From positions 61,690,782 to 61,754,781 of the forward strand of contig NC_083344.1 in assembly GCF_019175385.1 (NCBI RefSeq): DNA of 64,000 nt, read 5' to 3'. Of this stretch, positions 1-64,000 are shown piece by piece. The notes under the pieces are model-generated. The model worked only from the letters and a program-made list of their open reading frames with translations, did not search any database and was not told where the DNA came from. Positions within the stretch are counted from its first letter, which is position 1. Each line of letters starts with the position of its first letter. A program made the translations under genes and the position numbers. The DNA comes from Lycium barbarum. Its lineage: Eukaryota; Streptophyta; Magnoliopsida; Solanales; Solanaceae.

Positions 1-2574
1 GTAGCCAGGTTATAGAATTTTGTTGAATAGTTTATATTTATTATCCTATAAATGGATAAACTTTATGATTATATATTTTAATTAATATATGAAGATAAGA
101 TTTTTTTTTAGTGCCTGACATGTGTTTTCTCGGAAACATGACAATTGATTCATTTAATGCACCCACCGCCTCTTACATTAAAAATAGTGTCAATACTCTT
201 TTAACTTTCTACTTTGGCAACTAGTTACCACGTTACTTCACTTATAGGGATTCGTATATATTCCTTATCAGATCATTATCTAGCATATTGAAGTCCTAAT
301 CTTCTTAACTCTCTCAAGTGGTGCTACATTGAGGTGAATTTTATATATAGGGAACCAAAATTCCTCTTTCTCATCGTATATTCATTGCATGTCTTATATT
401 AATTAGATCTATAGTAATTTTGTTTCTACATGCTCAACGGACTTATATGGAGGATCAATTGGTGTAGTAACTGATTACTAAAAGCATCTACATCAGATTG
501 TTTGAGCTCGGATGCAAGGTACGTATTCGTTAAAAACTCATGGGACGGTGATCGGAAGCTGTGAGTTCAACCAGTGGTAGTTGTATAAGATGATTAGTTA
601 TTATTTTCTTGTGGTATGGAGATTGGTAGGGTTTGGTAGCTCGCTTAGAGCTTGTTTGTTGTTCAAAGGAGGTCGGATGTGGAGTACACCATTGTATTAT
701 AGCTTCGGGAATTTGTCGCCCCTTGATTACTTGAAGATAATGCTGGTACAAATGTAGTATTGGGTTGTTGTTGTTGTTGTTGATATATTGAGCCGAGCTA
801 AGCCTCGGGGGTATTATATGTATAGGGGAAGTGCTGCCGAAATTTCGGTAGACAAAATAAAAATAAGTGAATTCTTGAAGTCTTGCAATTCCTAATTGGT
901 AACTTTGACCATTTGTAGATTTTGGACGAAACGGAGTTTGATTTTGTACGAGCATGAGCCGCAAGAAAGGTATGTAAGGCTACCCATTCCTTCTTTTTGC
1001 ATGTCTTAGGTATACTAGGTCCATATTTGAGCCTCGGAGGCACTTCTGTTCCTTGAAATCCGAAATGGAAATCGAGTACTATTCACTCAATAGAATTGAA
1101 CTATAAAACCCATATTTTGCTGGAAAGTGCTCAAATGTCCGAAACTTTTGTAAATGCAATCGATTTGCTTCGAAACTTCCATGTATGCTTCTATAGACCC
1201 CAAATGTCCGTGATTCATGTCCGCCACCTCGACTTGACCCGAGGTGGGCCCGCTAACTCCGAGACTCTTTCGTTTGCTATATAAGGCTCATTTTTATATA
1301 ATGTCGGCAAACGACTTTTGTTTGTGAATTTGGCTATCGAAAAATAATGTTTTGATTGCCACGATATCCTAAATTATATTTTGAACCATAATTGCCATTT
1401 TGGAGATACTTTTGTGAAATGAACCCCGTTTTGATTAACTATTCGAACTATTTCGACTAATGTGTCAACATATGATTTTATCAAGTTTGCAAAAGTATTT
1501 TAATATATAAATTGCATTGTTTGCTCACGACTCCGCTCGTGCCCTTATTATGATTTCGTTCACCGGTTCCCGAGCCGGTTATGGTTCGTACGCGCTATGA
1601 CAAATTCGGCCGTATGCTGTGTTACGGTTCCCGAGACCTCGCCATAGGGCCGGGTTCCGTTTGGAGTTATGCTGTGATATGGCTGGTGATATGCTATGAT
1701 GATATGTGTGTTCGAGGATGTACGGAGATTTGAACCTTCTGGTGTTATGCTGTGTGTGGCACCAGCGTCGGAGTGGTGACCACGTTCCTCAGCTTTGCAT
1801 GATTTTTATGTGCATTATGTATATATGTTTTTGGTACAGATTTTTATATACTGGTCAGTATTCCCCTTCTGTAGCCGGTTTGTTTTCAGTTGTGATTTAC
1901 ATTTCTGTACTCTATGCTTTACATACTCAGTACATCTTTCGTACTGGCCCCCTTTCTTCAGGGGCTACGTTTCATACCCGCAGGTATAGAGATCAGTGAT
2001 CTGCCAGTGTAGGCCAAACGTTCTGCTATTACGGAGCGCTCCTTTGATCCGGAGCCCATATGTCGGTACATATCTTTTGTGATGTATATGCATCTGTATA
2101 TTTGACTATTTTGGGGTACGGCGGGGCCCTGTCCCGTCATACGTTTTCATTCTGTATTTGTAGAGGCCTATAGTCATATCTGTGGGTCGAGGGTCCTATA
2201 TGTGTCCACTTTGGTTACGATTTGCGTCTTAACGCGGTCCGTTTGATATGGTGGCCCAGAACGGCCCTTATGTTTGTATCTGTACTTATGATTGGCGACG
2301 TATATTCCGCCGGCCTATCAGATTTGGATACGGCCAAATGGCCTGTATATTTGTATGTGTGCATATGTATGGCGATGTGTATTCCGCCGCTCCTTTTTGT
2401 TCTGATATGATATTTGGGTATGCACGACCGCTTAAGACAAGTTTTGATTTAAATTATGTTTGAAATAATTATTATGAAATCTGAGCTATGTTTGGATATG
2501 ATGACTGGATATGTAAGTCTGTCTGGGTGCCCAAGTAGGGTGCCAGTCGCGGCCCATGGGGCTGGGTCGTGACA
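1..2574 (+). repeat. LTR of element J, left end outside window
   Basis: The right end reads GGGCTGGGTCGTGACA at 2574, the same terminus as the other LTRs here. The internal order also matches: TATA-like run near 343, donor-like AAG|GTACGT near 518, palindrome CCGAAATTTCGG at 837-848, second donor-like GGTATGTAAGG at 969-979, tandem hairpins at 1928-1964. No primer binding site follows the end, so it is a solo LTR or the 3' LTR of a plus-strand element. It sits inside the non-coding interior of E; CTCGT at 2575-2579 would be its target duplication, but the partner is off-window. Small ORFs inside it are not conserved and are not genes. Confidence 0.75.
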
Positions 2575-3323
2575 CTCGTGTCGTTTCTTTAACTTTAATT
2601 CAAACTCGTCTATTGCCTATTTACCCAGATTTTCTCTTAGTTTTTCTGTCACACACTCTGTTGCAATCTTTACAAGAATATGCAAAGGTGCTCAAATTAG
2701 CTCAAGAAATACCTTAGTGTCGTTTCACTATTCTTCATGCTTTACCTTGCATTTTTCTCTCATATCTTACAATCGGTATCGGGATAAATCTTCGGCTCAA
2801 CCATGGCCATGTCCTATTTGACCTCAGTACTAATTCTATCTCGGTAATTTGGCTCAAACCATATCACACTTTTCCTTAATGTATCTAAAATATCATTACC
2901 GCATTGCTATTACTGAATCCTTACTCTTCTTATCAAGTACTCACTTGGTCTCATTCTTAGCATACAAATATTCGTAGGTTGCATAACTATTCTTGTACAT
3001 CTTGTATAGAATATATCCAATCTTAGTCATAGTCTTTTCTTCTCCTGGTTCATTATGCTTTACATAACTCATCCGTACTAAAACTCGCTCGTAGCCTATC
3101 TTGTTATACTCCTTTCCCTTCCTTTATTCACCCTTGATTTTCTCATATACCACTATAGGAGATTTTCTATCCCTTTCCTTTGTTACTTATAAGTCGCAAT
3201 ATCATTAGCGCACAACTCTATTGCCAAATCTTAGCCTCTAATCTAGTATAGCATTGCTATCCTTTATAATATCTCTTAAGTTACTCGTTACCATTCTCTT
3301 GTCATACTCTTTCTTTTTATAAG
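2575..3323 (-). mobile_element. Interior of element E, left visible piece
   Basis: Pyrimidine-rich plus strand with no meaningful open frame on either strand. It resembles in composition the piece at 20441-22938, and the two are adjacent once solo LTR G and one copy of its ATAAG duplication are removed. It therefore belongs to the interior of E, the minus-strand element whose 5' LTR is at 23142-26045. No gag, protease, reverse transcriptase or integrase motif is visible. Confidence 0.6.
3319..3323. repeat. Target site duplication of solo LTR G (left)
   Basis: ATAAG, repeated at 20436-20440 directly after the LTR end. Confidence 0.88.
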
Positions 3324-5888
3324 TGTTATATCCCGCATTTTTGTGCAATCGAATAATTCAAGATAATCGCGGGAAGATGACAAGCAAGACCTTATTTTTA
3401 TTTTGTTTGGCATACAAGTTGTTTATGAAAATTTTGAAGGGGGAATGTTAAGCAAGTTCAAGGGTATAAAGGGAAATTCGCAATACGATTCATAGAAACG
3501 TAGAGGAGTGCTAGGGGTAAATTTGGAGAGTTGGAAAATAAATTGTATGAAATGCTAGACACAAAAAAAAAAAGGTGGGCTTGATCCTTGGGCCATGTTG
3601 GCCGTCCACTTCTTGGTGGGCTTAAGCCCACATGGAATTTTAAGGGGTCAAAATAAAAAGATGACCAAGTCATCTTTTTCATTCAATGTCACGACCCAGC
3701 CCCATGGGCCGCGACTGGTGCCCTTTTGGGACACCCCAAACGAACTCACACCCAGATCATCGTAATCAGACTCGCCCAAACTCACGTACGTTATTCGAAC
3801 TCAACATCGTAATCAGACATCTACCGAACACTTATCCTAAGCAGTCGCCCGTACAGATCAGACAAAACACAAATCAGAAAGGAGGCGGAATATACATCGC
3901 CAAATTTCACACACACACATCAGAAGGGTGGCGGAATGCACATCGCCCCCAAGTACATACACATACATACAAACTCAGAGGCCGACTTGGCCATAGCAGC
4001 GTACGGGCCGCTTAAGAACGCAAAACAGACTCACATGCAAACACACCGGACCCACGACCCACAAATCTGACTACAGGCCTCTAAACAAAACAGAACATAT
4101 GAACATATGACGGGACAGGGCCCCGCCGTACCCACACATCCACAAATGTACCGAACACACACATACAACAGAAGATATGTACCAAAAGTAGGCTCCGAAT
4201 CAAGGGGAGCTCTCCAACACAGCAGAATGAGTAGCCTAAACTGGAGGACCACCCAAACGAGCTTCTGTACCTGCGGGCATGAAACACAGCCCCCGAAGAA
4301 ACGGGGGTCAGTACGGGAGAAGTACTGAGTATGTAAAGCAGAAGGTACAGAAATCACAACACAGCTGGAGTCAGAAAGAACAAACACACCATTAACGTAA
4401 ACAAAGCAAACCTGTGCGAGAGGCGAACGTACAAATGCAATAAAATCATGTATAGGGTTTAGGAACGTGGTCACCCCCCGACGCTGGTGCCACAACACAT
4501 CATAACTCCAGAAGTTTTCAAATCTCCGTACAGTCTCCAGACACATCATATCACACACACATCACATCATCAGAACATATCATATGCCATATCACATCAT
4601 AACTCCATAAACGGTAACCGGCCCTATGGCGAGGCCTCGGAAACCGTAACACATCATGACTCCCGAATATGTTATGGCGCGCACGATCACAAAGTCGGCC
4701 CGGGTACCGACGAACGAAATCATAGCAGACAGCACGAACAGAGTAGTGCAGAAACCATATGCATATCAAAAATAATTTACCGGACTCAACATATAGTTTA
4801 CATATAGGTATATACCGACGCCAGAAGGCTCGGAGTAGGAATCAGATTAAGCAAACTTTGCGGGTAAAAGGTACGAAGTTCCAACTGCCAAATCTTTAGA
4901 GAAAACTGTTTATAGGTCATGTTCCGAAAACCTCACATTATTCAAAGTACAAAACGTTTACTAATGGCATAGGAAGTTTCAAACGCAGCATTGGGTCATA
5001 AACAAACGATCGCTGATCATAGCGGACGCAAACGAACCAAACAAACCGAATAAGGGGAGCCTTGGGGCTCGCGGGCCCACCTCGAGTCAAATTGAGGCGG
5101 CGGACGCAAATCACAGACTTTAGGCTCCCTAGAGCCATCTACGAAAGTTTCGGAGAGTTTCGGACACAACAACAAAAGTTATGACGATTCGAACATTCTT
5201 TGGACCAAATGCAACAAAAGGGTTCAATTGCGCTGGATGAATAGTACCCAAACTTGAACCTAAATTTCCAAGAGCAGAGTTACCCCCGAGATTCCGATAT
5301 TAACCTAGTATGACTAGGACATGCCAAAAGAATGATAGGTAGGCTTTACATACCTGGTTGGCGCCTTACGCTCCTCAAATCGCAATTCCCGTTTCGTCCA
5401 GAAACTGCAAATGGTCACCTTTACCAGTTACTATTCATGAGAATTAACATTTTAGTCTTTGGGCTAAATTTGGCTACCGAAATTTCGGCAGCACTTCCCC
5501 TATAAATCTAACACCCCCGAGACTTAGCTCGGCTCAAAATACAACGACAACAACAGCCCAAACATCATTAAACCATACAACCCACAATCATACTACATTA
5601 ACTTCAAAATTTCACTTTAATACATAAGTTGGCAAATTCTTGATTCAACTTCAAAATTCCAAATCTATTTCCACCTTAGTCCATTCATTCACTCATTCCC
5701 AATTATTCAAACACACTACATACAAGTTCCAAACCACATACAAACATCCCCAAAGTTCACTACTTTCCAATTTTCATTCAAAACACCAAAAGTTACGACG
5801 AATGTTCTAACTTGCGTCGTTTCGTTCCAAATTCGTTATCATCAACCATAAATCTTATTTAAGGTCTTTAGTGTCATAAATATACTAT

Positions 5889-5893
5889 GATAT
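5889..5893. repeat. Target site duplication of element A (left)
   Basis: GATAT, repeated at 16897-16901. Confidence 0.93.
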
Positions 5894-8805
5894 TGTCACG
5901 ACCCAGCCCCGTGGGCCGCGACTGGCACCCTACCTGGGTGTCCAGACCAAATCGCATATTCATTTCCGAATCCAAACTTATTTCAGAATTTTCAAAAGTT
6001 ATATCAGACATAATTTATATCGAAAATCTGTCTTAAGCGGTCATATCAAATCAATCTCAAACAAAGCGGCGGAATAGACATCGCCGGTCAAAATACAAAT
6101 ATATACAAAAGGGCCATTTGGGGCCATCATATCAAACAGACCGCTTTAAGACCCGAAAGCAAAATCGGACAACATACACATAGGACCCTCGCCCCACAAA
6201 GATGACTACAGGCCTCTACGAATTTAAAACATAACATATGGCGAGATAGGGCCTCGCCGTACCCAAACTGTCAAATATACAAAACATATACAGAGTAAAG
6301 GAGTCTGTACCAAAAGTGGACTCCGGACCAAGTAAGAGTACTCCGGAAAGCAAGAAGCGAAGCCTACTGCGGAGGATCACCGATGTCTGCACCTACGGGC
6401 ATAAAACGCAGCCCCCGGAGAGAGGGGGTCAGTACGAAATATGTACTGAGTATGTAAAGCACGGAGTACAGAATTATGGATCAAAACCGAAAGCAAATCA
6501 AATGTCAAAGTGGGGTACAAACTGGTATGTCAAAATCTGTATCAAAATCATATACATATGTTTTATGCAAATAAAATCATGCAAACGCTTAAGAATGTGG
6601 TCGCCACTCCGACGCTGGCGCCACACACAGCATAACACCAGAAGGTTTCAAATCTCCGTACATCTCCGAACATAATCATAATCATCGGTGAGCATATCGC
6701 GTCCCGAGCCATATCACAGCATAACTCCAAACGGAACCGGGCCCTATGGCGAAGCCTCGGAAACCGTAACACAGCATACGGCCGAATTCATCATACAGCG
6801 CACGAATCAAAACCGGCCCGGGAACCGGTGAACGAAGTCATAATAAGGCACGAGCGGAGTCGTGAGCAAGCAAATGCAAATCGTATTTCAAAATAGTCTT
6901 TCAAAGCAAAGTGAACTCATAAGTCATTTTAGAATACAAAATAGTCGAATACTTAGCCGACATAAAGTTTCATTTTGCAAAACGTTTCCAAAATGGTCCA
7001 TATAGTTCGGAACATAGATTAGCGCATCGCATAGTCCAAACATACCCCGTAGGAGGATGTTCCAAAGATCGGAAGTGGTACTTTCAACTTTATTCTCAAA
7101 GGTGGCCCGAAGGGCAAATCGGGCATTTTGGGGTAGCGGACCCACCTCGAGTCGAAGTGAGGTGGCGAACATATTTTTACGAGCAGTTATATGCCAAGGG
7201 TCATACATAATCATTTCTAGGTTACCCGACCACATTTCGATAGGTTTCGGACGAATAATGGCATTCTAGCCAAAAGGGAGCCTTTAGGCTTCAATCGAAT
7301 TGAATGAATAGTAACTTTCCTGTGGATCGGGTTTCGAGGAGCAGAAATGCTCCGGAAGGTCTCATATTCAACTAACACACTAAGATATGCCAAATAAAGA
7401 ATTGGGAAGCTTTACATACCTCACAGACGTCGTAAGCTCTTCCAAAAGTCCCGTCCCGTTTCGTCAAAAATCTGCAAATGGTCAAAGTTACCCAATGAGA
7501 TCCTTAGGCTCAAAAAAATGCCTTTAACTCCATATTTGCCTACCGAAATTTCGGCAGCATTTCCCCTATAAATCTAACATCCCCGAGACTTAGCTCGGCT
7601 CAAAATACAACAACAACAACAGCCCACACATCAACAAACAACACAAACAACAATCAAGCCATTCTAGCTTCAAAATTCCACTTTGTTATCTAAATTGGCA
7701 ACTTCCATTCAAACTTTCAAAACTCCAATTCTACATCTACATAATTGGATTCATTTCCACATTCAAACTTATACAATCACAATCTAACTACAATCCAAGC
7801 CATACCCGAAATTACACCAAAATCCATTATGTTCCATAATTCTTCAAAACAATCAAAAGTGCACGACGAACATTCTAACTCACGTCGTTTCATTCCGAAT
7901 TCATTAACATCATTATAAGTTCATATCTAAAGTCTCTAGCACCCTAAATATACAATGATATACATAAAGATACAAAGGATATACACTTTCCGATAATATC
8001 CGAATTCGTTTTCCACCGCCAATTTAATTCAACAATCAATCATTTACGATATAAGGATCACAACAACACATTATACCAACTTAGCCAAGATCAATTCACA
8101 CCAATTTTTCCTTCTATGGCTCTCGGCCAAACCCACTACAAACACACACCCACGACTTTCTATTTACGTTAAAATTACGGGATTCTCGTCTACTTCCAAT
8201 CCTTAACACATTCATAGCAATTCTATAACATTAGAGGGGCAAGATTCTTACCTTTTACTAACTTTCCGACTTGTCGCAAACGGAATCCTTGTGCCAAACC
8301 AATTATACCACGTCGGAGAGCGTCTTGAGTATTTCTTAATTATGTAGAAACCAAGATTTTTGGATCACTAAACAAACTTGGGAATTTCTTTTTCTCTTCT
8401 ACACTATTCACGGCCGAACCCCTTCTTTCTTGTGTTCTTGAATTTTTTTTATTTTCTCTTGAATAATGCTAAGTGTTCCTCATATATATCCACTTAGGGG
8501 TCATGTGCATAGCACATGCCCCTTTTAAAAATGGATTTGGGCCACACTATGGCCGGCCCCCATTTGATCTTGGGCCTTGATTTTGCATTGCATTTTCTTG
8601 GCCCAATTCGAGAAAAGTCCCGTTTTGTAATTCCCGAAACTAATTTCCGAAATTCCAAATTTATCCTCGGCCTTCCCCGAGGTCTTAGCATTAAAGATTT
8701 CACAACCAACATAGTCATATTCTCACAAATTAATTTATACCCTTCTAACACCCAAGTCATAATTATTTCTCGATTTCCAATTGTACGAAAACACGGGACA
8801 TAACA
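5894..8805 (-). repeat. 3' LTR of element A
   Basis: 2912 bp, TG...CA ends. Differences from the 5' LTR seen by eye: the T in GGCGAGATAGGG near 6247, a C/T near 6667, T/G near 7167 and T/G near 8451. Landmarks: tandem hairpins 6412-6448, second donor-like site (GT complement at 7418-7419), palindrome 7543-7554, upstream inverted repeat near 8499-8521. Confidence 0.94.
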
Positions 8806-8841
8806 TTCTCCCCCCCTTAAGAACATTCGTCCCCGAATGTT
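8806..8841 (-). promoter_or_regulatory. Polypurine tract and adjacent hairpin of element A
   Basis: On the minus strand, AAGGGGGGGAGAA ends directly at the 3' LTR and is the plus-strand primer for reverse transcription. Just 5' of it (plus coordinates 8822-8841) is a hairpin with arms AACATTCG and CGAATGTT around GGGA. The same hairpin precedes the tract in B, C, D and H. Confidence 0.88.
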
Positions 8842-8915
8842 AGATTAGTCTTATAAGGTCTTATGATCAAGGCAGGAGTGTCCCTTTTTAATGATGACAT
8901 ACATAATTCATTTTA

Positions 8916-11900
8916 TCAATCAACACAACAAACTGAAAAAGGAATTAGATTACCTACGGATGTCGGAAACAAGTGGGGATATTTCTTCTTCATCTCGTCC
9001 TCCGCCTCCCAAGTCATCTCCTCCCGATTATTGTTGCGCCACAGGACTTTGACGGAGGGCACTTCTTTAGTGCGTAGTCTCCGCACCTGTCGATCCAGAA
9101 TAGATACAGGCTGCTCGTCATAAGATAATTGCTCCGTCACCTGAATGTCGTCAACTGGGAATATCCTGGCAGGATCACCAATGCATTTCCGCAACATAGA
9201 CACATGAAACACCGGGTGTACGGCCTCCAAGTCGGATGGTAAGTCTAGCTCATAGGCGACCTCGCCTATCTTTCGCACGATCTGATACGGTCCAATGTAC
9301 CGGGGGCTCAACTTACCCTTTTTACCGAATCTCATGACACCCTTCATGGGCGACACCTTCAGGAATACCCAGTCGCCAATCCGAAACTCTAACGGTCGAC
9401 GTCGTCTATCTGCATAAGCTTTCTGTCGACTCTGAGCAGCCAATAATCGTTCTCGAATAAGCTTTACCTTATCTACAGCCTCCTGGATTACATCTGGCCC
9501 AATCAACTTAGTCTCGCCCACGTCAAACCAGCCAATAGGAGACCTGCATCTCCTGCCATAAAGGGCCTCGTACGGAGCCATCTGAATGCTGGAGTGATAA
9601 CTGTTATTATAGGCAAACTCAATAAGCGGCAAATGATCATCCCAGCTGCCCCTGAAATCAATAACGCAGGCCCGCAACATATCTTCGAGCGTCTGAATAG
9701 TGCGCTCGGCCTGCCCGTCGGACTGAGGGTGAAAAGCTGTACTGAGACTCACCTGAGTCCCTAATCCCTCCTGAAATGACCTCCAGAAATTTGCTGTAAA
9801 CTGGGTACCTCGGTCAGTAATAATAGATATCGGGACTCCGTGAAGTCTGACTATCTCTCTGATATACAATCTGGCATAGTCCTCAGCCGAATAAGTAGTC
9901 CGAACCGGAAGGAAATGGGCTGATTTCGTCAGCCTGTCAACAACAACCCAGATAGAGTCGTACCTGCGTGGAGTGCGCGGTAATCCAACAACAAAATCCA
10001 TATTAATCATCTCCCATTTCCAGGCTGGAATTTCCATCTCCTGCAATAATCCACCGGGCTTCTGATGCTCGATCTTAACTTGCTGGCAGTTCGGGCACTG
10101 ACTAACAAACTCAGCAATATCTTTCTTCATGCCGTCCCACCAATACAAACACCTGAGGTCCCGATACATTTTAGTGGAACCAGGATGAACAGAATACCGT
10201 ACATTATGGGCCTCGCCCATAATCTGCCGCCGTAAGCCCGCAACATCCGGTACACAGAACCTGCCGTCGTACAATAATACTCCTTCAGGCGAGATTTCGA
10301 ACTGAGTCGTTGCTTTATTAAGGGCCACATCCCTGTACTGAATCAAAGTAGGATCCTCAAACTGGCGCTGCTTTACCTCCTGAATAATAGATGACTCAGC
10401 AACCGGGCGAACAGAAATCCCAGAATCTCCAGAATCGGCCAAACGAACTCCGAGGCTGGCCAGCTGATGAATATCACGAACCAAATCTCTCTTATCAGAT
10501 GGGACGTCAGCCAGACTGCCTACGGACTTGCGGCTAAGCGCATCAGCTACCACGTTGGCTTTCCCTGGATGGTACAAAATATCAACGTCGTAGTCCTTTA
10601 GTAACTCAAGCCACCTCCGCTGCCGCAAATTTAGTTCCTTCTGTCTGAAAATATACTGGAGACTTTTATGGTCCGTATAGATATCAACATGGACCCCATA
10701 TAAATAATGCCGCCAAATCTTCAGAGCATGAATCACCGCGGCCAACTCAAGATCATGAGTGGGATAGTTTTTCTCGTGCGGTCTGAGCTGCCGGGAAGCA
10801 TAGGCTATGACTCGACCGTGCTGCATCAATACACATCCTATCCCAATACCAGAGGCGTCACAATAGACAACATACCCGTCAGCTCCCTCCGGAAGAGCCA
10901 AAACTGGTGTTGTAATCAATCTCTCCTTCAGCATCTGAAAGCTGCGCTCGCAAGCATCTGTCCACTGGAATTTTGCTGCTTTCTGGGTAAGCCTCGTCAG
11001 TGGTGCTGCAATAGAAGAGAAGTCCTCCACAAACCTGCGATAATACCCAGCCAATCCCAGAAAACTGCGCACCTCAGTCGGTGTAGTAGGCCTGGGCCAA
11101 TTCTGCACAGCCTCAATCTTCTGCGTGTCAACCCGAATACCATCTGCGCCGACAATATGGCCCAAGAATGCCACAGAAGTCAACCAGAACTCACACTTAG
11201 AGAATTTAGCATATAACTTCTGCTGACGGAGAATGCCAAGTACCGTCCTCAAATGATCTGAATGCTCCTCGACTGATCGCGAGTAAATCAGAATATCGTC
11301 AATAAACACAATAACAAACATATCCAGGAAAGGCCGAAATACCCGGTTCATCAGATCCATAAATACTGCTGGAGCATTAGTCAGCCCGAAAGACATAACT
11401 CTGAACTCATAATGCCCGTACCGAGTCCTGAAAGCAGTCTTCGGGATATCTGACTCCCGTACTCGCACCTGATGGTAACCAGAACACAGATCTATCTTTG
11501 AAAAATGTCTAGCACCCTGCAGCTGGTCAAACAAGTCATCAATCCGGGGGAGGGGATATTTATTCTTAATAGTCACCTTATTCAGCTGCCGGTAGTCGAT
11601 ACACATCCGCAATGACCCATCTTTCTTCCTGACAAACAATACCGGCGCCCCCCAGGGTGATGTACTGGGCCTGATAAAACCCTTATCCAGCAAATCTTTC
11701 AGCTGCTCCTTCAACTCCTTCAACTCAGCTGGTGCCATTCTGTACGGAGGAATAGATATAGGCTGTGTATCCGGCATCAACTCAATAGTAAAATCAATCT
11801 CCCGCTCAGGCGGAAGGCCAGGAAGCTCGTCAGGAAAAACATCTGGAAACTCGCTGACGATCGGAACAGACTGAAGGGTAGATACCTCCGCGGCAGTATC

Positions 11901-13781
11901 GTGCACACGAACCAAATGATAAATATAACCCTTCTGGATCATCTTCTTAGCCTTGAGGTATGAAATAAACTTACCCCTCGGCGATGCAGTAGATCCGAAC
12001 CACCCTATGACTGGTTCCCCTGGAAACTGAAAACGGACTACCTTTTTCTGGCAGTCGACATTAGCATAACAGGAAGACAACCAGTCCATGCCCATAATGA
12101 CATCAAACTCGAGCATGTCTAACTCTACCAAATCAGCCTTAGTGCTACGATCATAAATGGTCACAGAACAATCCTTATAAATCTGTCTCGCTACAATAAA
12201 ATCCCCAACTGGCGTAGCTACCTCAAACGGTTCTATAGGCTCAGACACTATCCCAATTTTACTAGCAACAAGCGGGGAAATATACGATAAAGTAGAACCA
12301 GGGTCAATCAATGCATATACAGATCTGGAGAAAACCAGCAATGTACCTGTGACGACGTTTGGCGAAGCCTCCTGATCTTGGCGGCTGGCCAAAGCATATA
12401 TGCGGTTCGAGGGACCGCTAGAACCTGAAGTGCCACCGCGGCCTCGACCGCGTCCTGCCGGTGCTGAAATACCTCGCCCTCCAGGGCGTGCAACTGATGG
12501 AGCAGAAGAAGAACCGGCGGCTGACCCTGTCTGCTGAGCAGCACTACCAGAACCGCTAGCCAATGGACAATCTCTCATAAAGTGGCCCTGACCGCCACAA
12601 GAAAAACAAGCTCCCGTCGCTCGGTAACACTCCCCGGGATGTGACTTCCCGCAATGAGGACAACGGGGCCTGGGTGGTCTGGCCTGGCTGGGACCCCTGG
12701 GTACCTGTGAACCTGCCACTCTGGAGCTCTGACCGGCCCCAGACGGTCCTGTACTATCGAATCTCCGGCTACCTGACTGAGTACCCCGGCCGGAGGGAGG
12801 AAAATATCTGTCAGACTGCTGCTGCTGCTGAGGCTGTCCGCCTCGAGAATCCCCTGAATAACCCACGGATCTAGCCCTCTTGGGCGGCCTCCTGTCTCGA
12901 TCTCTGCCAGCAGGATCAGATCTGCGACGGTCCTCCATACCCATCGCATAGGCCTGAAGCCGGGAAATGTCCATGTCTGCCTGCAATGACACTGCCATAC
13001 AACTATCAACCAAATACCGGTCCAATCCCATAACATATCTGTGCATCCGATCGGACATATCTGCTACCACGGCCGGTGCATATCGGGCCAGAGAATCAAA
13101 CTCAAGGTTATACTCGCGAACACTCCGACCCCTCTGCTGCAGACGTAAGAATCGATCAGCCCGTGCCCGCCGTAACTCTGGTGGCAAAAAGTGGCGGGTG
13201 AATGCTGTCACAAACTGATCCCAAGTGGCTGGAGGGGCACCCTCTCCTCTAGACAGCTCCCAAGTCTCGTACCAGTGGGTGGCCACATCTCGAAGCCGGT
13301 GCGAAGCCAGCTCAACTGACTCAGTCTCTGAAGCCCTGACCAAGTCCAGTGAGCGTCGCATCCCCCGAATAAAGTCGTGGGGGTCCTCGTCGGGCTTAGA
13401 CCCGAAGAACTCTGGAGGGCCACATAGCAAAAACTCCCGAACTCTCAGGCTGTCCCGTCTGTCATCATCATCGTCGTCCCTCCGCCCGCGCCTGCGAGCC
13501 TGACCTGCTACCAGTGTAGTCAACAGCTGTACAGCCTCCCTCAGGGTCCTATCCTCCGCCCCTGGCTGAGGAGCTGGAGTCTCAGGTGCGGGTACACGGA
13601 CCTCTGGAGCTGCTGAAGGTCCTGCCCCAGGCTGTACTAGTGGGGGTGTAGCAGACCCCTCAGACTGTGGCACATCCTCAGGAAAATCATATACACGAGC
13701 CCGGGTAGCTCGCTGTGCCTGGCTAGTCTCCCCAATCCTCGCCTTGCCCTTCTGGGCTGCCGTTGCCTTCTTCGGAGGCAT
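8916..13781 (-). CDS. gag-pol: Gag-Pol polyprotein of element A (chromovirus)
   Basis: A single frame of 1621 residues encodes all retrotransposon proteins. I start at the ATG of MPPKK; an upstream in-frame GTG is not used. Approximate layout: Gag domain 110-260; a short CPHC...H...C knuckle followed by the zinc knuckle [14 protein letters not shown] near 390; protease active site in ALIDPGST near 492; reverse transcriptase with FIDD box near 828; RNase H from YCDASG near 972; integrase HHCC zinc finger near 1194-1230; D,D,E catalytic residues near 1260 (NMDF), 1322 (TDRGTQF) and 1358 (SDGQAERT); GPY motif near 1497; chromodomain near 1555-1605 with [15 protein letters not shown]. The chromodomain places it in the chromoviruses, with order and length fitting Del/Tekay. 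No stop or frameshift is seen. The protein would assemble particles, copy the RNA and integrate it, with the chromodomain guiding site choice. Expression is predicted from a spliced mRNA. Confidence 0.96.
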
Positions 13782-13783
13782 CA

Positions 13784-13815
13784 CTGCAAACACGAAGGCG
13801 AGTTAGATCAAAATC
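13784..13815 (-). promoter_or_regulatory. Predicted 3' splice site before gag of element A
   Basis: On the minus strand, a CTAAC branch-site match is followed by a pyrimidine-rich stretch ending TTTGCAG, with the AG (plus 13784-13785) two bases before the gag ATG. The same arrangement occurs in B, C, D and H. The inferred donor is at 16341-16342, giving a 2559-nt intron that contains the primer site. Confidence 0.65.
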
Positions 13816-13890
13816 ATCCTATTAGCACAGCTCTATCGCACGATCTAAGATTACAAAGAAAGTAACATCCTAAATGCCCTGTAGCTTCCC

Positions 13891-13924
13891 GTTTATAGAT
13901 GTGGTGCACAACACATCGATAAAC
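13891..13924 (-). other. Leader hairpin with self-complementary loop, element A
   Basis: RNA-sense arms GTTTAT/ATAAAC and GATGTG/CACATC enclose an 8-nt loop ending in GTGCAC, a 6-nt palindrome. Its form is that of a retroviral dimer-initiation stem-loop. The 34-nt unit recurs at the same place in B, C, D, E and H. Confidence 0.7.
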
Positions 13925-13968
13925 AAGACTCTACGAGACACGGCCTGTAGACATTCCGAGGACAAACC

Positions 13969-13980
13969 GCTCTGATACCA
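13969..13980 (-). other. Primer binding site of element A
   Basis: Minus-strand TGGTATCAGAGC, complementary to the 3' end of plant initiator-methionine tRNA, four bases after the 5' LTR end. It primes minus-strand DNA synthesis. Confidence 0.93.
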
Positions 13981-13984
13981 CTTT

Positions 13985-16896
13985 TGTCACGACCCAGCCC
14001 CGTGGGCCGCGACTGGCACCCTACCTGGGTGTCCAGACCAAATCGCATATTCATTTCCGAATCCAAACTTATTTCAGAATTTTCAAAAGTTATATCAGAC
14101 ATAATTTATATCGAAAATCTGTCTTAAGCGGTCATATCAAATCAATCTCAAACAAAGCGGCGGAATAGACATCGCCGGTCAAAATACAAATATATACAAA
14201 AGGGCCATTTGGGGCCATCATATCAAACAGACCGCTTTAAGACCCGAAAGCAAAATCGGACAACATACACATAGGACCCTCGCCCCACAAAGATGACTAC
14301 AGGCCTCTACGAATTTAAAACATAACATATGGCGAGACAGGGCCTCGCCGTACCCAAACTGTCAAATATACAAAACATATACAGAGTAAAGGAGTCTGTA
14401 CCAAAAGTGGACTCCGGACCAAGTAAGAGTACTCCGGAAAGCAAGAAGCGAAGCCTACTGCGGAGGATCACCGATGTCTGCACCTACGGGCATAAAACGC
14501 AGCCCCCGGAGAGAGGGGGTCAGTACGAAATATGTACTGAGTATGTAAAGCACGGAGTACAGAATTATGGATCAAAACCGAAAGCAAATCAAATGTCAAA
14601 GTGGGGTACAAACTGGTATGTCAAAATCTGTATCAAAATCATATACATATGTTTTATGCAAATAAAATCATGCAAACGCTTAAGAATGTGGTCGCCACTC
14701 CGACGCTGGCGCCACACACAGCATAACACCAGAAGGTTTCAAATCTCCGTACATCTTCGAACATAATCATAATCATCGGTGAGCATATCGCGTCCCGAGC
14801 CATATCACAGCATAACTCCAAACGGAACCGGGCCCTATGGCGAAGCCTCGGAAACCGTAACACAGCATACGGCCGAATTCATCATACAGCGCACGAATCA
14901 AAACCGGCCCGGGAACCGGTGAACGAAGTCATAATAAGGCACGAGCGGAGTCGTGAGCAAGCAAATGCAAATCGTATTTCAAAATAGTCTTTCAAAGCAA
15001 AGTGAACTCATAAGTCATTTTAGAATACAAAATAGTCGAATACTTAGCCGACATAAAGTTTCATTTTGCAAAACGTTTCCAAAATGGTCCATATAGTTCG
15101 GAACATAGATTAGCGCATCGCATAGTCCAAACATACCCCGTAGGAGGATGTTCCAAAGATCGGAAGTGGTACTTTCAACTTTATTCTCAAAGGTGGCCCG
15201 AAGGGCAAATCGGGCATTTTGGGGTAGCGGACCCACCTCGAGTCGAAGTGAGGTGGCGAACATAGTTTTACGAGCAGTTATATGCCAAGGGTCATACATA
15301 ATCATTTCTAGGTTACCCGACCACATTTCGATAGGTTTCGGACGAATAATGGCATTCTAGCCAAAAGGGAGCCTTTAGGCTTCAATCGAATTGAATGAAT
15401 AGTAACTTTCCTGTGGATCGGGTTTCGAGGAGCAGAAATGCTCCGGAAGGTCTCATATTCAACTAACACACTAAGATATGCCAAATAAAGAATTGGGAAG
15501 CTTTACATACCTCACAGACGTCGTAAGCTCTTCCAAAAGTCCCGTCCCGTTTCGTCAAAAATCTGCAAATGGTCAAAGTTACCCAATGAGATCCTTAGGC
15601 TCAAAAAAATGCCTTTAACTCCATATTTGCCTACCGAAATTTCGGCAGCATTTCCCCTATAAATCTAACATCCCCGAGACTTAGCTCGGCTCAAAATACA
15701 ACAACAACAACAGCCCACACATCAACAAACAACACAAACAACAATCAAGCCATTCTAGCTTCAAAATTCCACTTTGTTATCTAAATTGGCAACTTCCATT
15801 CAAACTTTCAAAACTCCAATTCTACATCTACATAATTGGATTCATTTCCACATTCAAACTTATACAATCACAATCTAACTACAATCCAAGCCATACCCGA
15901 AATTACACCAAAATCCATTATGTTCCATAATTCTTCAAAACAATCAAAAGTGCACGACGAACATTCTAACTCACGTCGTTTCATTCCGAATTCATTAACA
16001 TCATTATAAGTTCATATCTAAAGTCTCTAGCACCCTAAATATACAATGATATACATAAAGATACAAAGGATATACACTTTCCGATAATATCCGAATTCGT
16101 TTTCCACCGCCAATTTAATTCAACAATCAATCATTTACGATATAAGGATCACAACAACACATTATACCAACTTAGCCAAGATCAATTCACACCAATTTTT
16201 CCTTCTATGGCTCTCGGCCAAACCCACTACAAACACACACCCACGACTTTCTATTTACGTTAAAATTACGGGATTCTCGTCTACTTCCAATCCTTAACAC
16301 ATTCATAGCAATTCTATAACATTAGAGGGGCAAGATTCTTACCTTTTACTAACTTTCCGACTTGTCGCAAACGGAATCCTTGTGCCAAACCAATTATACC
16401 ACGTCGGAGAGCGTCTTGAGTATTTCTTAATTATGTAGAAACCAAGATTTTTGGATCACTAAACAAACTTGGGAATTTCTTTTTCTCTTCTACACTATTC
16501 ACGGCCGAACCCCTTCTTTCTTGTGTTCTTGAATTTTTTTGATTTTCTCTTGAATAATGCTAAGTGTTCCTCATATATATCCACTTAGGGGTCATGTGCA
16601 TAGCACATGCCCCTTTTAAAAATGGATTTGGGCCACACTATGGCCGGCCCCCATTTGATCTTGGGCCTTGATTTTGCATTGCATTTTCTTGGCCCAATTC
16701 GAGAAAAGTCCCGTTTTGTAATTCCCGAAACTAATTTCCGAAATTCCAAATTTATCCTCGGCCTTCCCCGAGGTCTTAGCATTAAAGATTTCACAACCAA
16801 CATAGTCATATTCTCACAAATTAATTTATACCCTTCTAACACCCAAGTCATAATTATTTCTCGATTTCCAATTGTACGAAAACACGGGACATAACA
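13985..16896 (-). repeat. 5' LTR of element A
   Basis: 2912 bp. Reading in RNA sense: inverted repeat with CATGTGC arms (16590-16612), TATA box (16573-16580), canonical splice donor AAAAG|GTAAGAATC with GT complement at 16341-16342, palindrome 15634-15645, second donor-like GTATGTAAAG (complement 15509-15510), tandem hairpins 14503-14539. The predicted exon 1 between TATA and donor has no ATG, while the rest of the LTR has many. Confidence 0.94.
16338..16347 (-). promoter_or_regulatory. Predicted 5' splice site in the 5' LTR of A
   Basis: Minus-strand AAAAG|GTAAG lies about 235 nt after the TATA box. An AAG|GTAAG-like site at this relative position is seen in the LTRs of B, C, D, E, H and I. 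Confidence 0.62.
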
Positions 16897-16901
16897 GATA
16901 T
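16897..16901. repeat. Target site duplication of element A (right)
   Basis: GATAT, matching 5889-5893. Confidence 0.93.
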
Positions 16902-17747
16902 ACACAAATATACCAAATGTATACGCTTTCCGATAACGTCCGAAATTATTTGCTAGCACCAACTCAATTCTTTAATCGATCCTTTACGACATAAAGATCA
17001 CAACAACACATTATTCAAACTAAACAAGATAAAATTCTTATGGCTTGCACCACATGGAACTCACGGCCAAACACACCCTTTTTACACACACACACCATGC
17101 ACAAACACAACCTCATCCCACAATCTTCACACTAATCCAATCACTAACACATATATATCCATTTCATAACATTAAAACATAAAAATCTTACCTTTTTCTT
17201 GAATTTCCGACTTGTCGCAAACGTCGCTCTTTCTCCAAACTACTTGTATCACGTCGGAGAGCGTCTTGAGTACTCCACAACTATGTAAAACTCAAGATTT
17301 TTAGAGCAAGCACAAGGCTTGGGATTTTTTTTTTTTTCCTTTTTCTCTACACGGCCGAGAGGGGTTTTGGTTGGAGTCAAGTTGAATTGTGATTTTTCTT
17401 GCTAAGTCCAAGGGGAGAATTGATATATATCCATATGTAGAGGTCATGTGCATAGCACATGACCTTTAAAATTGGGTTTGGGCCTCCCTAGGGGCCGGCC
17501 ACCCCCAAAGACTTGGGCCTAATTCCTTGTTGTCCAAACTTGGCCCAATTCGTGAAATGTCCCGTTTTGTAATTCCCGAAACTAATTTCTAAAATTCCAA
17601 ATTTACCCTCGGCCTTCCCCGAGGTCTTGACATCAATGATTTCATAATCAACATGAGCATAGCAACTTGAATCAAATTATTTCCTCAACACACACAAGTC
17701 TTATTTATTTCTTGATTTCCCGTTATACGAAAATACGGGACATAACA

Positions 17748-17752
17748 TTCAA
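17748..17752. repeat. Target site duplication of B-family solo LTR (right)
   Basis: TTCAA, matching 3682-3686. Confidence 0.9.
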
Positions 17753-19658
17753 CCTCTAGAAACTTCAAGACTTTAGGAGAAAAGAAAAGAAGGAGAAAAA
17801 CATCTAGACCCTTTCGGCCATAGCAAGAGCAAGAGAAACCTTGGGGATTTTTCATCAAAAAATTCACCTCTTCTATCCAAACAATCCATTGAAGGTTCCT
17901 AAGCAAAGTAGAGTGGTTTTTGAAGCAAGGAAAACACATTTTCATGTATGTTGTGGATTCTAGTCAAGTGAAGGGTTAGAGACAAAAGGTAAGAATTCAT
18001 TCCCTTTCATATGTTATGGATGTTGTGCATGTTGTAGCGTATGGAATGAGTGAAATTCATGAAGAAGATAAAAATGGGGGTTGGCCGTGTGTTGTGTGTG
18101 TGTGACCGTGCATGTGTGTTTTAGTGTAAGCCGTGTGGTTGTGTTGAAATATGGAAGAGAATGAGTCAATTTTATTTAGAGTTTTGGTTGTTGTTATGTT
18201 GTGGGTTCTATATTGCTAATGAATGTCTAGGAACCTTAGTGAAGTTGTAGTAGTGGAGGCTTGTTTTAGAAGTTATATGAATGGAATATAATGTTCTTGC
18301 ATGCATGAAAGACAATATGATTAGTATGATTTTGTTGGAATATATTATGAGGTTGTTATTGTTTTTATTGGAGTTGGAAGGTTTTTGAAAGAAGTACTAA
18401 ATTGATTGAATATGGAAATTGTTAGTATTGTTGTTGGCATTGTGATTGATAATTTGGCCGCGTTGAATTCCCGGGATTGTTGTTGATTGAAATTGGCCAA
18501 GTTGAACTTGGTGGGGTAGAGTATTTACAGGGGAAGTGCTGCCGAAATTTCGGTAGACAAATGTTACTTTAAGATTCCAATTCCAAATGCTCTAACCAAA
18601 GTTGGTAAATGTGACCAATTTGTAGATTTTAACGGATTTGCAACTTGAGTTTGGAATAGCATAAGGAGCGGAAAGAGGTATGTAAGGCTTCACCCTTCCT
18701 TCTATGGCATGTCTTAGACGTAATATGTTGGATATGAGCCTCGGGGATAACTCTACCCTCCGGAATCCGCGCCTAAAGTTTCCCCTTTTTCATTCAGTAG
18801 AATTGAATTAAAAATTGTGTAAAATGTTGAAAGAATCTCCTAAACCTCTAGAAGTCGCATAAATAGGACCCGACTAACCTAAAACCCTCACAAGTAATGC
18901 CATGACATGTAACATATGTAAATTTGGCACGCCGCCTCATTTGACCCGAGGTGGGCCCGTTGTTCCCGGATTTTCCTTATTGTTCTGCTTGACTTACTTT
19001 GAAGCTGAATCCAAAAGAAACCTTTGATTCTTATTCCGTTGTCAAATGTCAAGTACTATACCTACCCCAATGAGAATACTTCTATGACGATAATGATAAC
19101 GATGATGTTAGAAAACAGAATATGCCTACGATAAGTATGACCGGAATGATTCCATGACCAAGATTTCTAAGCAAAGGATTCAATGTGAATACGAAGGTGA
19201 CAAACTAATTCTTGATCCTTATCTCTATTTCTTAGCTATGACACTATGTTCTAAGGATTTCAAAGCGTATGTATTGACGTCTATGATGCCTATGATTTCA
19301 TACTATGTTTTCTTCTAGTACTATTCTTCGTTGGTAGTCTCGCCTTAAAATACTTGTTCCTTCAAGGTGAGACGGAGCGATCACGGTTGTTCCATAACGT
19401 AATCGGAGGTCACCAACCTTACGTCACTCCAATGGCTACATGATTTTTCCTTGGTCTCTCTTGCATGCTTATAAGATATATATATATATATATATAAGAT
19501 ATGTATATGAACATGGGGTGGGGGAAGGGATACATGGGGATGGGAAGGGAAACATGTTTCACTGCCACCTGGTCAGCTGGCTTATCATCCCGGACGCGGG
19601 ATATATGGGCGAGCCGATGTATTTCGGTGCTATGTGGGCGAGCCGACATTGTTCAGTG

Positions 19659-19775
19659 CTATGATATCACATGATATACTATGATATGCTACGCTATGAT
19701 ATGACATGATATGATATACTATGATATGACACGCTATGACATAACATGATATGATATGATTAGACATGACAGGAC
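19659..19775 (+). repeat. ATGATAT-rich short tandem repeat in LTR G
   Basis: Imperfect runs of ATGATAT/ATGACAT units, preceded by a (TA)n run at 19476-19497. Low-complexity sequence inside the LTR with no coding potential. Confidence 0.7.
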
Positions 19776-20435
19776 ATAAGGTCTATTTTCTATGAATATG
19801 AAAGAGAAATGTTTTCCAAAGAAAGACAAGCATGCATGGTATCCGGCCTGAAAGGGCATTCCTATGTACAGGTTACCTTTTTGTTTCATTATATGCCTAT
19901 GACCCCATGATATTGGTAATCATACTCTATGTTCCTGCTTGCATTATTTTTCCATGCCTTACATACTCGGTACACTATTCGTACTGACGTCCCTTCTTGT
20001 GGACGTTGCGTTTCATGCCGCGCAGGTCAGCAGGTAGACGGACCTGATTTCTAGGAGTTCTATCAGCAGTTATCGGCAGTGCTCCAGTTGTCCCGGAGCC
20101 TCAGATTCTTGGTACTATTTTGTGTATATATGTTCGGGCACGGCAGTACTCGGCTCTTCCTATGTATATGTATACTATGTTTAGAGGCTCGTAGACAGAT
20201 ACGTACAGTTAGATGTTTTGTACTTTTGCTGGTCCTCGTTGTTGTATAAAGTGCAAACCGAGTTTGTTAGCCTATGTTTATAACTATGCTACTAAGGTTA
20301 ACGTTTAGTAAACAAGAAAAAAAAATATATGGTGCATTTCATACGGCCCACTTAGTAACAAGAATACGATACGAGGTAGGGGGTGCTCGGTACAAGTATC
20401 GGGTACTCGTCGCGGCCCCTAGTTGGGTCGTGACA

Positions 20436-20440
20436 ATAAG
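20436..20440. repeat. Target site duplication of solo LTR G (right)
   Basis: ATAAG, matching 3319-3323. Confidence 0.88.
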
Positions 20441-22938
20441 CATCCACTTTTAATGTCCTTCAATTCAAGACCTTTACAAATAATTCTCAGCTCTATCTTA
20501 AATACCACCCTGGCTTCTATCCATTTATGGGCTGGCTTTCAGATCTTACTAACTTGTTTCAGCAAGGGATCTCCATTGAAATTTAAGCATCTATCTCAAA
20601 TATATTGCAGTGTCAATTGTTTCCATCTTACACCTGCATTTCTCTCACCCGCTTCCCTCCTTTAGGGTGTACTTATATCATTATCTACGTATATTCTACT
20701 CTATGTCCCCATTTTCAATCTCAAATTCATCTGACTCTTTTCCAATTCACTTGGTATACTGTACCATATCTATGTCCTTTCTTTATAATTTATAACTTTG
20801 ATTATCCTCATACGAAACCTTAACAAAATCACGAAGCGACGAGAACCTTTCTATATATAGTATAAAATCTCATCTGACCATCTTTACTCGAGTAATGCAA
20901 CCCAAGTAGCAACTCATCCAAGGCCACATTCCACTTACTCCAATCAGAATTTAATTGGTACTTATAGTCGTTCCAAATTCTCAATTAGGTAGCACTTATA
21001 TTCCGATGATAAGTGTCCTAAGTTCTCTTGTAATATTATCTTTATCCCAACCTATATCATCTGCTTCCTTTAATAAATTTACAATACATTATTTGTTCCT
21101 CGGGCCTACAGTCTTTGTCCTTTAAGGATTCCACTATTTTCGAGGTGAAGTTATATACACATAGCACTTCTTTATGCCTTACGCTCTTTTACCCTTGTTG
21201 TGTACCCAACACTGCCTTCTAACTTACTCAAAATCATATCAAGTTCATCTTAACGACAGTCTTATCTTATCACCTTGTCGTCCTACTACACCTTTAAGTT
21301 CATAGCTATATATTTCCCTTTTGTTCTATACTCGTACTCAATTAATCACGTCTATCTTGGGTTCTTCCTTTAATATTCCCTTACCATTTCCCAAGTCTAT
21401 GTCTATCTTTTATTCTGTACACGAGGAATCTCATGCTGCCTCTGTACCCTTCAGAAAACAATACTTCTGCATAATCCCTTTCTCATTTTCAAAACGTATT
21501 CTGTTCATCCCTATTTTTTCTTATCATCCCAATCCTTTTTCTAGCACTCATTCTACATCATTGCTCATCTTTCTATAGTTTGGTCTTTCACAGTTCCGTC
21601 ACTTATATTATTCATGTTCTCGGCTATACATGTCATAACCTATTACTGCACTGTTATCTCGCTTTCTTCCTATTTCCTTCTTTTAATTACTCCTTCTTTT
21701 CTTATGCTCGCTATCATTTTCGTTATCATATAATCTTTATTCTAAACTTTCCCTACAAAACTTGATCAGCCTTTCTTATCCGTTCTATAGCTCGCTTTTC
21801 CGTTTCACACTTGCCTTTATACTCTAGTCACATAGATCACGTTATATCTTTTAGTCACTTCCTCAGTAGGCTTTACTTATTTTCATAACAATCCTTATTA
21901 TGTTCGCATTATATCCTGCTTGCAAAGAATCTTATAGTGTAGCACGTTTTAACATTATTCCCGATTCTCACTATGGTTTAACTACACTCTGTGGAGTAGG
22001 TGTACTTAACCTTTTACCCTTTCTGACCAATCTTATCCTTAATACCTCACAAGATGTCCTATCAATACATTCATATTTGTCGCAATTCTTCCTCCTCTGT
22101 ACTCTTGTCTCAGTCATACCATTACTCCTTTTAACTATAAACTCGTCATAATTTATCCCTGCTTATCAATTCAGTCGGTACCTCAATATAACGCTCCATT
22201 AAGATTTGACACCCTTTTCTAAATCATCTCTTAGTATCACAAGCCCTTCCAACTTATCCTAGCATTTCTTTTTACCATATCGATATCGACCTCATAATTA
22301 CTATTACTATCAATTATACAGTTAACTTTATTTCTCGAGGTCAGACTTGCAACTTGGTCAAATCCTATCATTACTGTTGACATGACCTTTCAAGACATAT
22401 TACGAGCTTATATCTCATTCCCTTTTTATTTCTAGGAAAATTTTGGCAGAGTTTCCTCTGTATTTCTTACTATCTCAAAACCTGCACGCAGGAAATACCA
22501 ACAATGCCTCACAGGGCCAACATATATTCATATATATTATCTCGTATCATAGCCACACAGGGCTCCCCATATCAATAACAATATGAAAATGATGAACATA
22601 CCTCGTATGTCCAACTCAAACTGTACCTGTTTATTTTCCCTTTCAATCTTTAACTGCAGGTTTCAATCATACCTGCAACATTCACACTATATCTGACATA
22701 TATTCTGCTTACCGTTACTAATTCCTTCAGCTTCTTCTGTGCGCACCTTATAACTGAACTTATCAACAATATATACATCCAATCCACTTTCTTGCAATAC
22801 TTCCAGTAACTTACCTTAATGATGACCGGTTCGCCATTCTGTATATACAATTTCTAATAACGTAACCTCGATGAAATATCTTACCTCTGTAACTCCCAGT
22901 AGCATTATTTACCTTCTCTTGTCAACACGACTCTCCTG
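20441..22938 (-). mobile_element. Non-coding interior of element E
   Basis: About 2.5 kb between the end of G and the leader of E. The plus strand is T/C rich and no retrotransposon protein motif is visible in any frame; the short ORFs are chance openings. A block near 22434-22570 resembles part of the LTR of element C (about 30836-30920), including TGCACGCAG and AATACCAAC. The layout (LTR, primer site, leader, long non-coding interior) is that of a LARD-type non-autonomous element, but old erosion of a coding element cannot be excluded. Confidence 0.55.
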
Positions 22939-23141
22939 CTGAAATCAAAGGTCAATATATAAGGGATATCATTTCCTATCTCTTAGCTCTATCACACGAT
23001 CTAGAGTAAGAAGGAAAAGTAACATCCTAAATGTCATGTAGCTTCCAGTTTATAGATGTGGTGCACAACACACAGATAAACAAGACTCTACTAGACACGG
23101 TCTGTAGACACTCCGAGGATGAACTGCTCTGATACCACTTT
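22939..23141 (-). other. Leader, hairpin and primer site of element E
   Basis: Minus-strand primer site TGGTATCAGAGC at 23126-23137, four bases after the LTR. The 34-nt hairpin at 23048-23081 keeps the GTGCAC loop. A conserved GATCGTGTGATAGAGCT-like block and an acceptor-like TTGACC...TTTCAG (AG complement at 22939-22940) follow, yet no gag ATG comes after. The leader matches that of A closely. Confidence 0.8.
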
Positions 23142-26045
23142 TGTCACGACCCAAACCAATGGGCCATGACTAGTGCTCGAACTGGACACCCGTATACGAA
23201 CCTATTACATATAGTCAAACTGGAACTAAGGACAATATGGAAACTTGCAAAAACAAACGAAGGGTTCGCAACACCCCATATCATAAACCTATCTCCTGAG
23301 GAGTGACAACATAACAATAACACAATATGCAAGCCGACAAGGCTGCCACTATACACGGGGATATCCAAAGCATAACAATAACACCATACGTAAGCCGACA
23401 AGGCTGCCACTATACACAGGGATATCAAAAGTAAACCATATAGACACAGCTGACCAAAACTTATGTACAACCCACATATGTGTCTACAGACCTCTAAGAG
23501 TACAAGAGTGAAGTATGATGGGACAGGGCCCCGCCGTACCCCTGGATATATATAAGTCTATATAGAAGATCTGGACCCAAATATCTAGGCTCCGAAACAA
23601 TGAAGCTCTCCAAATAGCCGAGAAGAAGTCTTAAGCTGGAGGATCACCAAATTGAGTATCTGTACCTGCGGCCATGAAACGCAGCCCCCGAAGAAAGGGG
23701 GTCAGTACGGAATATGTACTGAGGATATAAAGCATGTAATGCAATAAAGAGAATCATAACTAAATAGAAGACTACAGAAGGCAAGTATGATAATCAAAGA
23801 TACCAATGCACCTGTGCCTTACGAGATAAGAATCATGCATGTCTATACCATATACCATATCTGGCCCATTATGGGACTCGGTGAATAAAGTCATCATATA
23901 CCATACTCAGCGCCATAATCACATCATAATAATCATATACCGTACCCGGCCATCTAGTGAGGGACTCGGTGAACAATACAGGGAAACTGTGCACGAAAAC
24001 ATACCCGGCCCGGGACTCGGTGAAAGATTTATTAACAGTATGCACGAGCAGAGTAATGAGCAACCATATGCAGACTAAATCACCATCTGAGACTCAATAG
24101 AATAAGTAGAATAAACTAACACTTGAGTATCAAAGACAACAGTTATGTCAAATGCCCCTCGAATGTCATTATGGATCATATTAAATAGAACTTCAGGAAT
24201 CATAGACACGTATCAAAACATAGTGAAATAGGTTCTGGAAATCAAGGTCATTAGCTATCATAGTGTCTTTAAGAATATGAACTTCTTTGGAGTTATACGC
24301 TCGTCGTCTATTTATTTCATAAAGATCATGCCAAAAAGAAAGAAAAGTTACCTTTACATACCTTGATTTACGACCCTCGGAACAATTATGATGAATCAGC
24401 CCATTTTTAAGACTTTATCTACAAGATAATAATAGTAACACAAGCATTAGCCAACTTGTAATCAAGCACAACCAACAAGACAACATATGGACAATACGAC
24501 GAGCCACGAGCTTGCTTTATGACAACTATTCGGCGTTTCACCTTGCCCTCCTCCAAAAACTCCATAACAACAATAATACAACTAGGCTATGTACACATTA
24601 GCTCAACCTCATGTTCAGAAATTTAATTACGATAAGAGCAGCCCGGCTATAGCCTATACAAATTCGGGCAGCATTTCCCCTGAGAACTCAACAATCCTCG
24701 AGATCCCAATTCAGCAAAAATATCGACAATATACCAACAATAGCAATACCAACAATTTCATATCAAGCTAGAATCGGATCCACCTCTAGATCATTTTCAA
24801 AACAGCCCACAATCACAATATCAATTAATTTCCATAAACGAGGAAATTATCTCAACAACACAACAACAACCACAATGGCAATAATGAGAACTATATGACA
24901 ACAACAACAGTTACGACACACCAATAATTAATTCTAACATCTCTTGCGATGTTTATTCATTCTGTCAATCCTTTAACCAATTATACGATATCTTACACGC
25001 TTGTTATCTTCCAAATTTACGAGCCATATCTACAACACGACAACAACATCAACCACCATCCAAGTACAATAAAACTACTTCAACATCATTTTAACAACAA
25101 GTTCGAAACAGTCCACCCAAACTACAACATAAAAAATACGATTTTCAATCTTTACTTCGCAAAATTACAAACACACGGAAAAGAGTATAATATTTCCATG
25201 AACAACAGCACCCATACTTATCTATAACTATATTTCCAGCCCTTCAACATATCAAATTACCTTCATTACAATACCATGATAATGACAACACTAATCAAAC
25301 TTAATCCAATTAGAACAACTCCAATTCTGCCCACTTACAACGCCAACAATAATCATGTAATTTTCTTACTTCAAATGTCGTTTAATACACTTTAATCTCT
25401 CCATTACAACATCATTAACTCCGATTACATTACAAGAAGAAGAAATCTTACCTTAAAGTGATTGGGACAGATCCTACAATCACTTGCACCAATTGCACCA
25501 CTTCTTCTTCTTCATTTTAAATTCTAACTTTGGTTCTCCCTTGCACACGTAAAGCACCCTTGGAATTTAATTTTTTTCTATCAAAATCTTGAGCCTCATT
25601 GTGGACTGCCATGGCCGTGAGGTTGGCAGCCATAGCTGTTCATGGTTCTCTCTCTAAATTAATTTTGTGAAGATGAAATATGAGCTATGCTTTGTCATCA
25701 ACCAAGTTATATATGCTACCAGCTCTTAAGACATGTGTCCAACCACAATGACAAGTGTCCCACTCAACTAAACACCAATCAGATTCAGCCATGTTTTATG
25801 GGGCCCACTTAGTGGTTTAATTAGCTTAATTAATCATTAATCCCCACTTAATAATCTGATCATGGTTAATTAATCCCTAATCTCCACTAATATTTCTACA
25901 CTAATTGAAATTTACAACCAAATCGTGCACTTATTAAAATCGGGTTTAAAAAGTCCTTGTCCCATATCTCAAAAATAACCTTGTCCTTGAACTTATGTCG
26001 ATTAGCTTACGAATAATCCAACATACAAAAATACAGGGTATAACA
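23142..26045 (-). repeat. 5' LTR of element E
   Basis: 2904 bp, plus-strand ends TGTCACGACCC and ATACAGGGTATAACA. The primer site lies at its left, so this is the 5' LTR of a minus-strand element. Sites: tandem hairpins 23685-23721, second donor-like site (GT complement 24360-24361), eroded palindrome near 24670, canonical donor TTAAG|GTAAGATTTC (complement 25450-25451), TATA box near 25707-25714. It is inserted in the 5' LTR of D at 26046; the other E LTR is off-window. Confidence 0.88.
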
Positions 26046-27126
26046 TCTCAAGACCTCTAGAAGGTTCCACACGTTTCACTAAGGAGATGCTGCCCAATTT
26101 TCGTTAGCTTTGGCTTAAGCTTAAGTATGTTTCCGATTATCTCAACTTAGTACGAATGCTCTTTAATGTAGAATCGTGAACATTGGAGGAAAACGTTTAA
26201 TTGATAAAGTTGGAGAAACATAAAGATATATAATGCTAGTTTCTTCAAGGTGAGGCATGATGGTCATAACTACTCGATAATGGAAATCGAGGGTTCTCGA
26301 CCTTACGTCACCCCGATAGAGTTATAGTTTGTACTTGAGTTTTAATGCATGCTTTATGATAAGTATATAATGATTAGATTACACCGCGCCTACATGGCCG
26401 GCCAGACACCGCTAAGGTAGGCGGAATACACACTATGTCTAGATGGCATGGGCAGACACCACTAGTGGGCGACATGAGATGGTTACCCCGAACGCGGGAG
26501 GCCTGGACGCGGGCTAATGATGATCACACCGTACCTATATGGTCGGGAAGCTTATATATGCATACTCGATTTAATGTTGTTTGTGATGTAAGTTAGCATG
26601 CATTATTCTGTCTTAAGTGACATCCAGTTGCAGGTTGTTTCCTTACTTAATGTTCTCTTGTATCTTCGATATGTTATTATTATACATGCCTTACATACTC
26701 AGTACATTGTTCATACTAACGTCCTTTCTTTTTGGACGTTGTGTTCATGCCCACAGGTAGGCAGGGAGGCGGTCTTGATCCTTATGAGCTACTCGGCAGA
26801 TTCACAGGAGCACTCCACTATTCCGTAGGTGCCATTTGTTGATACATTCTTTTGTGTATATATATTAGGCACGACGGGGTCCAGTCCTATGCTTATGTCT
26901 CAGTACTCTAGTAGAGGCTTGTAGATATAGATACGTGGGTAGTAGTTGTCTCATGGATACATTAGTGTATATTTTTGTATATCATTTTTGCAGCCGTGAG
27001 GGCTTATGTATATTTATGTAATGCCTTAGAGATTATATGTGTTCAGGTTGTGTATGATGGTTAGCATGAGTGGTGCTCGGTAGTCATCTCCGGGTACTCG
27101 TCATGGCCCCTAGTCGGGTTGTGATA
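26046..27126 (+). repeat. 5' LTR of element D, right part, with deletions
   Basis: Matches the 3' LTR of D from TCTCAAGACCTCTAGAAGG (29184) to its end, but lacks about 0.5 kb (29223-29747 in the other copy) and about 0.25 kb near 29902-30163. It ends GGTTGTGATA instead of GTGACA. The left part lies beyond element E, off-window. The second LTR hairpin is retained near 26718-26741 with arms ACGTCC/GGACGT. Confidence 0.82.
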
Positions 27127-27332
27127 GAAGTGGTAGTAGAGAAGTTCCGTCCTAGGGTGTGTCTACGAGCCGTGTCCAGAAGAGTCTCGTTTATAGGTGT
27201 GAGGAGCGCTACACTTATAAACAAGAGGCTGCGGGGCATTTAGGAATAATGACCGTCTTCTTCTTATTAGATCGTGTGATAGAGCTATATTATATGATTT
27301 CCTTTCCCTAATTGTGCATTATGATTTCAGCG
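27127..27332 (+). other. Decayed primer site and leader of element D
   Basis: The expected TGGTATCAGAGC is mutated to TGGTAGTAGAG. The leader still aligns with that of H, with the 34-nt hairpin at 27189-27222 (loop GGAGCGC, containing AGCGCT) and an acceptor-like CCCTAAT...TTTCAG (AG at 27329-27330) two bases before the ATG. Confidence 0.75.
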
Positions 27333-28427
27333 ATGCCGGTAAAGAGAAAAGCCACAGTTGCCTAGAAGGGCAAGGCGACTACAGCACGGCGAATGGAAAG
27401 GGAGCCACCAACGGATATAGAAGAAGGTGAATCCCATAATGAGGATCCATTCAATACCTCTCATACCCCGTCTATCCTAGAAGAACAAGGAGGGGCTTCA
27501 GCTACAGCTCCTATGCCTCCAGTTGCTCCACCGGGTGCTTCGGGTCAACAAATGACTGTGGCCATTCAGTTATTGACCCAGTTGGTTGCCGCTCAGGCTC
27601 AAGGCAAAGTGCGGGTCCTGGTGATAGAGCCACTAGTGCAAGGGCTCCTGATTTATACAGTCCGTATATGTTACGGGCATGTGTGGTAGATTTCGGTGGT
27701 AGTTGGGATGACCACTTATCGCTTATTGAGTTTCTATACAACAACAGCTATCATTCCAGTATTCAGATGGCCCCGTATGAAGCTCTATATGGAAGAAAGT
27801 GTAGATCCCCAATTGGGTGGTTTGAAGTAGGAGAGATACAACTAATAGGTCCAGAGTTGATTCAACAAGCAGTGGCAAAGATCAAGGTTATCCTAGATCG
27901 ATTATTGATAGCCCAAAGTCGCCCGAAATCTTATGCGGACAACTATCGGCGAGACTTAGAATTCCAAGTTGATGATTGGATATTCTTAAAGGTATCACCG
28001 ATGAAAGGTGTGATGAGATTTGGTAAGAAGGAAAAATTAAGTCCTCGATACATTGCACCTTATAAGATTGTTCGCAAGATATGCCAACTAGCCTATGAAC
28101 TGGACTTACCCCAGAACATGAAACAATCCATCCAGTTTTCCATGAATCAATGCTCCGTAAGTGTGTCAGAGATCCTACTAGGATCGTGCCTGTAGATGAT
28201 GTTCAAGTTACGAAAAGATTGGCTTATGAAGAGGTACTTATTGCTATACTAGATAGGTAAGTACGGAAACTTAGAAATAAAGAGGTAGCCTCAGTTAAGG
28301 TCTTGTGGAAAAACAATAATCGAGGGGAAATGACTTTGGAAGTGGAAGAAAACATGAAGTCCAAGTACCCACACTTATTTCAACTCCTGGAAGAGATTCA
28401 AGATGAGACATCAGTATTATGAGGTAT
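27333..28427 (+). pseudogene. Gag-integrase remnant of element D
   Basis: The Gag N-terminus starts at 27333, has a TAG stop at 27363-27365, and resembles that of H (ASGQ...AIQLLTQLVAAQ). Near 27660 it jumps to the end of the integrase core (LRACVVDFGGSWDDHL), so the rest of Gag, protease, reverse transcriptase, RNase H and most of integrase are deleted. The integrase tail and GPY-like region run to about 28130. A frameshift follows, then a chromodomain with a TAA near 28259. It cannot make a working product. Confidence 0.85.
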
Positions 28428-28590
28428 GTAATGCTTTCTTTTAGTGCTTTTGGTCGTGTGTGGCCATATTTTTCTTGCCATTATATTGTAGTCTGGTGAT
28501 ATGTTGTTATTGTGCGCTGTTACGACATTATGGTAGCGCCATATTACAGGGAAAACTCTGGCAAAATTTTTGTACGATTCCCGAAAACTT

Positions 28591-28627
28591 AACATTCGAG
28601 GACGAATGTTATTAAAGGGGGGAAAAG
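28591..28627 (+). promoter_or_regulatory. Hairpin and polypurine tract of element D
   Basis: Arms AACATTCG and CGAATGTT around AGGA at 28591-28610, then TTAAAGGGGGGAAAAG ending at the 3' LTR. Confidence 0.85.
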
Positions 28628-30721
28628 TGTTACACCTCAGAAAATTTCATGTCGTTGCACGGTAAATAGACTAATGTAGTGTAAGATGTATATGATGTCC
28701 CTACAAGTAAGAAGGGGTACTTAACAATTCTAATTAAGATTCCAAAGATATTCAAGGCAAGAGAAGAAAGTTCGTTGAAGAAGGTGGTAAAGTGTAAGTC
28801 GTGCTTTGAAAAGGGTTTCAAAGTACCGAGCTAGTGTTGATTTAATAATGTCTTGAGGAAAAGTTATAATGCTCCTTAGATTGTTAATGAAGTGTTAAAC
28901 AAGTGCTAAGAAGGTTCCATAAGGATTGGAGATCAAACAAAACGACGAGATTAACTTCAGAAAAATAGAGTTATACGACCACTTATATAGTCCGTATAAC
29001 TTTATACGGTCCGTATAAGGGGTCCGTATAACCTTACAGAAAAGGGGATTTCCCTGATGGTGAAATACGATCACTTATACGAACCGTATAAGGGTCTGTA
29101 TAACTCCCGTTGGGCTGAGTATTTTCCAAGTATAAATATATGTTCCTACTTCTAATTTCTCATTTTTCCAACTTCTCCACTTCTCTCAAGACCTCTAGAA
29201 GGTTCCACACATTTCACTAACATAAATTCAAGGGAAATCAAAGATCAAATACCAAAACTAGTAGAATCAAGTACAAAAATGCTAATGAGGGTTGATGGAA
29301 GCTAGAAATTTCTTTGGAAGTGGAGCTAGGGTTTTCTCCAAGTGAAGCAATTCCATCCAAAACCTTTTCCTTCACAATCAAAGGTAAGTTTTATGTTCAT
29401 TTCATGCTATTAAGAGTATTGAATAGTTGAAAGACTTAGATTATGGAAGAAAGTAGAGAATAGGTTACAAATAAAAGAATGGCATTCTTGAATAGTAGTT
29501 TGACATGAATTATGATTCTTGAGATGTTATGAGTGAAATCTTGTTGTAAATGATACAAATGATGTTAAAGAGGTACTATATGAGAAGGAATACGATGTTA
29601 TGCCATAGCTATGGTCATGAATCATTTTGATAGGGAATTGTGGGAATTGGATAATGTCGAACTTGACAAAGTTATTGATTACGCTATTATGAATATTTTT
29701 ATTGATGTTAGGGGTTTTTATAGCAGATGGAGGAAGTTATAGAAACAAAGGAGATGCTGCCTCATTTTCGTTAGCTTTGGCTTAAGCTTAAGTATGTTTC
29801 TGATTATCTAATCTTAGTACGAATTCTCTTAAATGTAGAATCGTGAACATTGGAGGAAAGCGTTTAATTGTTAAAGTTGGAGAGACGTAAAGGTATGTAA
29901 GGCTAGTCCCTTCTTCTCTACGGCATGATTCCTATAACGTGACTTTCTTTATCTTTCCATGACTCTCTTATATTCCGAAAACTATGAGTCTATGATTACT
30001 AAGAGCTTCGTATGAAATAAAGATAAGAGATGCGTTGTGAATATGAAGATGATGATGATGATGAGTCTAAGTCTAGTGATTCTAAAGCTTATGATATGAT
30101 AGTCTTACAAAGCTAATGATTCCTTGATGTTGCTCATTGTTATACTCATCTTATAATGCTAGTTCCTTCGTGGCGTGATGATCATAACTACTCCATAATG
30201 GAAATCGGGGATTCTCGACCTTACGTCACCCCGATAGAGTTATAGATTATACTTGAGTTTTAATGCATGCTTTATGATAAGTATATAATGATTAGATTAC
30301 ACCGCGCCTACATGGTCGGGCAGACACCGCTAAGGCGGGCAGCATACACATCATGTCTAGATGGCATGGGCAGACACCACTAGTGGGCGGCATGAGATGG
30401 TTACCCCGGACGCAGGAGACCTGGACGCGGGCTAATTATGATCACACCGTACCTATATGGTCAGGCAGATTGTATATACATACTCGATATGATGTTGTTT
30501 ATGATGTAAGTTAGCATGCATTATTCTGTCTTAAGTGACATCCAGTTGCAGGTTGTTTCCTTACTTAATGTTGTTTTGTCTCTTCGACATGTTATTATTG
30601 TATATGCCTTACACACTCAGTGCACTGTTCGTACTGACGTCCTTTCTTTTTGGACGCTGTGTTCATGCCCACAGGTAGGCAGGGAGGCGGCCCAGATCTT
30701 TAGGAGCTACTCGACAGATTC
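28628..30721 (+). repeat. 3' LTR of element D, left part
   Basis: Starts TGTTACACCTCAGAAAA at 28628 and is interrupted by element C. With 51394-51716 it totals about 2417 bp, close to the 2403 bp of H, which it resembles. Sites: TACGGNCCGTA-type array 28980-29105, TATA box TATAAATA 29131-29138, strong donor CAAAG|GTAAGTTT with GT at 29384, second donor-like GT at 29893, tandem hairpins 30618-30656. Confidence 0.88.
30717..30721. repeat. Target site duplication of element C (left)
   Basis: GATTC, repeated at 51389-51393. Confidence 0.9.
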
Positions 30722-33700
30722 TGTCACGACCCAACCCCGTAGGCCATGACTAGTGCCCGATCTGGGCACTCAAACGCATTCTAGTATATGGCAGAAGCCG
30801 ACAAGGCTTTATTTCAAATTTAGCTAATTTTTAGAAAAATTTCGGCAGAGTTTCCTTCGTTTTACGGACTATCCCATATATCCTGCACGCAGAAAATACC
30901 AACAAAGGCCACGCAGGGCCAACAAAGCAACATCTAAATATATGCGGACCGGCCGCCGCGGCGAATGGGATCGCCCAAACACAACATAAGCACCCAACTG
31001 TACAGAAAGATCCCGACCCACAACATGTCCACAGACCTCTAACAAACCGACAGAATTATATGACGGGACAGGGCCCCGCCGTACCCATGAACGAGAATAT
31101 ACATATATAGAAGTGACAGACTATACCAAAAGATGGCTCTGAATAAAAGAGCGCTCCAAGAATAGCAGAATGAGATCCTAAGCAGACGGATCAGCAAACC
31201 TGTCGTCGGTACCTGCGCGGCATGAAAACGCAGCCCCCGAAGAAAAAGGGGGTCAGTACGAAATATGTACTGAATATGTAAAGCCTGAGCTGCAGAAACA
31301 AAATCATAACTGGTGCAGAACATACAGAAAGTAAACGGAAAATCCAAAGTATCAGATACATATTTCCAAAACATGCAGAGTATGTACAGAACATATGTCA
31401 TATCAAATCCGGCCCCTGCCAAGGGACTCGGCAGACAGAACGTGGCCACCCTCCCGACGCTAGTGCCACAACACAGAAGAATCAGAATAGGGGCATAACC
31501 CCGTAACATAATATGTCATATCAGATGGCCATAGTAAATCATATCAGAACAAACGTACATGGCACAGCATACTCCACAAACCCATGTACGCATATACCTG
31601 CCCCCTCACATCGAGGCACGGCGAACAATGCAGGGGATTACGCTTGACAACATATCCTGGCCCGGGCTCAGTGTGGGAAACATTGGGGCATCCATGAATA
31701 GAGTCGTGAGAAACTAATGCAAGTAAAATATCATACATGTTTCCATAGACTCGATGAGGCATATCAAAGACAAACCGATCCGATGAAGTCGGAAGGAATC
31801 ATAGTAAATTAGTTTCGAGTATCAAAACAATTTATCAGACTTAACGGAATATTTAAAACCATATTAGTTAGGTAATTAAAAGGGTAGTCGAAACGTTTCT
31901 TTCAAAAATCGTTCAAAAAGGGGACTTTAGTACATTAAGGGCAAAACCGGGAATAGCGGGCCCACCTCGGAACAAGCAAGGCGGTGGGCTCAAATTACGC
32001 CCTTTAAGCTTATGGGGTCACCTATAAAGGTTCTACGGACATTCTATAGCTTTTCAAGGAGTTTAGAGAAAGTCTACATACTTTCAGGAAAAGCATATCA
32101 AAATGGTTCAATTCTACTGAAGGAAAAACGGAGATTTTCTCTTGCGGATTCCGATGGCCAAGAAGGTCTTTTGAGGCCCGAATCCGATCCTAAAACACTT
32201 AGACATGCCAAAAGAAGGATCGGGGTAGCTTTACATACCTTTCCAGCTCCTTACGCCTTTCCAAACTCACTTCCCGTTTCGTCAAAAATCTGCAAATGGT
32301 CAAGTTTGCCAATTGTAAGTTATAGATGCTACAAATTCAATTCAACTCTTATTTGTCTACCGAAATTTTGGCAGCACTTCCCCTATACATATAGCACCCC
32401 CGAGAACTTAACTGGGCTCACAATCATCAACAACAACCCAAGCAACAACATCAACATCAACAACAAACATTAGAAACACAATATGGCAACACTAGTTCTA
32501 CTTGCCGACATAATGTCATAACCTTTACTTCAACCTTAACTTTCAAACTATTCTCAACAATTTCACATTCATTATCAATCTAGATTACCACAACATAGTT
32601 TAAAAGCATTTCATATCGTTTTCCACAAGATATTCATACGATATACATAATATACAAACTTTCCGCCAAAGTCATAACGCATTCGAAACTTCTAATCTTT
32701 GACTTACGTATTCATAACATGATTCCATCTTCCAAATTCATCAATACCCGTCATAATTTGCAACCTAATAACTTCATTTTCATAATATCGCAAAATCATA
32801 CTTAAACGACATAAGTTTTCTACATTCCATTTCAAAGCAAACTCATATCGTTTTACTTTCATTTACATTGCAAGAATCACAATAACACAATTAACACACT
32901 AGACAAACTTAATCCATTTCCATTCCACACACCCCATACCACACGGCCAAACACCCCACTACCAACTACTATCCAATTCATTCAATTTTCATTTCCAAGA
33001 TGCATTTCATCCCATCCACAACTAGAATATGATATAAATTCAACACCTTACAATTATACACATACATATATACACGGCCACATGCCTATATACATATCCA
33101 CTTGGTAAACTTCTATTTTTCCGTACAATCAACTCATTCTCACATACTACAACGCAAACAAAACTTTATAACACAATAAAAAGGAATGAATCCTTACCTT
33201 TTTCTCTAGTCTTCTTTACTTGAACTAGTGATCAAATTGAGGAACCAAGTGCTTCTTCCTACAAGGCAACTACACCAAGTTAAAGAGGCTACCCAAATTA
33301 GTAGGAAAACCACAAAATATAAATTTTTGAAGCAAGATTTTTGTGGCTTATTTTTGCACTCCAAACCCGAAACCCTCCTCTCTTTCTCCTCTCTTGCTTT
33401 GTTTTTCTTGTCTTCTAAGTTTATTTTGAACTTTCCAATGTATATAATAGCCCCTTAATTAAATTGTCACATGGTTGCCATGTGACTTGGGTTTGGGCCA
33501 AGTATGTTGGCCGGCCACCCCTTTTGAGTTGGGCCCAAATTTTTCTTTCAATTATTTGGGCCCAATGGATTATAATTCCCGTTTTGTAATTCCCGAAACT
33601 AATTTTCGAAATCCCAAATTTGCCCTTAGCGTTCCTCGACACTTCCATATTAATATTCTTTCATAACAATTCAAGGGTTACATAAATTCAATTATGACCT

Positions 33701-33762
33701 TATTTCATACAAGTCCAAATTATTTCCAATTTTCCAAAGGTGTGAAAACACGGGATATAACA
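30722..33762 (-). repeat. 3' LTR of element C
   Basis: 3041 bp, close to the other copy (3034 bp) with scattered differences and short indels, so older than A and B. Tandem hairpins at 31234-31272; second donor-like site (GT complement 32237-32238); palindrome partly mutated near 32362; TATA box near 33441; perfect inverted repeat with arms GTCACATGG/CCATGTGAC at 33466-33486. Confidence 0.92.
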
Positions 33763-33798
33763 TCCTCCCCCCCTTTTAGAACATTCGTCCTCGAATGT
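33763..33798 (-). promoter_or_regulatory. Polypurine tract and hairpin of element C
   Basis: Minus-strand AAAGGGGGGGAGGA ends at the 3' LTR; hairpin arms ACATTCG/CGAATGT around AGGA occupy 33781-33798. Confidence 0.85.
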
Positions 33799-33843
33799 AA
33801 AATTAATCTTATAGGGTTTGAAACACTTTGGGGGAGTTCATGG

Positions 33844-35186
33844 TTACAAACAACACATATGACATACGATTGGCATTGAAAGGAAATTAAGTAGGGATTC
33901 AAGGTTACCTGTGGGCATAGGGAACAGATGAGGATATTTCTTCTTCATTTCTTCCTCGGACTCCCAGGTCATTTCCTCCCTATTCTCGTTCCACCACAGT
34001 ACCTTAACAGAGGCTACATCCTTATTACGGAGCCTCCGTACCTGAAGGTCCAAAATAGCTACGGGATGCTCCTCATAAGATAACAGCTCCGTCACCTGAA
34101 TATCATCCGCAGGGAATATTCTGGAGGGATCACCAATGCATTTGCGGAGCATAGACACATGGAATACCGGATGTACTGCTTCCAAATCAGATGGCAGGTC
34201 TAACTCATAGGCGACATTTCCGACTTTCCGCACGATCAGATAAGGCCCAATATAACGCGGACTAAGCTTACCCTTTCTGCCGAACCGCATTACGCCTTTC
34301 ATAGGCGATACCTTCAGAAATACCCAATCACCAACCTGGAATTCCAAAGGACGACGTCGTTTGTCAGCGTATGATTTCTGTCGACTCTGGGCTGCCAATA
34401 GTCGTTCCCGAATAAGTTTCACCGTATCAACGGCCTGCTGGATCATATCTGGGCCGATTAATTCTGTCTCGCCAATATCAAACCAGCCGATAGGTGACCT
34501 GCATTTCCTACCATATAAAGCCTCGTACGGAGCCATCTGGATGCTGGAATGGTAGCTGTTATTATAAGAAAATTCAATCAATGGCAAGTGATCCTCCCAG
34601 CTACCTATGAAATCAATAACACAGGCTCGCAACATATCTTCAAGCGTCTGGATAGTGCGCTCAGCCTATCCGTCACTCTGAGGATGGAAAGTTGTGCTCA
34701 GGCTCAGCTGAGTCCCTAATCCTTCCTGAAAAGATCTCCAGAAGTTCGCCGTGAACTGAGCACCTCTGTCAGTGATAATAGATATAGGAACTCCATGAAG
34801 CTTCACTATTTCTTTAATATAAAGCCTGGCATAATCCTCGGCGGAATAAGTAGTCCTGACGGGCAGAAAATGGGCTGATTTTGTCAGCCTATCAACAATA
34901 ACCCAGATGGAATTATACTTCCGTGGAGTGCGAGGCAACCCTGTAATGAAGTCCATATTAATGATCTCCCACTTCCACGTCGGAATTTCCATTTCCTGCA
35001 ACAGTCCACCCGGTTTCTGGTGTTCAATTTTGACCTGCTGACAATTTGGGCACTGGGCGACGAATTCTACGATATCCCGTTTCATACCGTCCCACCAGTA
35101 TAAGCATCGGAGATCATGGTACATCTTCGTAGACCCAGGATGGACCGAATAGCGAGCATAATGTGCCTCGCTCATAACCTGCTGCC
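33844..35186 (-). pseudogene. Integrase and chromodomain part of element C pol
   Basis: Continues the C reading frame on the far side of element B. It holds the integrase zinc finger (HPGSTKMY...CPNC), core aspartates (NMDF, TDRGAQF), a TAG at 34663-34665 just before AERTIQ that breaks the frame, then the core end, GPY region and a chromodomain ending at 33844. About 80% or more of residues look the same as in A. The stop alone prevents a full polyprotein. Confidence 0.88.
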
Positions 35187-35191
35187 GAAGA
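35187..35191. repeat. Target site duplication of element B (left)
   Basis: GAAGA, repeated at 44685-44689. Confidence 0.93.
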
Positions 35192-35741
35192 TGTTATGTT
35201 CCGTATTTTCGTATAACGGGAAATCAAGAAATAAATAAGACTTGTGTGTGTTGAGGAAATAATTTGATTCAAGTTGCTATGCTCATGTTGATTATGAAAT
35301 CATTGATGTCAAGACCTCGGGGAAGGCCGAGGGTAAATTTGGAAATTTAGAAATTAGTTTCGGGAATTACAAAACGGGACATTTCACGAATTGGGCCAAG
35401 TTTGGACAACAAGGAATTAGGCCCAAGTCTTTGGGGGTGGCCGGCCCCTAGAGAGGCCCAAACCCAATTTTAAAGGTCATGTGCTATGCACATGACCTCT
35501 ACATATGGATATATATCAATTCTCCCCTTGGACTTAGCAAGGAAAATCACAATTCAACTTGACTCCAACCAAAACCCCTCTCGGCCGTGTAGAGAAAAAG
35601 GAAAAAAAAAAAAAAATTCCCAAGCCTTGTGCTTGCTCTAAAAATCTTGAGTTTTACATAGTTGTGGAGTACTCAAGACGCTCTCCGACGTGATACAAGT
35701 AGTTTGGAGAAAGAGCGACGTTTGCGACAAGTCGGAAATTC

Positions 35742-35756
35742 AAGAAAAAGGTAAGA
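35742..35756 (+). promoter_or_regulatory. Predicted 5' splice site in the 5' LTR of B
   Basis: AAAAAG|GTAAG, about 238 nt after the TATA box. Paired with the acceptor at 38454-38455 it gives a 2705-nt intron spanning the primer site and leader hairpin. Confidence 0.62.
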
Positions 35757-37606
35757 TTTTTATGTTTTAATGTTATGAAATGGATATATATGTGTTAGTG
35801 ATTGGATTAGTGTGAAGATTGTGGGATGAGGTTGTGTTTGTGCATGGTGTGTGTGTGTAAAAAGGGTGTGTTTGGCCGTGAGTTCCATGTGGTGCAAGCC
35901 ATAAGAATTTTATCTTGTTTAGTTTGAATAATGTGTTGTTGTGATCTTTATGTCGTAAAGGATCGATTAAAGAATTGAGTTGGTGCTAGCAAATAATTTC
36001 GGACGTTATCGGAAAGCGTATACATTTGGTATATTTGTGTATATCATAGTATATTTATGACACTAAAGACCTTAAATAAGATTTATGGTTGATGATAACG
36101 AATTTGGAACGAAACGACGCAAGTTAGAACATTCGTCGTAACTTTTGGTGTTTTGAATGAAAATTGGAAAGTAGTGAACTTTGGGGATGTTTGTATGTGG
36201 TTTGGAACTTGTATGTAGTGTGTTTGAATAATTGGGAATGAGTGAATGAATGGACTAAGGTGGAAATAGATTTGGAATTTTGAAGTTGAATCAAGAATTT
36301 GCCAACTTATGTATTAAAGTGAAATTTTGAAGTTAATGTAGTATGATTGTGGGTTGTATGGTTTAATGATGTTTGGGTTGTTGTTGTCGTTGTATTTTGA
36401 GCCGAGCTAAGTCTCAGGGGTGTTAGATTTATAGGGGAAGTGCTGCCAAAATTTCGGTAGCCAAATTTAGCCCAAAGACTAAAATGTTAATTCTCATGAA
36501 TAGTAACTGGTAAAGGTGACCATTTGCAGTTTCTGGACGAAACGGGAATTGCGATTTGAGGAGCGTAAGGCGCCAACCAGGTATGTAAAGCCTACCTATC
36601 ATTCTTTTGGCATGTCCTAGTCATACTAGGTTAATATCGGAATCTCGGGGGTAACTCTGCTCTTGGAAATTTAGGTTCAAGTTTGGGTACTATTCATCCA
36701 GCGCAATTGAACCCTTTTGTTGCATTTGGTCCAAAGAATGTTCGAATCGTCATAACTTTTGTTGTTGTGTCCGAAACTCTCCGAAACTTTCGTAGATGGC
36801 TCTAGGGAGCCTAAAGTCTGTGATTTGCATCCGCCGCCTCAATTTGACTCGAGGTGGGCCCGCGAGCCCCAAGGCTCCCCTTATTCGGTTTGTTTGGTTC
36901 GTTTGCGTCCGCTATGATCAGCGATCGTTTGTTTATGACCCAATGCTGCGTTTGAAACTTCCTATGCCATTAGTGAACGTTTTGTACTTTGAATAATGTG
37001 AGGTTTTCAGAACATGACCTATAAACAGTTTTCTCTAAAGATTTGGCAGTTGGAACTTCGTACCTTTTACCCGCAAATTTTTCTTAATCTGATTCCTACT
37101 CCGAGCCTTCTGGCGTCGGTATATACCTATATGTAAACTATATGTTGAGTCCGGTAAATTATTTTTGATATGCATATGGTTTCTGCACTACTCTGTTCGT
37201 GCTGTCTGCTATGATTTCGTTCGTCGGTACCCGGGCCGACTTTGTGATCGTGCGCGCCATAACATATTCGGGAGTCATGATGTGTTACGGTTTCCGAGGC
37301 CTCGCCATAGGGCCGGTTACCGTTTATGGAGTTATGATGTGATATGGCATATGATATGTTCTGATGATGTGATGTGTGTGTGATATGATGTGTCTGGAGA
37401 CTGTACGGAGATTTGAAAACTTCTGGAGTTATGATGTGTTGTGGCACCAGCGTCGGGGGGTGACCACGTTCCTAAACCCTATACATGATTTGATTGCATT
37501 TGTACGTTCGCCTCCCGCACAGGTTTGCTTTGTTTACGTTGACGGTGTGTTTGTTCTTTCTGACTCCAGCTGTGTAGTGATTTCTGTACCTTCTGCTTTA
37601 CATACT

Positions 37607-37644
37607 CAGTACTTCTCCCGTACTGACCCCCGTTTATTCGGGGG
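37607..37644 (+). other. Tandem LTR hairpins, element B
   Basis: Hairpin 1: CAGTAC/GTACTG around 7 nt. Hairpin 2 starts two bases later: CCCCCG/CGGGGG around 6 nt. Second copy from 44044. Equivalent pairs exist in A, C, D, E, G, H and J; the second stem changes to GTCC/GGAC in D and G and the related GTTC/GGAC in H. Confidence 0.75.
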
Positions 37645-38251
37645 CTGTGTTTCATGCCCGCAGGTACAGAAGCTCGTTTGGGTGGTCCTCCAGTTTAGGC
37701 TACTCATTCTGCTGTGTTGGAGAGCTCCCCTTGATTCGGAGCCTACTTTTGGTACATATCTTCTGTTGTATGTGTGTGTTCGGTACATTTGTGGATGTGT
37801 GGGTACGGCGGGGCCCTGTCCCGTCATATGTTCATATGTTCTGTTTTGTTTAGAGGCCTGTAGTCAGATTTGTGGGTCGTGGGTCCGGTGTGTTTGCATG
37901 TGAGTCTGTTTTGCGTTCTTAAGCGGCCCGTACGCTGCTATGGCCAAGTCGGCCTCTGAGTTTGTATGTATGTGTATGTACTTGGGGGCGATGTGCATTC
38001 CGCCACCCTTCTGATGTGTGTGTGTGAAATTTGGCGATGTATATTCCGCCTCCTTTCTGATTTGTGTTTTGTCTGATCTGTACGGGCGACTGCTTAGGAT
38101 AAGTGTTCGGTAGATGTCTGATTACGATGTTGAGTTCGAATAACGTACGTGAGTTTGGGCGAGTCTGATTACGATGATCTGGGTGTGAGTTCGTTTGGGG
38201 TGTCCCAGAAGGGCACCAGTCGCGGCCCACGGGGTTGGGTCGTGACAAAAG

Positions 38252-38263
38252 TGGTATCAGAGC
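38252..38263 (+). other. Primer binding site of element B
   Basis: TGGTATCAGAGC, initiator-Met tRNA type, four bases after the LTR. Confidence 0.93.
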
Positions 38264-38307
38264 GGTTTGTCCTCGGAATGTCTACAGGCCGTGTCTAGTA
38301 GAGTCTT

Positions 38308-38341
38308 GTTTATCGATGTGTTGTGCACCACATCTATAAAC
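38308..38341 (+). other. Leader hairpin with GTGCAC loop, element B
   Basis: Arms GTTTAT/ATAAAC and GATGTG/CACATC, loop TTGTGCAC, in RNA sense the same as A. Confidence 0.7.
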
Positions 38342-38427
38342 AGGGAGCTACAGGACATCTAGGATGTTGTGTTGCTCTTTCTTTGGAATCTTAGATCATG
38401 CGATAGAGCTGTGTTATTAGGGTCATT

Positions 38428-38455
38428 CTGATCTGACCCGTTGTTGTGTTTGCAG
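38428..38455 (+). promoter_or_regulatory. Predicted branch site and 3' splice site before gag of B
   Basis: CTGATCTGAC branch-like motif, T-rich tract and TTTGCAG, with AG two bases before the ATG. Confidence 0.65.
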
Positions 38456-38457
38456 TG

Positions 38458-39930
38458 ATGCCTCCGAAGAAGGCAACGGCGGCCCAGAAGGGCAAGGCGA
38501 AGGTGGGAGAGACCAGTCAGGCACAACGGGCTACTCGGGCTCGTGTTTATGATTTGCCTGAGGTTACACCTCATTCTGAGGGGTCTGCTACACCCCCATT
38601 AGTACAGCCTGGAGCGGGACCTTCAGCAGCTCCAGAGGTCCGTGTACCCGCTCCTGAGACTCCAGCTCCTCAGCCAGGAGCGGAGGATAGGACCCTGAGG
38701 GACGCTGTACAGTTGTTGACCACGATTGTAGCCGGACAGGCTCGCAGGCACGGGCGGAGGGACGATGATGATGAGGACAGGCGGGAAAGCCTAAGAGTTC
38801 GGGAGTTCTTGTTATGCGGCCCTCCAGAGTTTTTCGGGTCTAAGCCCGACGAGGACCCCCATGACTTCATTCGGGGGATGCGGCGTGCATTAGACTTGGT
38901 CAGGGCGTCAGAGACCGAGTCGGTTGAGCTAGCTTCGCATAGACTTCGGGATGTTGCCGCGCATTGGTATGAGACTTGGGAGCTATCCCGGGGTGAGGGT
39001 GCTCCTCCAGCTATGTGGGATCAGTTTGTGACTGCTTTCACCCGCCACTTTCTGCCCCCAGAGTTACGACGGGAGCGAGCTGATCGGTTTTTGCATCTGC
39101 AGCAGAGGGGTCGGAGCGTCCGTGAATATAATTTGGAGTTTGATTCCCTGGCCCGGTATGCCCCTGCCGTGGTGGCAGATATGACAAATCGGATGCATAG
39201 ATATGTTATGGGGCTGGATCGTTACTTGATTGACGGGTGTATGGCGGTGTCATTGCAGACAGATATGGACATTGCCCGTCTACAGGCCTACGCCCAGGGG
39301 ATGGAGAACCGGCACCGAGCAGATCTGCCCAGCCGAGAGTATGATGGGAGACGGCCCAAGAGGGCTAGATCAGCTGGGTATTCTGGAGATTCCCGGGGCG
39401 GGCAGCCTCAGTATCAGTCCAGCGGGCACTTTCCGCCGTCAGGCCGGGACACACAGTCTATTGGTAAGAGGTTTGATGGAGCAGGACCGTCCAGGGCAGA
39501 CCAGAGTTCCAGAGCCCCAGGTCCTCAGTCGAGCAGGGGTCCCAGTCAGTCTAGGCCACCCATACCCCAGTGTTCGTATTGCGGAAGATCGCACCCAGGG
39601 GAGTGCTTCAGGGCCACGGGGGCCTGTTTTGCTTGCGGCCGCCAGGGCCATATCATGCGGGATTGTCCGTGGGCAGGCGGTTCCGGCAGCGCAGCACCGC
39701 CGATGAGGTCCGTTGCTGGTTCGTCATCTACCCCTTCGGCCACGCGCTCTACGGGGCGAGGTATGCCAGCACCAGCGGGCCGCGGTAGAGGCCGTGGTGG
39801 GGCTTCAGATTCTAGTGGTCCCTCGAACCGCATCTATGCTCTGACTGGTCGTCGGGACCCAGAGGCACCCCCAGACGCAGACCCAGGTATACTACTAACC
39901 CTTTTGTTTAATGAATATGTGCAATGGTAG
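38458..39930 (+). CDS. gag: Gag protein of gag-only element B
   Basis: 490 residues starting [10 protein letters not shown]; the ATG is chosen because the longer frame begins with GTG. Nearly collinear with the Gag of A: acidic/proline-rich N-terminus, Gag domain about 110-260, arginine-rich linker, two cysteine clusters near 372-405 (CSYCGRSHPGEC and CFACGRQGHIMRDC). Homology stops near residue 474, where protease should start. The last residues (ILLTLLFNEYVQW) read into unrelated sequence beginning GTATACTACTAAC. The protein would form particles and bind RNA. Absence of Pol implies dependence on an autonomous relative such as A. Confidence 0.92.
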   Translation: MPPKKATAAQKGKAKVGETSQAQRATRARVYDLPEVTPHSEGSATPPLVQPGAGPSAAPEVRVPAPETPAPQPGAEDRTLRDAVQLLTTIVAGQARRHGRRDDDDEDRRESLRVREFLLCGPPEFFGSKPDEDPHDFIRGMRRALDLVRASETESVELASHRLRDVAAHWYETWELSRGEGAPPAMWDQFVTAFTRHFLPPELRRERADRFLHLQQRGRSVREYNLEFDSLARYAPAVVADMTNRMHRYVMGLDRYLIDGCMAVSLQTDMDIARLQAYAQGMENRHRADLPSREYDGRRPKRARSAGYSGDSRGGQPQYQSSGHFPPSGRDTQSIGKRFDGAGPSRADQSSRAPGPQSSRGPSQSRPPIPQCSYCGRSHPGECFRATGACFACGRQGHIMRDCPWAGGSGSAAPPMRSVAGSSSTPSATRSTGRGMPAPAGRGRGRGGASDSSGPSNRIYALTGRRDPEAPPDADPGILLTLLFNEYVQW

Positions 39931-40200
39931 GTTTGTACCTCAGTATTATGCGATATTCTTTTTGTGTGTGTCAGTAAAGGTAGGGTAAGAATCCGAATTA
40001 ATGAAAATATCCGAGGCAGTTATCTGTACATGTGGGAGGAAAATATATGGGATTTGGAAAACTAGAACGATAGACCTCACAGTCAGAAAAGCAAACGACC
40101 TCTTTGGGTCAGAGTGGGACCCGCTACGGAAAATTTCCGAAAAAATTTGCTAAGACCCCGTTTGGCCTAAAATTACGTGACAAAGGTCGTGCGAGGCAAT

Positions 40201-40320
40201 TGGCGAAATTATATCAGCCCTAACGCGTCAAAATGTGTAAAAGTTTCAGGGTTAAGCGTGCTCAAGCCAGAGCAATTCTGGGATGGGTGACCCCCTGGGA
40301 AGTAACGCAAAATTTTGCAC
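40201..40320 (+). other. 5S-rRNA-like sequence inside element B
   Basis: Compared with the plant 5S rRNA sequence as I know it, this 120-bp block lines up without gaps over at least 100 positions. Identity is strongest in the Pol III internal promoter: GTTAAGCGTG (40251-40260, start of box A) and GGATGGGTGACCCCCTGGGA (40281-40300, box C) match fully. The 5' half matches weakly (ATATCAGCCCTAACGC against ATACCAGCACTAATGC). It is not a functional 5S gene. It resembles the domesticated 5S module of Cassandra elements but sits in the interior, not the LTR. Confidence 0.82.
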
Positions 40321-40829
40321 GAGTGTAAGTATGATTAAGGTAAATGAAAACTTGGGGTAACCAAAGGCAAGTAGGATGTGTGTGAAGTAGTTAGTGCCCT
40401 TTCGAGAGCCGCGCGGAACGAGGCGGACTAAATGGGCAAAAAGGAAAGGGTACAACACCTTTTGGGAAATTGAACGAATTTGAATAATAGTCAGAGATGT
40501 TCGCCAGTAAGGTGTGAGTAAACGTGTGTATGTGTATAGGTATGTGTATGTGTGTGTATGATTCTCATTTGCTGCCTATGAGGGCTAAGAGCCGAGCCCC
40601 GGAAACTAATGTTGTGATAAACAAAGGATAAGCAGTGTGAGTAATTGGAATTTTTGAAGGAGTCGATACGTAAGACGCAAGGTAAATTGTGTGACGACTG
40701 GATGAGTGAGTTTGCAAATAAAAAGGAAATTCCCATGAATTATTGGAGCCTTAATATGAATGATTTGATCCTAAAGTGACAATCTACCTCTGGTGCTTCT
40801 GCACTTCCAATTCCGATGAGGCTCTACCT

Positions 40830-41290
40830 AGTACGCCTCTGTAATTCTGAGTTCGACTATGTTCCCGTCCGATGAACCTTTTGTGCGTTTGATTCCGAAT
40901 CCGTTTCTGTCTGGCACACCTCTGTATGTCTGACTCTGGATATAAATCCGTCTGATATACTTCTGTGCGTTTGATTTTGACCGCGCGTGTGTTTGATACC
41001 TTTTGGTTTGTCTGATCACGGTTCGGTATGAAACAATTCTGTATATTTGCTTCTGATTTCGGATTTGTTCGATATAATTCCGTACGTCTGGCTTTGATCG
41101 TGAATCTGTTTAGTATATCTTCGTGTGTCTGATTCTGCTTACAAATTCGTCTGATACGCCTTTGTACGTCTGACTCCGATCTCAGATGTGTCTGATATGC
41201 TTCCGTACCTTTGATGTTGACTACGAATCCGTCCGCCATAGTTGAGTATGTCTGCCTCCGATTATGAATCCGTCCGGTTTTAGTTCTGAA
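40830..41290 (+). repeat. 41-bp degenerate minisatellite in element B
   Basis: About ten to eleven units with the core TCTGATAT..TT..GTACGTCTGA and ending in an AATCCG-like motif. Consecutive units starting at 41150, 41191 and 41232 are each exactly 41 bp. Divergence between units is high. Confidence 0.8.
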
Positions 41291-41596
41291 TCTGTTTGGT
41301 ATGAAGTGTCTGATATGAAGTAAAGTGAGATTACGACTATGTGGTAAGGGAACTCAGGAGTGTGAAAAGAAGATGATATTGACGATGACGTCTGGAAAGC
41401 GTTCGTCTGTTACAAGAATATGGCGTATGGTTCGGTGATTACGTAGAATATGAGAAAATGTATTATGAAGGCATTTGGATCGGTGATGCGAAAAATCTAC
41501 CCTAGTATTGGTAAAGAAGCCATGTCGGAGAAATCAATAAAGGACAACTATCAAGAGAACCCTCCCGGAGTAGTACGACACCCATGAGTTCGATTC

Positions 41597-41632
41597 AACA
41601 TTCGAGGACGAATGTTCTTAAGGGGGGGAGAA
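41597..41632 (+). promoter_or_regulatory. Hairpin and polypurine tract of element B
   Basis: Arms AACATTCG/CGAATGTT around AGGA at 41597-41616, then CTTAAGGGGGGGAGAA directly before the 3' LTR. Confidence 0.9.
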
Positions 41633-44600
41633 TGTTATGTTCCGTATTTTCGTATAACGGGAAATCAAGAAATAAATAAGACTTGTGTGTGTTGAGGAAA
41701 TAATTTGATTCAAGTTGCTATGCTCATGTTGATTATGAAATCATTGATGTCAAGACCTCGGGGAAGGCCGAGGGTAAATTTGGAAATTTAGAAATTAGTT
41801 TCGGGAATTACAAAACGGGACATTTCACGAATTGGGCCAAGTTTGGACAACAAGGAATTAGGCCCAAGTCTTTGGGGGTGGCCGGCCCCTAGGGAGGCCC
41901 AAACCCAATTTTAAAGATCATGTGCTATGCACATGACCTCTACATATGGATATATATCAATTCTCCCCTTGGACTTAGCAAGAAAAATCACAATTCAACT
42001 TGACTCCAACCAAAACCCCTCTCGGCCGTGTAGAGAAAAAGGAAAAAAAAAAATTCCCAAGCCTTGTGCTTGCTCTAAAAATCTTGAGTTTTACATAGTT
42101 GTGGAGTACTCAAGACGCTCTCCGACGTGATACAAGTAGTTTGGAGAAAGAGCGACGTTTGCGACAAGTCGGAAATTCAAGAAAAAGGTAAGATTTTTAT
42201 GTTTTAATGTTATGAAATGGATATATATGTGTTAGTGATTGGATTAGTGTGAAGATTGTGGGATGAGATTGTGTTTGTGCATGGTGTGTGTGTGTAAAAA
42301 GGGTGTGTTTGGCCGTGAGTTCCATGTGGTGCAAGCCATAAGAATTTTATCTTGTTTAGTTTGAATAATGTGTTGTTGTGATCTTTATGTCGTAAAGGAT
42401 CGATTAAAGAATTGAGTTGGTGCTAGCAAATAATTTCGGACGTTATCGGAAAGCGTATACATTTGGTATATTTGTGTATATCATAGTATATTTATGACAC
42501 TAAAGACCTTAAATAAGATTTATGGTTGATGATAACGAATTTGGAACGAAACGACGCAAGTTAGAACATTCGTCGTAACTTTTGTTGTTTTGAATGAAAA
42601 TTGGAAAGTAGTGAACTTTGGGGATGTTTGTATGTGGTTTGGAACTTGTATGTAGTGTGTTTGAATAATTGGGAATGAGTGAATGAATGGACTAAGGTGG
42701 AAATAGATTTGGAATTTTGAAGTTGAATCAAGAATTTGCCAACTTATGTATTAAAGTGAAATTTTGAAGTTAATGTAGTATGATTGTGGGTTGTATGGTT
42801 TAATGATGTTTGGGTTGTTGTTGTCGTTGTATCTTGAGCCGAGCTAAGTCTCGGGGGTGTTAGATTTATAGGGGAAGTGCTGCCGAAATTTCGGTAGCCA
42901 AATTTAGCCCAAAGACTAAAATGTTAATTCTCATGAATAGTAACTGGTAAAGGTGACCATTTGCAGTTTCTGGACGAAACGGGAATTGCGATTTGAGGAG
43001 CGTAAGGCGCCAACCAGGTATGTAAAGCCTACCTATCATTCTTTTGGCATGTCCTAGTGATACTAGGTTATTATCGGAATCTCGGGAGTAACTCTGCTCT
43101 TGGAAATTTAGGTTCAAGTTTGGGTACTATTCATCCAGCGCAATTGAACCCTTTTGTTGCATTTGGTCCAAAGAATGTTCGAATCGTCATAACTTTTGTT
43201 GTTGTGTCCGAAACTCTCCGAAACTTTCGTAGATGGCTCTAGGGAGCCTAAAGTCTGTGATTTGCGTCCGCCGCCTCAATTTGACTCGAGGTGGGCCCGC
43301 GAGCCCCAAGGCTCCCCTTATTCGGTTTGTTTGGTTCGTTTGCGTCCGCTATGATCAGCGATCGTTTGTTTATGACCCAATGCTGCGTTTGAAACTTCCT
43401 ATGCCATTAGTGAACGTTTTGTACTTTGAATAATGTGAGGTTTTCAGAACATGACCTATAAACAGTTTTCTCTAAAGATTTGGCAGTTGGAACTTCGTAC
43501 CTTTTACCCGCAAATTTTTCTTAATCTGATTCCTACTCCGAGCCTTCTGGCGTCGGTATATACCTATATGTAAACTATATGTTGAGTCCGGTAAATTATT
43601 TTTGATATGCATATGGTTTCTGCACTACTCTGTTCGTGCTGTCTGCTATGATTTCGTTCGTCGGTACCCGGGCCGACTTTGTGATCGTGCGCGCCATAAC
43701 ATATTCGGGAGTCATGATGTGTTACGGTTTCCGAGGCCTCGCCATAGGGCCGGTTACCGTTTATGGAGTTATGATGTGATATGGCATATGATATGTTCTG
43801 ATGATGTGATGTGTGTGTGATATGATGTGTCTGGAGACTGTACGGAGATTTGAAAACTTCTGGAGTTATGATGTGTTGTGGCACCAGCGTCGGGGGGTGA
43901 CCACGTTCCTAAACCCTATACATGATTTGATTGCATTTGTACGTTCGCCTCCCGCACAGGTTTGCTTTGTTTACGTTGACGGTGTGTTTGTTCTTTCTGA
44001 CTCCAGCTGTGTAGTGATTTCTGTACCTTCTGCTTTACATACTCAGTACTTCTCCCGTACTGACCCCCGTTTATTCGGGGGCTGTGTTTCATGCCCGCAG
44101 GTACAGAAGCTCGTTTGGGTGGTCCTCCAGTTTAGGCTACTCATTCTGCTGTGTTGGAGAGCTCCCCTTGATTCGGAGCCTACTTTTGGTACATATCTTC
44201 TGTTGTATGTGTGTGTTCGGTACATTTGTGGATGTGTGGGTATGGCGGGGCCCTGTCCCGTCATATGTTCATATGTTTTGTTTTGTTTAGAGGCCTGTAG
44301 TCAGATTTGTGGGTCGTGGGTCCGGTGTGTTTGCATGTGAGTCTGTTTTGCGTTCTTAAGCGGCCCGTACGCTGCTATGGCCAAGTCGGCCTCTGAGTTT
44401 GTATGTATGTGTATGTACTTGGGGGCGATGTGCATTCCGCCACCCTTCTGATGTGTGTGTGTGAAATTTGGCGATGTATATTCCGCCTCCTTTCTGATTT
44501 GTGTTTTGTCTGATCTGTACGGGCGACTGCTTAGGATAAGTGTTCGGTAGATGTCTGATTACGATGTTGAGTTCGAATAACGTACGTGAGTTTGGGCGAG

Positions 44601-44684
44601 TCTGATTACGATGATCTGGGTGTGAGTTCGTTTGGGGTGTCCCAGAAGGGCACCAGTCGTGGCCCACGGGGTTGGGTCGTGACA
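41633..44684 (+). repeat. 3' LTR of element B
   Basis: 3052 bp. Differs from the 5' copy by an A-run (10 against 14) and roughly 15 substitutions seen by eye. Palindrome intact at 42883-42894; second donor GT at 43018; tandem hairpins from 44044. Confidence 0.93.
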
Positions 44685-44689
44685 GAAGA
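44685..44689. repeat. Target site duplication of element B (right)
   Basis: GAAGA, matching 35187-35191. Confidence 0.93.
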
Positions 44690-47600
44690 CCTGCAATATC
44701 AGGTACACACAACCTGCCCCTGAATAATAAAGTCCCGTCCGGAGTGAACTCGAACGGAGTCTTCTCCTTATCATAGGTTGTGTCTCTGTATCGTGCCAAA
44801 ACAGGATCTTCATATTGATGCCGTTTGATATCTTCCTTAATAGATGATTCAGAAACCCCTCGGACAGAAATCCGTGTACCTCCAGAATCGGCCAGACGAA
44901 CCCCAAGATTAGCCAACTGATGAATGTCACGTACTATCTCTCTCCTGTCTGGCTGTAAATCGACCAAGCGGCCGATAGATTTCCGGCTAAGCGCATCTAC
45001 AACAACATTAGCCTTGCCCGGATGATTCAGAATATCCACATCATAGTCTTTTAGGAGCTCCAGCCACCTCCGCTGCAAGCTCCAGATCGTGAGTAGGATA
45101 ATTCTTTTCATGCTTTTTCAATTGCCGAGAAGCATAAGCTATAACTCTGCCGTGCTGCATCAATACACAGCCCAATCCCACGCCAGAAGCGTCACAATAA
45201 ATAACATATCCATCGGGTCCCTCTGGAAGAGTCAGAACTGGGGCTGTAGTCAGCTTCTCTTTCAGCAACTGGAAGCTTCGTTCACAAGCATCAGTCCACT
45301 GGAACTTGGCTCCCTTCTGAGTTAGCCTTGTCAAAGGCGCTGAAAGCGAAGAAATTTTTTCCACAAATCTTCTGTAATAGCCTGCTAACCCCAGGAAACT
45401 ACGTACCTCTATGGGCGTCGTGGGTCTGGGCCAATTTTTCACGGCATCAATCTTCTGTGTATCCACCCGGACACCATCAGCTGCAATAATATGGCCCAGG
45501 AATGCCACTGAACCCAGCCAGAATTCACATTTAGAAAATTTTGCATATAATTTCTGATGCCGAAGTACCCCTAATACCGTTCTCAGATGATCTGCGTGCT
45601 CTGCCTCGGACCGAGAATAGACCAGAATGTCATCGATAAATACAATTACGAACATATCCAAGAATGGCCTGAATACCCGGTTCATTAGATCCATGAATAC
45701 CGCAGGAGCATTAGTCAGCCCAAAAGACATAACTCTGAATTCATAATGCCCATATCTGGTCCGGAATGCTGTCTTAGGAATATCGGCCTCCCGTACCCGT
45801 ACCTGATGATAGCCAGACCGAAGATCTATCTTCGAAAAATACTTGGCGCCCTGCAACTGATCAAACAAATCGTCAATTCTGGTGAGGGGGTATTTATTCT
45901 TTATGGTTACCTTATTCAGCTGTCGATAATCAATACACATACGCAATGACCCGTCTTTCTTGCGCACAAATAATACCGGGGCTCCCCAAGGCAAAGTGCT
46001 GCGTCTAATGAAGCCTTTTTCTAGCAGATCCTTCAACTGCTCTTTCAGTTCTTTCAATTCTGCCGGTGCCATTCTGTACGGGGGAATAGATATCGGCTGA
46101 GTATCCGGAAGCAAATTAATAGTAAAATCTATCTCCCGCTCTGGAGGAAGGCCTAGAAGCTCTTCTGGGAACACATCTGGAAATTCATTAACCACGGGAA
46201 CTGACTGAAGAGTCGGCGTTTCTCCTGTCAAGTCTTGTACCCGAACCAGATGATAAAAATAACCCTTTCTGATCATTTTCTTTGCCTTAAGGTATGAAAT
46301 AAACTTACCTTTCGGCGATGCTGTATTACCGGCCCATTCTATAACTGGCTCCCCAGGAAACTGGAAACGAACTACCTTATTTTGGTAATCAACATTAGCA
46401 TAACAGGAGGCTAACCAGTCCATTCCCATAATAACATCGAACTCGACCATATCTAACTCCACCAGATCTGCCTTAGTGTCACGGCCACATACAATTACAG
46501 AACAGTTCTTATATACCTGTTTTGCTACAATAAAGTCCCCAATCGGTGTGGCTACCTCAAACGGCTCTATAGGTTCAGATGTTATACCAATTTTACAAGC
46601 AACCAGAGGCGAAATATATGACAAAGTCGAACCTGGATCAATCAATGCATACACAGACCGAGAGAAAACCAATAATGTACCTGTAACGACATTAGGCGAT
46701 GCCTCCTGATCCTGGCGGCTGGACAGAGCATAAATGCGGTTCGAAGGACCGCTAGTACTAGAAGCTCCACCACGGCCTCTGCCGCGACCCGCTGGTGCTG
46801 AAGTACCTGGCCCCGTAGGGCGCATAGCCACTGAAGAAGATGAAGACCCGGCGGCTGATCCGGTAGGCTGCGCTGCGCCACCCGAACTACCCTTATACGG
46901 GCAATCTCTCACAGAATGGCCCTGACGGCCACAAGAAAAACATGCACCGGTGGCTCTGTAGCACTCCCCAGGATGGTATCTGCCACAATAAGAACACTGA
47001 GGCCTAGGTGGCCTCGTCTGACCAGAACCCCTGTCTGTCCGCGAACCTGAAGCCTTGGAGCTCTGACCTGCTCCTGAATAACCTGGGCTATCAAATCTGC
47101 GACCTGTAGGCTGTGGAGGTGCGCTCTGTGCCGGCTGGGATAGATGTCTGCTAGGCTGCTGCGGCTGCTGAGGCTGCTGAGGCTGCCTGCCCCGAGAATC
47201 TCCAGAATACCCAGATGATCTGGCCCTCTTGGGCTATCTCCGATCCTGGCTCCTATCAGGCTGACGCTCCCTATGACGGTCCTCCATGCCCTGGGCGTGG
47301 GCCTGAATCCGGGCAATATCCATGCCGGGCTGAGCAGCTAATACCAAATAACTATCGACAAAATAGCGGTCCAGCCCCATAATGTACCTGTGCATCCTGT
47401 CAGCCATAGTAGCTACCACAGCAGGTGCGTATCGGGCCAATGAGTCGAACTCCATACTATACTCTCGAACACTGCGACCCCTCTGCCTCAGCAATAAGAA
47501 TCTGTCAGCCTTGGCCCGCCGTAACTCCGGAGGCAGAAAGTGGCTAAGAAAAGCCTGAGAAAAATCATCCGAAACTGCTGGGGGAGCGCCGTCGCCTCTG

Positions 47601-48151
47601 GATAACTCCCATGACTTGTACCAATTTGCCGCTATATCATACAACCGGTAAGAAGCCAATGTGACTGACTCTGTCGCGGAAGCATTAATAAACTGTAAGG
47701 TGCGCCGCATCTTCCTGATGAACTCCTCGGGATCCTCCTCGGGCTTTGTCCCGAAGAACTCTGGAGGGCCACAAGTCAAGAACTCACGGGCTCTCGAACT
47801 GTCACGCCTGTAAGCCCGGTCACCTCCCAGTCCGTGCCCCTGAACCTGTCCTGCCACAAGTCTAGTCAATAGCTGGACTGCCTCTCTCATAGTCTGATCC
47901 TCAGTCCCTGGCCGTGGAGCTGGAGGCTCAGGTACTGGAATCTCGGGAGCTGGCGGTGGAGCCGCCCCTCGACCTGCAGCCGCTGCTGCTCCAATATCCT
48001 CTACGTGTGGCGGGGTGGAAGATCCCTCTGCCGGGGGCAAAATATCAGGAGCAATATGAGCATGGGCCCTGGTAACCCTCTGGGTCCGACTAGTCTCTCC
48101 CACAGCTGCTGCCTTGGCCTTTTGGGCCGCTGTCGCCTTTTTTGGAGGCAT
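44685..48151 (-). pseudogene. Gag, protease, RT and RNase H part of element C gag-pol
   Basis: Starts [10 protein letters not shown] at 48151. Gag domain and zinc knuckles ([14 protein letters not shown]) are present, with a TAG at 47234-47236 in the linker, after which the same frame continues. Protease (ALIDPGST), reverse transcriptase (FIDDILVYS) and RNase H (YCDASG) follow. Near 45073 about 119 bp are missing relative to A, shifting the frame within RNase H. The rest reaches the B insertion site. Stop, deletion and insertion make it dead. Confidence 0.9.
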
Positions 48152-48153
48152 AA

Positions 48154-48182
48154 CTGCAAATGTAACAATTCGTTAGGGAGGA
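48154..48182 (-). promoter_or_regulatory. Predicted 3' splice site before gag of C
   Basis: Minus-strand CCCTAACG branch-like motif, then TTTGCAG (AG complement 48154-48155), two bases before the ATG. Donor AAAAG|GTAAGG complement at 50822-50823. Confidence 0.6.
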
Positions 48183-48260
48183 ATCATCCTGATAACACAG
48201 CTCTATCGCACGATCTAAGACAGAATGAAGGGTAGTATCCTAAATGCCCTGTAGCCTCCT

Positions 48261-48294
48261 GTTTATAGGTATGGTGCACAACACACCGATAAAC
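48261..48294 (-). other. Leader hairpin with GTGCAC loop, element C
   Basis: Stem GGTGTG/CATACC, a G-C replacing the A-T of A and B, loop palindrome GTGCAC kept. Confidence 0.7.
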
Positions 48295-48338
48295 AAGACT
48301 CTACTAGACACGGTCTGTAGACATTCCGAGGACGAACC

Positions 48339-48350
48339 GCTCTGATACCA
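48339..48350 (-). other. Primer binding site of element C
   Basis: Minus-strand TGGTATCAGAGC, four bases after the 5' LTR. Confidence 0.92.
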
Positions 48351-48354
48351 CTTT

Positions 48355-51300
48355 TGTCACTACCCAACCCCGTAGGCCATGACTAGTGCCCGATCTGGGC
48401 ACTCAAACGCATTCTAGTAAATGGCAGAAGCCGACAAGGCTTTATTTCAAATTTAGCTAATTTTTAGAAAAATTTCGGCAGAGTTTCCTTCGTTTTACGG
48501 ACTATCCCATATATCCTGCACGCAGAAAATACCAACAAAGGCCACGCAGGGCCAACAAAGCAACATCTAAATATATGCGGACCGGCCGCCGCGGCGAATG
48601 GGATCGCCCAAACACAACATAAGCACCCAACTGTACAGAAAGATCCCGACCCATAACATGTCCACAGACCTCTAACAAACCGACAGAATCATATGACGGG
48701 ACAGGGCCCCGCCGTACCCATGAACGAGAATATACATATATAAAAGTGACAGACTATACCAAAAGATGGCTCTGAATAAAAGAGCGCTCCAAGAATAGCA
48801 GAATGAGATCCTAAGCAGACGGATCAGTAAACCTGTCGTCGGTACCTGCGCGGCATGAAAACGCAGCCCCCGAAGAAAGGGGGTCAGTACGAAATATGTA
48901 CTGAATATGTAAAGCCTGAGCTGCAGAAACAAAATCATAACTGGTGCAGAACATACAGAAAGTAAACGGAAAATCCAAAGTATCAGATACATATTTCCAA
49001 ACACATGCAGAGTGTGTACAGAACATATGTCATATCAAATCCGTCCCCTGCCAAGGGACTCGGCAGACAGAACGTGGCCACCCTCCCGACGCTGGTGCCA
49101 CAACACAGAAGAATCAGAATAGGGGCATAACCCCGTAACATAATATGTCATATCAGATGGCCATAGTAAATCATATCAGAACAAACGTACATGGCACAGC
49201 ATACTCCACAAACCCATGTACACATATACCTGCCCCCTCACATCGAGGCACGGCGAACAATGCAGGGGATTACGCTTGACAACATATCCTGGCCCGGGCT
49301 CAGTGTGGGAAACATTGGGGAATCCACGAATAGAGTCGTGAGAAACTAATGCAAGTAAAATATCATACATGTTTCCATAGACTCGATGAGGCATATCAAA
49401 GACAAACCGATCCGATGAAGTCGGAAGGAATCATAGTAAATGAGTTTCGAGTATCAAAACAATTTATCAGACTTAACGGAATATTTAAAACCATATTAGT
49501 TAGGTAATTAAAAGGGTAGTCGAAACGTTTCTTTCAAAAATCGTTCAAAAAGGGGACTTTAGTACATTAAGGGCAAAACCGGGAATAGCGGGCCCACCTC
49601 GGAACAAGCAAGGCGGTGGGCTCAAATTACGCCCTTTAAGCTTATGGGGTCACCTATAAAGGTTCTACGAACATTCTATAGCTTTTCAAGGAGTTTAGAG
49701 AAAGTTTACATACTTTTAGGAAAAGCATATCAAAATGGTTCAATTCTACTGAAGGAAAAACTGAGATTTTCTCTTGCGGATTCCGATGGCCAAGAAGGTC
49801 TTTTGAGGCCCGAATCCGATCCTAAAACACTTAGACATGCCAAAAGAAGGATCGGGGTAGCTTTACATACCTTTCAAGCTCCTTACGCCTTTCCAAACTC
49901 ACTTCCCGTTTCGTCAAAAATCTGCAAATGGTCAAGTTTGCCAATTGTAAGTTATAGATGCTACAAATTCAATTCAACTCTTATTTGTCTACCGAAATTT
50001 CGGCAGCACTTCCCCTATACATATAGCACCCCCGAGAACTTAACTCGGCTCACAATCATCAACAACAACCCAAGCAACAACATCAACAACAAACATTAGA
50101 AACACAATATGGCAACACTAGTTCTACTTGCCGACATAATGTCATAACCTTTACTTCAACCTTAACTTTCAAACTATTCTCAACAATTTCACATTCATTA
50201 TCAATCTAGATTACCACAACATAGTTTAAAAGCATTTCATATCGTTTTCCATAAGATATTCATACGATATACATAATATACAAACTTTCCGCCAAAGTCA
50301 TAACGCATTCGAAACTTCTAATCTTTGACTTACGTATTCATAACATGATTCCATCTTCCAAATTCATCAATACCCGTCATAATTTGCAACCTAATAACTT
50401 CATTTTCATAATGTCGCAAAATCATACTTAAACGACATAAGTTTTATACATTCCATTTCAAAGCAAACTCATATCGTTTTACTTTCATTTACATTGCAAG
50501 AATCACAATAACACAATTAACACACTAGACAAACTTAATCCATTTCCATTCCACACACCCCATACCACACGGCCAAACACCCCACTACCAACTACTATCT
50601 AATTCATTCAATTTTCATTTCCAAGATGCATTTCATCCCATCCACAACTAGAATATGATATAAATTCAACACCTTACAATTATACACATACATATATACA
50701 CGGCCACATGCCTATATACATATCCACTTGGTAAACTTCTATTTTTCCGTACAATCAACTCATTCTCACATACTACAACATAAACAAAACTTCATAAAAC
50801 AATAAAAAGGAATGAATCCTTACCTTTTTCTCTAGTCTTCTTTACTTGAACTAGTGATCAAATTGAGGAACCAAGTGCTTCTTCCTCCAAGGCAACTACA
50901 CCAAGTTGAAGAGGCTACCCAAATTAGTAGGAAAACCACAAAATATAAATTTTTGAAGCAAGATTGTTGTGGCTTATTTTTGCACTCCAAACCCGAAACC
51001 CTCTTCTCTTTCTCCTCTCTTGCTTTGTTTTTCTTGTCTTCTAAGTTTTTCTTGAACTTTCCAATGTATATAATAGCCCCTTAATTAAATTGTCACATGG
51101 TTGCCATGTGACTTGGGTTTGGGCCAAGTATGTTGGCCGGCCACCCCTTTTGAGTTGGGCCCAAATTTTTCTTTCAATTATTTGGGCCTAATGGATTATA
51201 ATTCCCGTTTTGTAATTCCCGAAACTAATTTTCGAAATCCCAAATTTGCCCTTAGCGTTCCTCGACACTTCCATATTAATATTCTTTCATAACAATTCAA

Positions 51301-51388
51301 GGGTTACATAAATTCAATTATGACCTTATTTCATACAAGTCCAAATTATTTCCAATTTTCCAAAGGTGTGAAAACACGGGATATAACA
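48355..51388 (-). repeat. 5' LTR of element C
   Basis: 3034 bp. Inverted repeat arms GTCACATGG/CCATGTGAC at 51092-51112, TATA box near 51066, donor complement at 50822-50823, palindrome 49992-50003, second donor complement 49869-49870, tandem hairpins 48867-48903. No ATG between TATA and donor. Confidence 0.92.
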
Positions 51389-51393
51389 GATTC
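51389..51393. repeat. Target site duplication of element C (right)
   Basis: GATTC, matching 30717-30721. Confidence 0.9.
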
Positions 51394-51716
51394 ACAGGAG
51401 CACTCTACTATTCCGGAGGTGCCATTTGTTGATACATTATTTTTTGTATATATATTGGGCACGACGGGGTCCTGTCCCGTTCTTATGTCTTAGTACTCTA
51501 GTAGAGGCTCGTAGATACGGATACGTAGGTAATAGTTGTCTTATGGATACATTAGTGTATATTTTTGTATATCATTTTTTCAGCCGTGGGGGCTTATGTA
51601 TATTTATGTAATGCATTGGAGATTATATGCGTTCAGGTTGTGTATGATGGTTAGCATGAGTGGTGCTCGGTAGTCAGCTCCGTGTACCCGTCATGGCCCC
51701 TAGTCGGGTCGTGACA
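51394..51716 (+). repeat. 3' LTR of element D, right part
   Basis: Continues the LTR interrupted at 30721; ends CCTAGTCGGGTCGTGACA. CTTCC at 51717-51721 is the likely target duplication; its partner is off-window. Confidence 0.85.
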
Positions 51717-52213
51717 CTTCCAATGCCAAGCTATCTTCCAAACATCATTTTCTCTCTTAAGTGGGTCCACAAGTGTCTCCAACGTCCTCTTCCATGCCCT
51801 TGACCGATTAGCATCGATCATGCCCTTTAGGATTATATCATCATTGCTCATGGATTACTCTCTTGTAAAGGATAATTTCTTATTTGAGAATGACATGACT
51901 ATTGAAAATGAAGCATCTAGTGGAATGTTTTGTAATGTTGAAAGTGTAGCCACTTTTGGGGACTACATGGTGTTTGAAAATCAACTATGGAGTGATGACG
52001 CCCTTCCGTATGATGGAGATCTTTCCTTTGGAAATGATAATACACTTCGGGGGACGGAGTGTTTTGAAAAGGAAGGCGATACTTGTTTGGAAATTGCTAA
52101 TTCTTCTTTGAGTGTTCTGAATGTGAGTAGCATGCTTGACCTTATTTTTGAACTTAATAGTGAAACTACCTTTGAGGACACCATAGATGAAGTTGTTTTG
52201 CGTGACACCTTTC
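51717..52213 (+). pseudogene. Pre-insertion fragment with an open frame, unrecognised
   Basis: About 497 bp between the ends of D and H. One frame is open from the D boundary through the H boundary (at least 165 codons); the ATG at 51820 is internal, so the true start may have been cut off. The product is acidic, rich in E, D, S and F, with repeated short acidic turns such as FENDM and YDGDLSFGND and no domain I recognise. The last residues of the 153-codon ORF (after 52213) are LTR sequence. A partial copy lies at 60780-60899. It could be a fragment of a host gene or of an older element. Confidence 0.45.
52209..52213. repeat. Probable target site duplication of element H (left)
   Basis: CTTTC directly before the LTR. 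The copy before 60900 is part of the duplicated flank, not the right-hand duplication. Confidence 0.5.
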
Positions 52214-54616
52214 TGTTACACCTCGGAAAATTTTCCGTTGGTACGCAAGAGAATGAACTAGTGATGAATATGAGTGCATGATGTCTATGAGTAAGAAACG
52301 AGGTTTGATGACCTTAGGCGAGATTTTGAAAGTATCCGATGTGAGACGAGGAAGTTGGCTAAGTTAAGATGAGATACAAGCTGAGCAATGCATGCGTATG
52401 GATGGGGGTGATTAAAATGACAAGTCTAAGAAATATGGGAAGTTGCAGAATTGCAACTGCCCAGTGGTCGTAAATTGCAAAATACGGACCGTAAATTGCT
52501 ATACGGTCCGTAAACTGGCAGTCGTAAACTGCCATGCAAGGCTTCAACTTTCTGCCAGCCGAGGAAATGGTTAAATACGACCTGGTGGACGGACCGTAAA
52601 GTGATTTAGGGCCCGTAAACCATGGTAGTAAATCACCATGCATGCAGCCTTAAGTTTCTGGTTCTGCTTAAGCTTAAAGACGACCACGAGGGACGGTCCG
52701 TAAACTGAAATACGGACCGTAAACCTCCATGGACGACCACTGTTCACCCAGCACAGATTTTTCAATTCATTAAATATGAGGATCAAGACTTGTTTATTTC
52801 ATTTCTACATTACACCACTTCTCTCTAGAATCATCTCTCTACATTTATTTCATAAGTTTTCAAAGATTATAAGTCACCAACAACATAAACAAGTGAATCA
52901 AGTGTAAGCAAGCCATTAAATACCATTCAAGTCAAGAAATGCAAATGGCGAAAAACTAGGGTTTTGCTCAAAGTGGAGTATTATTAACCAAAGCTTGTTC
53001 CTACAACTTATAAGGTACGATTCATGATTTTTACATGATGTTTAAGTTATTGAAGAGTTGGAATACATGGATTGTAGAAAATATGGTCAAGTAGGTCATG
53101 AATGATGAATAGTGACATTTTGTGGAATAGGTGGAATTGAATCATGAATGTTGTTGTGTTGTGATATGAATGCATTATAAATGGTACTAAGATCATGAAC
53201 TAGACACTTTAGACGAATGGACGAAGTTGGATGTTATGACCATGAATATGGGTGAATTAGAGGCAAATTAAGGAATCTAAATAATGTGGGTAACGTGAAT
53301 GACTAATGGCCATTGTTATGATATTAATGAAGGTATAGACGCTAGCATTGGAAGGAAGCGTGAAAGTGTAGAATAGTCCGACGAAAAGGTATGTAAGGCT
53401 AACCCTTCTTTCATAAGGCATGGTTCCTTGGCCAAACTCTTAAATCCTCTATACGAGTATGTTGTATTCAAGTGATTGACACTCCGAGCTCATAAGCTCA
53501 CGACCCTTGATACGTGCTACGAATGTACTACACACCCCATTGACGAGTAAGCATAAGATAGAGATGTAGCGAAAACGATGATGATAGTGATGACGATGAT
53601 AATAATAATAATGCTAAAGGTACCTACGGGCTATTATATTCACATGTGCCTATGAAGGGCTATAATGACACCCCGAGCTTATAATGCCGGGTAGAATATA
53701 TGTATATGGATGTATATATGTATGTATGCATATGCTTACGTAACGCGCGCACACGTCTGCAGATGGTACGGATAACCCTAAAGCCTTGGTAGGGTCAGGT
53801 AGAAATAACATTGAGCCTTGGTTGGCCAAGTACGTACGAAACACCGAGCCTTATGGTCGGGTACGCTATGTATGTATATAAGTGTATGGCTATGTATATA
53901 ATACGAATATGAATGTGAAAAGACTATGTATATGAATGCGAATAGGGGCATGTATACGAATACGAGCACTATTATGAAATACGCATGAGAAATGGAAAGT
54001 TCCTATGAAAGGCAGGTAAGTGCCATGATGATGATATTATTGTCTTCCCTAGTATGCCACTTCATATATTGTCTATGATGCTTCTATATTGATGTTGATC
54101 ATGATTTACATACTCAGTACATTCTTCGTACTGACGTTCTTTTGTTTGTGGACGCTGCATCATGCCCGCAGGTGCACAGGGAGACAGACTTGATCCATAG
54201 CTGCCTATTCCGAGATTACATAGCGAAGCTCCATTTCGTTCGGAGCCATAGCTTTTGGGTACTTATTCTTTTGTGTATATAATTATAGGCATAGCGGGGT
54301 CCTGTCCCGCTCATGTGATGTGTTATACTCTTCCTAGAGGCTCGTAGTCATGTGTATATGGTTAGACAGGTCCGGCCTTGTCTGCCTATGTTTTGTATAT
54401 CATTTTGTCAGCCACGTTGGCTACGTACATTGATGTGGCATAGATGCCTATGGTGATATAAATGTACCGTTGTCCAATTGGGACTAGTTAACGAATGAAT
54501 GGAAATTTATGTATAATTATGTGGCTCACCTAGATGTAAGTATAAGAGTAAGCTAAGAGGGTGCTCGGGTGGGTTAGCACCGGGTGCTCGTCGCGGTCCC
54601 GAGTCGGGTCGTGACA
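52214..54616 (+). repeat. 5' LTR of element H
   Basis: 2403 bp. Array of TACGGNCCGTA motifs 52470-52735, TATA-like TTAAATATG near 52772, donor site weakened to TAAG|GTACGA (GT at 53015; the other copies read GTAAGA), second donor-like GT at 53389, tandem hairpins 54115-54154. Confidence 0.9.
52470..52735 (+). repeat. TACGGNCCGTA inverted array in the H LTR
   Basis: TACGGACCGTA (52483-52493) and its reverse complement TACGGTCCGTA (52502-52512) form a pair; a second similar pair lies near 52693-52723 and variants occur between. Repeated in both other H LTR copies and related to motifs in D at 28980-29105. Confidence 0.8.
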
Positions 54617-54620
54617 AAAG

Positions 54621-54632
54621 TGGTATCAGAGC
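54621..54632 (+). other. Primer binding site of element H
   Basis: TGGTATCAGAGC, four bases after the LTR. Confidence 0.92.
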
Positions 54633-54678
54633 AGTTCAGTCCTAGGGTGTGTCTACGAGCCGTGTCTAGTAGAGTCTT

Positions 54679-54712
54679 GGTTATGGGTGTGTTGCGCGCC
54701 ACACTTATAAAC
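54679..54712 (+). other. Leader hairpin with GCGCGC loop, element H
   Basis: Stem GGTGTG/CACACT and loop TTGCGCGC. The loop differs from GTGCAC of A, B, C and E but remains a 6-nt palindrome. Confidence 0.72.
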
Positions 54713-54802
54713 AAGAAGCTGCGGACATTTTAGGAATATATGACCTTCTTTCTTCATAAGAATCGTGCGATAGAGCTATGATATAGGAAATTCTTGCTCC
54801 TA

Positions 54803-54824
54803 AATCGTGTGTTGTGTATTTCAG
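54803..54824 (+). promoter_or_regulatory. Predicted 3' splice site before gag of H
   Basis: CCTAAAT branch-like motif then GTATTTCAG, two bases before the gag ATG at 54827. Confidence 0.55.
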
Positions 54825-54826
54825 AG

Positions 54827-57800
54827 ATGCCTAAAAAGGGAAAGGCTACGGCAGCCCAAAAGGGCAAGACGGTGGCAGAGAAGGGGGCTAAGAAAGCACA
54901 GCCACCGGTAGTAGAGGAAGGTGAGTCCCAGAGTGCGGCTCAATCTCAGTCCACCCAGACAGTGCCTATTACTGAGGAGCGTGAGGGAGCCTCAGCCCCA
55001 GCTCCAGCACCTCCAGCTCCTCCACCAAATGCTTCGGGCCAATATGTGAAAGAGGCCATTAATTTGTTGACCCAGTTGGTTGCGGCCCAGGTTCAGAGGC
55101 AAGGTACAGGGTATGGTGATAGGGCTGTTAGTGTAAGGGCCCGTGATTTCATTACTTTGAACCCCTCGGAATTCTTTGGGTCAAATCCGGAGGAGGATCC
55201 CCAGGAATTTATTGATGGTATACTAAGGACGCTCCGGTTGATACATGCTTCAGACACCGAGTCGGTAGAGCTAGCGTCCTACAGATTGAGAGATGTCTCG
55301 ATCCAGTGGTATACAGTATGGATGGCATCGCGGGGAGCCAGTACACCTCCCCCGGTATGGCAAGAGTTTGTTGATGCTTTTCTCCATCACTATATGCCTC
55401 CAGAAGTGCGGCGAGCAAGGGCCGATAAATTCTTAAATTTGAGGCAAGGTAGTATGAGTGCCCTAGAGTATATCCTCCGCTTTAACTCCTTGGCTAGGTA
55501 TGCTTCGGCCAGGGTGGCAGATATGGGCGACAGGGTACACCGATTCGTAAAGGGTCTAGGGCCACACTTGATGGATAAATGCTTGACTGCGTCCTTTCAA
55601 GACGGTATGGATATTGCACGCATTCAAGCACATGCTCAGAACTTAGAAGAAAGCCTACAACAACGGAGGAGTGAGCGCGAGCAAGATCGGGGACATAGCA
55701 AGAGAGCTAGATCTTCGAGTCCGATAAGCGAGTTTAGAGGCGGACATAGGCAGCAGTTCCCTAGACATTAAGGCCATTCTATGACCAGTGCATCTCCTCG
55801 GTTTCCAGGCCAGAGCCTCGATAGATCTGCTCGTTCAGGGTCGAGTCCCAGTTATTCAGGACCTCAGTTCAGAGATGATTCAGGCCAGTCAAGGCCACCT
55901 GTACCACGATGTTCCCAGTGTGGGAAGTTGCATTGGGGTCGATGCCGATTGGGCTCAGATGGTTGCTATTCATGAGGTCAACCAGGCCATATCATGCGTG
56001 ATTGCCCCTCAGTACAGGGTAGAGGTAGGACCCAGCTAGCAGGGTCGGCAGCCGGATCATCAGCATCTGTACGCTCTACGGGGCCAGGTTCACATGTGCC
56101 AGTCGGCCATGGTAGAGGTAGAGGCAGAGCTCCCAGTACTAGCGGTCCTCAGCACCGTATTTATGCTTTGGCTGGACGCCAAGATCTTGAGTCTTCTCCT
56201 GATGTGGTCACAAGTATATTATCGGTATTCTCTCATGATGTATATGCTTTGATTGATCCGGGCTCCACATTATCATATGTTACTCATCTATTGCGGGTCA
56301 ATTTATAATTGAGCCGGAGTCTGTCAAGCCTTTTGAGGTGTCTACACCTGTGGGTGAATCGGTAATAGCTAGCCAAGTATATAGGAATTGTGTGATTGTG
56401 ATTTGTGATCTTCGTACCATGATTGATTTGCATGTGCAATAAATGGTAGATTTTGACGTTATTATGGGCATGGATTGGTTGGCTTCTTGTTATGCCAATG
56501 TTGATTGCCGAATGAAGATGGTTCGTTTCCAGTTTCCGGGAGAACCAGTCTTAGAATGGAAAGGGAATGCGACATCACCAAAAGGTAGGTTTATTTCCTA
56601 TCTAAAGGCAAGGAAAATGATCACAAAAGGGTGCATTTATCATCTAGTACGAGTTCAAGATATAGAAGCTGAGTCGCCGACTCTACAGTCAGTTCCAGTG
56701 GTGAACGAATTTCCGGATGTGTTCCCGGAAGAGCTTCCAGGCCTTCCTCCCGAACGGGAAATTGATTTTTCCATTGATGTGTTGCCAGGCACCACACCTA
56801 TATCTATTCCCCCATATAGAATGGCACCCGCGGAATTGAAAGAGTTGAAGGAGCAATTGAGGGACTTGCTTGATAAAGGCTTCATTAGGCCAAGTTCATC
56901 CCGTGGGGAGCACCCGTATTGTTCGTCTGGAAGAAGGATGGCTCCTTGAGAATGTGCATTGATTATCAACAATTGAATAAAGTGACGATTAAGAACAAGT
57001 ATCCCCTCCCGAGGATTGATGATTTATTTGATCAATTGCAAGGTGCCAAATGGTTTTCAAAGATTGATTTGAGGTCCGGGTATCACCAAGTAAGAGTTAG
57101 GGAGAAAGATATCCCTAACACAGCTTTCAGAACAAGATATGGCCATTTCGAGTTCCGAGTAATGTCGTTTGGGTTAACTAATGCACCGGCAACGTTTATG
57201 GACTTAATGAATAATGTATTTAGACCTTTTCTGGATCTATTCGTGATTGTATTCATCGACGATATCCTGGTGTATTCTAGATCCGAGACAGATCATGCGG
57301 AGCATTTGCGTATAGTCCTTGGAGTTCTGCGAGCTCGAGAGTTGTTTGCAAAATTCTCCAAGTGTGAGTTTTGGTTGAACTCAGTATCATTTCTGGGCCA
57401 TATTGTTGCAGCTGATGGTATTCGAGTGGATAGCCAAAAGATCGAGGCCGTGAAGACTTGGCCAAGGCCCACGACTCCTACGGAGGTTCGTAGCTTTTTG
57501 GGCTTAGCAGGCTATTACAGAAGAATTGTTGAGGGTTTTCTTCTATTTCTGCGCCACTCACCAAGCTGACTCAGAAGTCAGCTAAGTTTCAATGGACAGA
57601 TGCTTGCGAGCGTAGTTTCCAAGAGTTGAAAGACCGATTGACTTCAGCCCCAGTCTTGACACTTCCAGAGGGATTGGAAGGATATGTTATTTATTGTGAT
57701 GCTTCAGGCGTCGGGCTAGGTTGTGTACTGATGCAACACGGTAAGGTGATTGCGTACGCTTCTAGGCAATTGCGGAAACATGAACAGAATTACCCGACCC

Positions 57801-59588
57801 ATGATTTAGAATTAGCCGCAGTGGTCCATGCATTAAAGATATGGCGACATTATTATATGGTGTCCATGTGGATGTTTATACAGATCATATGAGCCTTCAG
57901 TATATCTTCAAGCAGAAAGAGTTGAATTTGCGACAACGACGATGGTTGGAGTTGCTAAAGGATTACGATGTTGATATCTTGTATCACCCCAGAAAGGCTA
58001 AGGTTGTGGCTGACGCTCTTAGCCGCAGATCCATGGGAAGTCTAAGTGATGTACGACCAAAAAAGAAAGAGATGACCCGTGAGCTTCAACAGTTAGCGAG
58101 CCTAGGAGTCTGAGTAGTGGACTCAGGTAGCAGCGGAGCTACTATTCAGAATTCAGCAGTTTCATCGCTAGTAGCGGAAGTAAAAGAGCGACAATATGAG
58201 GATCCCATGCTAATGCAGTACAGAGATACACTCCCTCAGAAGGAGGAGTCATCATTTGTTATTTCGGAACACGGAGTTCTCTGATGTTGAGGCAGGTTAT
58301 GTGTTCCCGATGTGGTAGGTCTACGTCACCAAATATTGAGGGAAGCTCATTGTTCCCGTTACTCCGTTCACCCCGGAGCGACGAAAATGTATCATGATCT
58401 TAAGTCTATATATTGGTGGAATGGGATGAAGAAAGACGTAGCGGAATTTGTAGCTCAATGTCCTAATTGCCAACAAGTGAAGATCGAGCACCAAATGCTG
58501 GGTGGCTTGTTGCAAGCTATAGAAATCCCGAAGTGGAAGTGGGAAGTGATTAATATGGACTTCATCACAGGGTTACCCCGTTCTTGACGTAAATATGATT
58601 CTATATGGGTGATCGAGGATAGACTCACAAAGTCAGCGCATTTCTTACCGGTCAGAACGACCTATATGGCAGAAGATTATGCCAAGCTTTATCTTAAAGA
58701 GATAGTGAGACTCCATGGTATTTCGGTATCTATTATCTCCGATAGAGGGACTCAGTTTACAGCTAAGTTTTGGGAGTCTTTCCAAGAGGGTTTAGGGACC
58801 CAAGTGCGCCTCAGCACGACGTTTCACCCACAGACCGATGGGCAAGCCGAACGTACCATTCAGACTCTTGAAGATATGTTGCGAGCATGTATGTTAGATT
58901 TTGGAGGAAATTTGGATGATCATTTGCCACTCATTGAATTTGCTTACAATAATAGTTACCATTCCAGCATTCAAATGGCACCGTATGAAGCTCTATATGG
59001 GCGAAAGTGTAGATCCCCAATTGGGTGGTTTGAAACCGGAGAAACTAAGTTGATAGGGCCAGACTTGGTCCAGCAAGCAATAGAGAAAGTTAATCTCATA
59101 CAAGATCGGTTGCTAGCGGCTCAAAGTCGTCAAAATTCCTATGCGGATAATCGTCGAAGAGACTTAGAGATCGAAGTGAAAGATTGGGTATTCTTGAAAG
59201 TGTCGCCGATGAAGGACGTAATGAGATTTGGCAAAAAGGGGAAGCTCAGTCCCCAGTATATTGGGCCATACGAAATTGTACGCAAGATAGGCAAAGTGGC
59301 CTATGAGTTAAATCTACCTCCAGACTTGGAGTCAGTGCATCCAGTATTTCATGTTTCGATGCTTCGAAAATGTGTTGGAGATCCTACTAGGATCGTCCCA
59401 GTGAATGATGTGCAAGTGACAGAGTGACTTATGAAGAGATACCCATTTCCATACTAGATAGGCAAGTACGGAGACTTAGAAACAAAGAAGTGGCCTCAGT
59501 TAAGGTCTTATGGAGGAACAACAATCGAGAGGAAATGACGTGGGAAGCAGAAGAGAGTATGCGATCCAAATACCCACATCTATTTTAG
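54827..59588 (+). pseudogene. Gag-pol pseudogene of element H
   Basis: Starts MPKKGKATAAQ. Domain order is as in A: Gag, cysteine clusters near 55912-56010, protease (ALIDPGST near 56250), reverse transcriptase (FIDDILVYS near 57255), RNase H, integrase (HPGATKMY, NMDF, SDRGTQF, TDGQAERT), GPY region, chromodomain remnant to about 59588. Nonsense codons: 55769, 55973, near 56440, 58111, two near 58281-58290, 58585. Single-base frame losses near 56288, 56900, 57535 and 57855, and another frameshift near 59415. At least two of the TGA codons sit where relatives have CGA, as expected from methyl-cytosine decay. It is non-functional. Confidence 0.92.
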
Positions 59589-59794
59589 CCCTTGGAAGAA
59601 GTACAAAATGAGACGTCGAGATTATAAGGTATGCATGTTTTCCTTTTATGCTTTTGGGTCGTGTGTGGCCAATATTTATGTTATTATGTAGTGGTCCTGT
59701 GTGGCATCGATATTATGGGCTGTTGTGGCAGGGTGGCAGTGCCATAATGTTGGGAAACTCTGGCAAAATTTTTATAGAATCCCCGAAGACTTTC

Positions 59795-59844
59795 ACATTC
59801 GAGGACGAATGTCCTTAAGGGGGGGGGGGGGGGGGCGGGGAGAA
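59795..59844 (+). promoter_or_regulatory. Hairpin and expanded polypurine tract of element H
   Basis: Arms ACATTCG/CGAATGT around AGGA at 59795-59812; then a run of 17 G (59819-59835), C, GGGG and AGAA directly before the 3' LTR. A, B and C have seven G here. Confidence 0.88.
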
Positions 59845-60779
59845 TGTTACACCTCGGAAAATATTTCGTTGGTACGCAAGAGAATGAACTAGTGATGAAT
59901 ATGAGTGCATGATGTCCATGAGCAAGAAACGACATTTGATGACCTTAGGCGAGATTTCGAAAGTATCCGATGTGAGACGAGGAAGATGGCTAAGTTAAGA
60001 TGAGATACATGGTGAGCAATGCATGTGTATGGACGGGGGTGATTAAAATGAGAAGTCTAAGAAATATGGGAAGTTGCAGAATTGCAACTGCCCAGTGGTC
60101 GTAAATTGCAAAATACGGACCGTAAATTGCTATACGGTCCGCAAACTGGCAGTCGTAAACTGCCATGCAAGGCTTCAACTTTCTGCCAGCCGAGGAAATG
60201 GTTAAATACGACCTGGTGGACGGACCGTAAAGTGATTTACGTCCCGTAAACCATGGTCATAAATCACCATGCATGCAGCCTTAAGTTTCTGCTTCTGCTT
60301 ATGCTTAACGACAACCACGAGGGATGGTCCGTAAACTGAAATACGGACCGTAAACCTCCATGGACGACCACTGTTCAGCCATCACAAATTTTTCAATTCA
60401 TTAAATATGAGGATCAAGACTTGTTTATTTCATTTCTACATTACACCACTTCTCTCTAGAATCATCTCTCTACATTTATTTCATAAGTTTTCAAAGATTA
60501 TAAGTCACCAACAACATAAACAAGTGAATCAAGTGTAAGCAAGCCATTAAATGCCATTCAAGTCAAGAAATGCAAATGGAGAAAAACTAGGGTTTTGCTC
60601 AAAGTGGAGTATTATTAACCAAAGCTTGTTCCTACAACTTCTAAGGTAAGATTCATGATTTTTACATGATGTTTAAGGTATTGAAGAGTTGGAATACATG
60701 GATTGTAGAAAATAAGGTCAAGTAGGTCATGAATGATGAATAGTGACATTTTGTGGAATAGTTGGAATTGAATCATGAA
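59845..60779 (+). repeat. 3' LTR of element H, truncated
   Basis: Matches the first 936 bp of the 5' LTR and stops at ATCATGAAT, where the duplicated flank begins. Keeps the TACGGNCCGTA array and donor CTAAG|GTAAGATTC (GT at 60645). Confidence 0.9.
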
Positions 60780-60899
60780 TTGCTAATTCTTCTTTGAGTG
60801 TTCCGAATGTGAGTAGCATGCTTGACCTTGTTTTTGAACTTAATAGTGAAACTACCTCTGAGGACACCATAGATGAAGTTGTTTTGCGTGACACCTTTC
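60780..60899 (+). repeat. Second copy of the left flank of H
   Basis: About 120 bp nearly identical to about 52094-52213, with three substitutions by eye, ending in the same CTTTC and followed by an LTR start. Marks a tandem duplication junction. Confidence 0.88.
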
Positions 60900-62697
60900 T
60901 GTTACACCTCGGAAAATTTTTCGTTGGTACGCAAGAGAATGAACTAGTGATGAATATGAGTGCATGATGTCCATGAGCAAGAAACGACGTTTGATGACCT
61001 TAGGCGAGATTTCGAAAGTATCCGATGTGAGACGAGGAAGTTGGCTAAGTTAAGATGAGATACAAGGTGAGCAATGTATGTGTAGGGACGGGGGTGATTA
61101 AAATGACAAGTCTAAGAAATATGGGAAGTTGCAGAATTGCAACTGCCCAGTGGTCGTAAATTGCAAAATACGGACCGTAAATTGCTATACGGTCCGTAAA
61201 CTGGCAGTCGTAAACTGCCATGCAAGGCTTCAACTTTTTGCCAGCCGAGGAAATGGTTAAATACGACCTGGTGGACGGACCGTAAAGTGATTTACGGCCT
61301 GTAAACCATGGTAGTAAATCACCATGCATGCAGCCTTAAGTTTCTGGTTCTGCTTAAGCTTAAAGACGACCACGAGGGACGGTCCGTAAACTGAAATACG
61401 GAACGTAAACCTCCATGGACGACCATTGTTCACCCAGCACAGATTTTTCAATTCATTAAATATGAGGATCAAGACTTGTTTATTTCATTTCTACATTACA
61501 CCACTTCTCTCTAGAATCATCTCTCTACATTTATTTCATAAGTTTTCAAAGATTATAAGTCACCAACAACATAAACAAGTGAATCAAGTGTAAGCAAGCC
61601 ATTAAAAACCATTCAAGTAAAGAAATGCAAATGGAGAAAAACTAGGGTTTAGCTCAAAGTGGAGTATTATTAACCAAAGCTTGTTCCTACAACTTCTAAG
61701 GTAAGATTCATGATTTTTACATGATGTTTAAGGTATTGAAGAGTTGGAATACATGGATTGTAGAAAATATGGTCAAGTAGGTCATGAATGATGAATAGTG
61801 ACATTTTGTGGAATAGTTGGAATTGAATCATGAATGTTGTTGTGTTGTGATATGAATTCATTATAAATGGTACTAAGATCATGAACTAGACACTTTAGAC
61901 GAATGGACGAAGTTGGATGTTATGACCATGAATATGGGTGAATTAGAGGCAAATTAAGGAATCTAAATAATGTGGATAACGTGAATGACTAATGGCCATT
62001 GTTATGATATTAATGAAGGTATAGACGCTAGCATTGGAAGGAAGCGTGCAAGTGTAGAATAGTCCGACGAAAAGGTATGTAAGGCTAACCCTTCTTTCAT
62101 AAGGCATGGTTCCTTGGCCAAACTCTTAAATCCTCTATACGAGTATGTTGTATTCAAGTGATTGACACTCCGAGCTCATAAGCTCACGACCCTTGATACG
62201 TGCTACGAATGTACTACGCACCCCATTGACGAGTAAGCATAAGATAGAGATGTAGCGAAAAGTATGATGATAGTGATGATGATGATAATCATAATAATGC
62301 TAAAGGTACCTACGGGCTATAATATTCACCTGTGCCTATGAAGGGCTATAATGACACCCCGAGCTTATAATGCCGGGTAGAATATATGTATATGGATGTA
62401 TATATGTATGTATGTATATGATTACGTAACGCGCGCACACGTCTGCAGATGGTACGGATAACCCTGAAGCCTTGGTAGGGCCAGGTAGAAATAACATTGA
62501 GCCTTGGTTGGCCAAGTACGTACGAAACACCGATCCTTATGGTCGGGTACGCTATGTATGTATATAAGTGTATGGCTATATATATAATATGAATATGAAT
62601 GTGAAAAGACTATGTATATGAATTCGAATAGGGGCATGTATCCGAATACGAGCACTATTATGAAATATGCATGAGAAATGGAAAGTTCCTATGAAAG
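60900..62697 (+). repeat. Third H LTR copy, interrupted by element I
   Basis: Starts TGTTACACCTCGG at 60900 and matches the 5' LTR to about 54016, where element I is inserted. Donor CTAAG|GTAAGATTC is intact near 61698-61706. Presumably the 5' LTR of the second duplication unit; the remainder is off-window. Confidence 0.85.
62693..62697. repeat. Probable target site duplication of element I (left)
   Basis: GAAAG directly before the TG of the LTR; the partner is off-window. Confidence 0.5.
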
Positions 62698-64000
62698 TGT
62701 TATGTCCCGTATTTTATACGTTCGGATATCCCAAAGTGGTCGTGACGAAGTAAAGGGAATGACCATTTTAAAAAAAAAAATTATTATAATGTATAAGTTG
62801 TTGTGAATATTATTTACGAACATTGGTAGTATGGAAATAATGTGGAAGGCTAGGGGTAAAATGGGATTTTCCGCCAAGTTCATGAAAATTCAAGAGAGGG
62901 CCACATGGTTACATGGTGTGTGGTGTATGCCATATTTAATTAATTAATAAGGGTAATTTTGTATGTGCATGTTTGAGGCTTGCAAGAGAAGACAATTGGC
63001 CTTCTTGAATTAATTTCAAAAAAAATCAAGAAAAAGGTGGAAAACTCTAGAGAGGGAAGGAAAGGGACATGAGGCCATAATTGAGGGACTAAAGCATAAA
63101 TATGGAAAAAATGGGGGAAAGTATACATATATATGAGACTAAGTCATAAAAGGAAGGTTAATTCATTAGTTGCCTAGTCTAGAAAACTCAAGAAAGATGA
63201 AAAAAAAAAGGGGGCAGTCGGCTAAAGAGAGGGGCTGGCCGAAACTTGCCCCTCAATTTTGATCATGGAAAATTCTTTCCTCCTAGTTTTCCTACTAAGT
63301 GGGAAGTCCTTTACAACATGGAGTGTTCATGGGAGCAAAAAGAACTCATATTCATACAAGTTCTAGCCAAGTGAAGAACCAAGGAAGAAGGTAAGAGTTC
63401 ATCCTCTTTTATATGTTTTAAATGTTTGTGTGTGTTGTAGCATATGAAAATAAGTGAAATTCGTGAAGAAAACGGATGAAGGGGTGTGGCCGTGAGATAT
63501 ATATATGGTGTGTATGGCCGTGTATATTTTGTATTATGTTGGAATGATGAATAAATTTTATCTAACGTTATGGTTGTTGTAGTATGTAGGGATGAATGAA
63601 AGTCATGAAAATATGATGTTATGTGTGTTTGGCCGTGTATGTGTGTGTTTAGTAATGTGTATGCAAAGTGGGGCTGGAGTGATGAATCAATGGTATTCAA
63701 CATGTTTGTGTTGGTGTTATGTGTAGCGATGGATGAAATTATATGAAAAATGTGTAAGAAGTCATTGTGGTCGAGAATGGTGTTGATTGGTGTAATTTGA
63801 TATTCTAGTTGTCTCCGTTATGAATTATGTGATATTGAATGAAGGGTGTTGTCAAAGTAAATGAATACTAATGATAAGTAAATGTATGGTTGAGGTTGAA
63901 GTTGAAGGTCTCGGAGGAAATAGTATGTTGATTAAGTTGTTGGAATATTGTGTGAAATGAATTGAATTGAATGTTGGAATGTATGTTGAATGGAATGTTA
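62698..64000 (+). repeat. LTR of element I, left part
   Basis: Starts TGTTATGTCCCGTATTTTATACG, the terminus shared by A and B. The U3-like part has a TATA box (about 63124-63134) and, about 260 nt on, a canonical donor AGAAG|GTAAGAGTTC with GT at 63391. The window ends before the palindrome, hairpins and 3' end, so solo, 5' or 3' status is unknown. No gene is seen. Confidence 0.8.

What the first reader, a model, noticed from the sequence alone, without database searches (positions are those of the whole stretch)
13784..16342. Predicted LTR-embedded intron that removes primer site and leader before gag translation
Seen: in A the 5' LTR has TATA, then about 235 nt later AAAAG|GTAAG; a CTAAC branch-like site and TTTGCAG end two bases before the gag ATG. 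The same set occurs in B (35751-38455), C (48154-50823) and H (53015-54824). E keeps both ends (22939-25451), D and I keep the donor at 240-260 nt after TATA, and G keeps the donor. In A, B and C the predicted exon 1 has no ATG, while the unspliced 2.5-2.9 kb leader has many. Known: retroviruses and some plant LTR elements (e.g. BARE1) use spliced gag or env RNAs. Inference: spliced RNA is the mRNA, while unspliced RNA keeps PBS and hairpins and serves as genome.
Basis: partly seen in the sequence, partly recalled or inferred. Interest (0 to 1): 0.92.

Follow-up and report, generated by a model that had tools for sequence, protein, structure and literature searches.

The report
Jumping-gene LTRs that carry spliced introns
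In a goji-like plant genome, the terminal repeats of an abundant jumping-gene family hold real introns, shown by rare copies that have lost one exactly; this probably separates the RNA that makes protein from the RNA that is copied back into DNA.

Summary
AAG|GTA[AC]G occurs in nine distinct LTRs, 237-264 nt after a TATA-like box in eight; 30 of 36 exon 1 pairs barely align (z below 3). YAG stands 2 nt before the gag ATG in A, B, C, H. But one intron is too simple: 8 of 8 LTRs surveyed hold a 43-57 nt exon 2, and six show a terminal exon 3. The host genome has 15 exact exon1|exon2 junctions in 10 groups, against 6,056 intron-bearing sites; one aligns to C's LTR with exactly the 902-nt intron missing. 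These look like retrotransposed spliced RNAs, so LTR splicing is shown. Some NCBI Gag models (Lycium, Solanum) end in peptides matching LTR exon 3 or 2, implying a gag-end donor joined to the 3' LTR. Predicted 5' exons are ATG-poor (8.8 versus 38.7 per kb; 0 of 20,000 permutations). The splice that would remove the primer site (exon 2 to gag) remains inferred: no RNA reads were available and that junction is absent from the genome. Verdict: real, refined, a new variant of retroelement splicing.

The parts
13984..16896 (-). 5' LTR of element A (2,913 bp; 99.86% identical to its 3' LTR)
   Evidence: self-comparison
5893..8805 (-). 3' LTR of element A
16574..16579 (-). TATA-like box, 237 nt before the LTR donor
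16343..16547 (-). exon 1 (transcription start inferred about 32 nt after TATA); no ATG
15563..16342 (-). LTR intron 1 (780 nt, GT...AG)
   Evidence: exact loss of the homologous intron at 15 genomic sites
15511..15562 (-). LTR exon 2 (52 nt), TTTGCAG| ... GAG|GTATGTAA; no ATG
13784..15510 (-). predicted intron 2 (1,727 nt, 51 ATGs): rest of the LTR, primer site and leader
   Evidence: splice not shown directly
14455..14483 (-). 5' LTR copy of the start of exon 3 (acceptor CCCGTAG| ends at 14484)
13969..13980 (-). primer binding site TGGTATCAGAGC (initiator tRNA-Met type; label recalled)
13887..13928 (-). leader hairpin with self-complementary loop GTGCAC (dimer-signal-like)
13784..13790 (-). 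gag acceptor TTTGCAG, 2 nt before the ATG at 13781
8916..13781 (-). gag-pol reading frame (Gag, PR, RT, RNase H, INT, weak chromodomain)
12343..12353 (-). gag-end donor GTCACAG|GTAC (last exon base 12347)
   Evidence: donor used in NCBI Gag models
7420..7471 (-). exon 2 in the 3' LTR; alternative acceptor for gag-only RNA
   Evidence: use inferred at other copies
6364..6392 (-). coding start of exon 3 in the 3' LTR, peptide (G)ADIGDPPQ*, alternative Gag tail
35751..36529 (+). LTR intron 1 of element B
36530..36580 (+). LTR exon 2 of element B
36581..38455 (+). predicted intron 2 of element B (gag ATG 38458)
49922..50823 (-). LTR intron 1 of element C (902 nt; exactly absent in L016)
49871..49921 (-). 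LTR exon 2 of element C
48154..49870 (-). predicted intron 2 of element C (gag ATG 48151)
53015..53345 (+). LTR intron 1 of element H (acceptor weak)
53389..54824 (+). predicted intron 2 of element H (gag ATG 54827)
24419..25451 (-). LTR intron 1 of element E
519..918 (+). LTR intron 1 of LTR D (exon 2 at 919-969)
17989..18625 (+). LTR intron 1 of LTR I (exon 2 at 18626-18677)
29384..29838 (+). LTR intron 1 of the 3' LTR of G (exon 2 at 29839-29892)
63391..63396 (+). exon 1 donor of LTR K (LTR cut by the window end; no exon 2 found in the 609 nt left)

Best explanation
These Tekay/Del-type Ty3 retrotransposons carry a small spliced gene structure inside each LTR. Transcription starts after the TATA box near the LTR's 5' end (inferred). 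Exon 1 is joined to a roughly 50-nt LTR exon 2 (shown by fossil junctions). Exon 2's donor is then joined to the YAG just before the gag ATG (inferred), removing most of R/U5, the primer site and a dimer-signal-like hairpin and leaving an almost ATG-free 5' leader: that RNA is the gag-pol mRNA. If the donor at the end of gag is also used, gag is joined to exon 2 or exon 3 of the 3' LTR and only Gag is made (supported by gene models). RNA that escapes splicing keeps the primer site and leader and serves as genome. Occasionally an RNA spliced only at intron 1, which still has the primer site, is copied, leaving LTRs without that intron.
For: 15 exact exon1|exon2 junctions in the host genome, control pattern 0. 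All 15 were read: each has family exon 1 upstream (best z 9.3-31.0); in 14 exon 2 runs straight into GTATGTAA, in L013 exon 2 stands twice before it; 10 groups with exon 1s at most 86% alike. L016 against C: gap LTR 566-1467. The intron-1-less element at L041 keeps its primer site and gag acceptor. 6,056 intron-bearing sites, control 0. AGGTATGTAA: 14 in the window, 13 of 14 in such a unit, covering 8 of 8 distinct LTRs surveyed. ATG 8.8 versus 38.7 per kb; 0 of 20,000 permutations as low, for A-C, for D/E/G/H/I, and for all 8. Exon 3 tails in 7 NCBI Gag models and exon 2 tails in 2 more, 3 further possible. At a genomic locus 98-99% like P0044 the tail DFGRNGN* lies at exon 2 of the downstream LTR.
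Against: No RNA reads were available. Exon2|gag junction: 0 in the genome. Exon2|exon3: 0. Exon1|gag: 60 pattern hits (control 2), 10 of 10 fetched are not exon 1 or gag. Gag|exon3: 35 hits (control 9), 12 of 12 fetched are not gag. NCBI models can be partly ab initio; P0044 also skips about 380 nt inside gag, P0027 reads straight from leader into gag, and 15 of 43 models or frames run on into protease. Exon 1 of D, E, G, H, I, K has 2-5 ATGs. Exons are also poorer in T, which explains part of the ATG depletion. H's exon 2 acceptor is weak. Exon 3 was not seen in G or I by the patterns used.
Confidence: 0.74

Rival explanations
1. Splicing in the LTR is real but confined to LTR introns (exon 1 to exon 2, then to exon 3), giving short LTR transcripts; gag is translated from RNA that keeps the primer site, and the YAG before gag is a chance or relic site.
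For: Only exon1|exon2 is seen as a genomic junction; exon2|gag is 0; the LTR has its own terminal exon acceptor; some Gag models read through the gag acceptor.
Against: YAG 2 nt before the ATG persists in A, B, C and H although the bases just upstream diverge, and the N-terminal extensions of 10 database Gags are compatible with YAG 1-2 nt before the ATG (codons inferred). The retained 1.4-1.9 kb would hold 43-63 ATGs. An RNA joined exon2|gag lacks the primer site and should leave no copies. Exon2|exon3 is also 0.
Confidence: 0.17
2. One reading: exon 1 joined directly to gag, one intron of about 2.5-2.9 kb; exon 2 is skipped.
For: Both sites are strong by eye.
Against: Exon 2 has an acceptor and the same donor in 8 of 8 distinct LTRs surveyed, and the fossil junctions join exon 1 to exon 2.
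Confidence: 0.15
3. The LTR donors act mainly to hold back poly(A) addition in the 5' LTR, as U1 binding does in foamy viruses; splicing is secondary.
For: Foamy viruses have the major donor in R and use it this way (PMC3694450, passages); here too the donors lie upstream of the LTR's 3' part.
Against: It does not explain paired acceptors, exact intron loss or ATG depletion. It can be true in addition.
Confidence: 0.08
4. Conserved sequence blocks only (promoter or structural elements) that look like splice sites by chance.
For: LTR blocks are conserved for unknown reasons, including hairpins.
Against: Ten groups of LTRs have exon 1 and exon 2 joined exactly at the predicted sites, with the lost segment measured against C's LTR for L016.
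Confidence: 0.02

Closest known systems
BARE1 (Ty1/copia, barley) spliced Gag RNA
   Same: Separate RNA pools for translation and replication; a splice at the gag end gives Gag only; donor CAG/GTAT (PMC3735527, passages).
   Different: BARE1 removes 104 nt at the end of gag; no LTR intron in the passages read, and the pools differ by promoter and cap.
EVD/ATCOPIA93 shGAG (Arabidopsis)
   Same: Alternative splicing yields a short gag mRNA (PMC12786077, passages).
   Different: Copia element; the splice removes the protease region; no LTR exons in the passages read.
Ogre (Ty3, legumes)
   Same: A plant Ty3 element with a spliced intron (PMC6317226, passages).
Foamy viruses
   Same: Major splice donor inside R of the LTR (PMC3694450, passages).
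   Different: There pol has its own spliced RNA, while gag comes from unspliced RNA (the latter recalled). Here the donor is joined to a second LTR exon and gag is the proposed target.
Sunflower Tyran and Varan
   Same: Nanopore reads show spliced plant element isoforms with (truncated) gag frames (PMC7730604, passages).
   Different: Tekay was absent from the expressed set there; no LTR intron in the passages read.

Membership tests
Tekay/Del chromovirus (Ty3) | Gag, PR, RT, RNase H, INT in this order in one frame | tested here: met
   Pfam order in A: gag 158-254, RVP_2 459-584, RVT_1 717-877, RNase H 940-1064, INT 1183-1352 (rve 32.4 bits, cut-off 32.6)
Tekay/Del chromovirus (Ty3) | C-terminal chromodomain after integrase | tested here: inconclusive
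   Chromo 1560-1604, 22.3 bits, below the curated 25.1; E 1.2e-4
Tekay/Del chromovirus (Ty3) | Placement in the Tekay clade by RT phylogeny | not tested
   Assigned from anatomy and recall only
Tekay/Del chromovirus (Ty3) | Initiator tRNA-Met primer site directly after the LTR | tested here: met
   TGGTATCAGAGC after TGACAAAAG in A, B, C, E, H, no mismatch (tRNA label recalled); G's is mutated
Spliceosomal intron in the LTR | GT...AG ends and exact absence in spliced-RNA-derived copies | tested here: met
Spliceosomal intron in the LTR | Junction reads in RNA | not testable with these tools
   no reads held
BARE1/EVD-like Gag-only splicing | Donor at the gag end joined to a stop-proximal acceptor | tested here: inconclusive
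   Gene models only: 7 exon-3 tails and 2 exon-2 tails
Ogre-type intron | Intron between the PR and RT frames | tested here: not met
   A has one open frame from 13781 to 8916
mRNA/genome split by splicing | gag mRNA lacks the primer site | not testable with these tools
   exon2|gag junction 0 in DNA, as expected either way

The most novel reading that the evidence does not exclude
The LTR is a mobile three-exon minigene, and Gag and Gag-Pol can be made only from RNA whose splicing has removed U5, primer site and dimer signal. Splicing itself is then the switch between mRNA and genome; alternative use of the gag-end donor sets the Gag to Gag-Pol ratio, and every solo LTR scatters a promoter with ready exons through the genome.
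Probability: 0.5. Interest if true: 0.82.

Novelty: new variant of a known kind. Interest (0 to 1): 0.73.

Why it matters
A recent review says plant LTR elements generally lack introns, with few exceptions (PMC12786077, passages). Here an abundant Ty3 lineage keeps introns inside its own LTRs, and intron-less LTRs are natural records of which RNAs were reverse transcribed. That makes the old question of how one transcript is shared between translation and replication countable: 15 intron-lost against 6,056 intron-bearing sites. It also means that thousands of LTRs may carry promoters with functional splice sites able to join neighbouring sequence.

Tried and rejected
A direct exon1-gag intron as the only model: set back to a rival after exon 2 was found. 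Relatives elsewhere: Gag against viral contigs gave 7 pattern stretches, none confirmed; the primer-site pattern gave 0 in viral contigs and 0 in genome contigs. Rfam: none at gathering. Proteins with exon 1 or exon 2 translated in front of Gag: of 118 retrieved, 10 have an extension before a MPPK-like start and I read all 10 as running across the acceptor, so from unspliced sequence; odd N-termini such as P0008 were not resolved. Junction patterns exon2|gag and exon2|exon3: 0; exon1|gag and gag|exon3: none real among those fetched (10 of 60 and 12 of 35). Gag|exon2 junction: asked, never answered. Models that splice the gag donor into pol (Nicotiana, S. pennellii, S. dulcamara; 8 of 43) were not counted as support; I took them for pipeline artefacts. 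LTR reading frames (B 37376-37900, C 31042-31509) had no Pfam match and were dropped. A first tail pattern was too strict (4 of 118) and was replaced by that.
Full report
What the window is. The window lies on contig C8 of a 1.67-Gb genome. The window is a nest of long-LTR Ty3 elements: A (minus; LTRs 13984-16896 and 5893-8805), B (plus; 35191-38251 and 41632-44688) inside C (minus; 48352-51388 and 30719-33762), H, E, G and further LTRs that I call D, I and K. A has one open gag-pol frame with RT, RNase H, integrase and a weak chromodomain, which fits Tekay/Del; the clade was not tested by a tree.

The observation. Nine distinct LTRs carry AAG|GTA[AC]G, and in eight a TATA-like box stands 237-264 nt before it; the ninth appears cut off upstream by another element. 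Of 21 such 8-mers in the window, 6 lie elsewhere, one of them (-22814) also 240 nt after a TATA. The expected frequency in a 28-nt window is about 6e-4, and the motif is absent from 7,056 nt downstream of the exon 2s. For 30 of 36 pairs of LTRs, exon 1 aligns with z below 3 against shuffles, while the donor remains, so shared ancestry alone is a poor explanation. Before gag, the leader next to the primer site is conserved, then the sequence diverges, then TTTGCAG or TTTCAG returns 2 nt before the ATG in A, B, C and H. E has an acceptor form but no gag ATG there, and the piece of G that I aligned stops short of it.

Two further exons in the LTR. Aligning conserved LTR blocks shows TTTG[CT]AG|, about 50 nt, and AG|GTATGTAA at the same place in A, B, B2, C, D and I. 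A scan finds the same donor with an upstream YAG also in E, G and H; of 14 AGGTATGTAA in the window one (28422) is not part of such a unit. Exon 2 is 43-57 nt, and intron 1 with its acceptor is 331-1,033 nt. H's acceptor is weak. About 0.5 kb before the LTR end lies a second conserved block, two hairpins followed by an acceptor such as CGCAG|GTACAGA, the start of exon 3; seen in A, B, B2, C, D, E and H, not in G or I by the patterns used.

Fossil junctions. If exon 1 is spliced to exon 2, a copied spliced RNA would leave an LTR with the two exons joined. The pattern AAAAG|WTTYTKGACGAAACGG occurs 15 times in the genome and its backward control 0 times; it covers only LTRs with these exon ends. 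All 15 were read (10 loci; the other 5 fetched, all). Each has family exon 1 upstream (best z 9.3 to 31.0). A TATA-like box lies 239-264 nt upstream in 13 of 15 (L017 and L018 lack one by the patterns used). Exon 2 runs straight into GTATGTAA in 14; in L013 exon 2 stands twice, at exact boundaries, before it. They fall in 10 groups whose exon 1s are at most 86% alike. Five groups are same-strand pairs 4.6-7.3 kb apart; the stretches compared are 99.66-99.93% identical. For L011/L012 and L014/L015 identity begins at the LTR start, for the pairs on C11 and C14 the match ends about there, and for L009/L010 it runs further, so that pair may not be a simple LTR pair. L016 aligns to C's LTR on both sides (81% before, 96% after) with a gap of LTR positions 566-1467, the predicted 902-nt intron (an AG shared by both ends leaves the boundary open by 2 nt); L011 and L012 match A from the exon 2 start at 95%. 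Of four pieces fetched from intron-1-less elements, L041 shows primer site and gag acceptor, L042 and L044 show the primer site, and L043 shows none in the piece held. The same exon 2 start preceded by TTTGYAG occurs 6,056 times (3,041 + 3,015, control 0). Joining of the two exons exactly at the predicted sites in up to 10 unlike groups is hard to explain except by reverse transcription of spliced RNA. Some groups may descend from one event; I did not build a tree.

Splicing at the end of gag. Two protein searches, in which only the roughly 8,000 candidates sharing most words were scored, returned 118 distinct proteins. By one pattern, 43 show the end of Gag. Seven (P0001, P0003, P0005, P0006, P0011, P0013, P0083; six from L. 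barbarum, P0011 from Solanum dulcamara) leave the polyprotein at VVTG or its equivalent and end in peptides such as TDIGDPPL or TDDRFAEPSA. Matching peptides are encoded by LTR exon 3: ADIGDPPQ* in A's LTRs, TDTQFGDPPA* in E's, TDDRFTDPSA* in C's by reading the sequence. P0024 and P0032 are possible further cases. P0044 ends in DFGRNGN, which is exon 2 read from the gag donor; P0019, missed by the pattern but seen, ends in DFGGNGN; P0077 may be another. Of the rest of the 43, 15 read on into protease, 8 jump into pol, 8 end as unspliced sequence would and 1 is cut short. At a genomic locus 98-99% like P0044, the donor GATACAG|GTATAC, the exon 2 tail and exon 3 stand in this order. The model names suggest NCBI's annotation pipeline, which uses RNA-seq (recalled); without the reads these models are supporting, not decisive. 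P0044 itself also skips about 380 nt inside gag.

Function. Exons 1 and 2 have 8.8 ATG per kb against 38.7 in intron 1; none of 20,000 random placements in intron and downstream sequence has as few, for A-C, for D/E/G/H/I or for all eight. Exons are also mostly poorer in T (0.16-0.30, D's exon 1 0.37) than intron 1 (0.32-0.39), so base composition explains part of this. A scanning ribosome on unspliced RNA would meet 76 to 89 ATGs in introns 1 and 2 before gag in A, B, C and H (sums). The leader inside predicted intron 2 folds into a stable hairpin (z -3.2 to -5.2 in A, B, C, H, G) whose loop holds a self-complementary hexamer: GTGCAC in A, B, C and E, GCGCGC in H, AGCGCT in G. That resembles a retroviral dimer signal (recalled) and would be lost on splicing. 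Taken together, the unspliced RNA looks built for replication and the spliced RNA for translation. The critical exon2|gag junction is inferred; its absence from the genome (0) is what loss of the primer site predicts, but also what no splicing predicts.

Against. No transcripts were available. Exon2|exon3 was not found (0). Patterns for exon1|gag (60 hits, control 2) and gag|exon3 (35 hits, control 9) gave no true junction among those fetched (10 of 60, 12 of 35). Ten of the 118 proteins read from upstream into gag across the acceptor, so unspliced sequence or unspliced-type models exist. Six of nine LTRs have 2-5 ATGs in exon 1.

Known work. Ten library searches were made. No title or abstract start that they listed reports introns inside the LTRs of a plant element. 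One search used such phrases directly and listed two papers: in PMC12786077 the phrase is 'spliced LTR-RTE', and PMC6771403, on human cancer transcripts, was not opened. The library holds open-licence papers only. BARE1 splices out 104 nt at the gag end and keeps RNA pools apart (PMC3735527, passages). Ogre splices between frames (PMC6317226, passages). EVD makes a short gag RNA, and the same review says that plant elements generally lack introns (PMC12786077, passages). Foamy viruses have the donor in R (PMC3694450, passages). In sunflower, Tekay was absent from the expressed set (PMC7730604, passages). The CRM survey does not use the word intron (PMC3059260, term search); LORE1 (PMC2832683, term search) and the sunflower mobilome paper (PMC11728184, term search) gave nothing on splicing. 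What seems new here is an LTR with its own intron and exons, shown by intron-lost LTRs, and a gag exon bounded by splice sites on both sides.

Noticed in passing
35191-44688 (B): B has 99.3% identical LTRs but only 3.4 kb inside, with a lone 490-aa gag frame: it looks like a gag-only, non-autonomous element. Many gag-type frames of about 495-530 aa occur elsewhere in the genome.
   Followed up: partly
13887-13928 (A), 38300-38351 (B), 48250-48302 (C), 54668-54722 (H), 27175-27235 (G): Leader hairpin whose loop stays self-complementary while changing (GTGCAC, GCGCGC, AGCGCT), like a dimer initiation signal.
   Followed up: partly
14500-14540 (A), 37602-37668 (B), 48845-48908 (C): Two adjacent conserved hairpins (CAGTAC..GTACTG, CCCCC..GGGGG) just before the exon 3 acceptor; possible control of splicing or 3' end formation.
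   Followed up: partly
15631-15648 (A) and the same place in B, C, D, I: Near-perfect palindrome CTGCCGAAATTTCGGTAG, strongly conserved, roughly 70 nt before exon 2 in A.
   Followed up: no
L013 around base 1505: Exon 2 is tandemly duplicated at exact exon boundaries after exon 1, suggesting that an RNA with two copies of exon 2 was copied.
   Followed up: no
A 6392 and 14483; B 37665: The exon 3 acceptor CAG|GTACAG is also donor-like, as in recursive splice sites (recalled).
   Followed up: no
3687-5893 and 16897-17750: A B-type LTR is split by element A, and it in turn appears to interrupt the LTR that I call I; C carries B inside. The nesting gives a relative order of insertions.
   Followed up: partly
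59845-60780 and 60900-61835: A 936-bp direct duplication (97%) within the 3' LTR of H, including the exon 1 donor twice (60646, 61701).
   Followed up: no
L029-L032, L034, L035, L038-L040: Nine of 12 fetched GTCACAG|GTRCAGA hits sit in LTR-like sequence just upstream of the same CAGTAC/CGGTAC..GTACTG hairpin block: another LTR family with a splice-like site there.
   Followed up: no
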